From Neckera pumila (lineage: Eukaryota > Streptophyta > Bryopsida > Hypnales > Neckeraceae), in assembly GCA_963969595.1 (NCBI GenBank), contig OZ018414.1, positions 24,039,660-24,103,659 of the forward strand: a DNA stretch of 64,000 nt, given 5' to 3'. This document shows positions 1 to 64,000 of this stretch, in pieces. A program made the position numbers and the translations under genes. The notes beneath the pieces were generated by a model, which ran no database searches, was not told the DNA's origin, and was given only the letters and a program-made list of their open reading frames with translations. Within the stretch, counting starts at the first letter, position 1. Every line of letters starts with the position of its first letter.

Positions 1-544
1 TTTCCCCATGATTGAAGCTATAGATGAAAAAACTTGCCCATTGTTTTGGGCCTATAATTTTGTCTTTTGTGACTTCTTCTATCCAATAGGGGATTTCTAA
101 CTCTAAATTTCCAAATTCCATAGAAAACAGTTTGTTCTTATACTTTTCAATTGACAAAAATGTAAAGCCAAATTTTTTTGTCTTTCCCATTCCCTATGAA
201 GGCTCATAGCTCACTACAATAAGGAAGCAGGTACATAAAGCACCCATTTATGAGTTGGAAATCAATTTCGAGAAGTCAAAATTCTTGAATATTTTTTAGA
301 AAATTTTCCTTGAAAGACAAGTGAAATTGGCATCTAACCTATGTCACTCCTCAAAATATATACTAGTTGTATATTACTGGTGCAATGAGAGGGCAAAGTT
401 TCCAAATACTGTACATTTCAAGAGGTGGAGGACGTTATGGACCGAGCGTTTTGTGGACCTCTACCTTAGTATGAGGGAGTCCAGGGGTCAAACTCCGGGC
501 TTCGGATCTTCTTATGTCCATTTTATAACCCCGGCGGGGATTTC
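1..544. other. Intergenic, nothing recognised
   Basis: AT-rich DNA that becomes more GC-balanced after about 410. One 75-codon frame (321-548) has no recognisable similarity. Confidence 0.5.
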
Positions 545-554
545 ATGAGAGTGT

Positions 555-604
555 TCGGGGGTCTGTCCGGGGGTCAATTCGGGGGTCAATTCGGGGGTCA
601 ATTC
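555..604. repeat. 12-bp G-rich tandem repeat upstream of the peroxiredoxin-like gene
   Basis: A CGGGGGTC core is repeated, three of the copies as GGGGGTCAATTC. It lies 175-225 bp before the chosen ATG, in the open upstream frame. Confidence 0.85.
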
Positions 605-778
605 TCCCTATTCATTGCTCCTGTAATGCCAAGTGGAGTCTTCTCTGACCAACAAGTCATGATCCTCACATCTGGTTCTTTCCTAGATACAGTTTCTGGT
701 TTCCTAGATAAAGAGGCACATCTCCCTCGTCCCAAAGATTTGCAGTGGAGCATTAACCACAAACTGGGACATACAGCC

Positions 779-3700
779 ATGGCCATGACCTTGGCTATGG
801 CAGCTATGGCGACCACTCTTGTTCAGCCCTTCTCCCGTTCATTTCCACTCTGCCGAAACACCGCTCCTCATGTTTCTCGGACATCGAAACTCTCGTTACA
901 ATCGAAGTTTACAGCATCTTCTTCGTTTTCGTTTTTGAGTGATTCTCTGGCTCGCCAATTTGCTTTCACGAGACGCGTTTCGAGGCGGAAGCTCGTCGGG
1001 GTTGTCCAGGCGAAACGAATGGCGTCGTCAGAGACTGCTACTACTCGCGCTCCGGATTTCAAGGTATCATGTGGCGGTGTATAAAATTATTTTTAAAGCT
1101 TCGGTTAATCGATCTCAGTAATGGTTGAAGTACGCGACAGTCTAAGTCAAATGCCGTCTAGTCTATTTAGCTGAGGCCTTGTGTGTTTTTATCAAGTCAT
1201 AATTTCATAGAAATTTGAAAGCAGAAATGGAAATTACTGTGTTGTTGACCTCATGTTGAGAAGTCCGATCTTAGGGAATCGGCTTGTGACGGACTTTGAG
1301 CTTCTGAGGGACTCGACGTTCTGAGGAATTAGATGAGATTGAGTCTACTCGGAGGTGTTATAACGGGCATTGGTTGAAGATTTTTTCATTGTTGTCATGG
1401 TGTGATAGAGGACTGTCGTGTGTTAATTATCCTGTCTATGACGTTCATCTTGTCTTATGACGATCGCACTTAGGGTTTCCTGAAGTTTCGCACATCTATT
1501 ATTGCTGCTAACTTAATGTTTGTGGATTTCTTTGCTGGAACTATTGCACCGAATGTTTTGGCATATGATTGAGACCAATTGACTTGTGAGCGATATCAAA
1601 ATTTTACATTTGAGATTGTGATAATTGACTGCATAGAGATGATGCAAAGTTTTAATCCATGAGTGGCCTTCAAAGTTCTGTCCAATGCGTATGTTCTCGT
1701 ATATGAAATAAACTTTTAATTGGAACTTTCTTAGCGTATGGTGATTGGAGATCGGACAGTTAGCTTGAATATTTTGTGACCGTATCGACTTTTGGAACTA
1801 TAGGGGGACCTCTAGTATTTCTGTTTTGCAAGAGAAGCATTGGAATTTTTGGATGGATAAACTAACCCTTATTTTACTGGTGGATGGATTATCTGTGTTG
1901 CTACAGCTAGTGGAGCCTTTAACTGGAAAAACATGGGAATTGGAGGAATTTGAGCCTTATCCAGCTCTGTTGGTAATTTGAAATTTCCTATCTGTGAGAT
2001 GTAGACTTTTGTCTTTTCTTATGAGAACCTCATGACAGGCACTTATCAGGATTTGCTTCCTTGTGCAATCTTCGTCTCTCGATTAGTGCTACTCATTTTT
2101 GGATTGAGGAATTAACTTTTGGATTCGACTTGATGCTTATCTGAACGTTTTTTGATTCAGGTGATGTTCATCTGCAACCATTGCCCATTCGTGATCCACC
2201 TTAAGGAAGATATTGTGAAGCTTGCAGCCAACTATTTGCCGGTAGAATTCCTTGCAAAAGATTTTTATCATGCGATGATTTTTATCTGGTGTACTTTGTT
2301 TGACTTTTATTATTTCTCTTCCCCTTTCTATTTGCTCTCTTCTTACCTGCTCATGATTCTCTAAATGTGGATCAGTTCTCACAACTCATTTGATGTGTTT
2401 CTGGTGTGATTTTGTTTGCAGAAAGGGCTCGCAATAGTGGCTATATCTTCAAATTCTGTTGTTTCACATCCAGAGGTAGGTGCCTGTAGATAACTACATG
2501 GATCAGAGGCTCCATTTGTGAAGGAGTGTGGAAGTTTGTCAACTAGCTTGTACCTTGTCTGCCAATCTGTAAGGAAACGTTTGCTGATAACGTAGTGCCC
2601 GTGCCTGATTTATGTGTGGAAAGCGCAGGATGGCCCTCAATTTATGGCCGAGGAGGCTAAAACCTATGGATATCCGTTCCCATATTTGTATGATGAGGTA
2701 ATACCCTTGGCTTTGCAACTTTCTGGTCATGTATAGAATTTTGGATTTTGCAGTTTTTTTCTCTGGGTTGATTTGAATTAGAAAAGGGAAGATATTGCCT
2801 TCGTGATAGTTCAAGATATTACCTTCGTGACATGGTGAACTTTGAATTTCAGACCCAAGAAGTTGCGAAGTCGTATGGAGCTGTTTGTACACCTGAGTTC
2901 TATCTGTACAAAAAGGTATACTGCTCTGCATTTTCTTATGATGAGCATTTTTGAATTTAGAGCTGAGAGTAAGAAATCATATTATGGCAACGGCTTTAAT
3001 TGTGTTTCGCTCAGTTCTGGATGGGAGTCTGAAGGTTTTGAAGAGCTAAGGTGGATATGCGTCTGATAAATTAAGAGTTCTTGATGTGTCTGTCGTCACC
3101 CATGCTTACATGAAGGACTTTTGTAGATGCATTCAACGTTTGCGAATGTGTATGTCTCTTAATCGTTGTGGATGAGCCCTTGGCGGAATTTGTGTAGGCC
3201 AGACATTTCATTGTACTCCTTTACAGTCATTTTAGTGAGGCATATCAATTTTTTGTAATGGATTTCATCTTCAACTGATTGATGGGTTCCACTTATGATC
3301 AGGATGGGCGGAGACCCTTTGAATTAGCCTATCATGGTCGATTTGATGAGTCCCGGCCTCGCAGTAACGTTCCAGTTACCGGCAGGTGAGCATTTTATCA
3401 TTTGTGTTTACTTGTGAAGATCGATAGCACTGGACCAGAGACCATTGAAAACTGGTCGTAACTTCCGTAAAACATCATGGTTTTTTAGGTTTCATTGGGG
3501 GGGTTCTCCATGTTACTCACAAATTTCTGCTTCGTTGGCTCAGGGACATTCGAGAGGCAATAGATTGCGTTTTATCAGCAAGGCCCGTTACTGTTCCGCA
3601 AAGGCCAAGGTACTATCCCACTGAATCACTTAGCGGTCCCAAGGCTTTTACTTTTTTATTCGCGAAGCAGATTTGTAATTGTTTTTAAACAGAAGTTACA

Positions 3701-4257
3701 TTAAGAACGTCTCAAGTATTTGAGTTCAATGTTGAAACAATATTTAATTGGCAATATGGAGTCTAATCTAAATATTGGGCCCTCATCACTAATCAATTTG
3801 GAGTCAGCACTAGATAGTTCAGTATTAAATTTCCAGTAATCGGAAATGAGATATAAATTCAATGGATTTATATCTCATTCAAGATGAATTTCAATGCCAA
3901 TTTCTATACTGAGTCCTCTTTCCTAATGTGATTCGTCAGGATGGCTCCACCATATTATAATCATTAGTTTATTGACATATCATTTCATAACTAGATGCCA
4001 TCATACTTGAGAAATGCAACTCTGAAAAGGAAATATGTCCCAGATTTCTATTTATTTAATTTTCGACAATTAAGAGTTATAAGAGGTCTCTTCGTCTACA
4101 AGCCGTTTAAAACAGGATTACATATTTAATTAATATGGAACAGAAATTCATTAGTTAATGATGGAGTTTCATCTTTCAATGACATCTTCAAGTGTGCTTT
4201 TGCAGCGTTGGATGCAGCATCAAATGGGCCCCCGACAATACCTCTAAAGCACGTTAA
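779..4257 (+). CDS. Thioredoxin-fold peroxiredoxin-like-1 protein, probably plastid-targeted (9 exons)
   Basis: Seen: nine exons join in frame with GT-AG introns: 779-1063, 1907-1972, 2161-2241, 2422-2475, 2629-2697, 2853-2915, 3303-3385, 3544-3609 and 4206-4257, giving 272 residues. Residues 1 to about 80 are Ser/Arg-rich and lack acidic residues, as in a plastid or mitochondrial transit peptide. The catalytic-type CNHC pair is at residues 122-125 (VMFICNHCPFV), and VCTPEF (196-201) carries the thioredoxin-fold cis-proline. The C-terminus reads SVGCSIKWAPDN. Known: this matches the plant and cyanobacterial PRX-like-1/AhpC-TSA group of the thioredoxin superfamily, proteins of about 200 residues plus a targeting peptide. 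Inferred: a thiol redox role in an organelle; the substrate is not known to me. The start at 779 was chosen because it opens a MAMTLAMAAMATT transit-like stretch. The frame stays open upstream to an ATG at 545, so an earlier start is possible. Exact ends of exon 1 are the least certain part. Confidence 0.9.
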
Positions 4258-5050
4258 GGATAAGAGACATTACGTTGTGTTGGCTATTGTTGTGTCAGTT
4301 AACCTTTAACCCCTAATGACCCCAGCGACCATTTTCTGGTCGCTACCCCTTTTTTTGAGCTTGCCGTTCTCAAATTTTAAGTTTTTCTTAAAAATTAAAG
4401 TTTATTTCTAGAAAATAGACTCTGTTATGAATCTATAGGTGGTAGTTTCATCAAATTCTGCTTTGTGTAGTTTACAGCTCATTTTGTGGGGTTCAGTTAG
4501 GGCATGGACTAAAAGTAAGCCAACCAATGTGATTCTTGCCCACTTCAAAGATCAGATCCACTTTGAGAAGGGCATATCCAAGGAGTTTATGAAGAAGACA
4601 AGTGTCCCATTCTTTTTTTTCTTACAAACACTACTCTCATTTTAGTGACTATCGTGCATTGCAAGCTCCACCATGAATTGAAAATGCGTGGAATGTTGTG
4701 AAATTTTACATGTACATTTTCAATTGTCTTTTCACTAAGCACAAATAAGGCATCATTTTAAAATATTGTTACAAAGATGTGCTCCTTCTAATTGCATTGC
4801 CTTATATTTCCATTGACCCAAATAAAACTTCAAACCTAAAATATCTCTTCAACTGTGTAATCCAATAATTTGAAAATCTTAAAATGTTCACTTTTAATGT
4901 GAACTTCAAAATCTTACGGTTATATTCTATCCAATCTCAAGAAAAAATGGGCAATGAAATTGCTCAAATTCTTTGTAGTATTAGCCTATATTGAAAATAC
5001 ACCTTTCTTGGGTCATTCGGGATTAAAGGACATGGCCCGCTTTACCAAGG
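4258..5050. other. Intergenic with repeat fragments
   Basis: TTAACCCCTAATGACCCC at about 4307 is a lone end of the TTAA repeat family. About 4396-4475 matches 53288-53395 (a GAATCTA and TTTGTGTAGTTT stretch), another dispersed repeat. Confidence 0.5.
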
Positions 5051-5975
5051 TTAACTCTGAAAAGACCATTGTCCCCTGGGGGGATAATTGGAATTTGGAG
5101 CAAGTATTTGTGGTCTCAATTTTTATCTTGATTTTTGGAAACATTTTTTGAAGATAGAAAAATTGATTAGCTTTGTGGAAATACAATTTTTCTTACAATT
5201 AGTGTCGAGAATAAAAGTTATGTCCAAATAAGTTCAAAACAGGGAAAAAGAGGCAACCAAAAAGAATTCAAGAATTTGAATTTATTTATTTTTTCTTCAT
5301 AGATTATATTTTTATCTACATCAAAAGCTTTGATTCCTTCTATTTGGATTTATTATGAGAAAGTTATGCTTAGTCTTGTTTTTTTGGCAATTAGGGCATT
5401 TTTTTGAAAAAATTACTAGTAGGATTCATTTCCGAATGCATTCATTTTACAATTTTTCAGAAAAAAAAGGTTTTACATGGTTTAAATTTGCTTGCTAGAA
5501 CAATCTCACCATTACAATTAGTGCGTTTTAATTCCATCTTAGAGATATTAATAACTTAGATTTTCCTTCTGTCTCCTATCTATTTCTACTTAACAATTTT
5601 GTAAAGAATGAAAATTAAGTTTTTTGGAATTTTTTTCCTAGACTCTCAATTCAATTCTCCACCATAAAGATTTAAAGCTCAAAATTTTGTAGAGCAAAAA
5701 ATTAAAGTTAAGAAGGTCCAAAGTCAAATAATTTGATCTCACAATGTGCTGAAAAACTTGTTTTTTCACTTTAAGTGTAGATATCTTGCAATTTATGTGG
5801 TCAAAATTTTTGAAATTTTTTCCACACATTTTTATACTAGTTAGGTGTAAGATTCTATGGTTAGATGTTAAAGAAAAAATAATATTCAAATCAGTTCTTA
5901 CTCTTTGTTATAGAAATGGCAGTTTTGAGTGTTTTTTGACAAAACAAAGGCCTTGATTCTTTAGGGGCTGATTAA
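5051..5975 (+). mobile_element. TTAA-bounded 0.9-kb repeat family, copy A
   Basis: It is bounded by TTAA at both ends, with degenerate terminal CTCTGAAAAG and CTTTAGGGG. Landmarks shared with the other copies: AAAGTTATGTCCAAATAAG, CAATCTCACCATTACAATTA and TGGCAGTTTTGAGTGTTTT. No coding capacity is seen. Confidence 0.75.
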
Positions 5976-6832
5976 GGTAGTCGTCAAAATTGCTCCAATT
6001 ATTGGATCAATGGGTGCATTTTTAATTTCTACAATGAACAATGAAGTCATCCATTGACAAAATTTCAACTGCATCTTCCTATAAAGATTAAGAAATTTTA
6101 TTTATATTAATTTAAAAAATAAAATTTAAGTTGTACATCTAATGGAAAGAAACCCAATGAATTATAAGAAAGGTAGCTATTTAGGATCATATATGAATGA
6201 ATAACATTTCACTCAATAAAAATTTTAAATTCTAGAAAATATTGATTATACAGTTTCAAAATGAATTCTCATTTCCTTTACTGAAGAGTTTTAAAATTTT
6301 TGTAAATGCGTTAAGAAGTTTTTCACCAATAAATGCGATTAAATTGTTAATCATTTCTTTTTTTAAATCTTAACATTTTATTTTATGCAAGTGCTTTGCT
6401 TGTACTAAAAAATGTCCAATTTTTATTTTAAATTTATTATTTCCTAATTAGTTATGACAGTTTCTTAAGTGTATGAAAACTTCTAAGAGCCACTAGATGG
6501 GAATTTGCATGCATGAATTTAGTCCATGAAGAATAGTTTTTGTTTTATTACAAGTGATCCTTAAACCCTTCAAAGAACAAACTCATTGATTTGGATTTAT
6601 ACACAATCTTCAAATGTGTATTTTTTTATTTTTTTATTTTAAACCTCAATACAAATTTTGATTGAAAGTTTGAGTTTGTAAGGTGTAATTATACTATATT
6701 GTAGATTGACTTCAAATGAAGTATCAATTGCACATATTAATTCTAGAATGATGCAACCTCCTATGAGGAAGATAGTCACCAAAATATTCCAATTATTGGA
6801 CGAATAAGTGCATTAATTCATTATTTCTATAG

Positions 6833-7749
6833 TTAACCTCTAAAGGCCCAAGGCCTTTTTTCTGCCAAAAAACACTCAAAATTGTCATTTATATAGCAAA
6901 GAGTAAAAAAAATTGAAATTTTTATTCTTGCACATCTAACTATAGGATCTTACACATAACTAGTATGAGAATGTGTGGAAAAAATTTCAGAATTTTTGAC
7001 CGCATAGATTGCAAAATATCTGCATTTAAAGTGAAAAATACAAGTTTTTCAATACATTGTGGAACTAGATTTTACGACTTTGAACATTTTTAACTTAAAT
7101 TTTTGGCACTCCAGAGTTTTGAGCTTTAAATCTTTATAGTAGAAAACGGAGTTGAGAATCTAGGAGGAAAAAAAAAATCCTAAATAACTTAATTTTCATT
7201 ACTAAAAAATTGTTAAGTAGAAGTAGGTACAAGATAGAAGGATCATCTAAAATATTAATACCTTTTATATGGAATTATAAAGCACTAATTTCAATGGTGA
7301 GATTGTTCTAGCAAAAAAACTAAACCTTATGGAGAATGTTTTTTTGAAAAATTGTTAAATTCAAAAATGAATCTTAGAAGTTATTTTTTTCATGAAGATA
7401 CTCTAAGTGCCCGAAAAACAAGATTGTCCATAACTTTCTCATAAAAAGTCCAAACAAAATGAATCAAAGCTTTACAGATAGAAAAAAAAAAATATATATA
7501 TATATATGAAAATAAAAAAATAAAAAATAATAATTTTTTTTTTGTTGCCGCCCGTCCCCTATTTTGAGCTTATTTGGGCAAAACTTTTTTCCTGGGCACC
7601 GATTGAAAAAAAAATTTATTCCCATGAAACTTACCAATTTTCCTATCTTACCAAATTTTTTTGGAAAATCACAACAAAATTCCAATTTGTAGGTACCTGC
7701 CTAAAATCCCATTTGTCCCTCAAAGGGACAATGGGCCTTTAGGGGTTAA
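6833..7749 (-). mobile_element. TTAA-bounded 0.9-kb repeat family, copy B
   Basis: It runs TTAACCTCTAAAGGCCC to GGGCCTTTAGGGGTTAA, with the best preserved terminal inverted repeat of the family. It lies inverted relative to copy A, with about 860 bp between them. Confidence 0.8.
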
Positions 7750-8160
7750 TCTTGAGGTTTGCAGAGTCTTTATAGGATAAAGGTGAAGAGAAAATACAAA
7801 TTAAATTGAAGCTTATGGGTTTAAAGTAAGTCTTAGACAATATAGATGCATTCCTTGCAATCCCATAATAATGACAAATCCACAAACATTTCTCAATGAC
7901 TCAATATCAACTTATTTACAATATGATCATGAAAAATATAGTTTTTTCAAAGGTGCCAAGTTCTGTTTTGGGAATATAGATGCCAAATGATACAATTTTT
8001 TTTAGTGCAATAAATTGCATTAAGCAAAATCCATAATTGCCAAGACATAATGGCTACTGTAATGAATATTTGTATGCTACATATGCCATCTTCTATGGCT
8101 ATTTTGATATTTTGCGTTCTATGAAGTCTTAGTCCTATTACAATAGAAAATATTATTTCG

Positions 8161-8990
8161 TAATCCTTGAAGGATCAAAGTGGATTTCCAATAGGCTCCT
8201 ATGGTTTCAATTTTTGTTGTGATTTTTGGAAACTTTTTCATACTATAATTTTTATTTTTATTGGTGCTTAAGAGCAAAAGTTATGCCATCCTAAATACAA
8301 TTTTTATCTCACCAAACAATAAAAAGATTAAAAAAATTGAAATGAAAAATTTTTAAAAATTATTTTTTATAGATCACATTTTTGTTTGTATGGAAAGATT
8401 TGATGCATTCCATTCGGATTAGTGATGTGAAAGTTATGGAGCACCTTGTTTTTTGTATAATCATAGCATTTATTGTATTGCCAATTCATTTTTGCATTCA
8501 ATTTTTAAGATTTAAACAAAAATCTATAAGGTTAAGGTTGAATGTTAGGACAATCTAACCGTGGGTTGAATGCTAGGACAATCTAACCGTGGGTTGATTG
8601 CTAGATAATCTCACCGTTTTTCTTCTATCTCAAAGGTTGGCTACTTAAATTTTTTGTAAACAACAACATTATTTTTTGACTTTTAACACAATTTTTTTTT
8701 GGTTCAAATTTTGTAGTACAAATAATTTAAGCTAAGAAGATTCAAAGTCAAATAATCTAGCCACATAAGGTGAAAGATATTTGTTTTCTTCACTTTAAAT
8801 GTGAATATCTTGCAATCTTTGCGACCAAAGTTTCTAAAATTTTTACACTAGTCTAGTGCAAGATCCTATGGTTAGACATGGGAAGGAAAAGAAAATCAAT
8901 TTTCAAAGATTCTTCTTTTGGTAATAGAATTGATAGTTTTGAGTCTTTTTGATAGAAAAAAGTCACACTCCTTTGCAAACTATAATTAAG
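8161..8990 (+). mobile_element. TTAA-type repeat family, diverged copy G
   Basis: Internal landmarks match copy A (GAGCAAAAGTTATGCC, GATAGTTTTGAGTCTTTTTG), but the ends have drifted. A 33-bp internal tandem duplication (AGGACAATCTAACCGTGGGT) lies at about 8545-8610. Confidence 0.6.
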
Positions 8991-11010
8991 GTAGCCAACC
9001 CCTTTCCAATCACCCTCCCATTTTTTATCAGTAGATTGATCCATTTGTAACCATAGCTTTGTAGGCCATTTGGTTCTTATTTGATTCTTCTATAATGAAC
9101 AACATATTGACATCTAATAAAGTTGCCATTGATAAAAAAATAAGCTTGCCTACTGATAAAAAAATAGGAAACCCTGACTTTTCCACCTCTTTAATTTTTA
9201 CTAATTCTACACTTGATGAAAAATTACCAAAAAATGGCAATCTTTCTATTTCCTCATTGGAGAAAATTTGCTCCTCCACCATTACTCAATCACACATATG
9301 CTGAAATGCTTAAGTGATCGAAAATGGGTTGGCTACCTTACAATTTTTCATTAATATTAGGCATTGTAAAGTTATAAAAGCAATAGGGCCCTCATTTGAT
9401 TGATTGCAAACTATCTATATATTGTCATTCAAATTCTACATTGTTTTGTTGTTTTTGTTTTTGTTTTTTGTTTTGTTTGGGTGTAAATAAAGAGAACTTT
9501 TCATTTTAAAGAAAGAGTTAGGTAGGAGGGTAAAAACTACCCATTAAGAGTATACTAGCTTCAGATTTCTTCTATGTAAATCAAAGCATTTTCTAGCAAC
9601 TTTTCAAGGAAAGAAGAGAGACATGAGACACATCAATCACAATTTGATTCATAAGTTTAAACTTAAATTGAATTAGATATGATTTTCCAAAGTTCACAAT
9701 ACTAAGGCGCTATTGAAGGCCATAGGTACTGCCACTAAATGTTAAACCCTAAAAGCCCAAGGGGTTTGGATATAATACAAATGTATTATATAATACAAAT
9801 TCTATAAATTTTTTGAAGTTTGAATTAAAGGAGATAATGTGAAGCACGAAAAGAAAATATCCGTACAGTCAATTTAAGTCTAAAATTTTTAGATTATCTT
9901 CAAATGAATTTTGAAGACACAACTTCAAAAATTCACCAAAAATATAATTTATTTAGACCAAATAAATCAATTTACAATCAAATAAAAAATAATTCTATCC
10001 TTAGCATTTGATTTATTTTATTGGTCAAAATTGTAGTTTCTATTGATTTGTAAAAAAATGCATAAGATCTAGTAATGAGCACCAACTCTTTCTCTAAATA
10101 ATAAATTTTTCAACACTAGGCAAATTATAAACATTTTGTGTTATTTCTCTTATAATTTTTGTTAGACTATAGCAATTTGAGTTTTGATTATAAATTTTGA
10201 AAGACAACCCAATCTTTCAAAAAAAAAAATTCGGCCCAAAAATGCTGCTTGAAGTCGGGCAACAGCCAAAAAATGGTCGCTTGAGCACATAGGGGGAAAA
10301 CAATTGTCAATCAATAGTGCAAATGGAGTTCAAAAATGAAGGCAGGCAAACCTTAAATTTGAACAACATGGTAGCCGTAATTGCTTAGGATGGCACAACG
10401 TGTCCCACCACTCATAACTCCACATTATTTACATTGAAATTTGTCTACTTCCAAACCAAACTTAGTCTCCAACTACTGATAAAATTGTGCAACAATAAAT
10501 CCCAAATGGCACCAATTTATCACCAAACTATTTTTCATTCCTATATATAGTAAGCAATCATGGTTCAGTAGTAGTGACAATTCTTAGAACATGGGTGAAA
10601 TATGGACATGCTATATAAATATAGTTATCTTACAACCAAGCCCAAGCCACAAGTGCTTTGCTCTAAGGGCATGGGAACCTAACATTACGAAAATTCTCAG
10701 CCTTCCGAAGGGCCGCTCCATAGTGACCAAACCAATCTATTAATCACCTGAGAATTAGTAGGGGCATATAGCTGCAATGCATTGTAAGAGTGAATTTTGC
10801 GAAAGACATCAAGACTCCAGTAATGAGGGTGTAGTAGAAGTCTATTTAATAATCGGCCACATGAGCATACATGGTGATTAATTGGGAATTTAATCAAATT
10901 CAATGAAATTAAACAAAATGAAGTGGATTTTCAAGCTAGTTGCTAAAAAAATTAGAGAACTCTTACATTTCTAACTAGCTTCTAAAGCCACTTAGTTTAA
11001 GGTATTTGAA
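8991..11010. other. Intergenic, no gene seen
   Basis: AT-rich, with T-rich runs near 9445-9480. The minus-strand frame 10903-10697 (APTNSQVINRLVWSLW) faintly recalls a pentatricopeptide repeat but is too short to call. Confidence 0.4.
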
Positions 11011-11512
11011 GATGAGAAGAGAAGCTCCTTAGATACACATGGGGTAGTAGGAGGTAGAACAATTCATGTGAGATATGTAATTTAGAATTTGTAGTTTCTC
11101 AACTGCTCATAATTAAATTTAAAGTAGGAATTGTGTTAAAACTAGAATTTTAGACCTCATTTAGACATAGTAGAATAATTTTTTTTCAAAAACTTTGAAT
11201 TGTATAAAGTTGGGTAATCAAGCTAGTTTTCATCTTCAAAAATCCGTTTGAGGCTTAGAGCCTCCAATAAAAATTTCTAGACAAAATTAGGAGAAGGTAT
11301 TTAAAAATGTCAAAGAAAAATCTCCCTTTCAACCCCTTTTAGAATTTTGTTTATAACTTTTTACTATATGCTTGAAACCTCAAACGGATTTTTGGAGACG
11401 AAAATTAGATTGAATCTCCAACTTTGTTTAGTTCAAAGTTTTTTGAAATATTTATTCTACTATGCCTAAAGGGGGTCTGAAATTCTAGTTTTTACACAAT
11501 TCCTGCATTTGA
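11011..11512. mobile_element. Foldback element, truncated copy
   Basis: The left arm starts GATGAGAAGAGAAGCTCC. Arms include TTAGACCTCATTTAGACATA inverted as TATGCCTAAAGGGGGTCTGA, and AAAAATCCGTTTGAGG inverted as CCTCAAACGGATTTTT. The right end stops near 11512, short of the terminal sequence seen in the 59.9-kb copy. Confidence 0.75.
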
Positions 11513-12229
11513 CAATGAGTGATTTGTATTCTAAATATCCCATACCATTTGAAGATTCACCATGGACAATTGATTTCTTTATAAAATCACCTCTTCACCC
11601 TTCTTTCTCACCAGTTGTCAATGAATTACATCATGATGCCACTAAAAGAAACCTTGATGGTAGATGTCTTTGGACTATTTTTGACATTTGCTTTTTTATT
11701 CATAACTTGATTAGAAAACAAGATATGCAATAATCAAAATTAAAGTACATTACAGTATTTGAATCCTGATCATTTAACTACTGGTACTTGGATTTCAAAC
11801 CATTGACAATCATCAGACATCGTGACTTAGGTGATTGACTATAGGGGGAAACAATATTTATTAAGCAAAGTTAAATGTAATCGTGGGGTGCTTTCAGTTG
11901 CTTTGGAGTGGCCCCCCAGAGGATTGAGAATTTCTCTAATGACACATAAATTAGACAACAAGAGGAAGGAGCTTCTAATTGCGTGCTTGTGAGAAAGCTT
12001 TTGGCTATTGAGTCACTAGAAGCAGGTTGCCGGTTCTTTATAGACTCTTGAATGCAATAACTCTCCCATAATCTTGAAGACCTTTACAAGTTCTGTACTA
12101 ATCAAAGCACATTATATAACAACGGTACATATTCTTAAAATCATTAGCAATAAGGCGGTTTGCTCTAAAATTGACCCTCTTCTTCAAATCAACCCTATAA
12201 AAAGCTATTGAATGGATATGAAGTGGTCC

Positions 12230-13121
12230 TTAACCCCTGAAGGCCCATTGTCCCTTTTGAGGATAAATGGGATTTTGGGCAGGTACCTACGGGTTGAAAT
12301 TTTGTTGTGATTTTTTGAAACTATTTTGGAAGAGAGAAAAAGTGCTAAGCTTTGTGAGAAAATGTATATTTTTTTCAATCGGTGCCCGGAAAAAAAGTTA
12401 TGTCCAAATAAGCTCAAAACAGGGGACGGGGGGCAACAAAAAAAATTTTAAATTTTTTTTTTCTTATAGATTATATTTTGTTTATAAAAAAAGCTTTGAT
12501 TCATTTCATTTGGATTTTTTATGAGAAAGTTTTGGACAATCTTGTTTACAGGGTATTTAGAGCATCTTTTTGAAAAAATAACTTGTAGGATTCATTTCTG
12601 AATGCAATTTTAACAATTTAAAAAAAAAAGTTCCATAAGGTTTAGTTTTTTTGCTAGAACAATCTCACCATTGAAATTAGTGCTTTTTAATTCCATATAA
12701 AAGATATTAATATTTTAGATTTTCCTTCTATCTCGTACCTACTTCTACTTAACAGTTTTTTTAATAATGAAAATTAAGTTTTTTGGGATTTTTTTTCCCC
12801 CTAGATTCTCAACTCAGTTTCCACTATGAAGATTTAAAGCTCAAAACTCTATAGTGCAAAAAATTTAAGTTAAAAATGTTCAAAGTCATAAAATCTAGTC
12901 CCACAATGTGCTGAAAAGTTTGCTTTTTTCACTTTAAATGCAGATATCTTGCAATCTATGCGGTCAAAAATTCTGAATTTTTTTCCATACATTTGCATAC
13001 TAGTTAGGTATAATAACCTACAATTAGATGTGCAAAATTCAATTTTTTTACTCTTTGCTATAGAAATGGCAATTTTGAGTGTTTTTTGCCAGAAAAAAGG
13101 CCTTGGGCTTGTATGGGTTAA
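12230..13121 (+). mobile_element. TTAA-bounded 0.9-kb repeat family, copy C
   Basis: It starts TTAACCCCTGAAGGCCC and ends GTATGGGTTAA. It contains the shared GCTCAAAACAGGGGACGGG and AATGGCAATTTTGAGTG landmarks. Confidence 0.8.
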
Positions 13122-13527
13122 ATGGACCACTTTAGTCATGGATTGAATCAAGAAAAAAAACACTCTTTATTGCAAAAGCCAATCATTGGCCTTGATTTCC
13201 TCAAATCAGTTTAGAAATTGCAAGTGGATGCATTTTGGAAGACCTAGGGTCACAGATAGGTACCTACAACAAAAGTCTTAGGAAATTCATAACTAATTCA
13301 AAAATGCTTCAAAAAATATGAAACCACTTGGATTATGTTTGGCATCTATTTTCTTTTCTCTGAAAAATAAGCTGAATTATTTCTATTTATGCAAACCTAT
13401 TAAAAAGACGGACCAACCCTTAAATGGTCACTTTTAGAGCATATTACCTTAGTCTCTGAATGATGATTGCACTCATAAAGAAATTGCTCCAGAACAATGA
13501 CCTATAGGAAGACCCATATGATATATT

Positions 13528-13975
13528 TTAACCCCTAAAGGACTGTTTGTCCCCTCGGAGGACAATTTGGGTCCAGGTAGGTACCTATTGTCTCAATTTT
13601 GCTATATTTTTGGGATTTTTCGAAGTTGTGTATTTTTGCGAGAGCTTTGTGTATATATAATTTCTATTTTAATTGATGCTCGGGAGCAAAACTTATGGCA
13701 CAATATGCAAAAATGGAGGTTGGTGGGGCAGTACAAAAAAATCACAAAAAGTCAAAATTATTATTTTTTAAATAATTTTTTAAAGATTATATTTTTGTCT
13801 ACATGTGAAGCTTTGTTTCATTCAATTTGGACTAATAATAAGAAAGTTATAGACAATTTTAGTTTTTCGGGCAATCTAAGCATCTTCTTGAAAAAATAAC
13901 TTGCAGAATTCATTTTTGACTGCAATTTTTAGAATTCTTCAAAAATAATTGCTATAGAAGGTTACAAATTCTCTT
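13528..13975 (+). mobile_element. TTAA-type repeat family, truncated copy D
   Basis: The left end TTAACCCCTAAAGGACTGTT and about 450 bp of body match copy C. The right half is missing. Confidence 0.65.
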
Positions 13976-15699
13976 AGCGTATATCTTTTGGATCCCTTAT
14001 GAATAAACCATAAATTTTCAAAGTGATGATTACGAAGTACATAGTATCCAAGATCAACCCAAGACTTTCATGTTCAAAAGGTGTTATTTCAACATTTCAT
14101 AGGTTATACAAAGGAACAATAGAACTCTGCTTTTTTCAAATGTCATAATTGAATGCTTATAGTTATCTCCAAGCAAACACGACCATGGCAAATGAGAAGG
14201 CATATTCTCCATGGTCACATACAAAGGTTCACTTTTTGAATAAGGTCCTACTCAAACTTCTTCACATGTAGCTCATGTCAATGTAAAGCTTCCAACAAAT
14301 TGTAACAGCTTCTATTTTTTGCAAACCTTTTTACATTTATCTAATATAGTTAAACGGGATCCTAGTCATTCTTGCTTTTTTGACACAGAAATTGGTAACG
14401 CTCGATCACTCTTGGAGTGGTTTATGTGTTCAGTAAATATCAGTCAGGCTTGAAATGCTTATCATGCATCAGCGGAGGACTTCAAGTACAGATGAAGAAG
14501 TCTCTGCAGTTTCTTTTGTTTCTTTTCCAGACAAGTCTGATCTCATCGTCATATCGCTTTCCATAATCCAAAGTAATTGCAGGTTGTTGCAAGAAACCGA
14601 CACTTGCCGTGCTCCATTTTTTAATTTTTTGGTCCTTCTGTTGCAAGCCCACAACTTTTGGCCTTTTGGGTCATCCTAGCATGATTCATGACCAAGGTAA
14701 ACATGCCATTTTGGAGCGTTTGTCATGGATAGAGTTTTTTTGCAAAAAAAAGAGAAAAGGATTTACTATGTGAAAAGAAAAAGACCCTCAACTGCACGTC
14801 TACTTTTGAACCTTCGGAGTAGTAACAGCCAGAATGGCTGAAGCTGAAAAATTGAGATGGTTTGCAGTTGGCGGTCATAAGCTGATCTACTGGCTTAAGG
14901 GAGAAGATCCATTTTGAAACAGGCACCCATTTTTGTTAGTTAGGCTGCTTTGTTTCCGATTAATTGTGGTTTAGGTGACAGATCACTCAAAGCAAGAGCA
15001 ACACAAATATCAAGTAGGTGTACATTGAAAACATAGAATGATCACAAGCTGTACACTGGAGGCTACAATTATCACCTGCATTGAAGCATTGTTGATTGTA
15101 ATCAGTCCATGGTTGGAAATAGGGTGACATGTATAACAAGAATAGGTTGAATGAAATCTTTACAAAAAAAATTTGTGGTAATTTTGTTTTTTAGGAAAAA
15201 AATGTACCAAAATAGGATATCCTTCAGAATTCTATTCCTCTAAACAGGGAAATTTTTCCCCTCACCATACCCATACACCAGATACGCTAAATTTACTTAA
15301 GTGATCGGAAATATAGGTTGTCTCCCTTATATCACAGGGATCAACTTCAGTCTATCACAGGGATCAACTTCTGGATAGTGACTCTGGATGATCTAGAATT
15401 CAATCAGCACATGGAGTGAACCCCTGCGCAAGCAAGATCCCAATCATACAAAGGACAAATGGATCCACCATGAGCACGCCATAGGCGTGAGCACTGCATG
15501 TATGCATGATTTGACAAAACAATTAATTTGAAAAGCCGGAGGGGATCGAGTCGCGCACACAATGCCAGTTTGTTACAATGGCAACAGATTCGTTAAAACC
15601 GCAAAGTTTCAAGATATTGCTACAGACTCGTCTGGACAACTGCCTTTTTGGAACGACCTCAAATCGACACCTGTCTTTGTTTGTTTGTAGAGCTCGACT
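13976..15699. other. Intergenic, no gene seen
   Basis: Base composition becomes more balanced toward 15.4 kb. A direct repeat TATCACAGGGATCAACTTC lies at about 15330-15372. No supported reading frame. Confidence 0.4.
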
Positions 15700-15833
15700 C
15701 TGAATGTCACAGTTTTGATGCTCTGAGTTCAAACACACCAAGTCACCAATTTTGTTTCGTTAAATTGGTGGTATTTTATCCATGGCTTACTTTGGCACTT
15801 CAAGACGTGGGGCCTGAAATGCAAATCTATACA

Positions 15834-16012
15834 AACGTCAATTTCATTAAATTGGCGAAAATCCACAAACCGAAAATCGTGACATATATCTTCACAAAGC
15901 CGTCTAAGTTCTGGCCATAAACTACGACAGATATAGATTTTGGTTTCATGCTGCACGCGGCTTGAACTACACCAAAGTAACGCAATATGCCCAACTTAAC
16001 GAATTTGACTGA
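15834..16012. mobile_element. AACGTCAATTT-TIR MITE, copy upstream of the ARD-like gene
   Basis: It starts AACGTCAATTTCATTAAATT and ends near CAACTTAACGAATTTGACTG. The interior has the family's ATATAGATTTTGG / GTGACATATATC motifs. A partial copy abuts it at about 15700-15833. Confidence 0.55.
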
Positions 16013-16118
16013 CGAGTTCTAGTGTTTAGAGATTTGTGAAGATTCATGTAACAAAGTTCAGTTGGCCTCATAACTGTGCCAAATTAACTAATTTGATGAC
16101 TGATAAAATTTAACCAAA

Positions 16119-16278
16119 CTTTCATTAAAATGGTGACCGGTATTCCACAAACTTTTGGCACTTTTTACGTTTAGACCGAGCGTTCTGAAATCTATACCAA
16201 TCCTAGACTTTAGAACTAAAGAAGGAAATCAATGGAAATTTAATGGTGTATGGAATACCGCCATTTTAACGTAATTTC
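16119..16278. mobile_element. AACGTCAATTT-TIR MITE, second upstream copy
   Basis: CTTTCATTAAAATGGTGACC then GGTATTCCACAAAC at the left is mirrored by GTATGGAATACCGCCATTTT and AACGTAATTT at the right. Confidence 0.6.
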
Positions 16279-16724
16279 CCACGGATGCTTTGACAGCAGT
16301 GCTGTAGACCCATAAATCCAAATCTTTTTGATGTTTTTCTGACTATTGATAACTTTCCAAGCCATTCATTGTGACATGTAAAGGAGCTGGTTGTTGCTCT
16401 GCTTGGCATGTTGTTGTGAGGTTTCATCACTTTGGAATAAAATTGTTCCTCGTGTAAAAATTAAAGAAGAAAAGTAGCTAGTCAATCAGCGCCCACCATC
16501 GAAAGTCAATTAGTTGGATTATTCTTTAGCTTCCAATTTAAGCTGCATGAAAGTCTCAGAGCCGTATGTTGACATCTGGTAACTAAACACTATACAACAT
16601 TAAACATCAACTACAATCGTGCGTGGCTTCCCTCTCCACCATTCCCTTCTTCCAAATCAATGATTTAATTTCTACCAACTCTTTTCTAAGGCCACTGCGT
16701 CCCAACTTCATACTGGATCTTAAG

Positions 16725-16731
16725 TATAAAT
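16725..16731 (+). promoter_or_regulatory. Possible TATA box of the ARD-like gene
   Basis: TATAAAT lies about 130 bp upstream of the chosen ATG at 16858, a usual distance for a plant TATA box plus a short 5' UTR. No other promoter element was recognised and there is no transcript evidence. Confidence 0.3.
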
Positions 16732-16857
16732 CATAGCGCCTGCCGTGCTCAATCTACAGCTAACTACATTTCAATTCCGGCAAGATTGACGTTCTCCTGA
16801 AATCCGTTGCTTCTGTAGTACTGGTACTCCGAGTTTTGTGTCAAGATTGCTGTCACC

Positions 16858-19800
16858 ATGTCAAACTCAGACTGTTTAATAGTAACAGCAGCACCTCCCT
16901 GTCTCTACAGTAGTGCTGCTACAATGGGACCAACTGCAACCATCCAAACCACCGCGACATCCAAATCACCACTGAAGGTATAGTACACACCAACTTTGTG
17001 CATCCATGCTTGTAACTTCTATCCATGTACGGGATGTTTCGAAGCCTGCCATAAATTGCATCAGCTAGGACTGTACGTGGGTAGTACCTGTATATGTTGA
17101 TTTATTGACTGCACGCTACTCACGATCCACATAGATCTGTACTGCAAAACATGAATTCCCTTACAAGGACACCACTCAGAGAGCCAAAATTTTAGATTTT
17201 CAACTTCGCAAAAGTCTGAAAACTAGGATTGGTGTGGATTTTAGAATTTTAGTTTCAGTACTTGCAACGAATCGAAAATGATCAATGTCGTGAATATCTG
17301 CTATTATAAACTTGTTAATAATGAGATTGGAGAGCGTTGTAAGTTGTAATCAAGAAGTGACTCGTGCTGATCAGTGTATTAACTCGTTGAACTTGTAAGC
17401 TGTTCACCAAACTTTGAGCTCTCGATGGTAAAGTTGCCTACATTTGAGATTTGCAGGCTGCCCAAGTTGCAGGAATTCAGCAGACACAGAGTGATCCGGG
17501 ACAGTCTGGTCTCAAGAAATCTGCCAATAGAGGTCGTTCAGGACCCAGGAATGGCCGCAAAAGCATGAGCTCATTCACAGAAGTAATGCCAATCCTCTAA
17601 AACTTGACATATATGTAATGCTCAAAGTAGGCCTGTAAGTGTAAGTGTAAGTGTTCATTTTTTGCGGAAATTGATCCAGATGTAAAGGTTGTTAGCTAGC
17701 CGGAGATACAGCCGTACTGTGATCTGTACTAACGCAAAAAGACAGTTCAACGTCAACGTCACGTTGATGAGGACACTATATATTTACTTGTCAATTTTCA
17801 TCCAGAAACTCGCTGCCAAGTGCCAAGTCACAACTGTGACCATATCGTTGAGGGCATGAGAGCATCAAAAATTCACACATTGTGTTTATTTTTTTACTTT
17901 ATTTGTGTCATAAAAATGAGCTCTGTTATTTACGAGTTGCGCTCTCAAACAAGCCGGAGTGACTCAGGCTAGTCACTCCAGAATTAACTTGCATGATTGG
18001 AGCTATGATATTACTTCAGTACAGCCATTCATGTATGATGAATATGCAACTTGTGGTGTTGTGGTAGGGAATTCGTATGCCTGTGCAGGCATGGTACTAC
18101 AATCCCAATTCGGCAGAAGACCCTGAGGAGAAAGACCCAACTCTGCCACACCATTTCCACCCGGACCAACAAGTCCCTCAAGAGCACCTCGAGAGTAAAT
18201 TTTAATCTAACGATTGCATTTTGCATGCATGTTCTCACTCTTTCATTTGCCAAATTAGTAGCCTAAGGATGTTTCTCACTTAGTTATTTGTATCTCAAGC
18301 ATCATGTCACACATTATTTCTATGTGAGAAGCTTCATATTAGAGGCTCACTTTCAGGACGTCTGAAAGTGAAACAGAAATCCATACAATCCTGAAACAGA
18401 AATCCATACCTGTCCTAGTTTCAATACTGAAATTAGACCCTAGCGAAGATATATGTCATAACATTTGACGCCAGGAATTGCGCCAGTTTCAAGAAATCGA
18501 CGTTCTTGTTTTCCAATTGCAAGAGCTTGACACATCTCTGTTCGTTGTTGACTTGTGGCTTGCATGCATGCGCAGCTTTGGGAGTGCTGGTGTGGACATC
18601 TCTGCAGACCATCAACTACAAGCGAAACCAGTTTTTTGAGCAGCTCAAGAATGAACGTGGCTACAATTATGAGGTCTGACTCGCTAATTCTCTGGACCTC
18701 GCATAAAATTTTCCAATTTAATTACTAATCACAGATTTTTAAAGTGAAACTGTGTATAATTCTTCACACTGACTGGGCATGCAGGAGGTGGTGACCGTGG
18801 CACCAGGCAGATTGGCCAATTACGAGCAGAAGAAGAAAGATTTCTTCAAAGAGCATTTGCATGAGCACGAGGAGATCCGCTTGATTCTTGAAGGCGGCGG
18901 TAAGTGCACTTAGTGATAACTCATAACTATATAATCTTACGAAACTGCACGAATTAGCATCACTGTTCCTAAATTTGGTTAACTACACAAGAATATAATT
19001 TAGAATTAATCTACATAATTCTGCAATGTTCTGCAGGCTACGAGGACATCCGAGACTTTGATGGGCACTGGATTCGCATCCACATCACACAAGGAGTTCT
19101 CATTGTACTGCCCAAAGGAATGTACCATCGCTTCACCCTCGACAACACCAACCACCTCAAGGTTTCCATCTTAAAGCCGAAGGGCGTAATTTATTATTTC
19201 CACTCATTTAGTTACTTAATTATTTTTCTGCCGATCGACATCAGTACTTGGCATCTAAAGTTCACGGTAAATTATTAACACCAACTGTTTTTTTCATTAT
19301 AATTCTGCAGGCCGTGCTGCTCTACCAAGAGACCCCATCGCGCATTCAGTTCGAACGGAAAGCTGAGACAGACATTATGGAAGTCAGGTAGTATTCTTTC
19401 AACGTCAATTTCGTTAGAATGCCGGTATTCCAATACTTTGGCACCTTTATGAAACATAAAATCCATGCCTCTCCTAGATTTCAGACCTCATGTTCATATG
19501 TATATATTTCACAATTTTTGACGCCGGAATCACACTACTTTAACGAAATTGACGTTTCAGTCTATAATCTGTTTCAAAACTGACTGAAAAAATACATACC
19601 GATGGAACCTGCAGGGGTAGTAAATAACTAACATGAAAGTCTGATATATCGACAGGGCAATGGGCCTGCATATATCCATGCATATTATCCTCAATTTGGC
19701 GTCATTCGATGCGCCACTATGTTTGACGTTTTACATTAAACTTCCATTTTTAAAAGATTGGAGATATTCCACAAACCAAAAATTCTTGCTGTGCCGTAGA

Positions 19801-20327
19801 TGCAAAATAATTAATTTGCAAATCGTTGTTCACGACTAAACCAAGATTTCCACCCGATCCCCATTACGCTCTGTAAACGTACCATTGCGTGTCCTTCCTT
19901 CCTGGTTGAGGGTGGTACGTCCGCGCGCGCCGCCGTTCCAGTAGAATTGCATGCGCCAATTTAACGAAACTGAAGTTGAACTTGCATACATGTTCAATGC
20001 AGGGAGCAGTACGTGTCGAATGTGCTGAGCCGCGGCGCCAGTTTGCAAGGCAACAGCAGCGACATGAGCAACATGCTGGAGGGGCTGGACGAGGAGCTGG
20101 AGCTTCTGCGCAAGCGTCAGGAAACTGTGGAGGCCACTCTGGACGAGTCGAAGTTGTGGGGAGAGGACGCACTTGTGGCCGGGCAGTTCCAGCCACAAGG
20201 CAACAACAACATCAACAACAACTGCAACGCCAACCTCCTTCGTCGACGTTCGGCAGACTGGCCTGCAGGATCGTCGTCGATCACCACCACCATGGCACCT
20301 GGTCCGTGGGCGTCGACGCTTAATTAA
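16858..20327 (+). CDS. Acireductone dioxygenase-like cupin protein with extended termini (8 exons)
   Basis: Seen: exons 16858-16977, 17457-17582, 18089-18194, 18576-18673, 18785-18899, 19037-19161, 19311-19387 and 20003-20327 join with GT-AG introns to a 363-residue protein. Residues 83-260 match the ARD fold: AWYYNP, LPHH, LGVLVW, NYEQKKKDFFKEH, then HLHEHEE and MYHRFTLD. The metal ligands are present: H174, H176, E180 and H219, with the family's 39-residue spacing between the last two. Known: ARD oxidises acireductone in the methionine salvage cycle, using Fe or Ni, and is usually about 180-200 aa. Odd: an 82-residue Ser/Thr/Arg-rich N-terminus (possible transit peptide) and a C-terminal tail of about 100 residues with a charged helix (EGLDEELELLRKRQ) and an Asn-rich run. 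The usual RLFVGEPVWTPYNRP segment is replaced by a diverged sequence (AVLLYQETPSRIQFER). Inferred: a diverged paralogue; enzymatic activity is plausible but unproven. Start: ATG in an ACCATG context. Confidence 0.88.
18350..18510. mobile_element. Degenerate AACGTCAATTT-type MITE in ARD-like intron 3
   Basis: It contains the family interior (AAATCCATACCTGTCCTAGT, TTTGACGCCAGGAATTGCGC) and a right end AGAAATCGACGTT. The left end is rearranged. Confidence 0.45.
19401..19556. mobile_element. AACGTCAATTTCGTTA-TIR MITE in ARD-like intron 7
   Basis: The two ends match as inverted AACGTCAATTTCGTTA. The 156 bp between carry the same interior as the other copies and no coding capacity. The insertion begins only 13 bp after the exon 7 donor. 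Confidence 0.7.
19721..19979. mobile_element. Degenerate AACGTCAATTT-type MITE in ARD-like intron 7
   Basis: GTTTGACGTTTTACATTAAA at the left and GCGCCAATTTAACGAAACTG at the right resemble the family ends. The interior is GC-richer and the call is weak. It ends about 20 bp before the last exon. Confidence 0.35.
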
Positions 20328-20806
20328 CAGTACATGCAATCCTTTTGGAATTCATGCCATGCATGGATCGTATGGACTAATTAATTGCGGTCGTTTCCCA
20401 CTCAAAAGAAGCAATTACTCTTAGTAGACATTAATCGAAAAGTGGCCTATTAGACTGTTTGTGATTAAATAATATTCGCGGTCTGGTCGAGCCTGTGTAG
20501 TGTGACGTTTGAATGTGTCGGTATAAATATAGAGAGAGATAAAGTCTTAATTTCCTCCGGAAGAACTAAGCTAGGCATTAGGAGTAGCTAGCATGCACTT
20601 AATTGTTACCTACTTCCATATTATTATATAATTATATAAATTATATAATGGTACACGTACAGTACTCATTACATTCAAGAACTATGTCTCGGTAACAGAC
20701 TTTTCGTTCAAGTGATCGATCTACTGTAGTTTCTTTGGCCTAGGATTTGTATTTATTTAAGGAGGTTGGAATGTATGATAGTTTGTAACTCCTCCAAAAT
20801 ACTTAT

Positions 20807-20983
20807 AACGTCAATTTTGTTAAATTAGCAATGTTTTTCCATTAATTTAGCACGGTTCAATTTGCATGGCCAGAACCCAAAATCTATATTTGTCTTAGTT
20901 TGTAGCTTGAAATTAGTCCTTTATAAAGATATATCACGATTTTTGGTGCATGAAATAACATCAATTTAACAAAATTTGATGTT
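20807..20983. mobile_element. AACGTCAATTT-TIR MITE downstream of the ARD-like gene
   Basis: Left end AACGTCAATTTTGTTAAATT; right end CAATTTAACAAAATTTGATG, its inverse with few changes. A further eroded piece follows to about 21095. Confidence 0.65.
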
Positions 20984-20989
20984 TGAATG

Positions 20990-22551
20990 ACATAAAACAT
21001 CAAAATTCATTCAATTGAAGATACTGGGTTTTAAGCCATATAGTTTGAACTATAATAAACTTTTCGAATATCGCCAATTTCATAAAATTGAAGTTTTTAA
21101 TTTTTAATTGATTTGATTTGATCATTGAGATCAGAGCATTCTTTCTCATTCCATTAATATACTAGTATTGTATTATTCTTGATGATTTTTTTGGCAACAA
21201 GTATAAAACTATAAATCACATAAGATAAATTTTTCCTTAATCATTCATCTAAAGTAGATGGTTGAACAATTAAAGGTTATTTAAAAGAGAAGAATTTAAT
21301 ATACTCCTAATTTAGTCCAAAAACCAATCATTAATGTGAATAAAGAATTTGTTGGAGGTAGTTCTACTAATGTGCAATATAAACATAATCACACAAAGAC
21401 TCAAGTAGCAAGCTAGTGTTATCTTCAATGGTGATTCTTTTGAACATAGACTAGTTCTATAAATCTATAATATGGACTTGTATGGGCTATTGAATAAAGT
21501 GCCTCAAAAAAAAGTAGTGAACTAGTGATTTGTGAGTATTGTTCTTAAGAAACTTTAGTTTCTAAGGAATTATAGTACATTTTGGCCAAAAATTGTCATT
21601 AATCACTTTTTCCTAAAACATTGCTAAAATCCTTGTCCTTTTTGTATAATAGAAGATCCAAACATAGGATCTCTAAGTTAACTTGTTAAAGTATAATAAC
21701 CTTTTAAAATTTTAGAGTACGAAACTTTACCATTGTACCAAATGAATTGCAAGATCATGATGCTTGAATTTCAAAAGCTTCATTGGGAACTTTGAATCAG
21801 ATAGTTGGGGCTACGCATGGGTGTTTTAGCCCATATTCCAACCCCCTATAGCACTAGTTCTAAAATGGGGAGGGGTAAATGATGTAGCCCCATTTTTGTA
21901 CCACTAGCGGAGGTATATGTCCCCAGTTCGCAGTTTGAATTTAGTTCACGTGGGTTCACAGGGGCTTCATACTGTGGTTTCAGCCCCCCCTCTTGTGTAG
22001 CCAGGGGGGCTATCCGTTCCAGAGTTGTATATGTCCAAAAATTACAACTCTCTATAATACGTTGAAAAAAATAATTTGAAAATACATATAAGAAACTTTT
22101 AAAAATAATAATATTCATGTTTAAGAAAATCATTAGTAGGAAGAGGTAAATGCAATTAAGAATACTAAATTGTTAAAATTTAGTCATAGAATTGAAACTT
22201 TCTAATTCCAACATAGTCATTCATGTAATTAATAACCAGTCCTATATCTTATATTTTTATTCTTTTTCAAAAGCATTGGAAATTTAATTCAAAAAGGACT
22301 TTGAATTTTAATTCTGAGTAGAGATAATTCCATAACTACCCACAAGCTAAAGTCTCTCACTCTTGTCAATCAAAATAGAATGTATCAAAAATTTCCACAT
22401 ATATATAAATCTAAAAAAACAAGGTCAAAGTTTTCCTTTAAAAAACTGATTTTTTTAGTTGCTTGCACTACACATATTGAAAAAAAACTGACTACATATC
22501 ATACAATAACTTTCAAACCATGAAATCAAGAGTTATGAAAATTGTTGTACC
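20990..22551. other. Intergenic, no gene seen
   Basis: AT-rich. About 21800-22020 is GC-richer, with inverted GGGGCTAC / GTAGCCCC pairs, possibly a worn foldback. No supported gene. Confidence 0.4.
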
Positions 22552-23394
22552 TTAAACTCTAAATTCCCAACTCCCACAACCTTTTTTCTATCAAAAACTA
22601 CTCAAAATTGCCATTTCTAATACAAAGAGTGAAACTTTAATTGGATAGATTGAAAGATAATTGCATTTAAAGTGAAGAAAATAAGCATTTTGCCACCTGG
22701 CTCAAGAAGGATTTTTGGCTTTGAATCTTTTACTTAAATTTTTGTACTACTAGTTTTGATTTTTTAATTTTGTATGTTGAAAAATTGAATTGAAAATCTA
22801 GGAAAAAAATTTCAATAAAATAATACTTTATTTTTTTTTCGTTAAAAAATTGTTAAGCAGAAGCAAGTTCAAGATTGAAGGGAAAAATGAAGCGTTAATA
22901 ATTCTTAGATGGAATTGAAACAAATAATTCCAATGGTGAGATTGTTCTAGTAAGCAAACTTAACCTTCTTTAACAAATCTTTTTGCAAAATGGTTAAAAT
23001 TGCATTCAAAAATGAATTTTGTATAAATTATTTTTTCAAAAAGATGCTTAGATTGTCTGAAAACAAGATTGTCAATAACTTTTTCATTACTAGTCCACAT
23101 AGAATGAATAAAAGCTTCAGATGTATACAAAGTCACAACAATATAATCTTGAAAATTTTATTTTATTTTATTTCAATTTATTTTGTGATTTTTTAGGTTG
23201 CCCCTTGAGCTGCTTTTTAGGCTCATGGTGACATAACTTTTGCTCTTGGGCACCAAATGATGAAATATTATACTCCTAGAAGGTTAATTTGATTTCTAAT
23301 CTTCAAAAAAACTTTTAAAAAATCATGCCAAAAATTGAATTCACACAAGCCTATCCAAAATCTCAGAAGTCCTCTACCCGGCTACCCCTTAGGA
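22552..23394 (-). mobile_element. TTAA-type repeat family, diverged copy E
   Basis: The body matches copy B in order (CTACTCAAAATTGCCATTTC, AATGGTGAGATTGTTCTAG, ATAACTTTTGCTC). The left end is TTAAACTCTAAATTCCC; the right end is too eroded to place exactly. Confidence 0.6.
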
Positions 23395-26033
23395 ATAAAA
23401 GCTATATGTGAATTACATGTTGCATAAAAATTTCAAAGAAAATAAATGAAAATTTTTGCTTACAAATGGATGGTCAAAAATGCTATGTTGCCAAAAATGT
23501 CATGTAATTTTTTCTTGGGAAGTGCACTCTCATTTTTTTTGTTGGTTACATGCGATCAAATAAAGGATTATTATAATTATCTTGGTCCTAAAATTTAGAC
23601 AACAAAAGGCTTAAAAATAAATGAGCATCTGCATAATGGAGTATTTAAAGTTTATAAATATTGAAAAATAGGGAATAATATTGAATTTTATCTTTTTTAA
23701 TTTATACAATAGCCTTGCCAAAGAAAACCTAAACTTTTTAGAACTACTATAAATTTTTGAAAAGTATCCAAGGCAGGATCCTATGTCTTCTATATCTCAA
23801 TAATTAGTTTACACCAGGGCTTCTTTTTTTGGCAAAATTTTGCCAGTTCTGGCAGAAATAGACAAATACAATGAAGCCCCCAAAATTTAACGCAATGGCA
23901 TGCTGCCAGGAAGGCAGGTTCTACAATCAAATAAGAAGCGCTGGTTTACACATGTAGTCATTGAAGCCTAGAGGATGATGAACTACATTTCCATTGGATG
24001 AGAAGATGGATGACCTAGTCTTAGACGTACTTTGTGTTTGAAAGTATTTTGTGCTTGTAACTAGTTAATGTTAGAATGTAATTAATGTTTGAATCTACCT
24101 TGTGTTTGAAAGTAGTTTAAATTTGAAACTAATTTTTGAATATTCTTCTTTTTGTTAAATATGTCATTTTATAGATGTGTAGTTTTAAGTGATAAATTTC
24201 ACTATAGCTCCATCAAGTGTTTGAAAGAAATATATTAGCATTCTTTATTTATAATGAGCATAGGATATACAAAAATAGTGCAAGAAATTTTTTTAAAGGA
24301 AATATATGGTATATGAAATAAGAAAAATTAAATGAAATAGGTGAAGATAGCCCTCTATTAATCTATGAAATCTACCTATATAGCCCCCATAAAATAGGTG
24401 TTTGAATGCACTTGACTAAAAAACACCCTATTGACACAATCGAAAAGCCCTCAACAAAGAAGGATGCACGGGCTTTGATTCATGACATTCCAACCCAATG
24501 GGATGAAAGTTATGAAGTTTTGAAGATTTTATAGAACTAAAAATTAGAAAATTACTTTTACTTCTATTTTGGTTTTGGCAACGGCACAAAACACACTAGT
24601 ATTCTTGGAGTTGGGTAAATTTTCTTGTTGTGGAATGAATGATCCATCCTTATAGTAGGAGAATGATGGAAGGATTTTAAATTAACTCTAAGAGACCAAG
24701 GTCCTTTTTCTACCCAAAAACACTTAAAACAGCCATAAATTGAAAATCGTTTTTCTTTATACATCTCTCTCTCTATATATATATAGAGAGAGAGAAAATC
24801 TTAAACCTAGTTAATATGAGAATATGTCCAAAAAATTTCAAAAATTTCAAAAACTGCAAGATATGTGCGTTTAAAGTGGAAAAATTAAATTTTTCATTGC
24901 ATTGTAGGACTAGATTATTTGACTTTGAACCTTTTTAACTTTAATTTTTTTGCATTAAAAATTTTTGAGCTTTAAATCTTTATAGTGGAGAATTGAGTTG
25001 AGAGTGTAGGGAATTCAAAAGAAAAAAAAAATTCTTTTTAAGAATTGTTAAGTAGAAGTAGGACAAGATAGAAGGAAAATTTAAATTATTATTATCTCTA
25101 AGATATAATTAAAATGCAATAATTAGAATGGTGAGATTGTTTAAGAAAGAAAACTAAACCATGTGGAACTTTTTCTTTTGAAAAATTGTAAAAATTGCAT
25201 TTAGAAATGAATCCTACAAGTTATTTTTTCAAGAAGAATGATGCTCCAATTGCACAAAAAACAAGATTGTCCATAACTTTCTCATAACAAATTCAAATGA
25301 AATGAATAAAAAAAATTTATGCAGACAAAAATATAATTTATGGGAAAAAAAAATTAATTGAAATTTTTGAAAAAAATTTTGCTACCCACTTTCCCCTGTT
25401 CTGAGCTTAGTTTAGACATAACTTTTGTTCCTAGGCACCGATTGAAAAAAAAATTATATTTTCACAAAGCTAATTAAATTTTCTAAATTCAAATAAAATT
25501 TCAAAAAATCAAGAAAAAATTTGAGATTGTAGGTACCTGCCCAAAATTCCATTTGTCTTCCAATGGAACAATGGTCTTTTAGGGGTTAAAGTGGTGTATT
25601 GTATTGAAGTATAGTTGGTACTTGAATAGGATTACATATATTTTCTTAACAATTGAGGTTTTGTTTCTATGTGTTGCAATTATTAATGATTGGTTTAAAA
25701 AGCATACTCAAAGTATTTGAAGGGCATTCATTTCTTTAATGATTTTTTTTGGTTTTGTGGAAAATTGGGTTTGTCATATATTTGGCAATGTCTAGTTTGA
25801 AGTAGCTCACTATATGAGTATCTAGAAATGGATTTTGGACGAATGTTGTAGAGGTGATTGCAAGAAACACTTGAATGTCCTTTATTTTTGTCCCCTTGCC
25901 CTTGGACAAGTAGTTTTTTGCTCATAAATTTTGCATCATTTGTTCATTTGGCATGAAATTTGGAAGGAAGGTACATGAATGTGGTAGTTGCAAACATTGA
26001 TAATTTTTCAAATATTTCCAAATTAGTTTATTC
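23395..26033. other. Intergenic outside repeat copy F
   Basis: Apart from copy F (24683-25589) only AT-rich DNA was seen. TGCCAGTTCTGGCAGAAAT and a mirrored TGCTGCCAGGAAGGCAGG lie near 23842-23920. Confidence 0.35.
24683..25589 (-). mobile_element. TTAA-bounded 0.9-kb repeat family, copy F
   Basis: It runs TTAACTCTAAGAGACC to GGTCTTTTAGGGGTTAA. It carries the same internal landmarks as copy B and a (CT)n(AT)n(AG)n run at about 24763-24795. Confidence 0.78.
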
Positions 26034-26329
26034 ATTACAAAAAATATAAGGCCTCAACACGGCCGCTAAGCCTGGACCCCCCGTGGTGATATTATGGAAA
26101 AAAAAATTAAAAATTGAAAATTTGAAATGTGATGTGGTCGCATTTCAACCACGTCAGCGCTTTAGCGCCATGTTAGCACCACGTCAGCGCCACATCATAT
26201 TTCTAATATTTTAATATTTTTTTTCGAAAAAAAAAAAATTCAGTTTTTGTTTTTTCCCATAATAGCACCCCGCGGGTGCCAAAAATCACGCACTCGCAGA
26301 CTTATTGAGGCCTCATATTTTTTGTAATG
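26034..26329. mobile_element. 296-bp MITE with ATTACAAAAAATAT ends
   Basis: The left end ATTACAAAAAATATAAGGCC and right end GGCCTCATATTTTTTGTAAT are inverted repeats of about 24 bp with one mismatch. The interior is GC-rich (CCACGTCAGCGC repeats) with long A and T runs. Confidence 0.75.
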
Positions 26330-27479
26330 ATTTTTAACTTGCGCCCGATTGGGTATCTACCTTGGCCATTTTGGGAGTTTATAGTCCTATTTTTGACCCA
26401 AAAATGCAAATTTGAAGCCACAAATTGGATATATTGGAGGTCTACTAACATTACAAGGAATGATAATGAATTTTTATAAAAATACCAATATTTGAGTTGC
26501 ACATATAGGGTCAAAGTGACCTCCTTTTGTGTGAAGGTTACGAAGAAAGTGAAATTTTCTACAATAAATTCTTCAGTGCAATGTGAGTGCAATCTTTTCT
26601 AGCACAATGATTTCTTTTGTCTGAATTTTTTGAATTATTTTTGAATTATTAAAAATGAAAAGGTCCACGGACCCCTTTTCTACTATTTTCTACTCCTAGT
26701 AGCTTTGTATAGTTCTCCGCAACAATCTATAGTATTGCATATTACTGTATAGTAGATCGAATCGACAATTTAAATCCGTAGGCACCCTAAATTGACAGTT
26801 TAGATCTGCAGAGGCAGTGTGGGTACATAGTATTGGTAGTACTGCATATTATTGCCAATCCTATGGCAAAAACTCTTGGGGGGTGCTATGCCTTAAAAAA
26901 ATAAGGATATATGAGCGACCAACCACTATTTTATAGGGGGCTATTACTTTTTTTTTTTTTTTTTTTTTCACATGCTACAATTATGTAATTTTCTAATTTG
27001 GGTTAATAGAGAAGGGGCTTGCATTACTTACAATTCCAATTTTCTATGAATAAATGATATGGTAAATTAGATTGAAAAATTATTCTACTATAATTTTGGC
27101 CCAAAATTGAATGGGGTGGTTTGGTTTAGGGAATGTTCTCGACATATATAATGCAGCATGGACCCAAAAAATGTTGAGAAAATTTCAGGCCAACGACAAT
27201 TTAAGTTACAACGAAATTTGACAGAAGAAAGCTTTTACTCCAAAAAAAACTTTGGTGTCACCCTTTACTTGATATCTCACAAGATTCATTCTCATGTGGG
27301 AGCTGTATTAGGACACACATCAAACATAGTTTTCGTACACAATGATGGAGTAAGAAAAATAATGCTCATTGTGTTTACAAACACAGTGAATGGGACCAAA
27401 GTTAGCATTGCCAAAGACTATGCGCATGCGCAAATCCGCATAAGTATCGCTGGAGTTGCAAAAAAACGGACTGAGTAGC

Positions 27480-28460
27480 TCCGGCCGCCCCACATCATCC
27501 TCCACAGAGTACAATCTGATCTTGTAATTGAGCGCCATCATCCATGCCCCTAAACCCTGCGTTCAACAAATCGAATCTGTCATTACACCACGCAGCACAT
27601 CTGGATCCAAAACGCAAGAGCAACGCACCCTAAACCCTGAAAGGTAAACCACAAATTAACAAGAGCCTGAAGACCACAAGACAACCGCAATACAAAACCC
27701 TACGTTGCCCAATTCAGAGACTAGCAATACCTCAAAGCAGCAGGTGCCAAGATGATCGCAGCGACCCCAGGCACCATGTGACGCTGTCACGCAAGAAAAA
27801 GACACAGAAAAAACAATTCCCCAAACCCTGAAGTCGTAAAGCCTAAAACCAAAACACAGATCTGCACCAAACCGTAACGGATTTGCAACAAAACGTAACG
27901 AGGGCTGCTTGGGGCTGCTCCCAACGAACCAACCGTAGCCAAACAACAAAATTGATTGCACAAACCCGTAGCCAAACAACGAAATTGATTGCACAAACCG
28001 TAAACCCTACACGCACAATACAGATCCAACGAAATTGATTGCACAATCGTAAACCCTACACGCACAACACAAATCCGCCCCAAACCGTAACGAGGGCTGC
28101 TGTGGGACACCCGAAACTGAACGGGCGCACAAACCGTAAACCTCGTATCCAGCAAACTGAGGTCCTTGCACAAACCCTCCACCTCGTCCAAAGCAAATTG
28201 ATTGCACAAACCCTCCACCTCGTCGACAGCAAACTCAGGTCCTTGCACACGCCACAGCCGGATTCTTGCACACGTCGGGAGATTGCACCCAGTCCCGACC
28301 AATTGAACAAACCCTAAACCTCTTCCTTGCAAACTCAGACGCAACGGTCGGCTTCAAGTGAACTGACCCCTAAGCCGAAAACCCCATCACTGAGCCAGAT
28401 TGAACTGACCCCTAAGCGTAGTAAACCATCACTGAGTACCCTAAACGAAATCTGCACAAT
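27480..28460. repeat. GC-richer block with scattered telomere-type motifs and internal duplications
   Basis: ACCCTAAACCCTG, AAACCCTAC and GTAAACCCTACACGCAC recur many times. So do AAATTGATTGCACAAAC (three times), GTAACGAGGGCTGCT (twice) and CAAACCCTCCACCTCGTC (twice). A minus-strand open frame of 185 codons (28344-27787) is built from these repeats and looks like a by-product. Confidence 0.6.
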
Positions 28461-29079
28461 CTTGTATTCTGTAATATTAAATCATACTCCGTATTAACTT
28501 ACAGTAGTCAGACCCTAAATTATGTATCCATGTACAATGTATAACACTTAGTTGTAAGAGTAGTTAAGTCACTGTAGGAATCCGAGAGTCTTACATGAAC
28601 TAAGATGTATATTTCCTATAGTACAATAAGCAATTTCAGACATTTGGCAAAGAATTTAATATAAAGGGGGCTATTTTAGTACTACTGCATTTTCTAATGG
28701 GGCCTATTATTCCATACCCTATAGTACTTTAAAGACATCCAATGCCATATTCTATACCCTATAGTACTCTAAACTCTTTTATAATTTTTAGCCCAAATGA
28801 ATAAAAAATATCCTATCATTTTTTCGCTCATAGTTTGCTAATCCGCCCGATGACTACACCCCCCGAGCAAAAACTGCATTTTTGAGCCAAAAATGTGAAG
28901 TGTTTCTTGCAATCATCCTGGAAGTTAATTAGCCAATTTGAGCTTAGGAGAATGAATAGTGTGGAGTTATTTGGATATACTTGGGCTATAAGTTTTGCCC
29001 CATGTATGACTTAGGAGTTTGTGAGTGGGTTGTAGAAGTGTTCTACTCTATTTTCTGATCACTAGTGAGAAAAAGCATT

Positions 29080-31230
29080 TCCTAATCATCTAAATCAGTT
29101 TTTTTTTTGTAGTGAATAGAATTTTCTTAAATCAAATGTCTCTTTTGTGTAGTGAGTAGAATATTTTTTATTGGGTAGAGCCTATATGATTGGAAATAAA
29201 AGTATGAGTGAATCACTTTAAAGTGTGATAGAAAATGTGCTAGTATATTATTGGATAATGCGTATAGAGTAGGTTATTTTTTGGTAACTTGTATTTATTA
29301 GTATATTTGGTAGAGCCAAGGGATTTTTGTTTCAAAATATTACAGAGGTGGTTTGAAGAGTGTATAATAAGTTTGTTATTCTGATATTGTTACCGATGCC
29401 ACTATGATTAAATCTTGAAAACAGTGATTAGAAAATTTCCAAGGGTTGTGGAAAAAGTGATTAGAAAAATTCCATAGTCATCAAAGATTTGGGCAATTTT
29501 GTGTTGCATATACATTGTAGGCATTGTAGTGACAATTTATGTCTTTGTCTAGATTACATTCTAAATGGGATATTTGAAAAAGTGGCATTGTGAGATGATA
29601 TATTATATGAACCTTTGATTTCCCTCTTGATGTTGAATGATTTGTTATTGTATAGTATTTAGGAAATGTTGATTTTATCTATTCTTTTGTAATATTGGTG
29701 TAGTAGAAATAAGTTGTGGAGTGATTGCATGAAAGACCGTATTGAAACATTGTCACAAACGCAGTGCCGAAGCTTCATTTTGCAATAACTTTAGAAGCAT
29801 GACTCATATGAACTTGAAGTTTTTACTGGACATTATTCTTATGAGTTTAATCATATCTCATATTTTTCAAAAGTTTTCAAAAATCAATTTATATTTAAAA
29901 ATCATTTAAACTAATTTGTCACGTTTTGAGTTTTAGGGTTTTTACTATGTAAGGAGTCCCCTAATTTAATGATTTGGAGCTGAAATTTCTATGGTCTATT
30001 CCCATAGTAGAAACTGATGTTTCTACCAAGGGACATAAAAAAATATTTTATTTTATATCCTCTACGTCCATGCAAAGAAGGCTCCCTTGTGCATGCAATT
30101 TTGAACATTGAAGATGGTTTTAGGATCATTTTTTTGGTGAAATCTCTTTACAATGAAGTCTTCTCAAATGGTATTCTTTAGGGTTTTTTTAAATTACTTT
30201 TCCTATTTTTTACAAATTATAATGTAAAAGTATGTATTTTCTTGCAATTCTGCACTTTTCTAGTTCTCTTATTTTAAGAATTTTTCTTTTCTTTTCCTTC
30301 ATAGGGTATCTTCTTCTTCTAGGTGTATACATTTCTTGTATTTTTCATAATTTTTAAATTTTTTTTTTCTATTTTATAGTATTCCCCCCAAAATGGCTGA
30401 AAACAGCCAAAGTAGAACAAAAACAGAAGGTCATTCTTGCAATGACCCTGTGGTTACACATGGTTTGTAATTGTTGCAGGAGCTGTAGGAAAGATGAGGC
30501 CAACTACTAGTACTTCCAATTTGATGTGGGCCAATCTATATGATAGCTTTATACTATTTACAAATCAAACTTGTAAGTGATTTTCAACTGCTTTAGGACT
30601 GCAAGAAATTCAAAATCATGTGGTGGTCCTTGCATTCTCATTCTTTGAAAGTCAAGCCTTTACTTTCTCCAAATGTGGGGGCTTATCCTAGTTCAGAGAG
30701 TTGCAACAAATCTACGCAAGTGTGCTAGTCCGTTTCTTGAAAAAATCCATGGTCATAGCCAACTATTTGCAGTTCCAATTTGATGTGGGCCAATCTTTAT
30801 GTCAACTTTATACCCTTGACAAATCAAGCTTGGGAGTAATTTTCAACTACTTTAGGACTGCTAGAATTTCAAAAGCAGATGGTGGTCCTTGCATTTTCAT
30901 TCTTTGAAAGTCAAGTTAATTTTTCTCTGAATGTTGGTAGCCTATCCTAGTTTGGAGAGTTGCAACAAATCAACACAAGTGTGCTAGTTAGTTTCTTGAA
31001 AATGCCATGGTCACAGCCAACAACTTGTACTTTCAATTTGATATTGTCCAATCTTTATGTTTGCTTTATAGTACTGATGAATCAAGGTCCTAAATGATTT
31101 TCAACTACTTTAGGAATACAAGATTTTCAATATCAAGTTGTAGTCTTTGCATTCTCATTCTTTGAAGTCAAATGTTCACTTTCTTTGAATGGTGGTGACC
31201 TATCCTAGTTTGGAGAGTTGCAACAAATCA
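29080..31230. repeat. Complex local repeat, left part (one A module and three B modules)
   Basis: The A module (about 29080-29560, with a less conserved tail to 30480) matches 45940-46375: GTAACTTGTATTTAT, TTACAGAGGTGGTTT. B modules start near 30498, 30750 and 31008, about 255 bp each, with GCCAACTA, TTTGATGTGGGCCAATCT and GAGAGTTGCAACAAATC. The third is cut by the 14.65-kb insertion. Reading frames inside are not conserved between modules. Confidence 0.7.
31221..31230. repeat. Left target-site duplication of the 14.65-kb element
   Basis: CAACAAATCA, identical to 45884-45893. It lies inside the GAGAGTTGCAACAAATCA stretch that recurs in uninterrupted sister repeats near 30705 and 30960. Confidence 0.75.
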
Positions 31231-31360
31231 CAGGGTTGCTAGCAGGCAAGCATGTGAGCGTCAGCTTGTGAGCCTGTGAGCCTATGAGCCTGTGAGTGAG
31301 AAAATTTTGGTGGTACAATATGACATGAAGGACCTATAACCGTGGGGGTTAGAGTGTTCT
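31231..31360. repeat. Left terminal inverted repeat region of the 14.65-kb element
   Basis: It starts CAGGGTTGCTAGC, then has repeated GAGCCTGTGAGCC motifs, then GGACCTATAACCGTGG near 31331-31346. The same order of blocks, reverse complemented, occurs at 45665-45883. The terminal match is imperfect, which suggests an old element or an asymmetric TIR. Confidence 0.65.
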
Positions 31361-32379
31361 ATATTTCAAGAAATGCAAGACCATTTTCTTCAAACTTGAG
31401 TCACTTTTAAAAATTATTTTTTGAAATCTTATTTGCAATAATAAAATTTGGTAAGTTTTGAATGAAATCACTTGAAGGGGTCGACATAGTCCGTTAAAAA
31501 CCTAAAGATATTGAATTAGAATAAATTGGATAATTAATAGTTTGATTTAGGATCTTGCGTATCATTTGTTTTGCACTTAATTAATTTATGTAGTTTTAGA
31601 ATTTTGCTCATTAATAAGTGCCTTAAAATTATTGCAATTCCCAATTGCCACAAATGCATCACATGCTATATGAGTTCAATTCTTGCATTACTCACAATCA
31701 TAGAAATTGTTGTACGGTTTAGGGTTATAAATTAAGGTGCTTCAGTTCTGAACCCCTTAGCGAGCAAACATATACAAATTCCAATCTAAATTTACAAATC
31801 TCCAGAAAATATTAAACACCTTTGATTAAATGCCAATTTTATTTGCCTTTCAAGAATAAGTTCTTGGAAAATATTTCAAGAAGTCCCAACCATATATGAA
31901 GTTAAATTTGGAAAGAAGTACAATCTAACAATTTTAGATAAACTAAGTGAGTGCTTGAAGGTCTTCACAAAAATGTTATGTTCCAAACCTACTTTCTAGA
32001 GAACAATAATGATTATGGAAACCGCAAATAAAGGCTACAAATGCAAGTCCTAGCTGAAAAGAGAACATTCTAGTAGTTGTTGAATTTCAAAGCATTGTTA
32101 TCATGCAGCCAAAAAGCATTGTTATTATGCAACCGAAAAGCATTCAAAGCTATACCCTTAGATTGAAATTGAAGCCCAATTTATGAAGAAATTAGTATGT
32201 AATAAAGCAAGTCAAACAATGAATGTGGTCCAAGAAATTAGGCAAGTTCAGCATACCATCATCGGGTCAACTGCATGTGAGATTTGGATAAATACATACA
32301 AACCAAGTCAAAAAACTCTTATAGTTTTTGTAGATGCTGAAAAACATATCACATTTCCAATTTGGACAATTTTTCCAAA

Positions 32380-32474
32380 AGTTATTGGCCTCCAAAGTTT
32401 GCAGCCAGTCACCGTAGATTTGTTCGATTCGTCCGTGAACAGTAAAATTCTGTCCGATATGACAACCGTGCTCT
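32380..32474. repeat. Half copy of the 148-bp foldback at the 3' end of the DGNHR gene
   Basis: TTGGCCTCCAAAGTTTG and GTCCGTGAACAGTAAAATTC match the loop and right arm of 37609-37756. Read on the minus strand the gene's last exon continues open into it, replacing whatever C-terminus it had. Confidence 0.7.
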
Positions 32475-33063
32475 CCAGACAATCCGCTTCCTTCTTCTCT
32501 TTTGTGTTTACCAATTTGACGAGGCGGGCCATTTTTTTTTTGTCATTGGTCTCCCTTCTCGTAATGGCCCTTTTCTTTTGCTTCTCTGTCAAGCTTGCAA
32601 ACTCATCCACTTCCAAATCAATGACACCTTTGCCTTCCAGAGATGCTCGCATCTGTACCTCTGATGGATGAGTGAAAGTGATGGGGCAATCCAAATACCA
32701 ACCACCACCACTGAGATGAGCCGTTGTGGATGTACGCATTTGGCTTGGAGTATACATGCTGGCTCCAAAACTGCAGTCTAACCATGTAGGCAAAAACGGA
32801 GGGAGGTCGTTCCTTGCAATTGCACCTTTTGCTTCAAGCTCAAGCTTAAAGTAACTAAAATTCAAAACAAACTAATCTATATAGAAGCTTCAAAAACTGA
32901 AAATCAAAATCATAACATTCTCTTAACAATTATTTGAATAAAGAGAAGCCATGCAACCAAAGACCAAAGAAAAAAATAGTGAAAGGTCAGAATCCATGCA
33001 TTTACTTATTTCAACCTTCATATCATCCAAGGTAGCCCAGAAAAATGGGAACAAAAAATAGAA

Positions 33064-33452
33064 CCAAAATGGGGAGTACCTTGATGTACCTCTTGGAACA
33101 CCGTCGGATCCGATGGCGGTTCTAGAGATCCCTCAGAGTACCCCCGTTTCTGGTTCTCCTTTTCAATTCCCAATTTTTTGCCATTCATTGGATTTTTTTA
33201 TTTATGAGAACCAAAAATGGGGGTACCTCAAGGTACCTCAAAAACCACCGTTGGATCCGACGGTGTTTTTTGAGGTGCTTTGACCTACCCCCTTTTTTGG
33301 TTCTCATAAATAAATAAAAAAACAAATGGCAAAAAAAATTGGGAACTGAAAAGGAGAACCAAAAATGGGGATACCTTGAGGTATCTTTGGAACCACTGTC
33401 GGATCCGACGGTGGTTCAAGAGGTACCTCAAGATACCTTCATTTTTGGTTCA
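33064..33452. repeat. Nested triple palindrome in an intron of the DGNHR gene
   Basis: Three units of about 100 bp (33064-33160, 33206-33305, 33354-33451) are each palindromic around CCGTCGGATCCGA-like centres and end in GGTTCTC/GAGAACC. The two spacers are inverted copies of each other (AATTGGGAACTG versus CAATTCCCAATTT). The whole block is therefore itself a palindrome centred on the middle unit. Confidence 0.8.
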
Positions 33453-36400
33453 TGGAAAAGAGAGGACAAAAATATTAATTCAAATAAACCTTGAAGAAAT
33501 ATGCATAAATTCCAATAATAGTAGCCATCCACAAACAATGAATTAAAGTATTGGTAATTAATGAAATCTTACCGGAACAAAATCCTTCAAACAACCAAGT
33601 TTATGCCCTTGAATATCATGAATGAATCCCCCTTCTTGAATTTGTTGTTGCCTCTCAAGAATGGACCAAATCCTTGGTCCCAGAGTCTCTTTCGTCATCC
33701 CTCGATGTACTCTACCAGGAACTCTGGCTGCAGCGGGGCTCCGTAGTTTATGGGAATGTTGTCTTGCTTTACAATATCATCAAAGTACTCCATAGCTGCA
33801 TCTTCAATTTGAGAAGGCAAATCATAGAAATTAGAAAAAAATATTTAATCAACTTATTCATACATATCTATGATTAACATTATATATGTAGATGCAACTA
33901 CTATTAGTACATAATCACTTACCCCTACACAAAGGACGCATTTGTTCAAGAATGGTCCAAGGTGAGTTTCAGAAACAGGCCTTGCCGGAAACTTCCTTGC
34001 TTCCCGTGATGGATATGAGGAGTTCCACCACTGCAAGAACTTCACCTTGTGAATGGATGTCGTGTAACATGTTGTTACCATCTGTAGTTTCTCCAAAGTC
34101 ATTTTTGGAACCTCATTCAAGGTCCAGTGCTTCTCCACCTGCAACAAAAAACAAAATATTTCCATAACAATGATCAAATGCATATTCATGTGATGAGATT
34201 TAATTACTCTGTCAAAAATGCAGCTCGCCTCTTGCAGAAATCCGGATCCATTCGTTGGATGTGCGACTGCCAACAGTTTACCTATCTTTGAGTTCAACCT
34301 CTGATTCTTCTCTTTTGCTCCCACTTGCATGGCATGAGCAACGCCCTCATCAGACTTGTTCTCAAATTCTATTATCTTGTTGTACTTCCGGACGCCGGCT
34401 GCATCCGCTGCCTGTGCAATTTCTTGCTGGAAAATACAAAGAGCTTATAAACTGAACAATACATGAAAATTAAAATAACAGATTATATAACAATACATTT
34501 AAAAGAACACCAAGAGAAATTCTTACCCGGAAAAAAAAGGAGGTGAATACTTCTTGAGGCATAGAGTACCATTTTTTGGTAGGCTTTGCAAAACATTGTT
34601 TCACTTCTGACGGCCTCAACATTTCATTGAACTTCTCAAAAGGAAGAAGACTGTACTTTTGAACACGATATAAATTATGAACCAAATTTGTTTTCACATG
34701 AGAGTCCTTTGTCGCTCTACTTGTCAATGAACAATATGGGTCAGTTTTCTCAAACAGAATGCAACATAAGAAATTTGAAATGGTTTAAAATAATCATAAA
34801 TGCAGAAATAAATGACAAGTGAGAACTTACTTGTTTATGTCATGCATGACCTGCATGACTAACTCTGTTTTTCCTCTTGTTTCCAACAAAATGCAGTCCA
34901 CAAGGCAATGGAATGCTAGGTTTAGGGTTTAACCCTAGTAATGTAACTCATCCATGCATGAATTCTGTGATTGCCGTCGCAGACAAAGAACTTCATGTTC
35001 TTCAAGAAATGCAATAAAGGCTCTGACTCCAAATACTCGTTGAATACATCATTCTTCTCTTTCCAGATATAATTCCAACGGTTCATTTCGTTGTCAATGA
35101 ACACTGATGATTCTCCTCCCTCATTTGTGATTGACACATAAAATACTGCTACTCCCTCGCGGTATCCAAAGACGAACTCGGTCTCCAATTTCTTCACATC
35201 GCTAGACAATGTTGGCATTGCAACAAGCCGGTAGAGCAGAATGTGAAGCCAAGACAACTTGTCTAGCTTCATTCTCAACATGCCAATGGTAGCAACGCAG
35301 TCTACCTTCTGAAGTTGACGAAGCTCATCCTCCAACAATTCCTTCTCCTCGTCTTCTTCCACGTCCTCTTCCATAAATGGGGGTCCTTCGATATCTGGCT
35401 GAACTTCTTTACCAGTATTAGGAGTTTCCAACACTTTCTCCTCTTGTGTTTCATTCAAAGGCGTAATATCCATCTGAAGACCAGTAGACAATGAAGTATG
35501 TTACAATAAAATCCGTTTAAAAAATAATCAAAAACTCACTTTGTTAGTACAGTGAAGTATCAAAAGTTCAAAAGCAATTTAGATCAAAATTTAAATAGTA
35601 TATTTTGCACTAAAGAAGAAGCCAAATAAAACCATGGCCTTGACGTACAAAAATAGATGTATTCGAGAATGCAACCAAGCAAACCCCATCTATGTTGACC
35701 CTATATTGACCGATTCATCTGAGTCAGAGCTCAGGTGAATAATGACAATGTCGTGTCTAGACGTACTAGCACTACAAGCACATTGGCACAAGTCTTCCTG
35801 CAGAGGACTACAAACAGAAAATGAATAATTCGATGAAGAACTATACTCCGTCTCCGAGCTTTCTGATGAAAACACAGGCTGCCTTCCCTTCCCCTTTTCC
35901 TGAGGACCAAAGTGATTCTCCCATGGCCGTTTCTTTGAGTCTCCTGGCAGATCACAAGCATCCACAATTGCACCAGTGCTTACCAAGTCAGCTTCGACAT
36001 CTTCCTCTTTGTTGGAGTCGCTAGAGATGTCCACATTTGCTTGATCTAGAGTCACAGGCTCTGGTTGCTCTCCACACTCCTCGTTGGGAACAATTGGATC
36101 AGGGACAATATTTTGTGGCCCCAAAGATGAGGATGCCTGACCAACGTGGCCATTTTTGTTTTGCATCTACAAGTTCAAAACAATTTATCAATTATACTTC
36201 CGTAAATATTTTGGATTACAACTAAAATGTCTAAAGAATATTTGTTATAATCATAAATTGAACCTTCAAAACTACATGCAGAGTTGTGACAATTGAAGAT
36301 GTGACAATATTTGTATCCATGAGTGCAAATTGAACCAACTCTACTAATTGACAAAAAATAAATGACAAGTTCATCATATTCTGAAGTGACTAATTCTTGA

Positions 36401-36952
36401 ATAACAAGTACCACGTGTAAATGTAAAATAGAAAATTCTATACTATTTATTCCTTAATGGATACCAAAAGAAGGATTAGCCCTAACCGCCAGTAAAAGGC
36501 TTGTCGGATGGTACTATTAAGGGTGGCTACGATTGCCCTTTCTTCCGGTGTCCAACAACAAATGAACAATCTAGAATTTCAAATTAATTCACATCACAAT
36601 ATTGTTTACCTTAAAGTACCTAGGAAATAATATTAGGCGCTTATAAAATACAAGGACATATTTAACAAAAGCTAATATCATCAAGGCGTGCTTCAATTTC
36701 ATTGAAGATAAAATAAAAAATAAATCAAGTAAAACGTAATGTATATTACTAAGATTCTTTCCCTTTTTTAAAACTTAAATTAATCAAATAATCAAAGAAT
36801 TCAATGAATTATCAAAATTTTGATAAAAACCAGATTCAATATCAAAAAGATTGAGAGAACTTGGAAAAGATGAAAACAAAACAATAAATTAGTCAATAAT
36901 CTCAAAAGGAAATAAGATATATTCTGAAATTTGAAAACACCCTTTAATTTTC

Positions 36953-37012
36953 GGATCCGACGGTATCTTGAGGGGTGCCAACGGATACCCTCAAATTTGG
37001 TATCCGCGAAGG
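36953..37012. repeat. Partial member of the GGATCCGACGG palindrome family
   Basis: GGATCCGACGGTATCTTGAG is followed by GGATACCCTC and GGTATCCGCG. It shares the centre with the 33-kb units but only one arm is clear. It lies in the long presumed first intron of the DGNHR gene. Confidence 0.45.
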
Positions 37013-37247
37013 AACAGATCGTTTTTCTCTTTTAAACTTGATTTTTGAACACCATCGCAAGGTGGTGTATCCAATAAGTTAATAGCGTCTTCTTCCTGTC
37101 TAGCTAGTTCTCACCACTGCGATCATGAAAAAATGTTTGCAAATCCTCTTGATTGTACAATTGCGGGCAATCAAAGGCAAACGCAATCAGGCAAATATTC
37201 ATCCTTAAACTGAAATTTCATCTCCATTTTGTCATGGACCCTAGGTG

Positions 37248-37345
37248 GGTACCGATTCCAGGGGTAACTTCGGACACTGCCGCAGAGAGCTTCGGATCTG
37301 ACGGCCGTTTTTCGCGTGTCTCGAGTTACCCCTGGAATCGGTACC
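37248..37345. repeat. Palindrome with GGTACCGATTCCAGGGG arms
   Basis: GGTACCGATTCCAGGGGTAA at the left is matched by its exact inverse at the right end, with a centre carrying GGATCTGACGGCCG. The form resembles the 33-kb units but the arm sequence differs. Confidence 0.75.
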
Positions 37346-37608
37346 TGCTTGATTCAAATTTTTTTTGAGTGGCTGTTTGTTTCTTAAGAGGCACCGAACT
37401 TTTTTCAAAAATACAGTGACAGCTCGTTAAGCGAAAAGAAATCACACTGTGCTGGCTAGAAATAAATGTTGATTGCATGGAATCATTGACAAATGGTTCG
37501 AACTCTATCCGCACAAAATGCCTCACACGCAAGATCTCAAGGTAACCACAAACAAGAGTAGTTGCCCCTGAAGATGAAGCGACTCCAATCTTCCAAACCC
37601 AAAAAATG

Positions 37609-37756
37609 CACGGTTGTCATATTGGACAAAATTTTACTGTTCACGGACAAATCAAACGAATCTGCGGTGATTGGCTACAAACTTTGGAGGCCAATCACCG
37701 CAGATTCATCCGATTTGTCCGTGAACAATAAAATTCTGTCCAATATGACAACGGTG
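37609..37756. repeat. 148-bp near-perfect foldback repeat
   Basis: The left arm starts CACGGTTGTCATATTGGACA and the right arm ends CCAATATGACAACGGTG, its inverse apart from single changes. The loop is the short ACAAACTTTGGAGG. A half copy (loop plus one arm) lies at 32380-32474. Confidence 0.85.
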
Positions 37757-40604
37757 AAAAAATGGCTACAAAAAAGGAATCCATGAATTTTAGGAAACAC
37801 TGTCACACTCAAAAATCAAACTATCACTGAGCCTCCATTTCATATCAGGAAAGGAAGCATCATCAAGTAAACACTATCATCGAGTAAATACTAGGAAGCA
37901 TCATGAAGTTGCGAAGTGTTGGCTGCCCCAGTCAAACACGTACAAATGTAAAAGCACCAGTAATGGCAATGCTCTGTCTCCCATCCATAAACCTGAAATC
38001 TCTCTATGAAGCTCCGACTAACTCCCAGAGCATATCCGCATGATTCCAAACCTCAAAAAATCAAGCTCGTCACAGCAAAAGGAAAGAATTCAAGCTAAAA
38101 CTAGTGAGCTCCGAATCTAGCGCAATGTTCAAGAGTTGGGAGCAAATGGATTTGGCGACAGATCGCCGCAATAACATGGAGCAACACTAGGTAGAGAAAT
38201 CTGGAGAATTTGGTGCATGGGATGCTACATCTTGTTGTGGAGGACCTTCAGGGTGTCTTTGAGATGTCAAAGCTTTCAATGCGAGGAGAATTGTGAAACC
38301 ATGCTCAAAATTTGAAGGTCAAAAGATCATAAATGAAGAGTACCTCGACCGCAATGGACTCATCCGAAACTCTTCCAGTTTGAATCGCCAAAGACTATCG
38401 TCCTTGCTCGTGTTTGTGTCTGCGGGTGCTTCTTGTGTTTGTCATGTTGTCCGTCGCTTCCTGCAGTTGGACACAAGGATTCAGTTCACCATCTTCACAA
38501 CTACAACATCTAAGCAAAGGGGACTTGCGGGAAGTAGAACTTTGGTGATAACCAGGGGTGTGGCTAAGAGGTCAGGGGTTCCCCTGGTTTTGGGGCGCTG
38601 GAGCGGTAGCACCACGAGAATTTCGGCTCGGCATGCATCAGCCTAAACTTAGAAAATCGCTCCGAATTTTTTTGTTGTCATTTAGAAATATCTTGATCTA
38701 AAATTGCACCCAGATCCTATAAGATCATGCGAACAGATACGGTTTCTATTCTAATGCGGGATTTCAGAGAAGGCCACAATGTATAACAACTAGGATGATC
38801 TAGTAAGCCGATTAAGAGAAATGAAGGCATGCAAGTTTGAGACTCATCCATTTGCCATGTAAAAAAAAAAAAATCAAAGTTTCAACGCGCCCTGAGAGGA
38901 TATGAATATATTGGCCCTTTAGAAGATATGAATATTTTGACCACTCTATGAAATGTTTATTAGACTTTCTATTATCTAACAACTCACAAGTGTGCGGAAT
39001 GTCATAACTGTACATACTTTGATTTTAGAATTACTATATAGAAGAATAATAAGGAACTAAGTGGAATAAAACCTGACCCTAAGTAAGATCGCTATGGAGA
39101 TGGTCATTCATTAGAACATCCATCAAAATTATTTTTTTTACCTTACTTTTGACGGTTGCAGGCCACCAAGTCCTCCAATTTCAGCTTAAAATGTGTACTT
39201 ATAGGTTTAAAATAACAATTAGAAGCCTTCAAAGTAGCCAATGTCATATAAGATGAATATCTTGAAAACAAGATGTACAACTTGTTATTGAGAAATTACA
39301 AATGAAAATGCAGTTTGTGAGGAAAACTATAATTACGTTTTCTAGCCTTCACCAAAGCATAGATGATGCACAAATTAATGAGCCATATTTCTTAAGGAAA
39401 TATAGTAGTATCCTTTCCTATTTTCTCTGTAGCTATGGATTTATGGTTTCATTATGGACGTCATTGTATTGCACTTGCAGTACATGAATCTAAACTCATT
39501 CACCTTCTGTGAATATCATATTGAAGTTTGAATATAGAAGTTGGATAACTTGGATGATAGAATGCATTTCAAAGAAATGGAAAGTAATAGAGACAATCTT
39601 ACATTCAAGATGTTGTGCTCTCCTCCGTCGTTTTGAACGTTAGTGTCCTCCACCACTTTGTGCTCCGCGTATAGCCTCTGGACTCCAATGTCGTCATGAC
39701 TGCTACTACCTCCTCCTCCAAAGTGTAGTGATTTGTATAGTTCGTCTGTTGTCGCCGCACTAGTCTTTGATACCACTTTCTTCCCTCAAGTCATCTTTAA
39801 TCTCTTAAGTGATTTAAAAGACAAAAAAAACAAAGAACTATGTTTCTTTCTCTTCTTTGAGTTCTCGAAAAAAACAGAGAGCAAGCTATGGTGTTCTAAA
39901 AGCATGGGGAATAGAAGAGTACATGAACAACCCTCTGCAAGAAAACTACTCCAATACTTCCGCAAACAAATGAAAATGACTCCTTCACAAAAAAGGTGCC
40001 AGTTTATAGTTGCGCAAATGCCCCGCACGTCAAGCGTAATCAATGACATCCTGTTGTAGGTTAAAGATGGAGGCTTCCCAAATAATTGACAACTCTGATT
40101 CATAACAGATAGTTCAATATGCCGTCAATCTAAGGAATTTTTTAGCTGTCAGCTGTAAAACTACACTGACAATGTCTACTCCCTTCATGTTGCATTAGAA
40201 GTGGAGGATATATCATTGAAAATATCGGAGCACAACAAATTCATGTGCTTGCACTTTAAAGGTAATCAACAGGGCCGCCTATTTTTATTCAAATTCTTAC
40301 TAGAATTATGGAGAGCAAGTATTTATAGTGCATGCGCTTAGAAGTACTTGACATAGCCGCCTTGTCTCACGTAAATTCTTTCTACATAATGGCCTTCATA
40401 AAGATGGAGGACGGCAGCATGACCACAATTGTATCATCATGGAGGATGAATTTGAAAATGAACTTCTTACATCATGGGTTCATCCCCCGAGATCAATTGT
40501 CCCTGATACTTATCCCCCCTCCAAAATTCATATTTCACACCAAGGACATAGTGCTTTCACTTTTGCTTCCCTTATCGTGTGTCCTGAAAGCATGGCCTAG
40601 CTAA

Positions 40605-43600
40605 ATTCAAGTAGATGGTCATGAGGTTCCATTGGTATTTTCGGTAGATGAAGGAGGGCGTGCTAGAGTTTTGAGCCACCTCCTTCATGTATGCTTTAGA
40701 TTTTTAGAGTCGTCAATCTATGTTGAAGAAGAGAAGAAGTCTGAGTTTGGAGAGTTACAACAATCTATCTCGGTTGTCAAGTCCGTCGGAGAAGAAGGTC
40801 ACAGCTGGTATTTGTCTTCGGGGAATTATAGAGCTTATGGACTTCCTTTGTCTATGTTAGGTGCATCTATTGAGATAGTAAGCCAGCAGTCAGATAACTC
40901 CACAATGAACATGCCATATATGTCTCAAACTGTTCTACCTAGTCCCTCTTGTCAAGTGTTTTTAGTCCTCGGAAGAAGCACAATTCTCCATAAAGTGAAG
41001 GTTGAAAAACTGGATACTATTATAGAGTTGTCTAGCGAGTCAAAAGGAGAGTCCCCACATGTGACACTTCAAAAACAATCTTGCCGAATGCCGCCTGTAC
41101 CATGCGACAACTCCCTTGGGAGGTGTTTATTGAGAACACCATCAAATAGTCCTGGACAATCTAGTTTCTCACAACCTCCACTGCATCCAACTCCAGTTGA
41201 TCGAGTTAGTATAATGGACTGTTTGAGGAGGCGAGCCAATATGTATTGTTCACGCAACGAACTCTCAACAATGGATGTGAATAATGTGAAGCATCATGAA
41301 GTTCAATTCCTTCCAGCAATATTCAACGGAAACGTCATCTTTGAACTACCTCCGTGCCGGTCATCTTTGTCTTTCTCGGCAGCAAAGAACTTGGAAGGAA
41401 TGGACACGTGATATGACGGACATCCTTGGTGCAAATTGGTGACGATGAACATTAATAACACCGACAATTTGAAATTCCGTAAGTCATACTGCGCTTGCCA
41501 TCTTATTTGTGAGAATCCGGAGTGTGATTACTTGAAGAGGGCTTCTAAGAAAAATAAAACAGAGTGGAGCGGTTACACAATGTTCTCTTTTGTAGTAGGA
41601 GAGAGTCCTCCAAAGGACTCTTCTCTAGTTTGCAAGCTTTGTAGGAAATCACCAACGTGCTTGAGTACATGCAATGCTAGGATGTACTACAGCTATACAG
41701 ACAATCTTAGAATGAGTAGGGCCACCATTCACTTGTGAGATCATGGTCACCTAGTTGCCAAAGGCATGTATAGAGATTCCACGGAAGAAATTTGTGGACT
41801 GATTGCAAAGCAAGTGGCCAAAACACCAACGGCCACCAACTCTGCAATTGCTCTTTCTTCTAATAAGGAGTTTCTAACAAATTATCTATTTCACAATGGA
41901 GAAGGAGAGAAGGAAATGTTGAAGGCGGAGGAGCTTAAAGAGGTCATAGACCGTTTCCAGTTCTTGAGCAGTCCAAACGTATGCAATGTGATATCTTCAT
42001 TTCACTCAAACAATTGGGGAAGTGTCATTGATAGCATCATGACAATGAAGAAGGAGTGTAGGTTCAAGTACATTCACAATAGTGTCTTCCCTGGCCAAAG
42101 GAAGGAAAAGGTATACGTTTTCAAGATGCTTACAGAAGGACCTGGAAATGGAGTGGATGTGGTGAGGCCATGCAATCTGGAGGGAATCTTCAGAATGTGT
42201 GGATGATGTTTGACCATGTGAAACATGTAAAGGAGTGGACCACAATGGCTTGTCACGTGTACAATCTGGAGTACAAGAAGGTCATGACCATTTCAACATG
42301 CGACATGCAATCTGAAGACACCGAGATCCAGATACAATTTTGGAATTGTTTAAACGCAGTCATGTCAAAACATGGAGTAGATAACCCAAACTTCAAGGGA
42401 TTCATGGTAGATAGCGCTATCATCAATTGGAATGCAGTCCGTATTGTCTGCAGATTTGGTTCTGCCAATGAAAAAATGGAGAATCGTGAAAGGACATGCT
42501 TATTGCACTGGAGGACTTCTCTTCAGAAACACACTCAAAACCACATCAAGGAGGAATTTCAGCAGCAGCATAATACACTTTGCAAACAATATAAAGATGC
42601 AAAAACTATGGAAGAGGCTAAGACACGCTACCTTGCAATTTGGTTGTGGTGGTTATCCTCTGGATTTGCCACTGAAGATGCGCTTCATCACTTGGACCAT
42701 TGGCTTGCATTTTGGCATTTTAGATACCGGCAATGGGGAGGCTTCATGCAGATGGTATATTTACGTAGAACTTTAAGTTCTAATTTTTCTTTTGAGGATT
42801 TTTAATAATAGTGTGTTAAAAAAATTGTGATTTGAAGAGCGTTTCCACTTGGAATTTAAAATGTTTTTTCTTTATTTTTTTATTTTTTATTCCCACCCGT
42901 GACCAAAATCAGGGGTACCTGAAGGGAGTCAAAATACTACCGTCGAATCCGACGGTAGTATTTTATCCCCCTTGTGGTACCTCTAATTTTGGTCACAAGT
43001 GGGAATAAAAATGGAAGAAGGACATCTAGATTTATTTGTTAGCTGAAATGTTTCTTTGTAAAGGAAGAATATATATAAAATGCTATATTTCTAAAAGTAA
43101 AATGTTGTTTAATTGTATTGAAATTTATGTGGACAATTTTTTCTAGTTGGCAGTGGTTATGAATTTTTGTACATGAAACTTTACTTATGAGTCTGTTCTT
43201 TGGAAGGTTTCGCAGGATTTGACCTTGGAGGAGCTGGTGAACATGCCATCATGCAACTTGTTTGAAACAGTTCATAACAAGTGGCTTCAAATGTCTGAAA
43301 ACCAAGGCAACAATTGTTTGACGCCACCTGCGATGACAGTATTCGTGCATGGACACAAATGATAAACTACCGCGCTTATTTAAAAGGACATGCATGTGGA
43401 TCTGGTCCATCCAAGTGGGAGTTAAAGTTGAGGGCTACAAGGCAAAGTAGAGACCCAAAGAAAATGGCAGAGGCATTGAATGCATAGCCTGGATCAAAGG
43501 GTGTTGGAAGTCACATACCGCATTTAGAAGGAGAAGAGATCTTTGGAAGTACAAAGAAGAAGCTGGACGTTCCAATTGCGATGCAGGAGACTCACATCAA

Positions 43601-44601
43601 CCTGACAAATTCAACTTTTTTCAACCTCATATTTGAATGAGGTCCAATATGCCTTTTGCAAAGACTTCACAGAGCAAAGGAAAGGAGACTGAGTTTCAAC
43701 CATCCAAGCATGTTACAATTGCATTTGAAAGTGACTGCGATACGTTGAAGTGGCACATTGTAAGGATCAACCACAAATCAAATGCGAAATGTCAAGCTCA
43801 GCAATAGACATTAAATATAAAGTGCACTGCCAAAATTGTGAGAGGACGGAAGGGAACCCCTGCTCCCACCTATTGTGGTAGAAAGGAAGATTATGGGACT
43901 AACTGAGAGGTGGTGGCAGACTTTTGGTTTTGTTGGGATGACATTGAATGATGTGTGAAAGGTACAAAGTGCAAGTACGTTATAGATCGGCCCGAGGTTC
44001 CAGACATTTGGCCTATTTTACTGGGACCAACCTCAATCGAGAGGAGACATTGTATCTACAACATGCTGGCTTCCACCTCCAAGAACGTCCTACGTTGTCA
44101 CCGCGACGACTCTTCAATATGTCAAAAGTATTCAAGAGTGTCTTTATGATCAACCGCAGCCACAAGATGCAGGTGTGTATCCAACGGTGAGGAACAATCA
44201 AACCATAAGGTGAAATGGAAATGCACCAACTATAGAACAACGGAACAAGCGGAAGATTGCTGGAAACGTTAGAGGGCAAATAGTGGGAGTGACGTTGCTT
44301 CTTTTTCCAGGCCTAGGTGCAATAGTGTCTTTGGAGACTGGGACAGACCCTAATAGAAATGTGTATCGAATTACACTAGATATGTTTCCGTTGTGCACAT
44401 GCCCGGATTTTGTTCAAAATGTCAGTTTCTGCTATTGGAGGGCGTCATGCATATGTAAATTGCAAGCATCTGTACTACTTGTATCGGTACTTCTGCAAGA
44501 TGGACATTCATGATGACCAATTCATTCATAAATCCAGTTATAGCTTCAATGAGTTGAAGCTTTTTTTACTTCGAGCAGGGATCACCACTGTTTCACAGTA
44601 G
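40605..44601 (+). pseudogene. Mutator-like (MULE) transposase with SWIM finger, multiply broken
   Basis: Seen: long coding stretches follow each other on the + strand. 40605-41411, 41412-41738 and 41739-42206 share one frame, broken by TGA at 41409 and 41736. A frameshift near 42180 leads to 42207-42754, which ends at a GT donor. An acceptor at 43215 opens the next exon, which has a frameshift near 43317, a TAG at 43485 and another TAG at 43805. Domains: a Cys-rich cluster (CACHLICENPECDY then LVCKLCRKSPTCLSTC), a core with CDMQSED and FKGFMVDSAIINWNAVR followed by RTCLLHW (the C-x2-H-W seen after the second catalytic Asp in MULEs), and a SWIM finger whose halves CTCPDF (about 44395) and NCKHLYYLYRY (about 44460) are in different frames. 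Known: MULE/FAR1-type transposases have zinc finger, DDE core and SWIM in this order. Inferred: once the transposase of the enclosing element. A further coding-like piece (EDEFENELLTSWVHPPRS) at 40440-40590 may be an upstream exon. Confidence 0.62.
42883..43018. repeat. Palindrome in the transposase intron
   Basis: Arms TTTATTCCCACCCGTGACCA and its near inverse flank a centre CTACCGTCGAATCCGACGGT. It lies wholly in the intron between 42754 and 43216. Confidence 0.8.
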
Positions 44602-44988
44602 GGGGGGCCAATAAAATTCTTTCGTGTACGTCATTTGTACAAGCTTAATATACAATTGGTACAGTTGAAATCATTTGAAGCATTTGGAATGCAACATGTT
44701 TATATATGTATGAAGTATGAAAATCATATCATTTGTCAAACATTAGGCAATATTAGGGTATGAATTGCCAAGAACTATAATGATCACCTTGTATGTAGTA
44801 ATGGACATATGAATATCAAATAAGCTTTTTTCATTTGTTTTTGGTTCCCTTTTTCAAATTTTTTCCAATCTTTTTTTCTTTTTCATTTTCTAATTGTTTT
44901 TCCCTTACCTAGTTACCTTTCTATTATTTTTCCAATCTTTCTCCTTTTGGTTTAACTTTTTTTCCATTCGATATTCCATTTTTTATTT

Positions 44989-45009
44989 CTTAACCCTAAA
45001 CCCTAAATC
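44989..45009. repeat. Short interstitial telomere-type repeat
   Basis: Two and a half copies of the plant telomere unit (AACCCTAAACCCTAAATCC) lie near the right end of the 14.65-kb element. Confidence 0.6.
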
Positions 45010-45664
45010 CGTTTTTTTCATGTTTTTGTTTATTTTTTGGAAAGACATCTTCCACATTTTGTAAGGAAAATCTCAAGCCGTAGTCACTCCTTCAAATTGG
45101 AGTATATTTGCGAGAAGTCCACGAGACTAGAAGATGATGGCTTGGGTTCAAATACCGCGAGGCCCCAAAGTTCCAGGGTTCCTATTCATATGTCCCATAA
45201 CAATTGGCATTCTAGAACGCGCCACTACAAGAGGTGTCATGTTGGATGGTCATACATGCCGGAGGACCGTTGGAGGGAATAGCCTTTCTCAATCATTATG
45301 TGGAGAATTATATTCCCCTTCGGTTCTCTAACATTTTGTTGAAAATACTAATTGAAGCATGTATAGGTAAAGCACGTATAGAATAATAAACAAAGCATGT
45401 ATAGACTTTGCCTCAATTGATTTTGGGGCTTTTATCATGTGCTTTTGAAATCCATTCAGACCCTAAAACCTTAAGGTTAGATTCAATGAGAAATGACTCC
45501 CAACTTCAACACAATAGTGTCATTTATTTTTCTAAATTTTTTGGGACAACACTGTAATTACAACCAGACTTCTCCATTTTTTTAGAAGCCAAGGTTTCTT
45601 CAAAACCTTAGCCTCCATAAGAAATGACTCTCAATCTCACCATTTGGAGGATTCTTTTCTACTA

Positions 45665-45883
45665 CAAAGAACTTGAACACTACAAAAAATATTTACTAAT
45701 CCACGGTCATAGTGTATACAGTCATAGGTCCCAAATTTTCCATTAATAGCAAAAAAAATTCTGTTAATAAATTAAAGAATTTGGCAAAAAAATGGAAATT
45801 TTTTTTTTCAGGCTCTAGGCTCACAGGCTCCACGCTCTACACTCACAAGCTCACGGCTTTAAGCTTGCACGCAAGCGTCATTG
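45665..45883. repeat. Right terminal inverted repeat region of the 14.65-kb element
   Basis: It contains CCACGGTCATAG (about 45701-45712), ATAGGTCC, AGGCTCACAGGCTCC and GCTTGCACGCAAGCGTCATTG. These are reverse complements of the left-end blocks in mirrored order. It is longer than the left end because of AT-rich filler between blocks. Confidence 0.62.
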
Positions 45884-45893
45884 CAACAAATCA
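45884..45893. repeat. Right target-site duplication of the 14.65-kb element
   Basis: CAACAAATCA, the second copy of the 10-mer. The following AAACAAGTGTGCTAG continues the repeat that was interrupted at 31230. Confidence 0.75.
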
Positions 45894-46745
45894 AAACAAG
45901 TGTGCTAGTCTATTTCTTGAGCATTGGTGGGAGGAATTTGTTCCTAATCATCCAAATAGAATGTCTCTTTTGTATGGTGAATAGAATATTTTTAATTAGG
46001 TGGGGCATGTGATTGGAGATGAAAAGTATGAGTGAGTGATTTTGAAATGTGATAGAAGATGTACTAGTATATTGTAGGATAATGTATATTGGAAATTTTA
46101 GGATGGATAATTTTTTGGTAACTTGTATTTATGTATTTGGCAAAGCCAAAGGAATTATGTTTCAAAATTTTACAGAGGTGGTTTCAAAAATAGTGGGATG
46201 TTTGTTATTTTGATATAGCCATTGTAATAGAGTCTTGGAAATAGTAATTAGAAAATTTCCATGGGTCTTGGAGAAAGTGATTAGAAAAATTGTATGGTTA
46301 GTAAAGAATTGGACAATGTTGTGCTAAATGTAAATTGTGGATATTGTGGTGGCAATTTCTTTGTCTAGGTTAAATTATAGATGTTTATAAATCTTGTATC
46401 TAAGTATCTATTGATGTTTGTAATATTGGTGTAGTAGAAATATATAGTATTAAATTACTTGTGGTTTGTTGTTGTTGTGGGAAGTATAGGAAATATGAGG
46501 CCAACTACTTGTTCTTCTAATTTGATGTTGGCCAATCTTTTTGATAGCTTTATAGTATTAACAAATCAAGTTCCCAAATTATTTTAATTGTTTTAGTATT
46601 ACAAGAGTTTAAAAGTCAAGTCATAGTCCTTGCCTCTTTATTTTTTGAAAGTCAAGTACACTTTCTCCAAGAGTAATCATAACCTATTCAAGTTTAGAGA
46701 GTTGCAACATATCAATGCAATTGTGCTAGTCTATTTTTTAATCCA
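45894..46745. repeat. Complex local repeat, right part
   Basis: It continues the interrupted B module (AAACAAGTGTGCTAG), then a second A module (45940 to about 46480) and a fourth B module (46497-46745). Confidence 0.7.
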
Positions 46746-49700
46746 AAGTCCTTTAGGAATTAAATCCAATTCTAAACGGCTTGCTTCAATGTTGTGTAAT
46801 TTGTTCATCATTTTATCTAGCATGCAAGTATAACATGCTTAAATAATTAGTCAAAAACTTGACAATTAATTTTGAAAGGTGCGGTCAAAAAAATGTAGAT
46901 CTTATATAAATGATTGCCAGTGACCAATTATATTTTAAATTTATTAAATTTGATTTTTTTTAATTATTTATGAAGAGGATCCAAAATTAGGTTTGATTTA
47001 AATATAAATATCCCTTTATTATGGAGATATTTATATTTGAAAATCCTAGAAGGTGGTCCATAGTTTCTATGCCTAAATTCAAATTAGCTTTTAGAGGCTA
47101 AAATTTCTATCAAAGGCTTTAAATGGAAAAATTGACATTCATTTATAGATATTTTATAAATATCAATAAATGTTTTAAAATGTGAAATGATTATTTTGAG
47201 GTAGGCTATTCATATATTATAGGCATATAACCATGCATCCTTGGAATGAAAACCCTTTATAAATTGAATTTGCATAAAATAATTGTAAGAAAAATTGTTG
47301 GATTTTGTTTTATTAAATTAAAAAAAATTTGCACGAAAATCTCTAATCCTAGATTTTTAGCCAAAGACACCAAATTTGTTATATATATATACCTTCCCTT
47401 GAATAAAGTTTGACTCTTAGGAAAATTAAATTAATTTAAAAATCATGACATGAGTGTTAATATATACTTACATTATATATTTATATTTACTATATGGATA
47501 TTTATAAGTTTAAAATAACACCCAAAAATTTAGGTAAGCTTTCCTTCAAAAACCTATTTTAAAGAAGGCTAAATAAATGACCAAAAACACTTGTATAATT
47601 TCATGTTACAAACTTGCAGTAGTTGAGTTTTTTGCCATAATTGATAACTATTGCATTATAACTCCAAATGATTAAAATTATGTAGATAAAGTATTGAACC
47701 TTATTTCTATATTTTGTAATTTTTCATATTTTTGATAAATGTGTTGATATTTAAAAACAACCCCTAATTGGATGTCACACATGCCAAATTGTTGTAATCT
47801 TTATACAATTTCTAAATCAAGAATGCAAATGGGATTTAAAGATTGAGATTTGAGGTTAGCTTTTCAAACTATATAAATTATTAAGGGATTTTTGAAAATA
47901 GAAAAAAATAAAAATAAAAATATCTTGCATATATTTACAAAATGCACATCATTTATTTGAGTGTAGGGATTATAAAATTTAATTTTATTAAAGGTTCTCT
48001 TCAATTTTGATCCTCTAAAGTAAAATAGACTATGACAGATACCACCCATAACAAGCACCTAGGAAATGATCCATTAGAATCTTACATCACCCCGTGACAC
48101 ACTTTTATAATAAATGAGATTAGGACTATATTAGGTTGGTTAGGGGCCAAAATCAATACTTTGGGATTATTAGTGAGTGCTATAGGAACTTCTACCTTTT
48201 TAGGAGGGTAAATTCATCATAAGAAGTGATATTTTAATTTTTCATATTGTGTCCATGTTAGAAAACTTTGTGACTACTTTAGGTGGTAAGATGAATTTTT
48301 ATTGACTTTTGGATAGTCTAGAGACTCATTGGGGCCAATTGGATAGCACATTTCAAAAATTTGTAAGAAATTTATACTTTGTCAAAAAAATAAAATTTCA
48401 AATTCTCTCTTCATTTCTCACATTGTCTTTGTATGGAAAAAAAATCTGAACTCTTTTGCTATTATCAACAAAGCAAACCACTCATTTTGCATGCCATAGG
48501 TTGGTTCATCTTATAGGACATTTTTTCATTAAAAAATTTCTATTGTTTTATAACAATACATTTTTGGAATTGTCATTGCAAAAAATGTAAGCTTTTGGCC
48601 TTTTTTAAACTCTTAACTGCCAAACCAACTATATATGGTCAATCTAAGATTTTAGGCTCATTTTTGTATGGGCAAGAAATTCTTTTGATCATTTCAAAGT
48701 TTTTTATAGGTAGTATTAAAGGTTAACTATAGAAAGCTTTTATTCTTCATTGTAAAAGTGAAATATCTGATTTTGAGAGGTCCTAAAATGCATATATATA
48801 CCATTAATGAAAGAATAAAATATTTTCATAGGAAAAACACACGGCTTTTGTGATTCATGGATTTAGCATTTTTTTCTTTATAAATTTTTTTATCTCCTCA
48901 ATGAGTGGATTTCTACTACTAACTTACTAAGTGATGCATACACACTCAAAAAACTCTCTCACTCAAAAAAGGATGAAGATAAGCCATTTGTTAGTTAAAT
49001 TAGCCACTTTGTAGATACATTCATTAGCCACTTGGTAGCTACATTTTCCTTCCGAGATTAAAAAAAATCATATTAGGTAGCTCACTTAGAGTACTACTAT
49101 ATTTTGTCTGCTCTAAAAGTGACCTTGTTCTAAATGCAATCCCTATCTAGAAATAAGTGACATGTTTCTTGAAATATCTATTACTATCAATGATGAATTA
49201 GGTAGGCTTAAATGGTCGCTTTTAGAGTAGACTACCTTACCCAAAAGTAACATGTCTTCAAAGTCCCTCTACATGTTCATACTTGTTCATGAATGTGTAC
49301 TAGTACATAATTGTTAATGACTTTTTCTAGTAAAGCATATTGTCTATTATATTATGTAAGCAATGTCACAACCCCAATCACAACTCCATCACATTCTCTT
49401 CTTGGAGAAATATTATCCAATTATTTCATCCGACATTCACAATGAAACTGCCTAGAGCGCGACATGAGCGGGATGATTCTTCCTCAAAATGCAAATAGAA
49501 GTTGCTAAGTATTCTTTAATTTCATGTATTTCAATAGGCAGAGAACTGAGGGATCCAGCATATTGATCAGCCAATTACAATCCTAACCGAAACTAGCTTC
49601 AGTCTGTCTGAGACTCCCCGTGTATGCTACTGAAGCACAGATCTTAGGGCATGTTTTCAGAATTACCAAATGTGATGAAATCAATCTGGTCGACCACCCA

Positions 49701-49879
49701 AATGGTCCGGTCGGAGAGAGGAAGCAGGATTAGTGCGATTGGAATGACCAGATTTGGAACATGCTCTCACAAAGAATGTCAACAATGAAGATATGAACTA
49801 AAGCTTACTCCAAAATGATTAGGACTCGTCAATTCCATCCTGGCCAGAGCACGGAAAACAGCTAAATAATCATCCTCCA
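46746..49879. other. Long AT-rich intergenic stretch
   Basis: No gene or bounded element was recognised. GCTCTAAAAGTGACC (about 49110) and GGTCGCTTTTAGAGTAGACT (about 49213) are inverted and may bound a worn small element. Confidence 0.4.
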
Positions 49880-50537
49880 CATTTCAACAGTGTATTCTAG
49901 AGTTTGACAGGTTTAGGTTGCAAAAAGTCTGCCTCTAAATTGGACTGGACGTGCAACTCAAGAAATTAATCCAGTCAGTTGCAAATTTACGAAAGCTTTT
50001 GCAAAGTAAATAGAATATGGCTAGAACACACAAGTGCTGCTACAAACAGCTTGCAATTGCTGAAGTTTCAAGAGAATTTGTAAATTGAAATCGATCATAC
50101 TAGCTACATTTCAACAATGTATTCTAGAGTTTGACAGGTTTAGGTTGCAAAAAGTCTGCCTCTAAATTGGACTGGACGTGCAACTCAAGAAATTAATCCA
50201 ATCAGTTGCAGATTTATGAAAGCTTTTGCAAGTAAATAGAATATGGCTAGAACACACAAGTGCTGAAGTTTCAAGAGAATTTGTAAATTGAAATCGATCA
50301 TACTAGCTACATTTCAACAATGTATTCTAGAGTTTGACAGGTTTAGGTTGCAGAAACTCTGCCTCTAAATTGGACTGGACGTGCAACTCAGGAAATTCAT
50401 CCAGTCAGTTGCAAATCTATGGAAGCTTTTGCACGTAAATAGAATATGGCTAGAACACAAGTGCTGCTACAGACAGCTTGCACGTGCTGAAGTTTCAAGA
50501 GAATTTGTAAATTGACTTCGATATATACTAGCTACAG
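49880..50537. repeat. Three tandem copies of a ~200-228 bp unit
   Basis: Units start CATTTCAACA at 49880, 50107 and 50310. Each has TTCTAGAGTTTGACAGGTTT and GGACTGGACGTGCAACTCA. The middle copy lacks a 24-bp piece (GCTACAAACAGCTTGC) present in the outer two. No coding frame. Confidence 0.9.
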
Positions 50538-50949
50538 ACGTCGACGGTTTGAGATAATTGCTGTAAAATCCGTCTCTACAAGCCCTGGCCCCGAAAATTG
50601 TTGGTTGAAACTTAAGTTGTCAGACTTTGACAAGGAAATGTAATATGAGCTTCTTGGCTTGTGAGGAAACACAACTATAATGTTGAACCACCACAGTCAA
50701 GTGCTCAATGGCCTGAAACATGTTAGTCAATAAGGTATGAGCATTGATTATCAACACCTACAAATATACCATAAGTATTCAAGAACGACATAATAAATCA
50801 ACATTGATGGAAGCCTTTGGACGGAGTCATTGAACAATTGTCATTCTGTGAATTGAACATGATTTTGATGCTCGTTAATTACATTCTTGTCAACATATTG
50901 TTTTGCTTGATTTATGGATGACCCTAACTATCAATTCTTGGTGCTCTAT

Positions 50950-50997
50950 GCAAATGATCTTGCAAATGATCTTGCAAATGATCTTGCAAATGATCTT
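50950..50997. repeat. 12-bp tandem repeat, four copies
   Basis: Four copies of GCAAATGATCTT in a row. The unit length keeps any frame open but no gene is supported. Confidence 0.9.
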
Positions 50998-52873
50998 TGG
51001 AAGTGATTATCTCTATTTTCGAGCCAAAGCACTCTACTTGCACAACAACGTATATACCTTCTTTGTTACTTGTAAAGAAACATACATTATTCCTTTGTTC
51101 AAATTCTGAACAGTTCTTGAGTAATTGCGATAATGGGTGTTTTTATGTTACATTCAATTGGATTTCAATGAGTGACTTGGGGTATAAGTATGAGTAAGTA
51201 AAATCCCATATCTTTGAATGGAAAAGGGGTTGTCTTTTGTCACTAAGTGGGTAATTTTGGAAATTTTGATAAGAAATTCATGCATAGTGATAAAAGTTTG
51301 ACCTAAATGACATCAAGCTTGTACATCCATACACAAGTTACAAAATGGAAGTTAAAATGAAATAAGTGCCATTTTTTCATAGAATAAGACTTCATCATAG
51401 AATAAGACATTAAGCCATTTTTTTATAGAATAAGACTGTAACATATATAGATGTGTTGATTTTGGGAGATTCATTGATATAAGGAGATGCTTTTTCAAGA
51501 TTTGCCTCTCACATGGAGGGAACCTATTTTTGTTGGCGTGGTTGGGAAGACCATCTTCTTAGCTTCATTGACAAATGTAGTGATGAGTATTGTAGTATCA
51601 TTGAAACTGAATTTAGTAACACTGTATAAAAAAATGAGCATTGTGCAAAATGCTACAAAAATTGGTTGGTCTTTCTTGCAACCACCCAGGTGAGGAAATT
51701 TAGAAGAACTTTATATGAATAGATTTCACCAAAATAATGGTATTAAAAGCATCTTCAATATTCAGAATGCGTGCGCAAAGGAGCCATGTTAGCATGCATG
51801 TGGAGGACATAAAATAAAATATTTTTAAATTCCCTTTGGTAGAAACATGACTTCCTACTATGAAATAGACTACAAAAATTCAGCTCTAGATCATTAATTT
51901 TGGATGCTTCCTAGTACCAAAAAATCCTAAACTGCAAAGTGTGAGAAATTAGCTAAATTCAAAATTAATTAGAAAATTATTTTTCTAAATTTTTGAAAAT
52001 AAAGGTTCTAAATACTATAAAATTTGTCATTTTCTATAAAAATTTCAAACAAATCAGCTTCACTCTCCAAAAGCTATGGCCATTCACAACTTCATCACTT
52101 CCATTGTGACATCAAATAGTACCGGGCTTTTTTACATTTACTCACCTCTGTCATAACCCTCACTAAAAGGTGTGCTTGTGATACGTGGGTGAGCAAAGAG
52201 GACCTTGAAGTTGACTTCCCTAGCCTTGCAAATCACACTCAAAGTCAAAGGTACTAAAAAAAAAGATTAGACCTAATCAAATTTGCAATGTAACTTCTTT
52301 TAGCTATTGTTTTTTAACGCTAATCTATTAATTATAAATAGTTTAGTCTTTTTTTACTAGAATTTCAAGTCATGTTAAGACTAATATTTTTTTATTCATC
52401 AAAAATCAAAAATTATTTACTAAAGTTCCAATCAAATTCAAATGTCAGAGTGTCAATTTTTTCAATGGTAGAAAAGGGGTCTAATTTCTAATGAATAATT
52501 ATGTAATTGAATCCAAAAAAATCACATGTATATATAATCATATGATAGAATAGAAAAGGACTCTTTTGCTGCAATTTGAATACATTTCTATTTTCTACAA
52601 TATTTAGAAGTAAAAACATGTGAAAGTCATTTTTAATATAAAAATAATGCAAATGATGATTGTGTTAGAACAAAAATGTATTTATTATATACGTCAAGGG
52701 CCTACATAAGCTATTTTTGTAATTGAATGTTAGATTTTTTATTAAAAAAATAAAAAAAATAGTCAATAATCAATTAATGAATTAAAAACTTACACTGTTT
52801 TGTAATTACTAAAATCCTTCTTAATACCTGTATGCTTGAGAAGTATAAAAAATTTGAAAAAAAATATCATTTT

Positions 52874-52995
52874 CAGGCGGGGATGCTAGCATATGAACTT
52901 GTAAGTGTGAGCCTGTGAGTCTGTAAATTTCCATTTTTTTATTCCATTTCGGGCTTGTAAATTTGTCAAGGACCTATGACCGTGGAATTCGATGT
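52874..52995. repeat. Isolated terminus related to the 14.65-kb element
   Basis: CAGGCGGGGATGCTAGCAT, then GTGAGCCTGTGAG, then GGACCTATGACCGTGG repeat the block order of the left end at 31231-31346. No matching opposite end was found nearby. Confidence 0.6.
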
Positions 52996-53993
52996 AAGGA
53001 TTTTTGGTACAAATGAACAACAAATGAATATGCCACTATGCAATTTTGTACCAAGTTAAACCAATATATTTCCAAAAATTAAGAAATAGTCAAAATAGAT
53101 CATGTTTGTAAGCACATGATGAAAATAAATGTAGCTGTTTAGGATGTCTCACTACAAACTACAAAGCACATAAATGTAAAATTGCAATACATCATAACAC
53201 CATCATAGGGGTGACAATTATGAGGTTTAAAATAGAAGGAGCAATAAACGTAGGCCTTCTTTTTTAACTATCTTTCTTTAGATTAATTTTTTCTGAAAAT
53301 AAAAATAATTTCTAAAAAATAGAATATATAATGAATCTAATGGTAGTAGTTTTATAGAATTCTAATTTAAACTCTACTTTGTGTAATTTTATAAAGTTCA
53401 CTGGTGAAGTGCAATTTAAGGCTCTTGATTTATGAAAGAATGCAGGATTCCACAACAATATGCGCATTGTCTTCACATAATCAAAAACAGTGGGTAAAGG
53501 ATCCATACCATCTGAAAGATAGTTAATAGACATGCCCAGTTCAGCCACTCTAGCATCAAAAAGCTTTTATATCTGAATAGCCAACTGTCATACACTCCAC
53601 CTTTCTTGCTACTTAATCTTCATAGACGTGTCCATTGCTGAAGTTGCCAACATCTAAAGCTTTTCTTTAGTCATCTTTGAATTTTCACCATGAGTTTCAT
53701 AGTGCCACTTCTACTGCTCCAAGAATGGCGTTGTGTGCTTAGAATTTGCAATGGGGAGCTAATTCTTTAACTCTAAATGAAAAGCTAAATCACCTTTTCA
53801 ACAACTTTAAAGTTCCATTCATCAAGTGCACTTGCAATTCTGTTGGATTGGAATAAATTACTTATGAATTCTCAAACAAGATGTGTCATAGGTCCCTATT
53901 TATGACCCTAGGTATTCCATAAACCATTCACTTGCAACTTCTAGAGAGAAATGGGGAAAGCAAGACAATGATTGGCTCTTGCAATAAATAATA

Positions 53994-54580
53994 CTCCCTT
54001 CGTCCCAAAATGATCTTCTTATTGGCCAAATTTTTTGTCCCGAAATGATCTTCTTGTTTTAGGAAGAAGGGGATTGGTAGACAATTTCTTGCAACCACAA
54101 TGCTCAAATCCTTTAGAAACAAGGAGCATTTCTATTCATAGTAAATTATTTTTTCATTTGCAACTTTTTGGGGTCAATTCAGAACACTTGTGTTGAATCA
54201 ATAATTTGCTCCAATGTGGGAGGGGCTATATCATAAACAAAGTCAACACTGACATGTATGGATGGCCCCTCTCAATCATGCCCCTCCCAAAATAAATTGC
54301 AATCCTGTTGATCAGGATACTAGAGTGGGCCATTCCAACTTGTTATTGACTACAGCACACAAATCAATGGCTACCAGTGCTTGATAGAAATAGTCCAATA
54401 ATTTAAATTTCAAGTACTTAAAAATCATACTTTAAAAATGTTTTTGAAACTCAAAATTCTTGAGTGATAAGAGTGAACTAAACTTTACCTACTTGTCAAA
54501 AAATAATTGAAATTTTTTTATTTTTAACCTTAATCCAAAACATTTTGTTTAACAAGAAGATCATTTTGGGATAGAGGGAG
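53994..54580. mobile_element. Stowaway/mariner-type element
   Basis: It starts CTCCCTTCGTCCCAAAATGA and ends TCATTTTGGGATAGAGGGAG, with TA on both sides. The CTCCCTNCGTCCCAAAAT end is the plant Tc1/mariner (Stowaway) signature. It is 587 bp with no transposase. A second CCCGAAATGATCTTCTTG near 54040 suggests an internal duplication. Confidence 0.85.
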
Positions 54581-54716
54581 TAGTTTTTTTTATTGATCCA
54601 TTCAATGACTATAGAAGATCCATTTAAAGACCATCTCATGTCCATTCCAAGCGAGTCTATATGGTGGTTCTAAATGACCCTCCAAAATTCTAGCCTCCTA
54701 CCTTACTTCTACTTCT

Positions 54717-55120
54717 ACTTTGATGTCGACCAATGTTGATGATAGCATTATACGGAGTAATAAATTGACGAATCAAGTTCTAAAATTATTTTCATAGGGC
54801 TACAAGCACTATAAGAGAATGGGGTGTTTTAAGTGAGTTTTTAAGTATAGTCTTAGACGTAAAGTTTTAAGTAATGACTTTTAAGGCAATTTTCAACAAA
54901 ATTTTACTTGAAACACATGTATTTCTAGTAAAAATTTGTTAAAAATTGCCTTAAAGCTCAATACTTAAAATCTTATGCCTAGGACTGTACTTAAAAACTC
55001 ACTTAAAACACTCCATTCTCTTGTAGTGAAGAATTTCAAAGTCAAGTCATTCTCATTCCGTGAAAGGTCAAGTACACTCTCTCCGAAGACTGGTGACCTA
55101 TCCTAGTTCGGAGAGTTGCT
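54717..55120. repeat. Fifth B module, split by the CACTA MITE
   Basis: TTTGATGTCGACCAATGTTG to GAGAGTTGCTACGG matches the B modules near 30.5-31.2 and 46.5 kb, once the 222-bp MITE is removed. Confidence 0.7.
54807..55028. mobile_element. 222-bp CACTA-type MITE with AAG target duplication
   Basis: It starts CACTATAAGAGAATGGGGTG and ends as its inverse, ATTCTCTTGTAGTG. It is flanked on both sides by AAG. It interrupts a copy of the local GAGGCCAACTA repeat, whose sister copies read TACAAGA at the same point without an insert. CACTA elements make 3-bp duplications. Confidence 0.88.
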
Positions 55121-58100
55121 ACGGCAAATGAGCGCATGCTCCAGGGATTAGAAACAAATGCAAGCTTTTCAGCAAGTTGACAGTTGATTGCAAGTTAGGG
55201 TTGTCAGTCCGAGACTTGCGTTCCACAAGAGGAGGCGATCCTGAAATGAGACTTTATAGACTGGGAGAGCATAGCCGCTAAGACACATCCTATGCCTTGC
55301 ATCATTATTATCATTTGCCATGCTAGTTTATTGTAGGACTGAGGTCTACATACGGAAAGATGCATCTGCCCACTCACGGCCCTCCTCTCCAGTAAGATGC
55401 TGTTTTCAGTAGCCAATGAAACATTGCGTGTCAAACTATTGGTATGATTCAACTGCAACTGTTCCAAAGCACCAATCATCTTCCAGCTTCCAAAACAAGA
55501 GCATTCCCTCCACATCACGTCAATCATGGAATTCAGCGACAAACTTGGAAACTTCTAAACTTTAACTTTGCCAGAATTGTGTCTAGGGTCCCGTGCACAC
55601 ACAAAACTCACATTATCATTCTATCCATTCATTTCTCAATGCACTTCACCGGTTCACCCAGACTGTGACAAAATCAAAATGTCCCACCACGCTCTCGGGA
55701 TGATCGAGATGAAAAGGTCAAGTGGATCAACAATCGCCCGAGTAGCTCCGTCTGTCGTCAGTTCCGCCCCTGGCTTCATCTCCAGGTGTTGTTGTATGGT
55801 CTTGATTTTCGCCGTTGAAATAAAAGTCAATGTGTGCCAAAATAAATGGAAAAAAAAAAAAAAAAAAGTCCTACCACCAGGTTGTTAGGCCAACGGTCAC
55901 GCACGAGCGCTGCAAGCTGGCGAAGCGAACAGCTCAGCTCCCTCATTATAAAATATACATGTATAGATATACATATCTCACTCCAATATCAAGCTCCGAA
56001 GAACTGACACGGAAATATCCAACCAGTCCGTCAGTCATCACGTACACCTCAGGATGCTATCCACCGAAAATTAACTCAAAAAAGTACTCCGTGCGAACCA
56101 CAAAAGCTTCAAAAGTCGTTAGGCCTCACTTTCAGAATATTAAAATCTTTATCGTATACAATAGTCCGCTGCAAGTGAGGGGATATATAGATCGTAACGT
56201 AGACTGCTAGCTAGGGTAGTACTGCAATGCAAGACAGTTTATAAACGCACGACTGAAATTAATTAATTCCGCATCGTCCATATACTCACAGACGTTACTT
56301 TGTCGCTGATCCTGTGAAATGGATCGAGCTTAATTGTGTCCAACCATGCCTAACCTGCTGGCACTGACCTTTTATGGGTTTACTACTAAATAAACTAGAT
56401 TAGATGACAACTGATCCAGTCTTCACAGTCTGCACCGGTCTGCGTCGAATTATAAGTGAAGAGATCGACTTCGAGAGGGTAGCGAAAGCACCAAGATTGA
56501 ATATTCAGACATGAGCATGGGGCGCCATTAATTGGGGTGGCCATGGTGGTTGTGTGGTGGAGGTGGGTGGGGAACCGGCGTGTTCACCACCACAGGGGGC
56601 GGGGGGTTCCGAGGAGGAGGCTGGTTGGGGTTGGTGTAGCAGCGCAGGCCTCTGGAGGAACCCGCTTCGCTAGAGGCTATTCGCACCATCGCCAGTTGCA
56701 ACGAAAGTTTCTTGATCGATTGGGGGAGAAGAAGTCAAACAGTCTGTCGAAAAGTGAAGCACAATGTGTAACGTATCAGAACAGACACCACGAATGACGC
56801 TCTTATGGTACTGAAGAAATATATCTGAGAAGCACAGTTTGTGGACAGAGAAGCACAGTTTGTTTAAGGACCTTGGTCGATCTGTCTAGAATAGAGAGAA
56901 GAATATATTTCACCCGATTCTAACCGACCAGAACATAATATCTGACCGACTGGAAACATCTGACCGACCAGATCGAGCGCAAATCTGTCACTCGCTGCCA
57001 TGCATGGCTAAATTATATGATCTTCGCTCGAGGAGGCTAGCTAGCTAGAGAAGATATTTAAGTCCCTTCCTTGCATGTGTCCAGATCGATCAAAATATTA
57101 CCACCTCGATTACCATAGTTCGAAGCGGATCTACACAAGCGGACTCCAGACTGAACTGAAACTATATATGTAATTCTGAGATCTTCTATTCTTCTCCTAA
57201 ACTAAATTTGTCTACCGACTGAAATATATACAGATGCAGTTCAGTACGTGGTTTCTAGCAGAATTAGAGCACAAGGGAGGCAACTTCAGAACTTTGACGC
57301 TGAGTGGAAGCGTCAACAACGAAACACACGCTAATTCCAATTTGCAATTGACAGACGCAAGCGAGACAGCTAGCCCGGTGGGACACAAATTTAATCAGAC
57401 AGACAGTCCTTCATGCAATCATCCCTAGACTTGCAAAATCGTTGAATTGAAAAAGTAAGATATATATTGATTGAGCAGGGAATCGAATAAAGAGTGTTTA
57501 GTACACGTTCCACGCATGCACAGTTGCTTCAAACCAGAACGCGAAGGTCTTTGTAGAGGCAACAAAATCACAGACTAGCTCTATTTGATCGAAACGCGGG
57601 ATGGGTGCACCATGGATAGTACCTGAGATTTTGTAGCTAGCTGCAACCAAACGGGGAAAGCCACACCTGGGTTTGGAACTAAGGAAACGCTCAACAAGCG
57701 ATGCACATATCTCGAATTGGGCAGAGTGAGCAAGTCAGGGGAGCTCGTGTGCGTTGGCAAACAAACACGGGCTACCAAGTGAAGAAAACTAGCTTGGAGA
57801 TGCGATTGTTGTGGTCCATGCTGCAAGCAGAGCTCGAGGCTTTATAAGTTAAGGCACGGTAATATGTAACGGACACTTGGTTAGTAGAGCTAGTCTGTGC
57901 GTGCTGGCATCTCAGTCTGTTGCTTTGTAACGTACCAGGCTACTGGCACAGTGCTGCAAGTTCGAGGCTCTTTTCCTTCGCTGCTAATGTTCGGCCACCG
58001 TAGATTTCACTGTTGGAGTGACTGTCAACAGTGAGCCAGAGACTCACTCTTGCATTTGAGTAAGGTAAAGTGTACCTTTAATTCTGGAAGGACACAGCCC

Positions 58101-58145
58101 CCAATGACAAAGATGGTCACCAAAATAATTCGACTATTAGATCAA
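55121..58145. other. GC-richer island with unresolved gene content
   Basis: Composition resembles the ARD-like gene region, and several frames of 60-126 codons occur on both strands (55542-55204 minus, 55830-56210 plus, 57234-57428 plus). None has a recognisable domain. Only the proline-rich piece at 56528-56676 is listed separately. A poly-A run lies at about 55849-55867. Confidence 0.35.
56528..56676 (-). CDS. Possible last exon of a proline-rich protein
   Basis: On the minus strand a tag acceptor is followed by 49 codons, including CYTNPNQPPPRNPPPP, VVVNTPVPHPPPPHNHH and GHPN, then TAA. The composition (Pro, His, Asn) looks selected and the region is GC-richer than its surroundings. No upstream exon could be joined with confidence and no family was recognised. 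The opposite strand also has an open frame (56537-56797), Arg-rich and less likely. Confidence 0.25.
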
Positions 58146-58384
58146 CTACACAAAATAGTGAAATTAAGTTGCCTTACCTGAGATAAATTACCTCATGGAT
58201 CAATGCTTGTTCCACATGGAGGGGCATACGACTCTCTGAACTAAGCCTTGAACTGGTGCACAAATCTATGCCATACACATGGCTCTGAATTGAATGCGTC
58301 ATTGTACAAAAGCAATGAATATTTCTATAGTGTGGATTGTCGAGAAATTAGTGTGGGGCAACCTAATTTCACTATTTTGTGTAG
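58146..58384 (-). mobile_element. 239-bp MITE, CTACACAAAATAGTG family, unit 1
   Basis: The ends CTACACAAAATAGTGAAATT and AATTTCACTATTTTGTGTAG are perfect inverses. It shares a body (GCATTCAATTCAGAGCCATG on the minus strand) with units 2 and 3, in opposite orientation. Confidence 0.8.
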
Positions 58385-58483
58385 GTGCGTTCTCTGTTTC
58401 AGCATTCAACATTTAAGGACATATCCATGACCAACTGATTTCAAATCTCAATTGTAATCACTTTGTTTGCTGTCATTTTGTAA

Positions 58484-58733
58484 CTATACAAAATAGTGAA
58501 ATTAGGTTGCTCCATACTAATTTCTTGCCCCATTCAACACTATATAAATATGTACAGTCAATGTAGTAATAAAGGAACTATATCTGTTGTATGGGTTGGT
58601 GCACTTTGCATGGCTCGGGTTTAGAGAATTGCATGCGTCTCCATGTGGACAAGCAATGGCTCATGAGCTAATTTCTCTTAGTGAAGGCAACCTAATTGTT
58701 AAGGCAACCCGATTTTATTATTTTTAGTACATT
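58484..58733 (+). mobile_element. MITE, CTACACAAAATAGTG family, unit 2
   Basis: The left end reads ACTATACAAAATAGTGAAAT and the body matches unit 3 in the + direction. The right end is eroded, with a short duplication of AAGGCAACC. Confidence 0.65.
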
Positions 58734-58966
58734 AAATAGTGCAATTAGGTCGCCTCACACTAATACCTCAATAATCCACACTATATAAATATTCATTGTT
58801 GTTGTGCAATGATGCATTCAATCCAGAGCCATGTATGTGACAAGGATTAGTGCACTAGTTCAAGGCCCAGTCCAAAGAGTTGCATGAGCCTCCATGTGTA
58901 TTACCTTTGAGTCATTAGACATTTTACTTGAGGTATGGCAATCTAATTGCACTATTTCGTGTGGAT
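58734..58966 (+). mobile_element. MITE, CTACACAAAATAGTG family, unit 3
   Basis: It reads TAAATAGTGCAATTAGGTCG to AATCTAATTGCACTATTTCG and directly abuts unit 2. The body is collinear with unit 2. Confidence 0.7.
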
Positions 58967-59096
58967 ATGATTAAAAAAATTTAATTTATTTCTTAGAGAT
59001 GAAGTCATATGTCTACTACCATGACATTCAATAGCCTTCAGAGAGGCTACCTTTTCCTCTATGGAGTCTTCATCCACAAAATTCATCCATACATCA

Positions 59097-59685
59097 TTAA
59101 TTCCTAAAGGACAGTTGTCTATTGAATGGACAATTGAAAATTTGGGTAGGTTCCTATGAAATCAATTTTGGATTTAAGTTCGTGATATTTTGATACAAGG
59201 TGTGTGTATGTAGCCACTTGTCAAAAATCTAATTTTTTTTCCGATCAGGTGCTTGATCAAAAGTCATGCTACCCTGAACTTTTCTGGCAGCTCGAGCAGT
59301 CTAGGAATATTCTAGGAATCTTTTGCAAAAAAGCTCATCAACTCTTGAAATTTGGCACGTATGTAACTTATATGATATAAGATGCAAATGTAGAAAAAAT
59401 AAGCATGCGTAGTGTAAAGATCTCACTTTAGGAGAAGTTAAAGTCTGTTTGCCATGTTGGGCAAGGCTGAAAAAAAACTTTTTCTTCTAACTTCAAATAT
59501 TATAATCTTTCAATCCGTGCTGTCAAAACTTCTAAAAATTTTTCCATGCATTCCTATAGTAGTCTAGTGCAATTTTGTACGGTTGAAATTTGAAAGAAAA
59601 CTTTTTTTTCATGTTTTTCTCACTGCCCTAAAAAGTGGCAGTTTTTCACAAGGCCTAAAATATGCCTCCAGGCTTTAGGTGTTAA
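59097..59685 (+). mobile_element. TTAA-bounded repeat family, internally deleted copy H
   Basis: It starts TTAATTCCTAAAGGACAGT and ends GGCTTTAGGTGTTAA. At 589 bp it is shorter than the others, and the body is diverged. Confidence 0.6.
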
Positions 59686-59864
59686 TGTAAGCTCAATATC
59701 AAGACAGGGGGAGTACATTTATGGTGTGCTTTATTTTCATTTGCTAATCCTAGGATCAAACATACAAGTCAACAAATAATTATGAAGAAATCCAATGGGT
59801 CCATTGAGTAATATTCTAATGCAATCTAATTATTTACCATCAATATCTTATTTTGGATTTTTTA

Positions 59865-60477
59865 GTGAGAAGAGAAGCTCTTTATATACACATGGGGTGG
59901 TAGATAGTAAAACAACCCATGTGGAATAAATGAATTAGAATTTGTAGTTTTTCAACCACTCTCATAGTTAAGTCAAAAGTAGAAATCGTGTTTGAAGTAG
60001 AATTTTAGACCTCATTTAGGCATAGTAGTATAACTTTTCCCAGAAAACATTGAACTAAAAAAGTTGGTAAATCAAGATAACTTTCATTTCCGAAAATCCG
60101 TTTGAGATTTTGAGTCTCCAATCAAAAGTTATGGACAAAATTCTGAGAGGATGTTTGAAAATGTCAAAGAAAAAGTCCCTTTCAACCCCTCTCCAAAATT
60201 TGTCCATAACTTTTGATTGGAGGCTCAAATCTCAAACGGATTTTAAAAATGAAACTTAATTTGATTTATCAACTTTTTGAAGTTCAAAGTTTTTTGAGAA
60301 ATATTATTGTACTATGCCTAAATGGGGTCTAAAATTCTACTTCAAATACGATTTTTGCTTTAAATTGATATAACTAAATGAGCAGTTAAGCTCCTACTCC
60401 AATACTAATTTACATATCCCACATTGCTTATTTCACCTCCTACCACCCAATATGTATATAAAGAGTTGTCTTCTTCA
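59865..60477. mobile_element. Foldback element, full-length copy
   Basis: It is the same family as 11011-11512 but with both ends: GAGAAGAGAAGCTCTTTATA at the left and TATAAAGAGTTGTCTTCTTC at the right. Almost the whole 613 bp folds on itself. No reading frame of note. Confidence 0.8.
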
Positions 60478-60771
60478 TTCCCCAAATACAGAAAGTAAAT
60501 GATTTTTCAAGCAAAGCAAAGAAGTGGATGAATACCATATTATTCATGATTTTTTTATTTACTAATTTAAAGTTAAACTTGAAATTCCAAATGCTTCTTT
60601 TTTTTACTTGATTCAATGTTAAGCACTATAGTCTTTAACGTCTATCGGTACCAACAAATCTAATTTAAATTTTGTTATCAAGTAGCTTGCCACCTACTTA
60701 CTCCATCTGCGGTTCTCTGACATATTGTCATTAGAGGACATTACAAAAAATTTCAGTCCATTTCACGGCCG

Positions 60772-60821
60772 TTGGAAGTTGACATGCCATGCTATTGTTT
60801 GCATAGCTTGTCAACTTCCAA
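60772..60821. repeat. 50-nt hairpin with 21-nt arms
   Basis: TTGGAAGTTGACATGCCATGC pairs with GCATAGCTTGTCAACTTCCAA at two or three mismatches, around an 8-nt loop. A second short hairpin (GACTGCTCGCCAGAGCAGTC) follows at about 60852-60872. Confidence 0.7.
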
Positions 60822-61489
60822 ACTGCTCTTAGTGAGCAGTCAGAGTCTTGGACTGCTCGCCAGAGCAGTCAATTTCGGTAGAATTTTTTCAAATTTTTCA
60901 AATTTTTAAGTTCTTAAAATATTTTTTTAAGATTAATTTTAATTTTTTTAATTTTTTTTAATAATTTTTTATTCAAAATTTTTGGTTCCTGCGCCACTGC
61001 TACTGTAGTTTCAACAAGGCGGAAATAGGGGAAAAATGAGTTTTTTTGCAAAAGAAAAGAAAATTTCAGGGTATCGCGAAGGGTTGTAAGGTAGGCCTCT
61101 AGAGGCCTGAAATTTCCTCTAATGATTTCGGGCCTCCTAAGAGACTGCGAGTTCCCGGACTATGGGAACTCTGCAGGAATGCTGGAATGCTGCCAAATGG
61201 CCAGGCTGATGTGGTCAAGCGACTACTACGTCATTTTTATAAACAAAAAAATAAAAAAATAAAAAAAATTGTTAAAATGATATTTTGGTAATTTTTTTGT
61301 TTTTTTTGTTTTTTTTGTTTTTGTTTTGTTTTAAAATCTAACATGCTTGTACCGTCGTTCCCTGAATTTGGACAAACCGGGGAACGGGCCTAAAACAATC
61401 TTCTAAGGCCCCCCAAAACTCCTCTAATGTTGTAGTTACTGATTTCATTTCAAATATACCACATCATTCCATCTAGTAGGAGGGAGTAT

Positions 61490-62885
61490 GGACATTGACT
61501 ACTGAATGTTTTGTATAAGTTTTAAAATTTTCAAATCACTATAAATTTCTTAAAAAAAAATGAAGAAAATTCATATCAAATGCAAAATGTACTGAAAAAT
61601 ATAAAAATTTTAGCATAGATAGATGTACATTATAGTGTATAACTTCATGGTAAAAAACAAAATTATCTTGTCACTCGAAATTAGAAAATCAACAATCTAT
61701 GGTTATATAGTGACTAACAAAATTGAGACATTGAGTGCAAATGTGAAATGTTTTCATTCAAACAACTATACCATAAGCATCAGTGGACAAAGTCCAAAAG
61801 TGGATATACAAAAGTTGTAGTGTGCGACATACTACACATTACTATGGAAGTTTGAAGAAAAAAATAGTTGTGAATTGAAAGAAAATTAATTTCAAAATTA
61901 GCCATGATGAAAACTTGGTTTTGTTTACTATTGTTTGGAATTACTTTATTTTTTGTCAATTTTTTCATGTAACTCTGAAGAAAAAAAATTTGTACCTTGG
62001 CATGTTGATAGACATCATTTTAGATTGTTGTACACCAAAATTGAAGGAAATTGGCATTTATAAAATTCAAATTATCATGGTTCGTTTCATAAAACTGAAA
62101 ATTGCCAAAATTTACACTAACCTTTATAAAAAGTTTAGTTTTTTGATGAAAAGGACCATGATCATTTTATTTTTTGTATTTTTTTGATCAATTATGTGCA
62201 TTATGAACTCTAGTATTCATACAAAAATTGAATGCATTATATATAGCTATAAAATATAAACTAAATACATTATTTATTTCAATAAATATTTCAAATACAA
62301 GGGCATTAAGGTATAACAATGGTCTATGTTGCACCCTATACTATCTCTACAATGTCTAATGCAATCCCATGATCTCAATTTCAAAAAGAAACTCAAATAC
62401 TGAAAGAATTAACATCATTTGCATGTTTGTCAAATTGTTGATATTTAAAATTCTATAAATGCCAATTTTCTTCAATTTTTGTGTACAACAATCTGAAATG
62501 ATGTATACCAACATCCCAAGGCACAAAAAGTTTTTTTGGAGTTATAGAAAAAAATTGACAAAAGATAAAGTAATTCCAAACAATAGTAAATAAAACCGAG
62601 TTTTTGACATGGCTAATTTTGAAATTAGTTTTCTTTCAAATCACAACTATTTTTTTCTTCAAACTTCTATAGTAATGTATAGTATATCGGACACCACAAT
62701 TATTATATATTCACTTTTGGACTTTGTCCATTAATACTTATGTTAAGTTGTTTGAAGGAAAACAATTTAGATTTGTATTCAATTTTGTTAGTTATTGTAG
62801 ACACAAAGTTCATATTGCTATAAAATAGTGAAATTTATAAATTTTCAAAATTTCCAATTGGAGTAAGACTACAATGGATAACCTT
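61490..62885. mobile_element. Large 1.4-kb inverted-repeat element
   Basis: The arm at about 61490-62090 is mirrored at about 62435-62885. Examples: GTCCAAAAGTGGATATACAA versus ATATTCACTTTTGGACTTTG, and GGAATTACTTTATTTTTTGT versus ACAAAAGATAAAGTAATTCC. A loop of about 340 bp lies between. It holds only short, repeat-derived reading frames. The outer edges are approximate. Confidence 0.8.
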
Positions 62886-64000
62886 CATTTCATTAGTTGA
62901 ATTCAAATTCAAAAACATCATTTTTATAGCTGAAATTCACATAAAGATAAAATGGCAAGAAATGGCCAAAATACACTACAAGGGTGATCCATGGACTGAG
63001 CATTTTTTTGCATTAGAAAAGTCGATAAGATCATAATGAGGGACTTTGCAATACTATTTTCTCAAAATATACTCAAATATTATTCTCCAAATAAATAAAT
63101 TGGATGAAAAAATATTTTTTTCCATCCTACAGTGCCAAGTGAAGTCATCCATCAAACACTTGATAATTGTAGTAGCACTACAGGGTTACCAGTGAAGTCA
63201 TCCATCAAACACTTGATAATTGTAGTAGCACTACAGGGTTACTAGTGAAGTCATCCATTGGACCTTTTGGGTTTGCAATGTCTTGACACGCCCCCCATGA
63301 CTAAAGTAGTTACAAAAATTGCTTGGATTATTGGACCAATAGGTTCATTATTTGTTTGTAATCTAATCAAGTCATCCACTGGCCACTTTGGGGCCTCAGC
63401 GTCCTTTAAGGACTAACCTCTAAAGATCTACACATCTAAAAAGTGAAAGTGCCTGGGTCAACTTTGATTATAACTTTCAGAATAACCGCTTTTAGTATTT
63501 CATTTAAATTAAGAAAATGAAGCTTTACAAATTTTCTTTATACTCCATCTTACAAAATTTGAATTTTTTTGAAAATTGAAAGAATTATTGAAATTGCAAG
63601 CTTCATATTTTAGAATCCAAATTACACAATATTGCGTTTATTTCATTCATATTTTCTTCTCTTTAAACATTTTCTTAAAACTTAAATTACAAAATATACT
63701 TCTCACTTCATCTTTTATTCATTATAATTTTTTTAAATTATTCTAATATATTTATAATTAATACAGTTTTATTTTTTCTAGTGTATTTTGTGCCGTTGCC
63801 ATAGTAAAAATAAGAGTAAAAATCTTTTTCTAATTTTTGAATTCATTAAAAGTTTGAAACTCAATAACTTTCACCACATAGATTCAAACGCCACAAAACA
63901 AAGCCCGTACACCCTTCCTTGCCAAGGGTTTTCTAACAATACTAAGCACGTGACCGGGGGATGTATAATCCAGGAGATCTTACCGTGACAAACAAATAAA
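62886..64000. other. Intergenic right edge
   Basis: It holds the 53-bp tandem repeat and, at about 63300-63410, a fragment (ATTGCTTGGATTATTGGACC) also seen beside repeat copies A and B. The last 150 bases become GC-richer but no gene is clear. Confidence 0.4.
63138..63260. repeat. 53-bp tandem repeat, 2.3 copies
   Basis: AGTGAAGTCATCCATCAAAC starts at 63138 and 63191, and a partial third starts at 63244. The first two copies are almost identical, so the duplication is recent. Confidence 0.9.

Follow-up and report, generated by a model that had tools for sequence, protein, structure and literature searches.

Does the segment at 31231-45883 of the 64-kb Neckera pumila stretch analysed here (the window) represent one transposon, and do both of its divergent genes, a transposase relic and a gene with a DGNHR motif, belong to it? 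We initially assessed its boundaries (Table 1). Both copies of CAACAAATCA directly adjoin the segment without a gap, in agreement with the perfect 10-bp duplication proposed in a sequence-only reading of the locus. The string common to both sides is 13 bp (TTGCAACAAATCA), of which 10 were assigned to the target site duplication (TSD) because the ends of other copies (left mostly CAGGGTTGC, right mostly CAAC[A/G]ACGC) fix the boundary. Two random 10-mers from the region agreed at all ten positions with a frequency of 6e-5 (200,000 pairs), and a chance duplication was accordingly rejected. The inverted repeats are imperfect, as had been described, covering ~21 bp and followed by GAGC-rich subterminal repeats that extend to ~31300 on the left and inward to ~45810 on the right. 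The left flank (30499-31230) is a 259-bp tandem array, and when the flanks were joined, the alignment ran through the junction onto the neighbouring 259-bp repeat unit, so that closing the gap does restore a neighbouring repeat. Rfam, at the gathering threshold, found nothing in the window.

Table 1 Features of the element, in window coordinates.
Feature	Position	Strand	Remark
Transposon copy	31231..45883	+	14,653 bp; bounds from TSD, empty site, family ends
Left TSD copy, 10 bp, CAACAAATCA	31221..31230	.	sequence
Right TSD copy, 10 bp, CAACAAATCA	45884..45893	.	sequence
Left terminal inverted repeat CAGGGTTGCTAGCAGGCAAGC	31231..31251	+	similar ends in other copies
Right-hand inverted terminus CAATGACGCTTGCGTGCAAGC (reverse complement)	45863..45883	-	similar ends in other copies
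Exon 1 of the leftward gene (ParB/sulfiredoxin fold, DGNHR motif)	34830..35473	-	frame broken near 34920
Leftward gene exon 2	34527..34712	-	tblastn with divergent copy's exon
Leftward gene exon 3	34229..34426	-	
Leftward gene exon 4	33923..34138	-	
Leftward gene exon 5	33575..33808	-	in-frame stops in window copy
Leftward gene exon 6, matched part	32533..32871	-	
Deletion junction, site of exons 7-10 in other copies	32326..32471	.	window ~145 bp
158-aa ORF, 5' of exon 1	35690..36166	-	acidic, serine-rich
Transposase main exon	40605..42757	+	beta-grasp-like N-terminal domain, putative WRKY/GCM-like zinc domain, DDE core
Transposase C-terminal region	43220..44600	+	several frame shifts

The element belongs to a family that is large in the genome from which it comes (339.5 Mb). 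Searching this genome with each terminus yielded 41 scored matches per end. For the left end, none of the 40 other matches starts before query base 10 and 7 start at base 11, the claimed terminus; for the right end, 10 of 40 start at base 11 and 6 slightly outside (bases 1-7). Further insertions with duplications of 8-11 bp, which the sequence-only reading had suggested looking for, were found: all ten copies having both ends, the window copy among them, show a 10-bp TSD (6 at 10/10, 3 at 9/10 and 1 at 7/10 agreement). Similarity to the termini of the window copy did not by itself reveal those of L036, which were located among ~7,700 position pairs scanned for a 10-bp duplication near GAGC-rich repeats, and no right ends of L009, L021 and L025 were present in the DNA fetched around those copies. 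The other copies with both ends (n=9) measure 16.5-18.9 kb, and the window element is an internally deleted member of the family.

For the rightward gene, the proposed relic of a MULE-type transposase was borne out. The best structural match of its core, using the fold of a homologue (P0010), is ISCth4, which we take to be the IS256/Mutator-type transposase of a bacterial insertion sequence; the likeness lies in the core fold, at ~10% identity. The DDE core carries a helical insertion and is related to IS256/MULE. WRKY/GCM/FLYWCH-type N-terminal zinc domains and C-terminal SWIM zinc fingers are common in the Mutator/MULE superfamily, whose TSDs range from 8 to 11 bp. A SWIM-like C-x-C ... C-x-H pattern is found at ~44394-44469, split over two frames, and in copy L013 SWIM (PF04434) matched weakly and under the cut-off (E=0.091) at the expected C-x-C...C-x-H. 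The rightward gene is classified as a Mutator-type transposase. No Pfam Mutator/MULE family matched at the cut-off (PF00872 in 2/48 members, E 0.034), and the transposase profile had no meaningful match in PDB by sequence. In the window copy, the main exon is interrupted by in-frame stops (~41409, ~41736) and, near 42168, by a frame shift.

The leftward gene is where the sequence-only reading fell short: two divergent genes are indeed present and the DGNHR gene is ParB/sulfiredoxin-like, but the DGNHR piece is merely exon 1 of ~10 predicted exons, and a methyltransferase-like part was missed. Exon 1 was assigned to the ParB/sulfiredoxin fold because the fold comparison (homologue P0001) was decisive, with sequence profiles against PDB being marginal. 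The best of these profile matches, kinetoplastid membrane protein 11 (E 0.019-0.08), was not trusted. Pfam matches of this exon were weak (DUF1015 in 7/67, best E 0.002; DndB in 1/67, E 0.032), with unrelated families at similar E values (KMP11 in 7, Phage_tube_C in 6), and nothing in a plasmid collection matched it. GT-AG introns fit in frame at all junctions of L036 and L039, and for 8/9 of the L039 introns the distance to the homology edges is at most 9 bases, in a permissive test that had no control.

Exons 7-9 were present in 15/15 other copies read and are deleted from the window copy. The deletion site spans ~145 bp in the window copy, where each of the ten close copies has a stretch of 2.56-3.17 kb that includes exons 7-10, and tblastn with exons 7-10 gave no match in the whole 64-kb window (E up to 1e-3). 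Exons 7-9 match N6/N4 DNA methyltransferases, both in Pfam (PF01555 in 7/7 sequences, best 1.1e-6; the first member at 27.1 bits against a curated cut-off of 26.7) and in PDB profiles (DpnA, E = 1.9e-6; CcrM, 7.1e-4). There was also a marginal profile match (E 0.11) to 8s9m, a DNA cytosine-N4 methyltransferase that is presumably the bdelloid rotifer N4CMT enzyme, while NCBIfam matches to the domain were far under cut-off. The homology, together with a motif IV that precedes motif I, places the domain in the beta class. The DPPY-type catalytic motif, (D/N/S)PP(Y/F/W), occurs in 0/15 copies, and D-x-P-[E/D/N] stands at its aligned place in 12/15. Since the catalytic motif is absent, we refer to the domain as methyltransferase-like and not as an enzyme, and on its residues methyltransferase activity is uncertain.

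That the DGNHR gene is linked to the element had previously been presumed; in an unselected list, 24/41 scored left ends have a correctly oriented DGNHR match 1-15 kb away, and none has one on the wrong strand or the wrong side. Of the best 150 DGNHR matches, 46 lie less than 20 kb from a divergent transposase (none on the wrong strand or the wrong side), compared with a mean of 0.4 when 120 of the positions were reshuffled. The check that the sequence-only reading had set for itself therefore does not refute it. The ten close copies were chosen for a left end plus a DGNHR match, and the joint presence of those two is by construction; the transposase was not selected for and was found in the fetched DNA of 9/10 close copies and 2/2 divergent copies. 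For the tenth close copy (L025), the genome search places a transposase ~17 kb from its DGNHR exon. The leftward gene also occupies the corresponding position next to the transposase in divergent copies of only ~41-68% amino-acid identity. Overall, a transposase and a ParB-methyltransferase-like gene occur together in fuller elements; in the window copy both genes are broken and the leftward one also lacks its last four exons.

The family is abundant, with at least 150 scored genome matches for the ParB exon (best 150 of 412 first-look candidates) and at least 150 for methyltransferase exon 8 (best 150 of 372), a few elements contributing two matches. Among the best 150 matches of exon 8, 20 are 96-100% identical and stop-free (counting the query's own copy), which suggests recent movement and therefore that the element system may be live. 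Between the young copies compared, dN/dS is far below 1, indicating that the leftward gene is under purifying selection in these copies; the L013 values for exons 2, 5 and 7 belong to an L034-like host element, and only L013 exons 1 and 6 were used. L013 is nested inside this L034-like element.

The segment is best explained as a decayed copy of a large autonomous-type MULE, and we consider it reasonably probable that the ParB-methyltransferase-like protein of the family acts on its own element and helps it to evade silencing. By analogy with VANC of VANDAL elements, the protein most likely targets the element's own epigenetic state. The transposase would bind the GAGC-rich ends and cut the element out, with reinsertion at a stagger of 10 bp. 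The ParB-methyltransferase-like protein would act on element DNA by marking it or, alternatively, its methyltransferase fold might bind DNA and cofactor without the classical reaction. Either activity would shield the element from host silencing, much as VANC protects VANDAL elements. The window copy would be incapable of its own anti-silencing, since the methyltransferase exons are lost and both frames are broken. We regard as tentative and rather unlikely a phage-like self-modification, where the fusion would load on the element, write 4mC, 6mA or a novel mark, and thereby shield it from 5mC silencing or mark it for replication-coupled transposition; a novel mark would be made by the D-x-P-E active site in its changed form.

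The protein may instead be a direct transposition partner similar to MURB, with ParB clamping or nicking and the methyltransferase-like domain reading hemimethylated new ends, a role we consider rather unlikely but worth keeping in view. The divergent layout with the transposase shared by the fetched copies and the purifying selection in young copies are consistent with it, the ParB-methylase of Bacillus cereus nicks (passages of PMC5512222), and a protein that has lost DPPY is more readily pictured as a reader or clamp than as a writer. The window copy is no test of this role because both of its genes are dead. Recognition of hemimethylated ends would time jumping to replication. It is also conceivable, if improbable, that there is no fusion and that a ParB/sulfiredoxin gene is followed by a separate methyltransferase-like gene. 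Exons 5 and 6 are separated by 557 bp (L038) or 867 bp (L039), nested foldback repeats (33061-33451) occupy the window's equivalent stretch, and the intron test was permissive. However, all L036 and L039 junctions accommodate in-frame GT-AG introns, the gaps from exon 6 to exon 9 are just ~80-210 bp, and a bacterial ParB-methylase fusion is known (passages of PMC5512222).

Capture of the Pack-MULE type, with the leftward gene as a host fragment carried by chance, appears very improbable. MULEs do capture host sequences (PMC8277862), and the window copy by itself resembles a broken fragment. Against this, the gene keeps its place beside the transposase down to ~41-68% amino-acid identity, dN/dS is far below 1 in young copies, and the 24/41 linked, unselected left ends include none in the wrong orientation. 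A Pack-MULE proper is a fragment with no transposase, in contrast to the 9/10 close and 2/2 divergent copies that have one. Hardly credible is an endogenous viral or giant-virus-derived element that is no classical transposon: ParB and DNA methylases are common to phages and other invasive elements (passages of PMC5512222), but 10-bp TSDs and inverted ends in all ten copies having both ends, as well as the ISCth4-like transposase core, argue for a transposon. In viral contigs, two peptide patterns per protein matched 125 and 229 stretches, with 0 confirmed relatives.

The sequence-only reading had also called a Mutator-like element with a second, ParB/sulfiredoxin-like gene an unusual two-gene transposon. 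As accessory genes are known in MuDR and VANDAL, a Mutator accessory gene as such is not unusual; the unusual point is what the second gene encodes. MuDR encodes mudrA and mudrB. VANDAL elements of Arabidopsis encode VANA, VANB and VANC, VANCs being anti-silencing proteins with sequence specificity, and MURA causes TIRs to become hypomethylated (passages of PMC10398659). The present elements share with these a Mutator-type transposase, separate element-encoded proteins and TSDs within 8-11 bp, while being 16.5-18.9 kb long, their ends short and imperfect and their duplications 10 bp; their accessory gene is of a ParB/sulfiredoxin plus N6/N4-methyltransferase-like kind. Bacterial and phage ParB-methylase fusions such as B. 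cereus Bce_0392, a ParB domain fused to an adenine methylase (passages of PMC5512222), are alike by description, but here the gene is multi-exon, lies in a eukaryotic transposon and has a diverged motif IV. Fungal DNA transposons encoding TET/JBP dioxygenases, discussed as a silencing countermeasure, likewise carry an enzyme family acting on base marks, whereas they belong to other superfamilies and oxidise 5-methylcytosine; oomycete HarbingerS and MuDR families carry SET histone methyltransferases, and the passages on methyltransferases in the same source include no N6/N4 DNA methyltransferase in a transposon (PMC12730594). Bdelloid N4CMT is a bacterial-type amino-methyltransferase working in a eukaryote (passages of PMC8885841), yet it is a host gene with an SPPY motif and a chromodomain that marks transposons for silencing, while the present gene is the transposon's own and is without SPPY/DPPY.

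In the open-access literature, preprints excluded, we recognised no report of an N6/N4 methyltransferase or ParB gene carried by a transposon of plants, and the pairing of a transposase with a ParB-methyltransferase-like gene may be previously undescribed. DNA methylation is usually seen as directed at transposons; the present plant family, an abundant one, brings its own methyltransferase-like protein, which raises the question of whether elements place or recognise a mark other than 5mC and thereby escape silencing. If they do form a self-modification system, plants would have in these elements a reservoir of non-canonical DNA-modifying enzymes. The methyltransferase alone among the element domains scanned reached its Pfam cut-off, and both genes are thus probably filed at present as hypothetical host genes. 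The 158-aa frame upstream of exon 1, which has no Pfam match, is partially conserved between L013 and L034 and is possibly a third gene or an upstream exon.

The element at 31231–45883 is a family member, not a singleton. Its boundaries, first placed by the sequence-only reading, were correct: the target duplication CAACAAATCA lies on both sides (see table), and when the flanks are joined without the element, the alignment to a neighbouring 259-bp unit continues across the junction. This unit comes from a tandem array that forms the left flank and stops at 31230. At each terminus an imperfect inverted repeat of ~21 bp leads into GAGC-rich repeats. There is a second empty site where L013, another copy in this genome, is nested in an element like the divergent copy L034 and the duplicated 10-mer is present once. 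In the stretch holding L013, with L014 and L029, the L013 copy is inserted in the exon 6 region of a divergent element belonging to the same superfamily. We consider the anatomy described here very likely to be right.

Searching the N. pumila genome (339.5 Mb, 18 contigs; the window lies on contig C7) with the left and right 200 bp of the element yielded 41 scored matches for each end. None of the 40 other left-end matches began before query base 10 (the claimed terminus is base 11), and 6 of the 40 other right-end matches started slightly outside the terminus, at bases 1–7. We fetched ten close copies, chosen for having a left end and a match to the DGNHR exon (exon 1 of the leftward gene, with a ParB/sulfiredoxin fold), and two divergent copies, L034 and L036, chosen from the DGNHR list; L038, L039 and L040 were added later as left parts only. 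The search for further insertions with 8–11 bp duplications that the earlier reading had proposed found 10-bp duplications: 10 of the 13 long copies, window included, have both ends, and their duplications match at 10/10 positions in six, 9/10 in three and 7/10 in one (that of L036 emerged on scanning many pairs of positions and is weaker taken alone). The nine others with both ends are 16.5–18.9 kb long and the window copy 14.65 kb; the right ends of L009, L021 and L025 were absent from the fetched DNA.

The transposase and the DGNHR gene belong together, a linkage that had been inferred from the window and that holds genome-wide. A transposase lies within the fetched DNA in 11/12 other long copies; in L025, the remaining copy, the genome search placed it outside the fetched stretch, ~17 kb from the DGNHR exon. 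Among the scored matches, at least 24/41 left ends had a DGNHR match at 1–15 kb in the expected orientation (wrong strand 0, wrong side 0), at least 18/41 right ends had one at 3–25 kb on the expected side (wrong side 1, wrong strand 0), and the transposase was in place for at least 17/41 left and 20/41 right ends. At least 46 of 150 scored DGNHR matches had a divergent transposase within 20 kb (wrong strand 0, wrong side 0), against an average of 0.4 over 200 reshufflings of 120 of the 150, those on contigs whose size is known. These counts are lower bounds, as the first look gave 412 and 769 candidates, of which the best 150 and 94 were scored. Where no link was seen, the match may be a solo end, belong to a truncated copy or have a partner outside the scored set.

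When L013 was compared in translation with L034 and L036, the DGNHR exon proved to be the first of about ten. The window keeps exons 1–6; over all 64 kb it has no match to exons 7–10 at E up to 1e-3, while these exons are present in 12/12 other long copies and in L038, L039 and L040. Element positions 1096 to 1241 span 2.56–3.17 kb in the ten close copies versus about 145 bp in the window, which therefore carries a deletion absent from all 15 copies read. In-frame GT-AG introns could be placed at 9/9 junctions in L036 and in L039 and at 8/9 in L038, which has a stop within one exon; as this test is permissive and has no control, it shows compatibility. Among 150 scored exon-8 matches, 86 had a ParB exon 1.5–9 kb upstream on the same strand (wrong strand or order 0) and 64 had no scored ParB partner. 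Four methyltransferase-exon matches with identical scores lie within 160 kb on contig C2, with no ParB exon near in the scored list; they are perhaps local duplications of a single element or an element-derived gene cluster.

From profile comparisons, the predicted product of exons 7–9 is METHYLTRANSFERASE-like. All seven sequences chosen for alignment, which include two close pairs, match Pfam PF01555 (N6_N4_Mtase; best E 1.1e-6), the first member slightly over the curated cut-off (27.1 versus 26.7 bits). Matches to DpnA, an adenine methyltransferase (5hfj, E 1.9e-6), and to CcrM (6pbd, 7.1e-4) span almost the entire domain, in which motif IV precedes motif I as in the beta class. Motif I reads DCTASTG (L013, L038, L039), DCTAATG (L036) or DCTAGTG (L034). 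The DPPY motif was found in 0/15 copies, its place being taken by DVPE, DCPE, DCPN, DCPD or DKPE in 12, YCPD in two and DCLD in one. Since it is common to all subfamilies read, this departure seems to be a trait of the family, not a sign of decay, and because of it we name the domain methyltransferase-like only.

Between L038 and L039 (dS 0.11–0.23), dN/dS is 0.04–0.08 outside exons 7–9 and 0.25 within; for L038 and L036, pN is 0.17–0.18 and pS 0.70–0.80 in all gene parts. Judged by these substitution patterns, the young lineage retains the leftward gene for its function. Constraint is weak between two older copies, L013 and L023, with a dN/dS of 0.31 for exon 1 and 0.58 for exon 6. At least 20 of the 150 scored exon-8 matches (the query's own counted) are stop-free and 96–100% identical to the query, which points to a probable recent spread of that subfamily.

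Alongside the anatomy, family, linkage, folds and selection in young copies documented here, we propose that the element would transpose by cut and paste with a stagger of 10 bp, and that the accessory protein would act on element DNA. The best analogy for the latter is anti-silencing by the VANC proteins of VANDAL elements and TIR hypomethylation by MURA (both in passages of PMC10398659); an action on the epigenetic state of the element has about an even chance of being right. The protein could instead be a partner in transposition, which we think unlikely; bacterial ParB-methylase fusions are on record, one with nicking activity (in part of PMC5512222). That exons 7–9 would yield an active methyltransferase, a reading that overlaps with the other roles, is similarly doubtful. 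TET/JBP dioxygenases are carried by fungal DNA transposons (in part of PMC12730594), so recruitment of base-modifying enzymes by DNA transposons does occur. Mutator elements with an accessory gene are a known kind; among titles and abstract openings of the open-access literature other than preprints, no plant transposon carrying a gene for ParB or an N6/N4 methyltransferase came up, and the accessory gene described here appears to be new.

Small foldback repeats (TCGGATCCGACGGT...GGTACC...TTTGGT) occur in the window copy, some within introns of both genes, and the first has alike sequence at the same place in other copies. A mid-element palindrome contains a piece 80–90% like the stretch at the deleted end of leftward-gene exon 6, a local duplication-inversion by its sequence, from which a hairpin transcript could arise. 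A 204-aa frame lies outside the element; its end, by eye, resembles a plastid transit peptide and the opening of a gene with several exons, and the pieces tried from downstream gave no Pfam match. Short acidic I-I-x-L-S-S-[D/E]-S motifs, which we take to resemble SUMO-interacting motifs, occur in the transposase and in an upstream reading frame that is conserved in part between L013 and L034.

Table. Coordinates of features in the window and elsewhere in the genome (G000).
Feature	Position	Strand	Remark
Target duplication	31221-31230 and 45884-45893		window sequence
Foldback repeats	33061-33451, 36951-37001, 42884-43011		
Stretch at the deleted end of exon 6	32381-32471		
Palindrome	37608-37756		
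Upstream reading frame	35690-36166	-	acidic motif
Transposase motif	~41014-41050	+	acidic motif
Tandem repeats	50054-50466 and 27859-28249		outside element; 203 bp, 2 copies, 94%, and 21-49 bp units
204-aa frame	470-1084	+	
L013 with L014 and L029	C11:11396000-11418499		
Four methyltransferase-exon matches	C2:36593043-36752956
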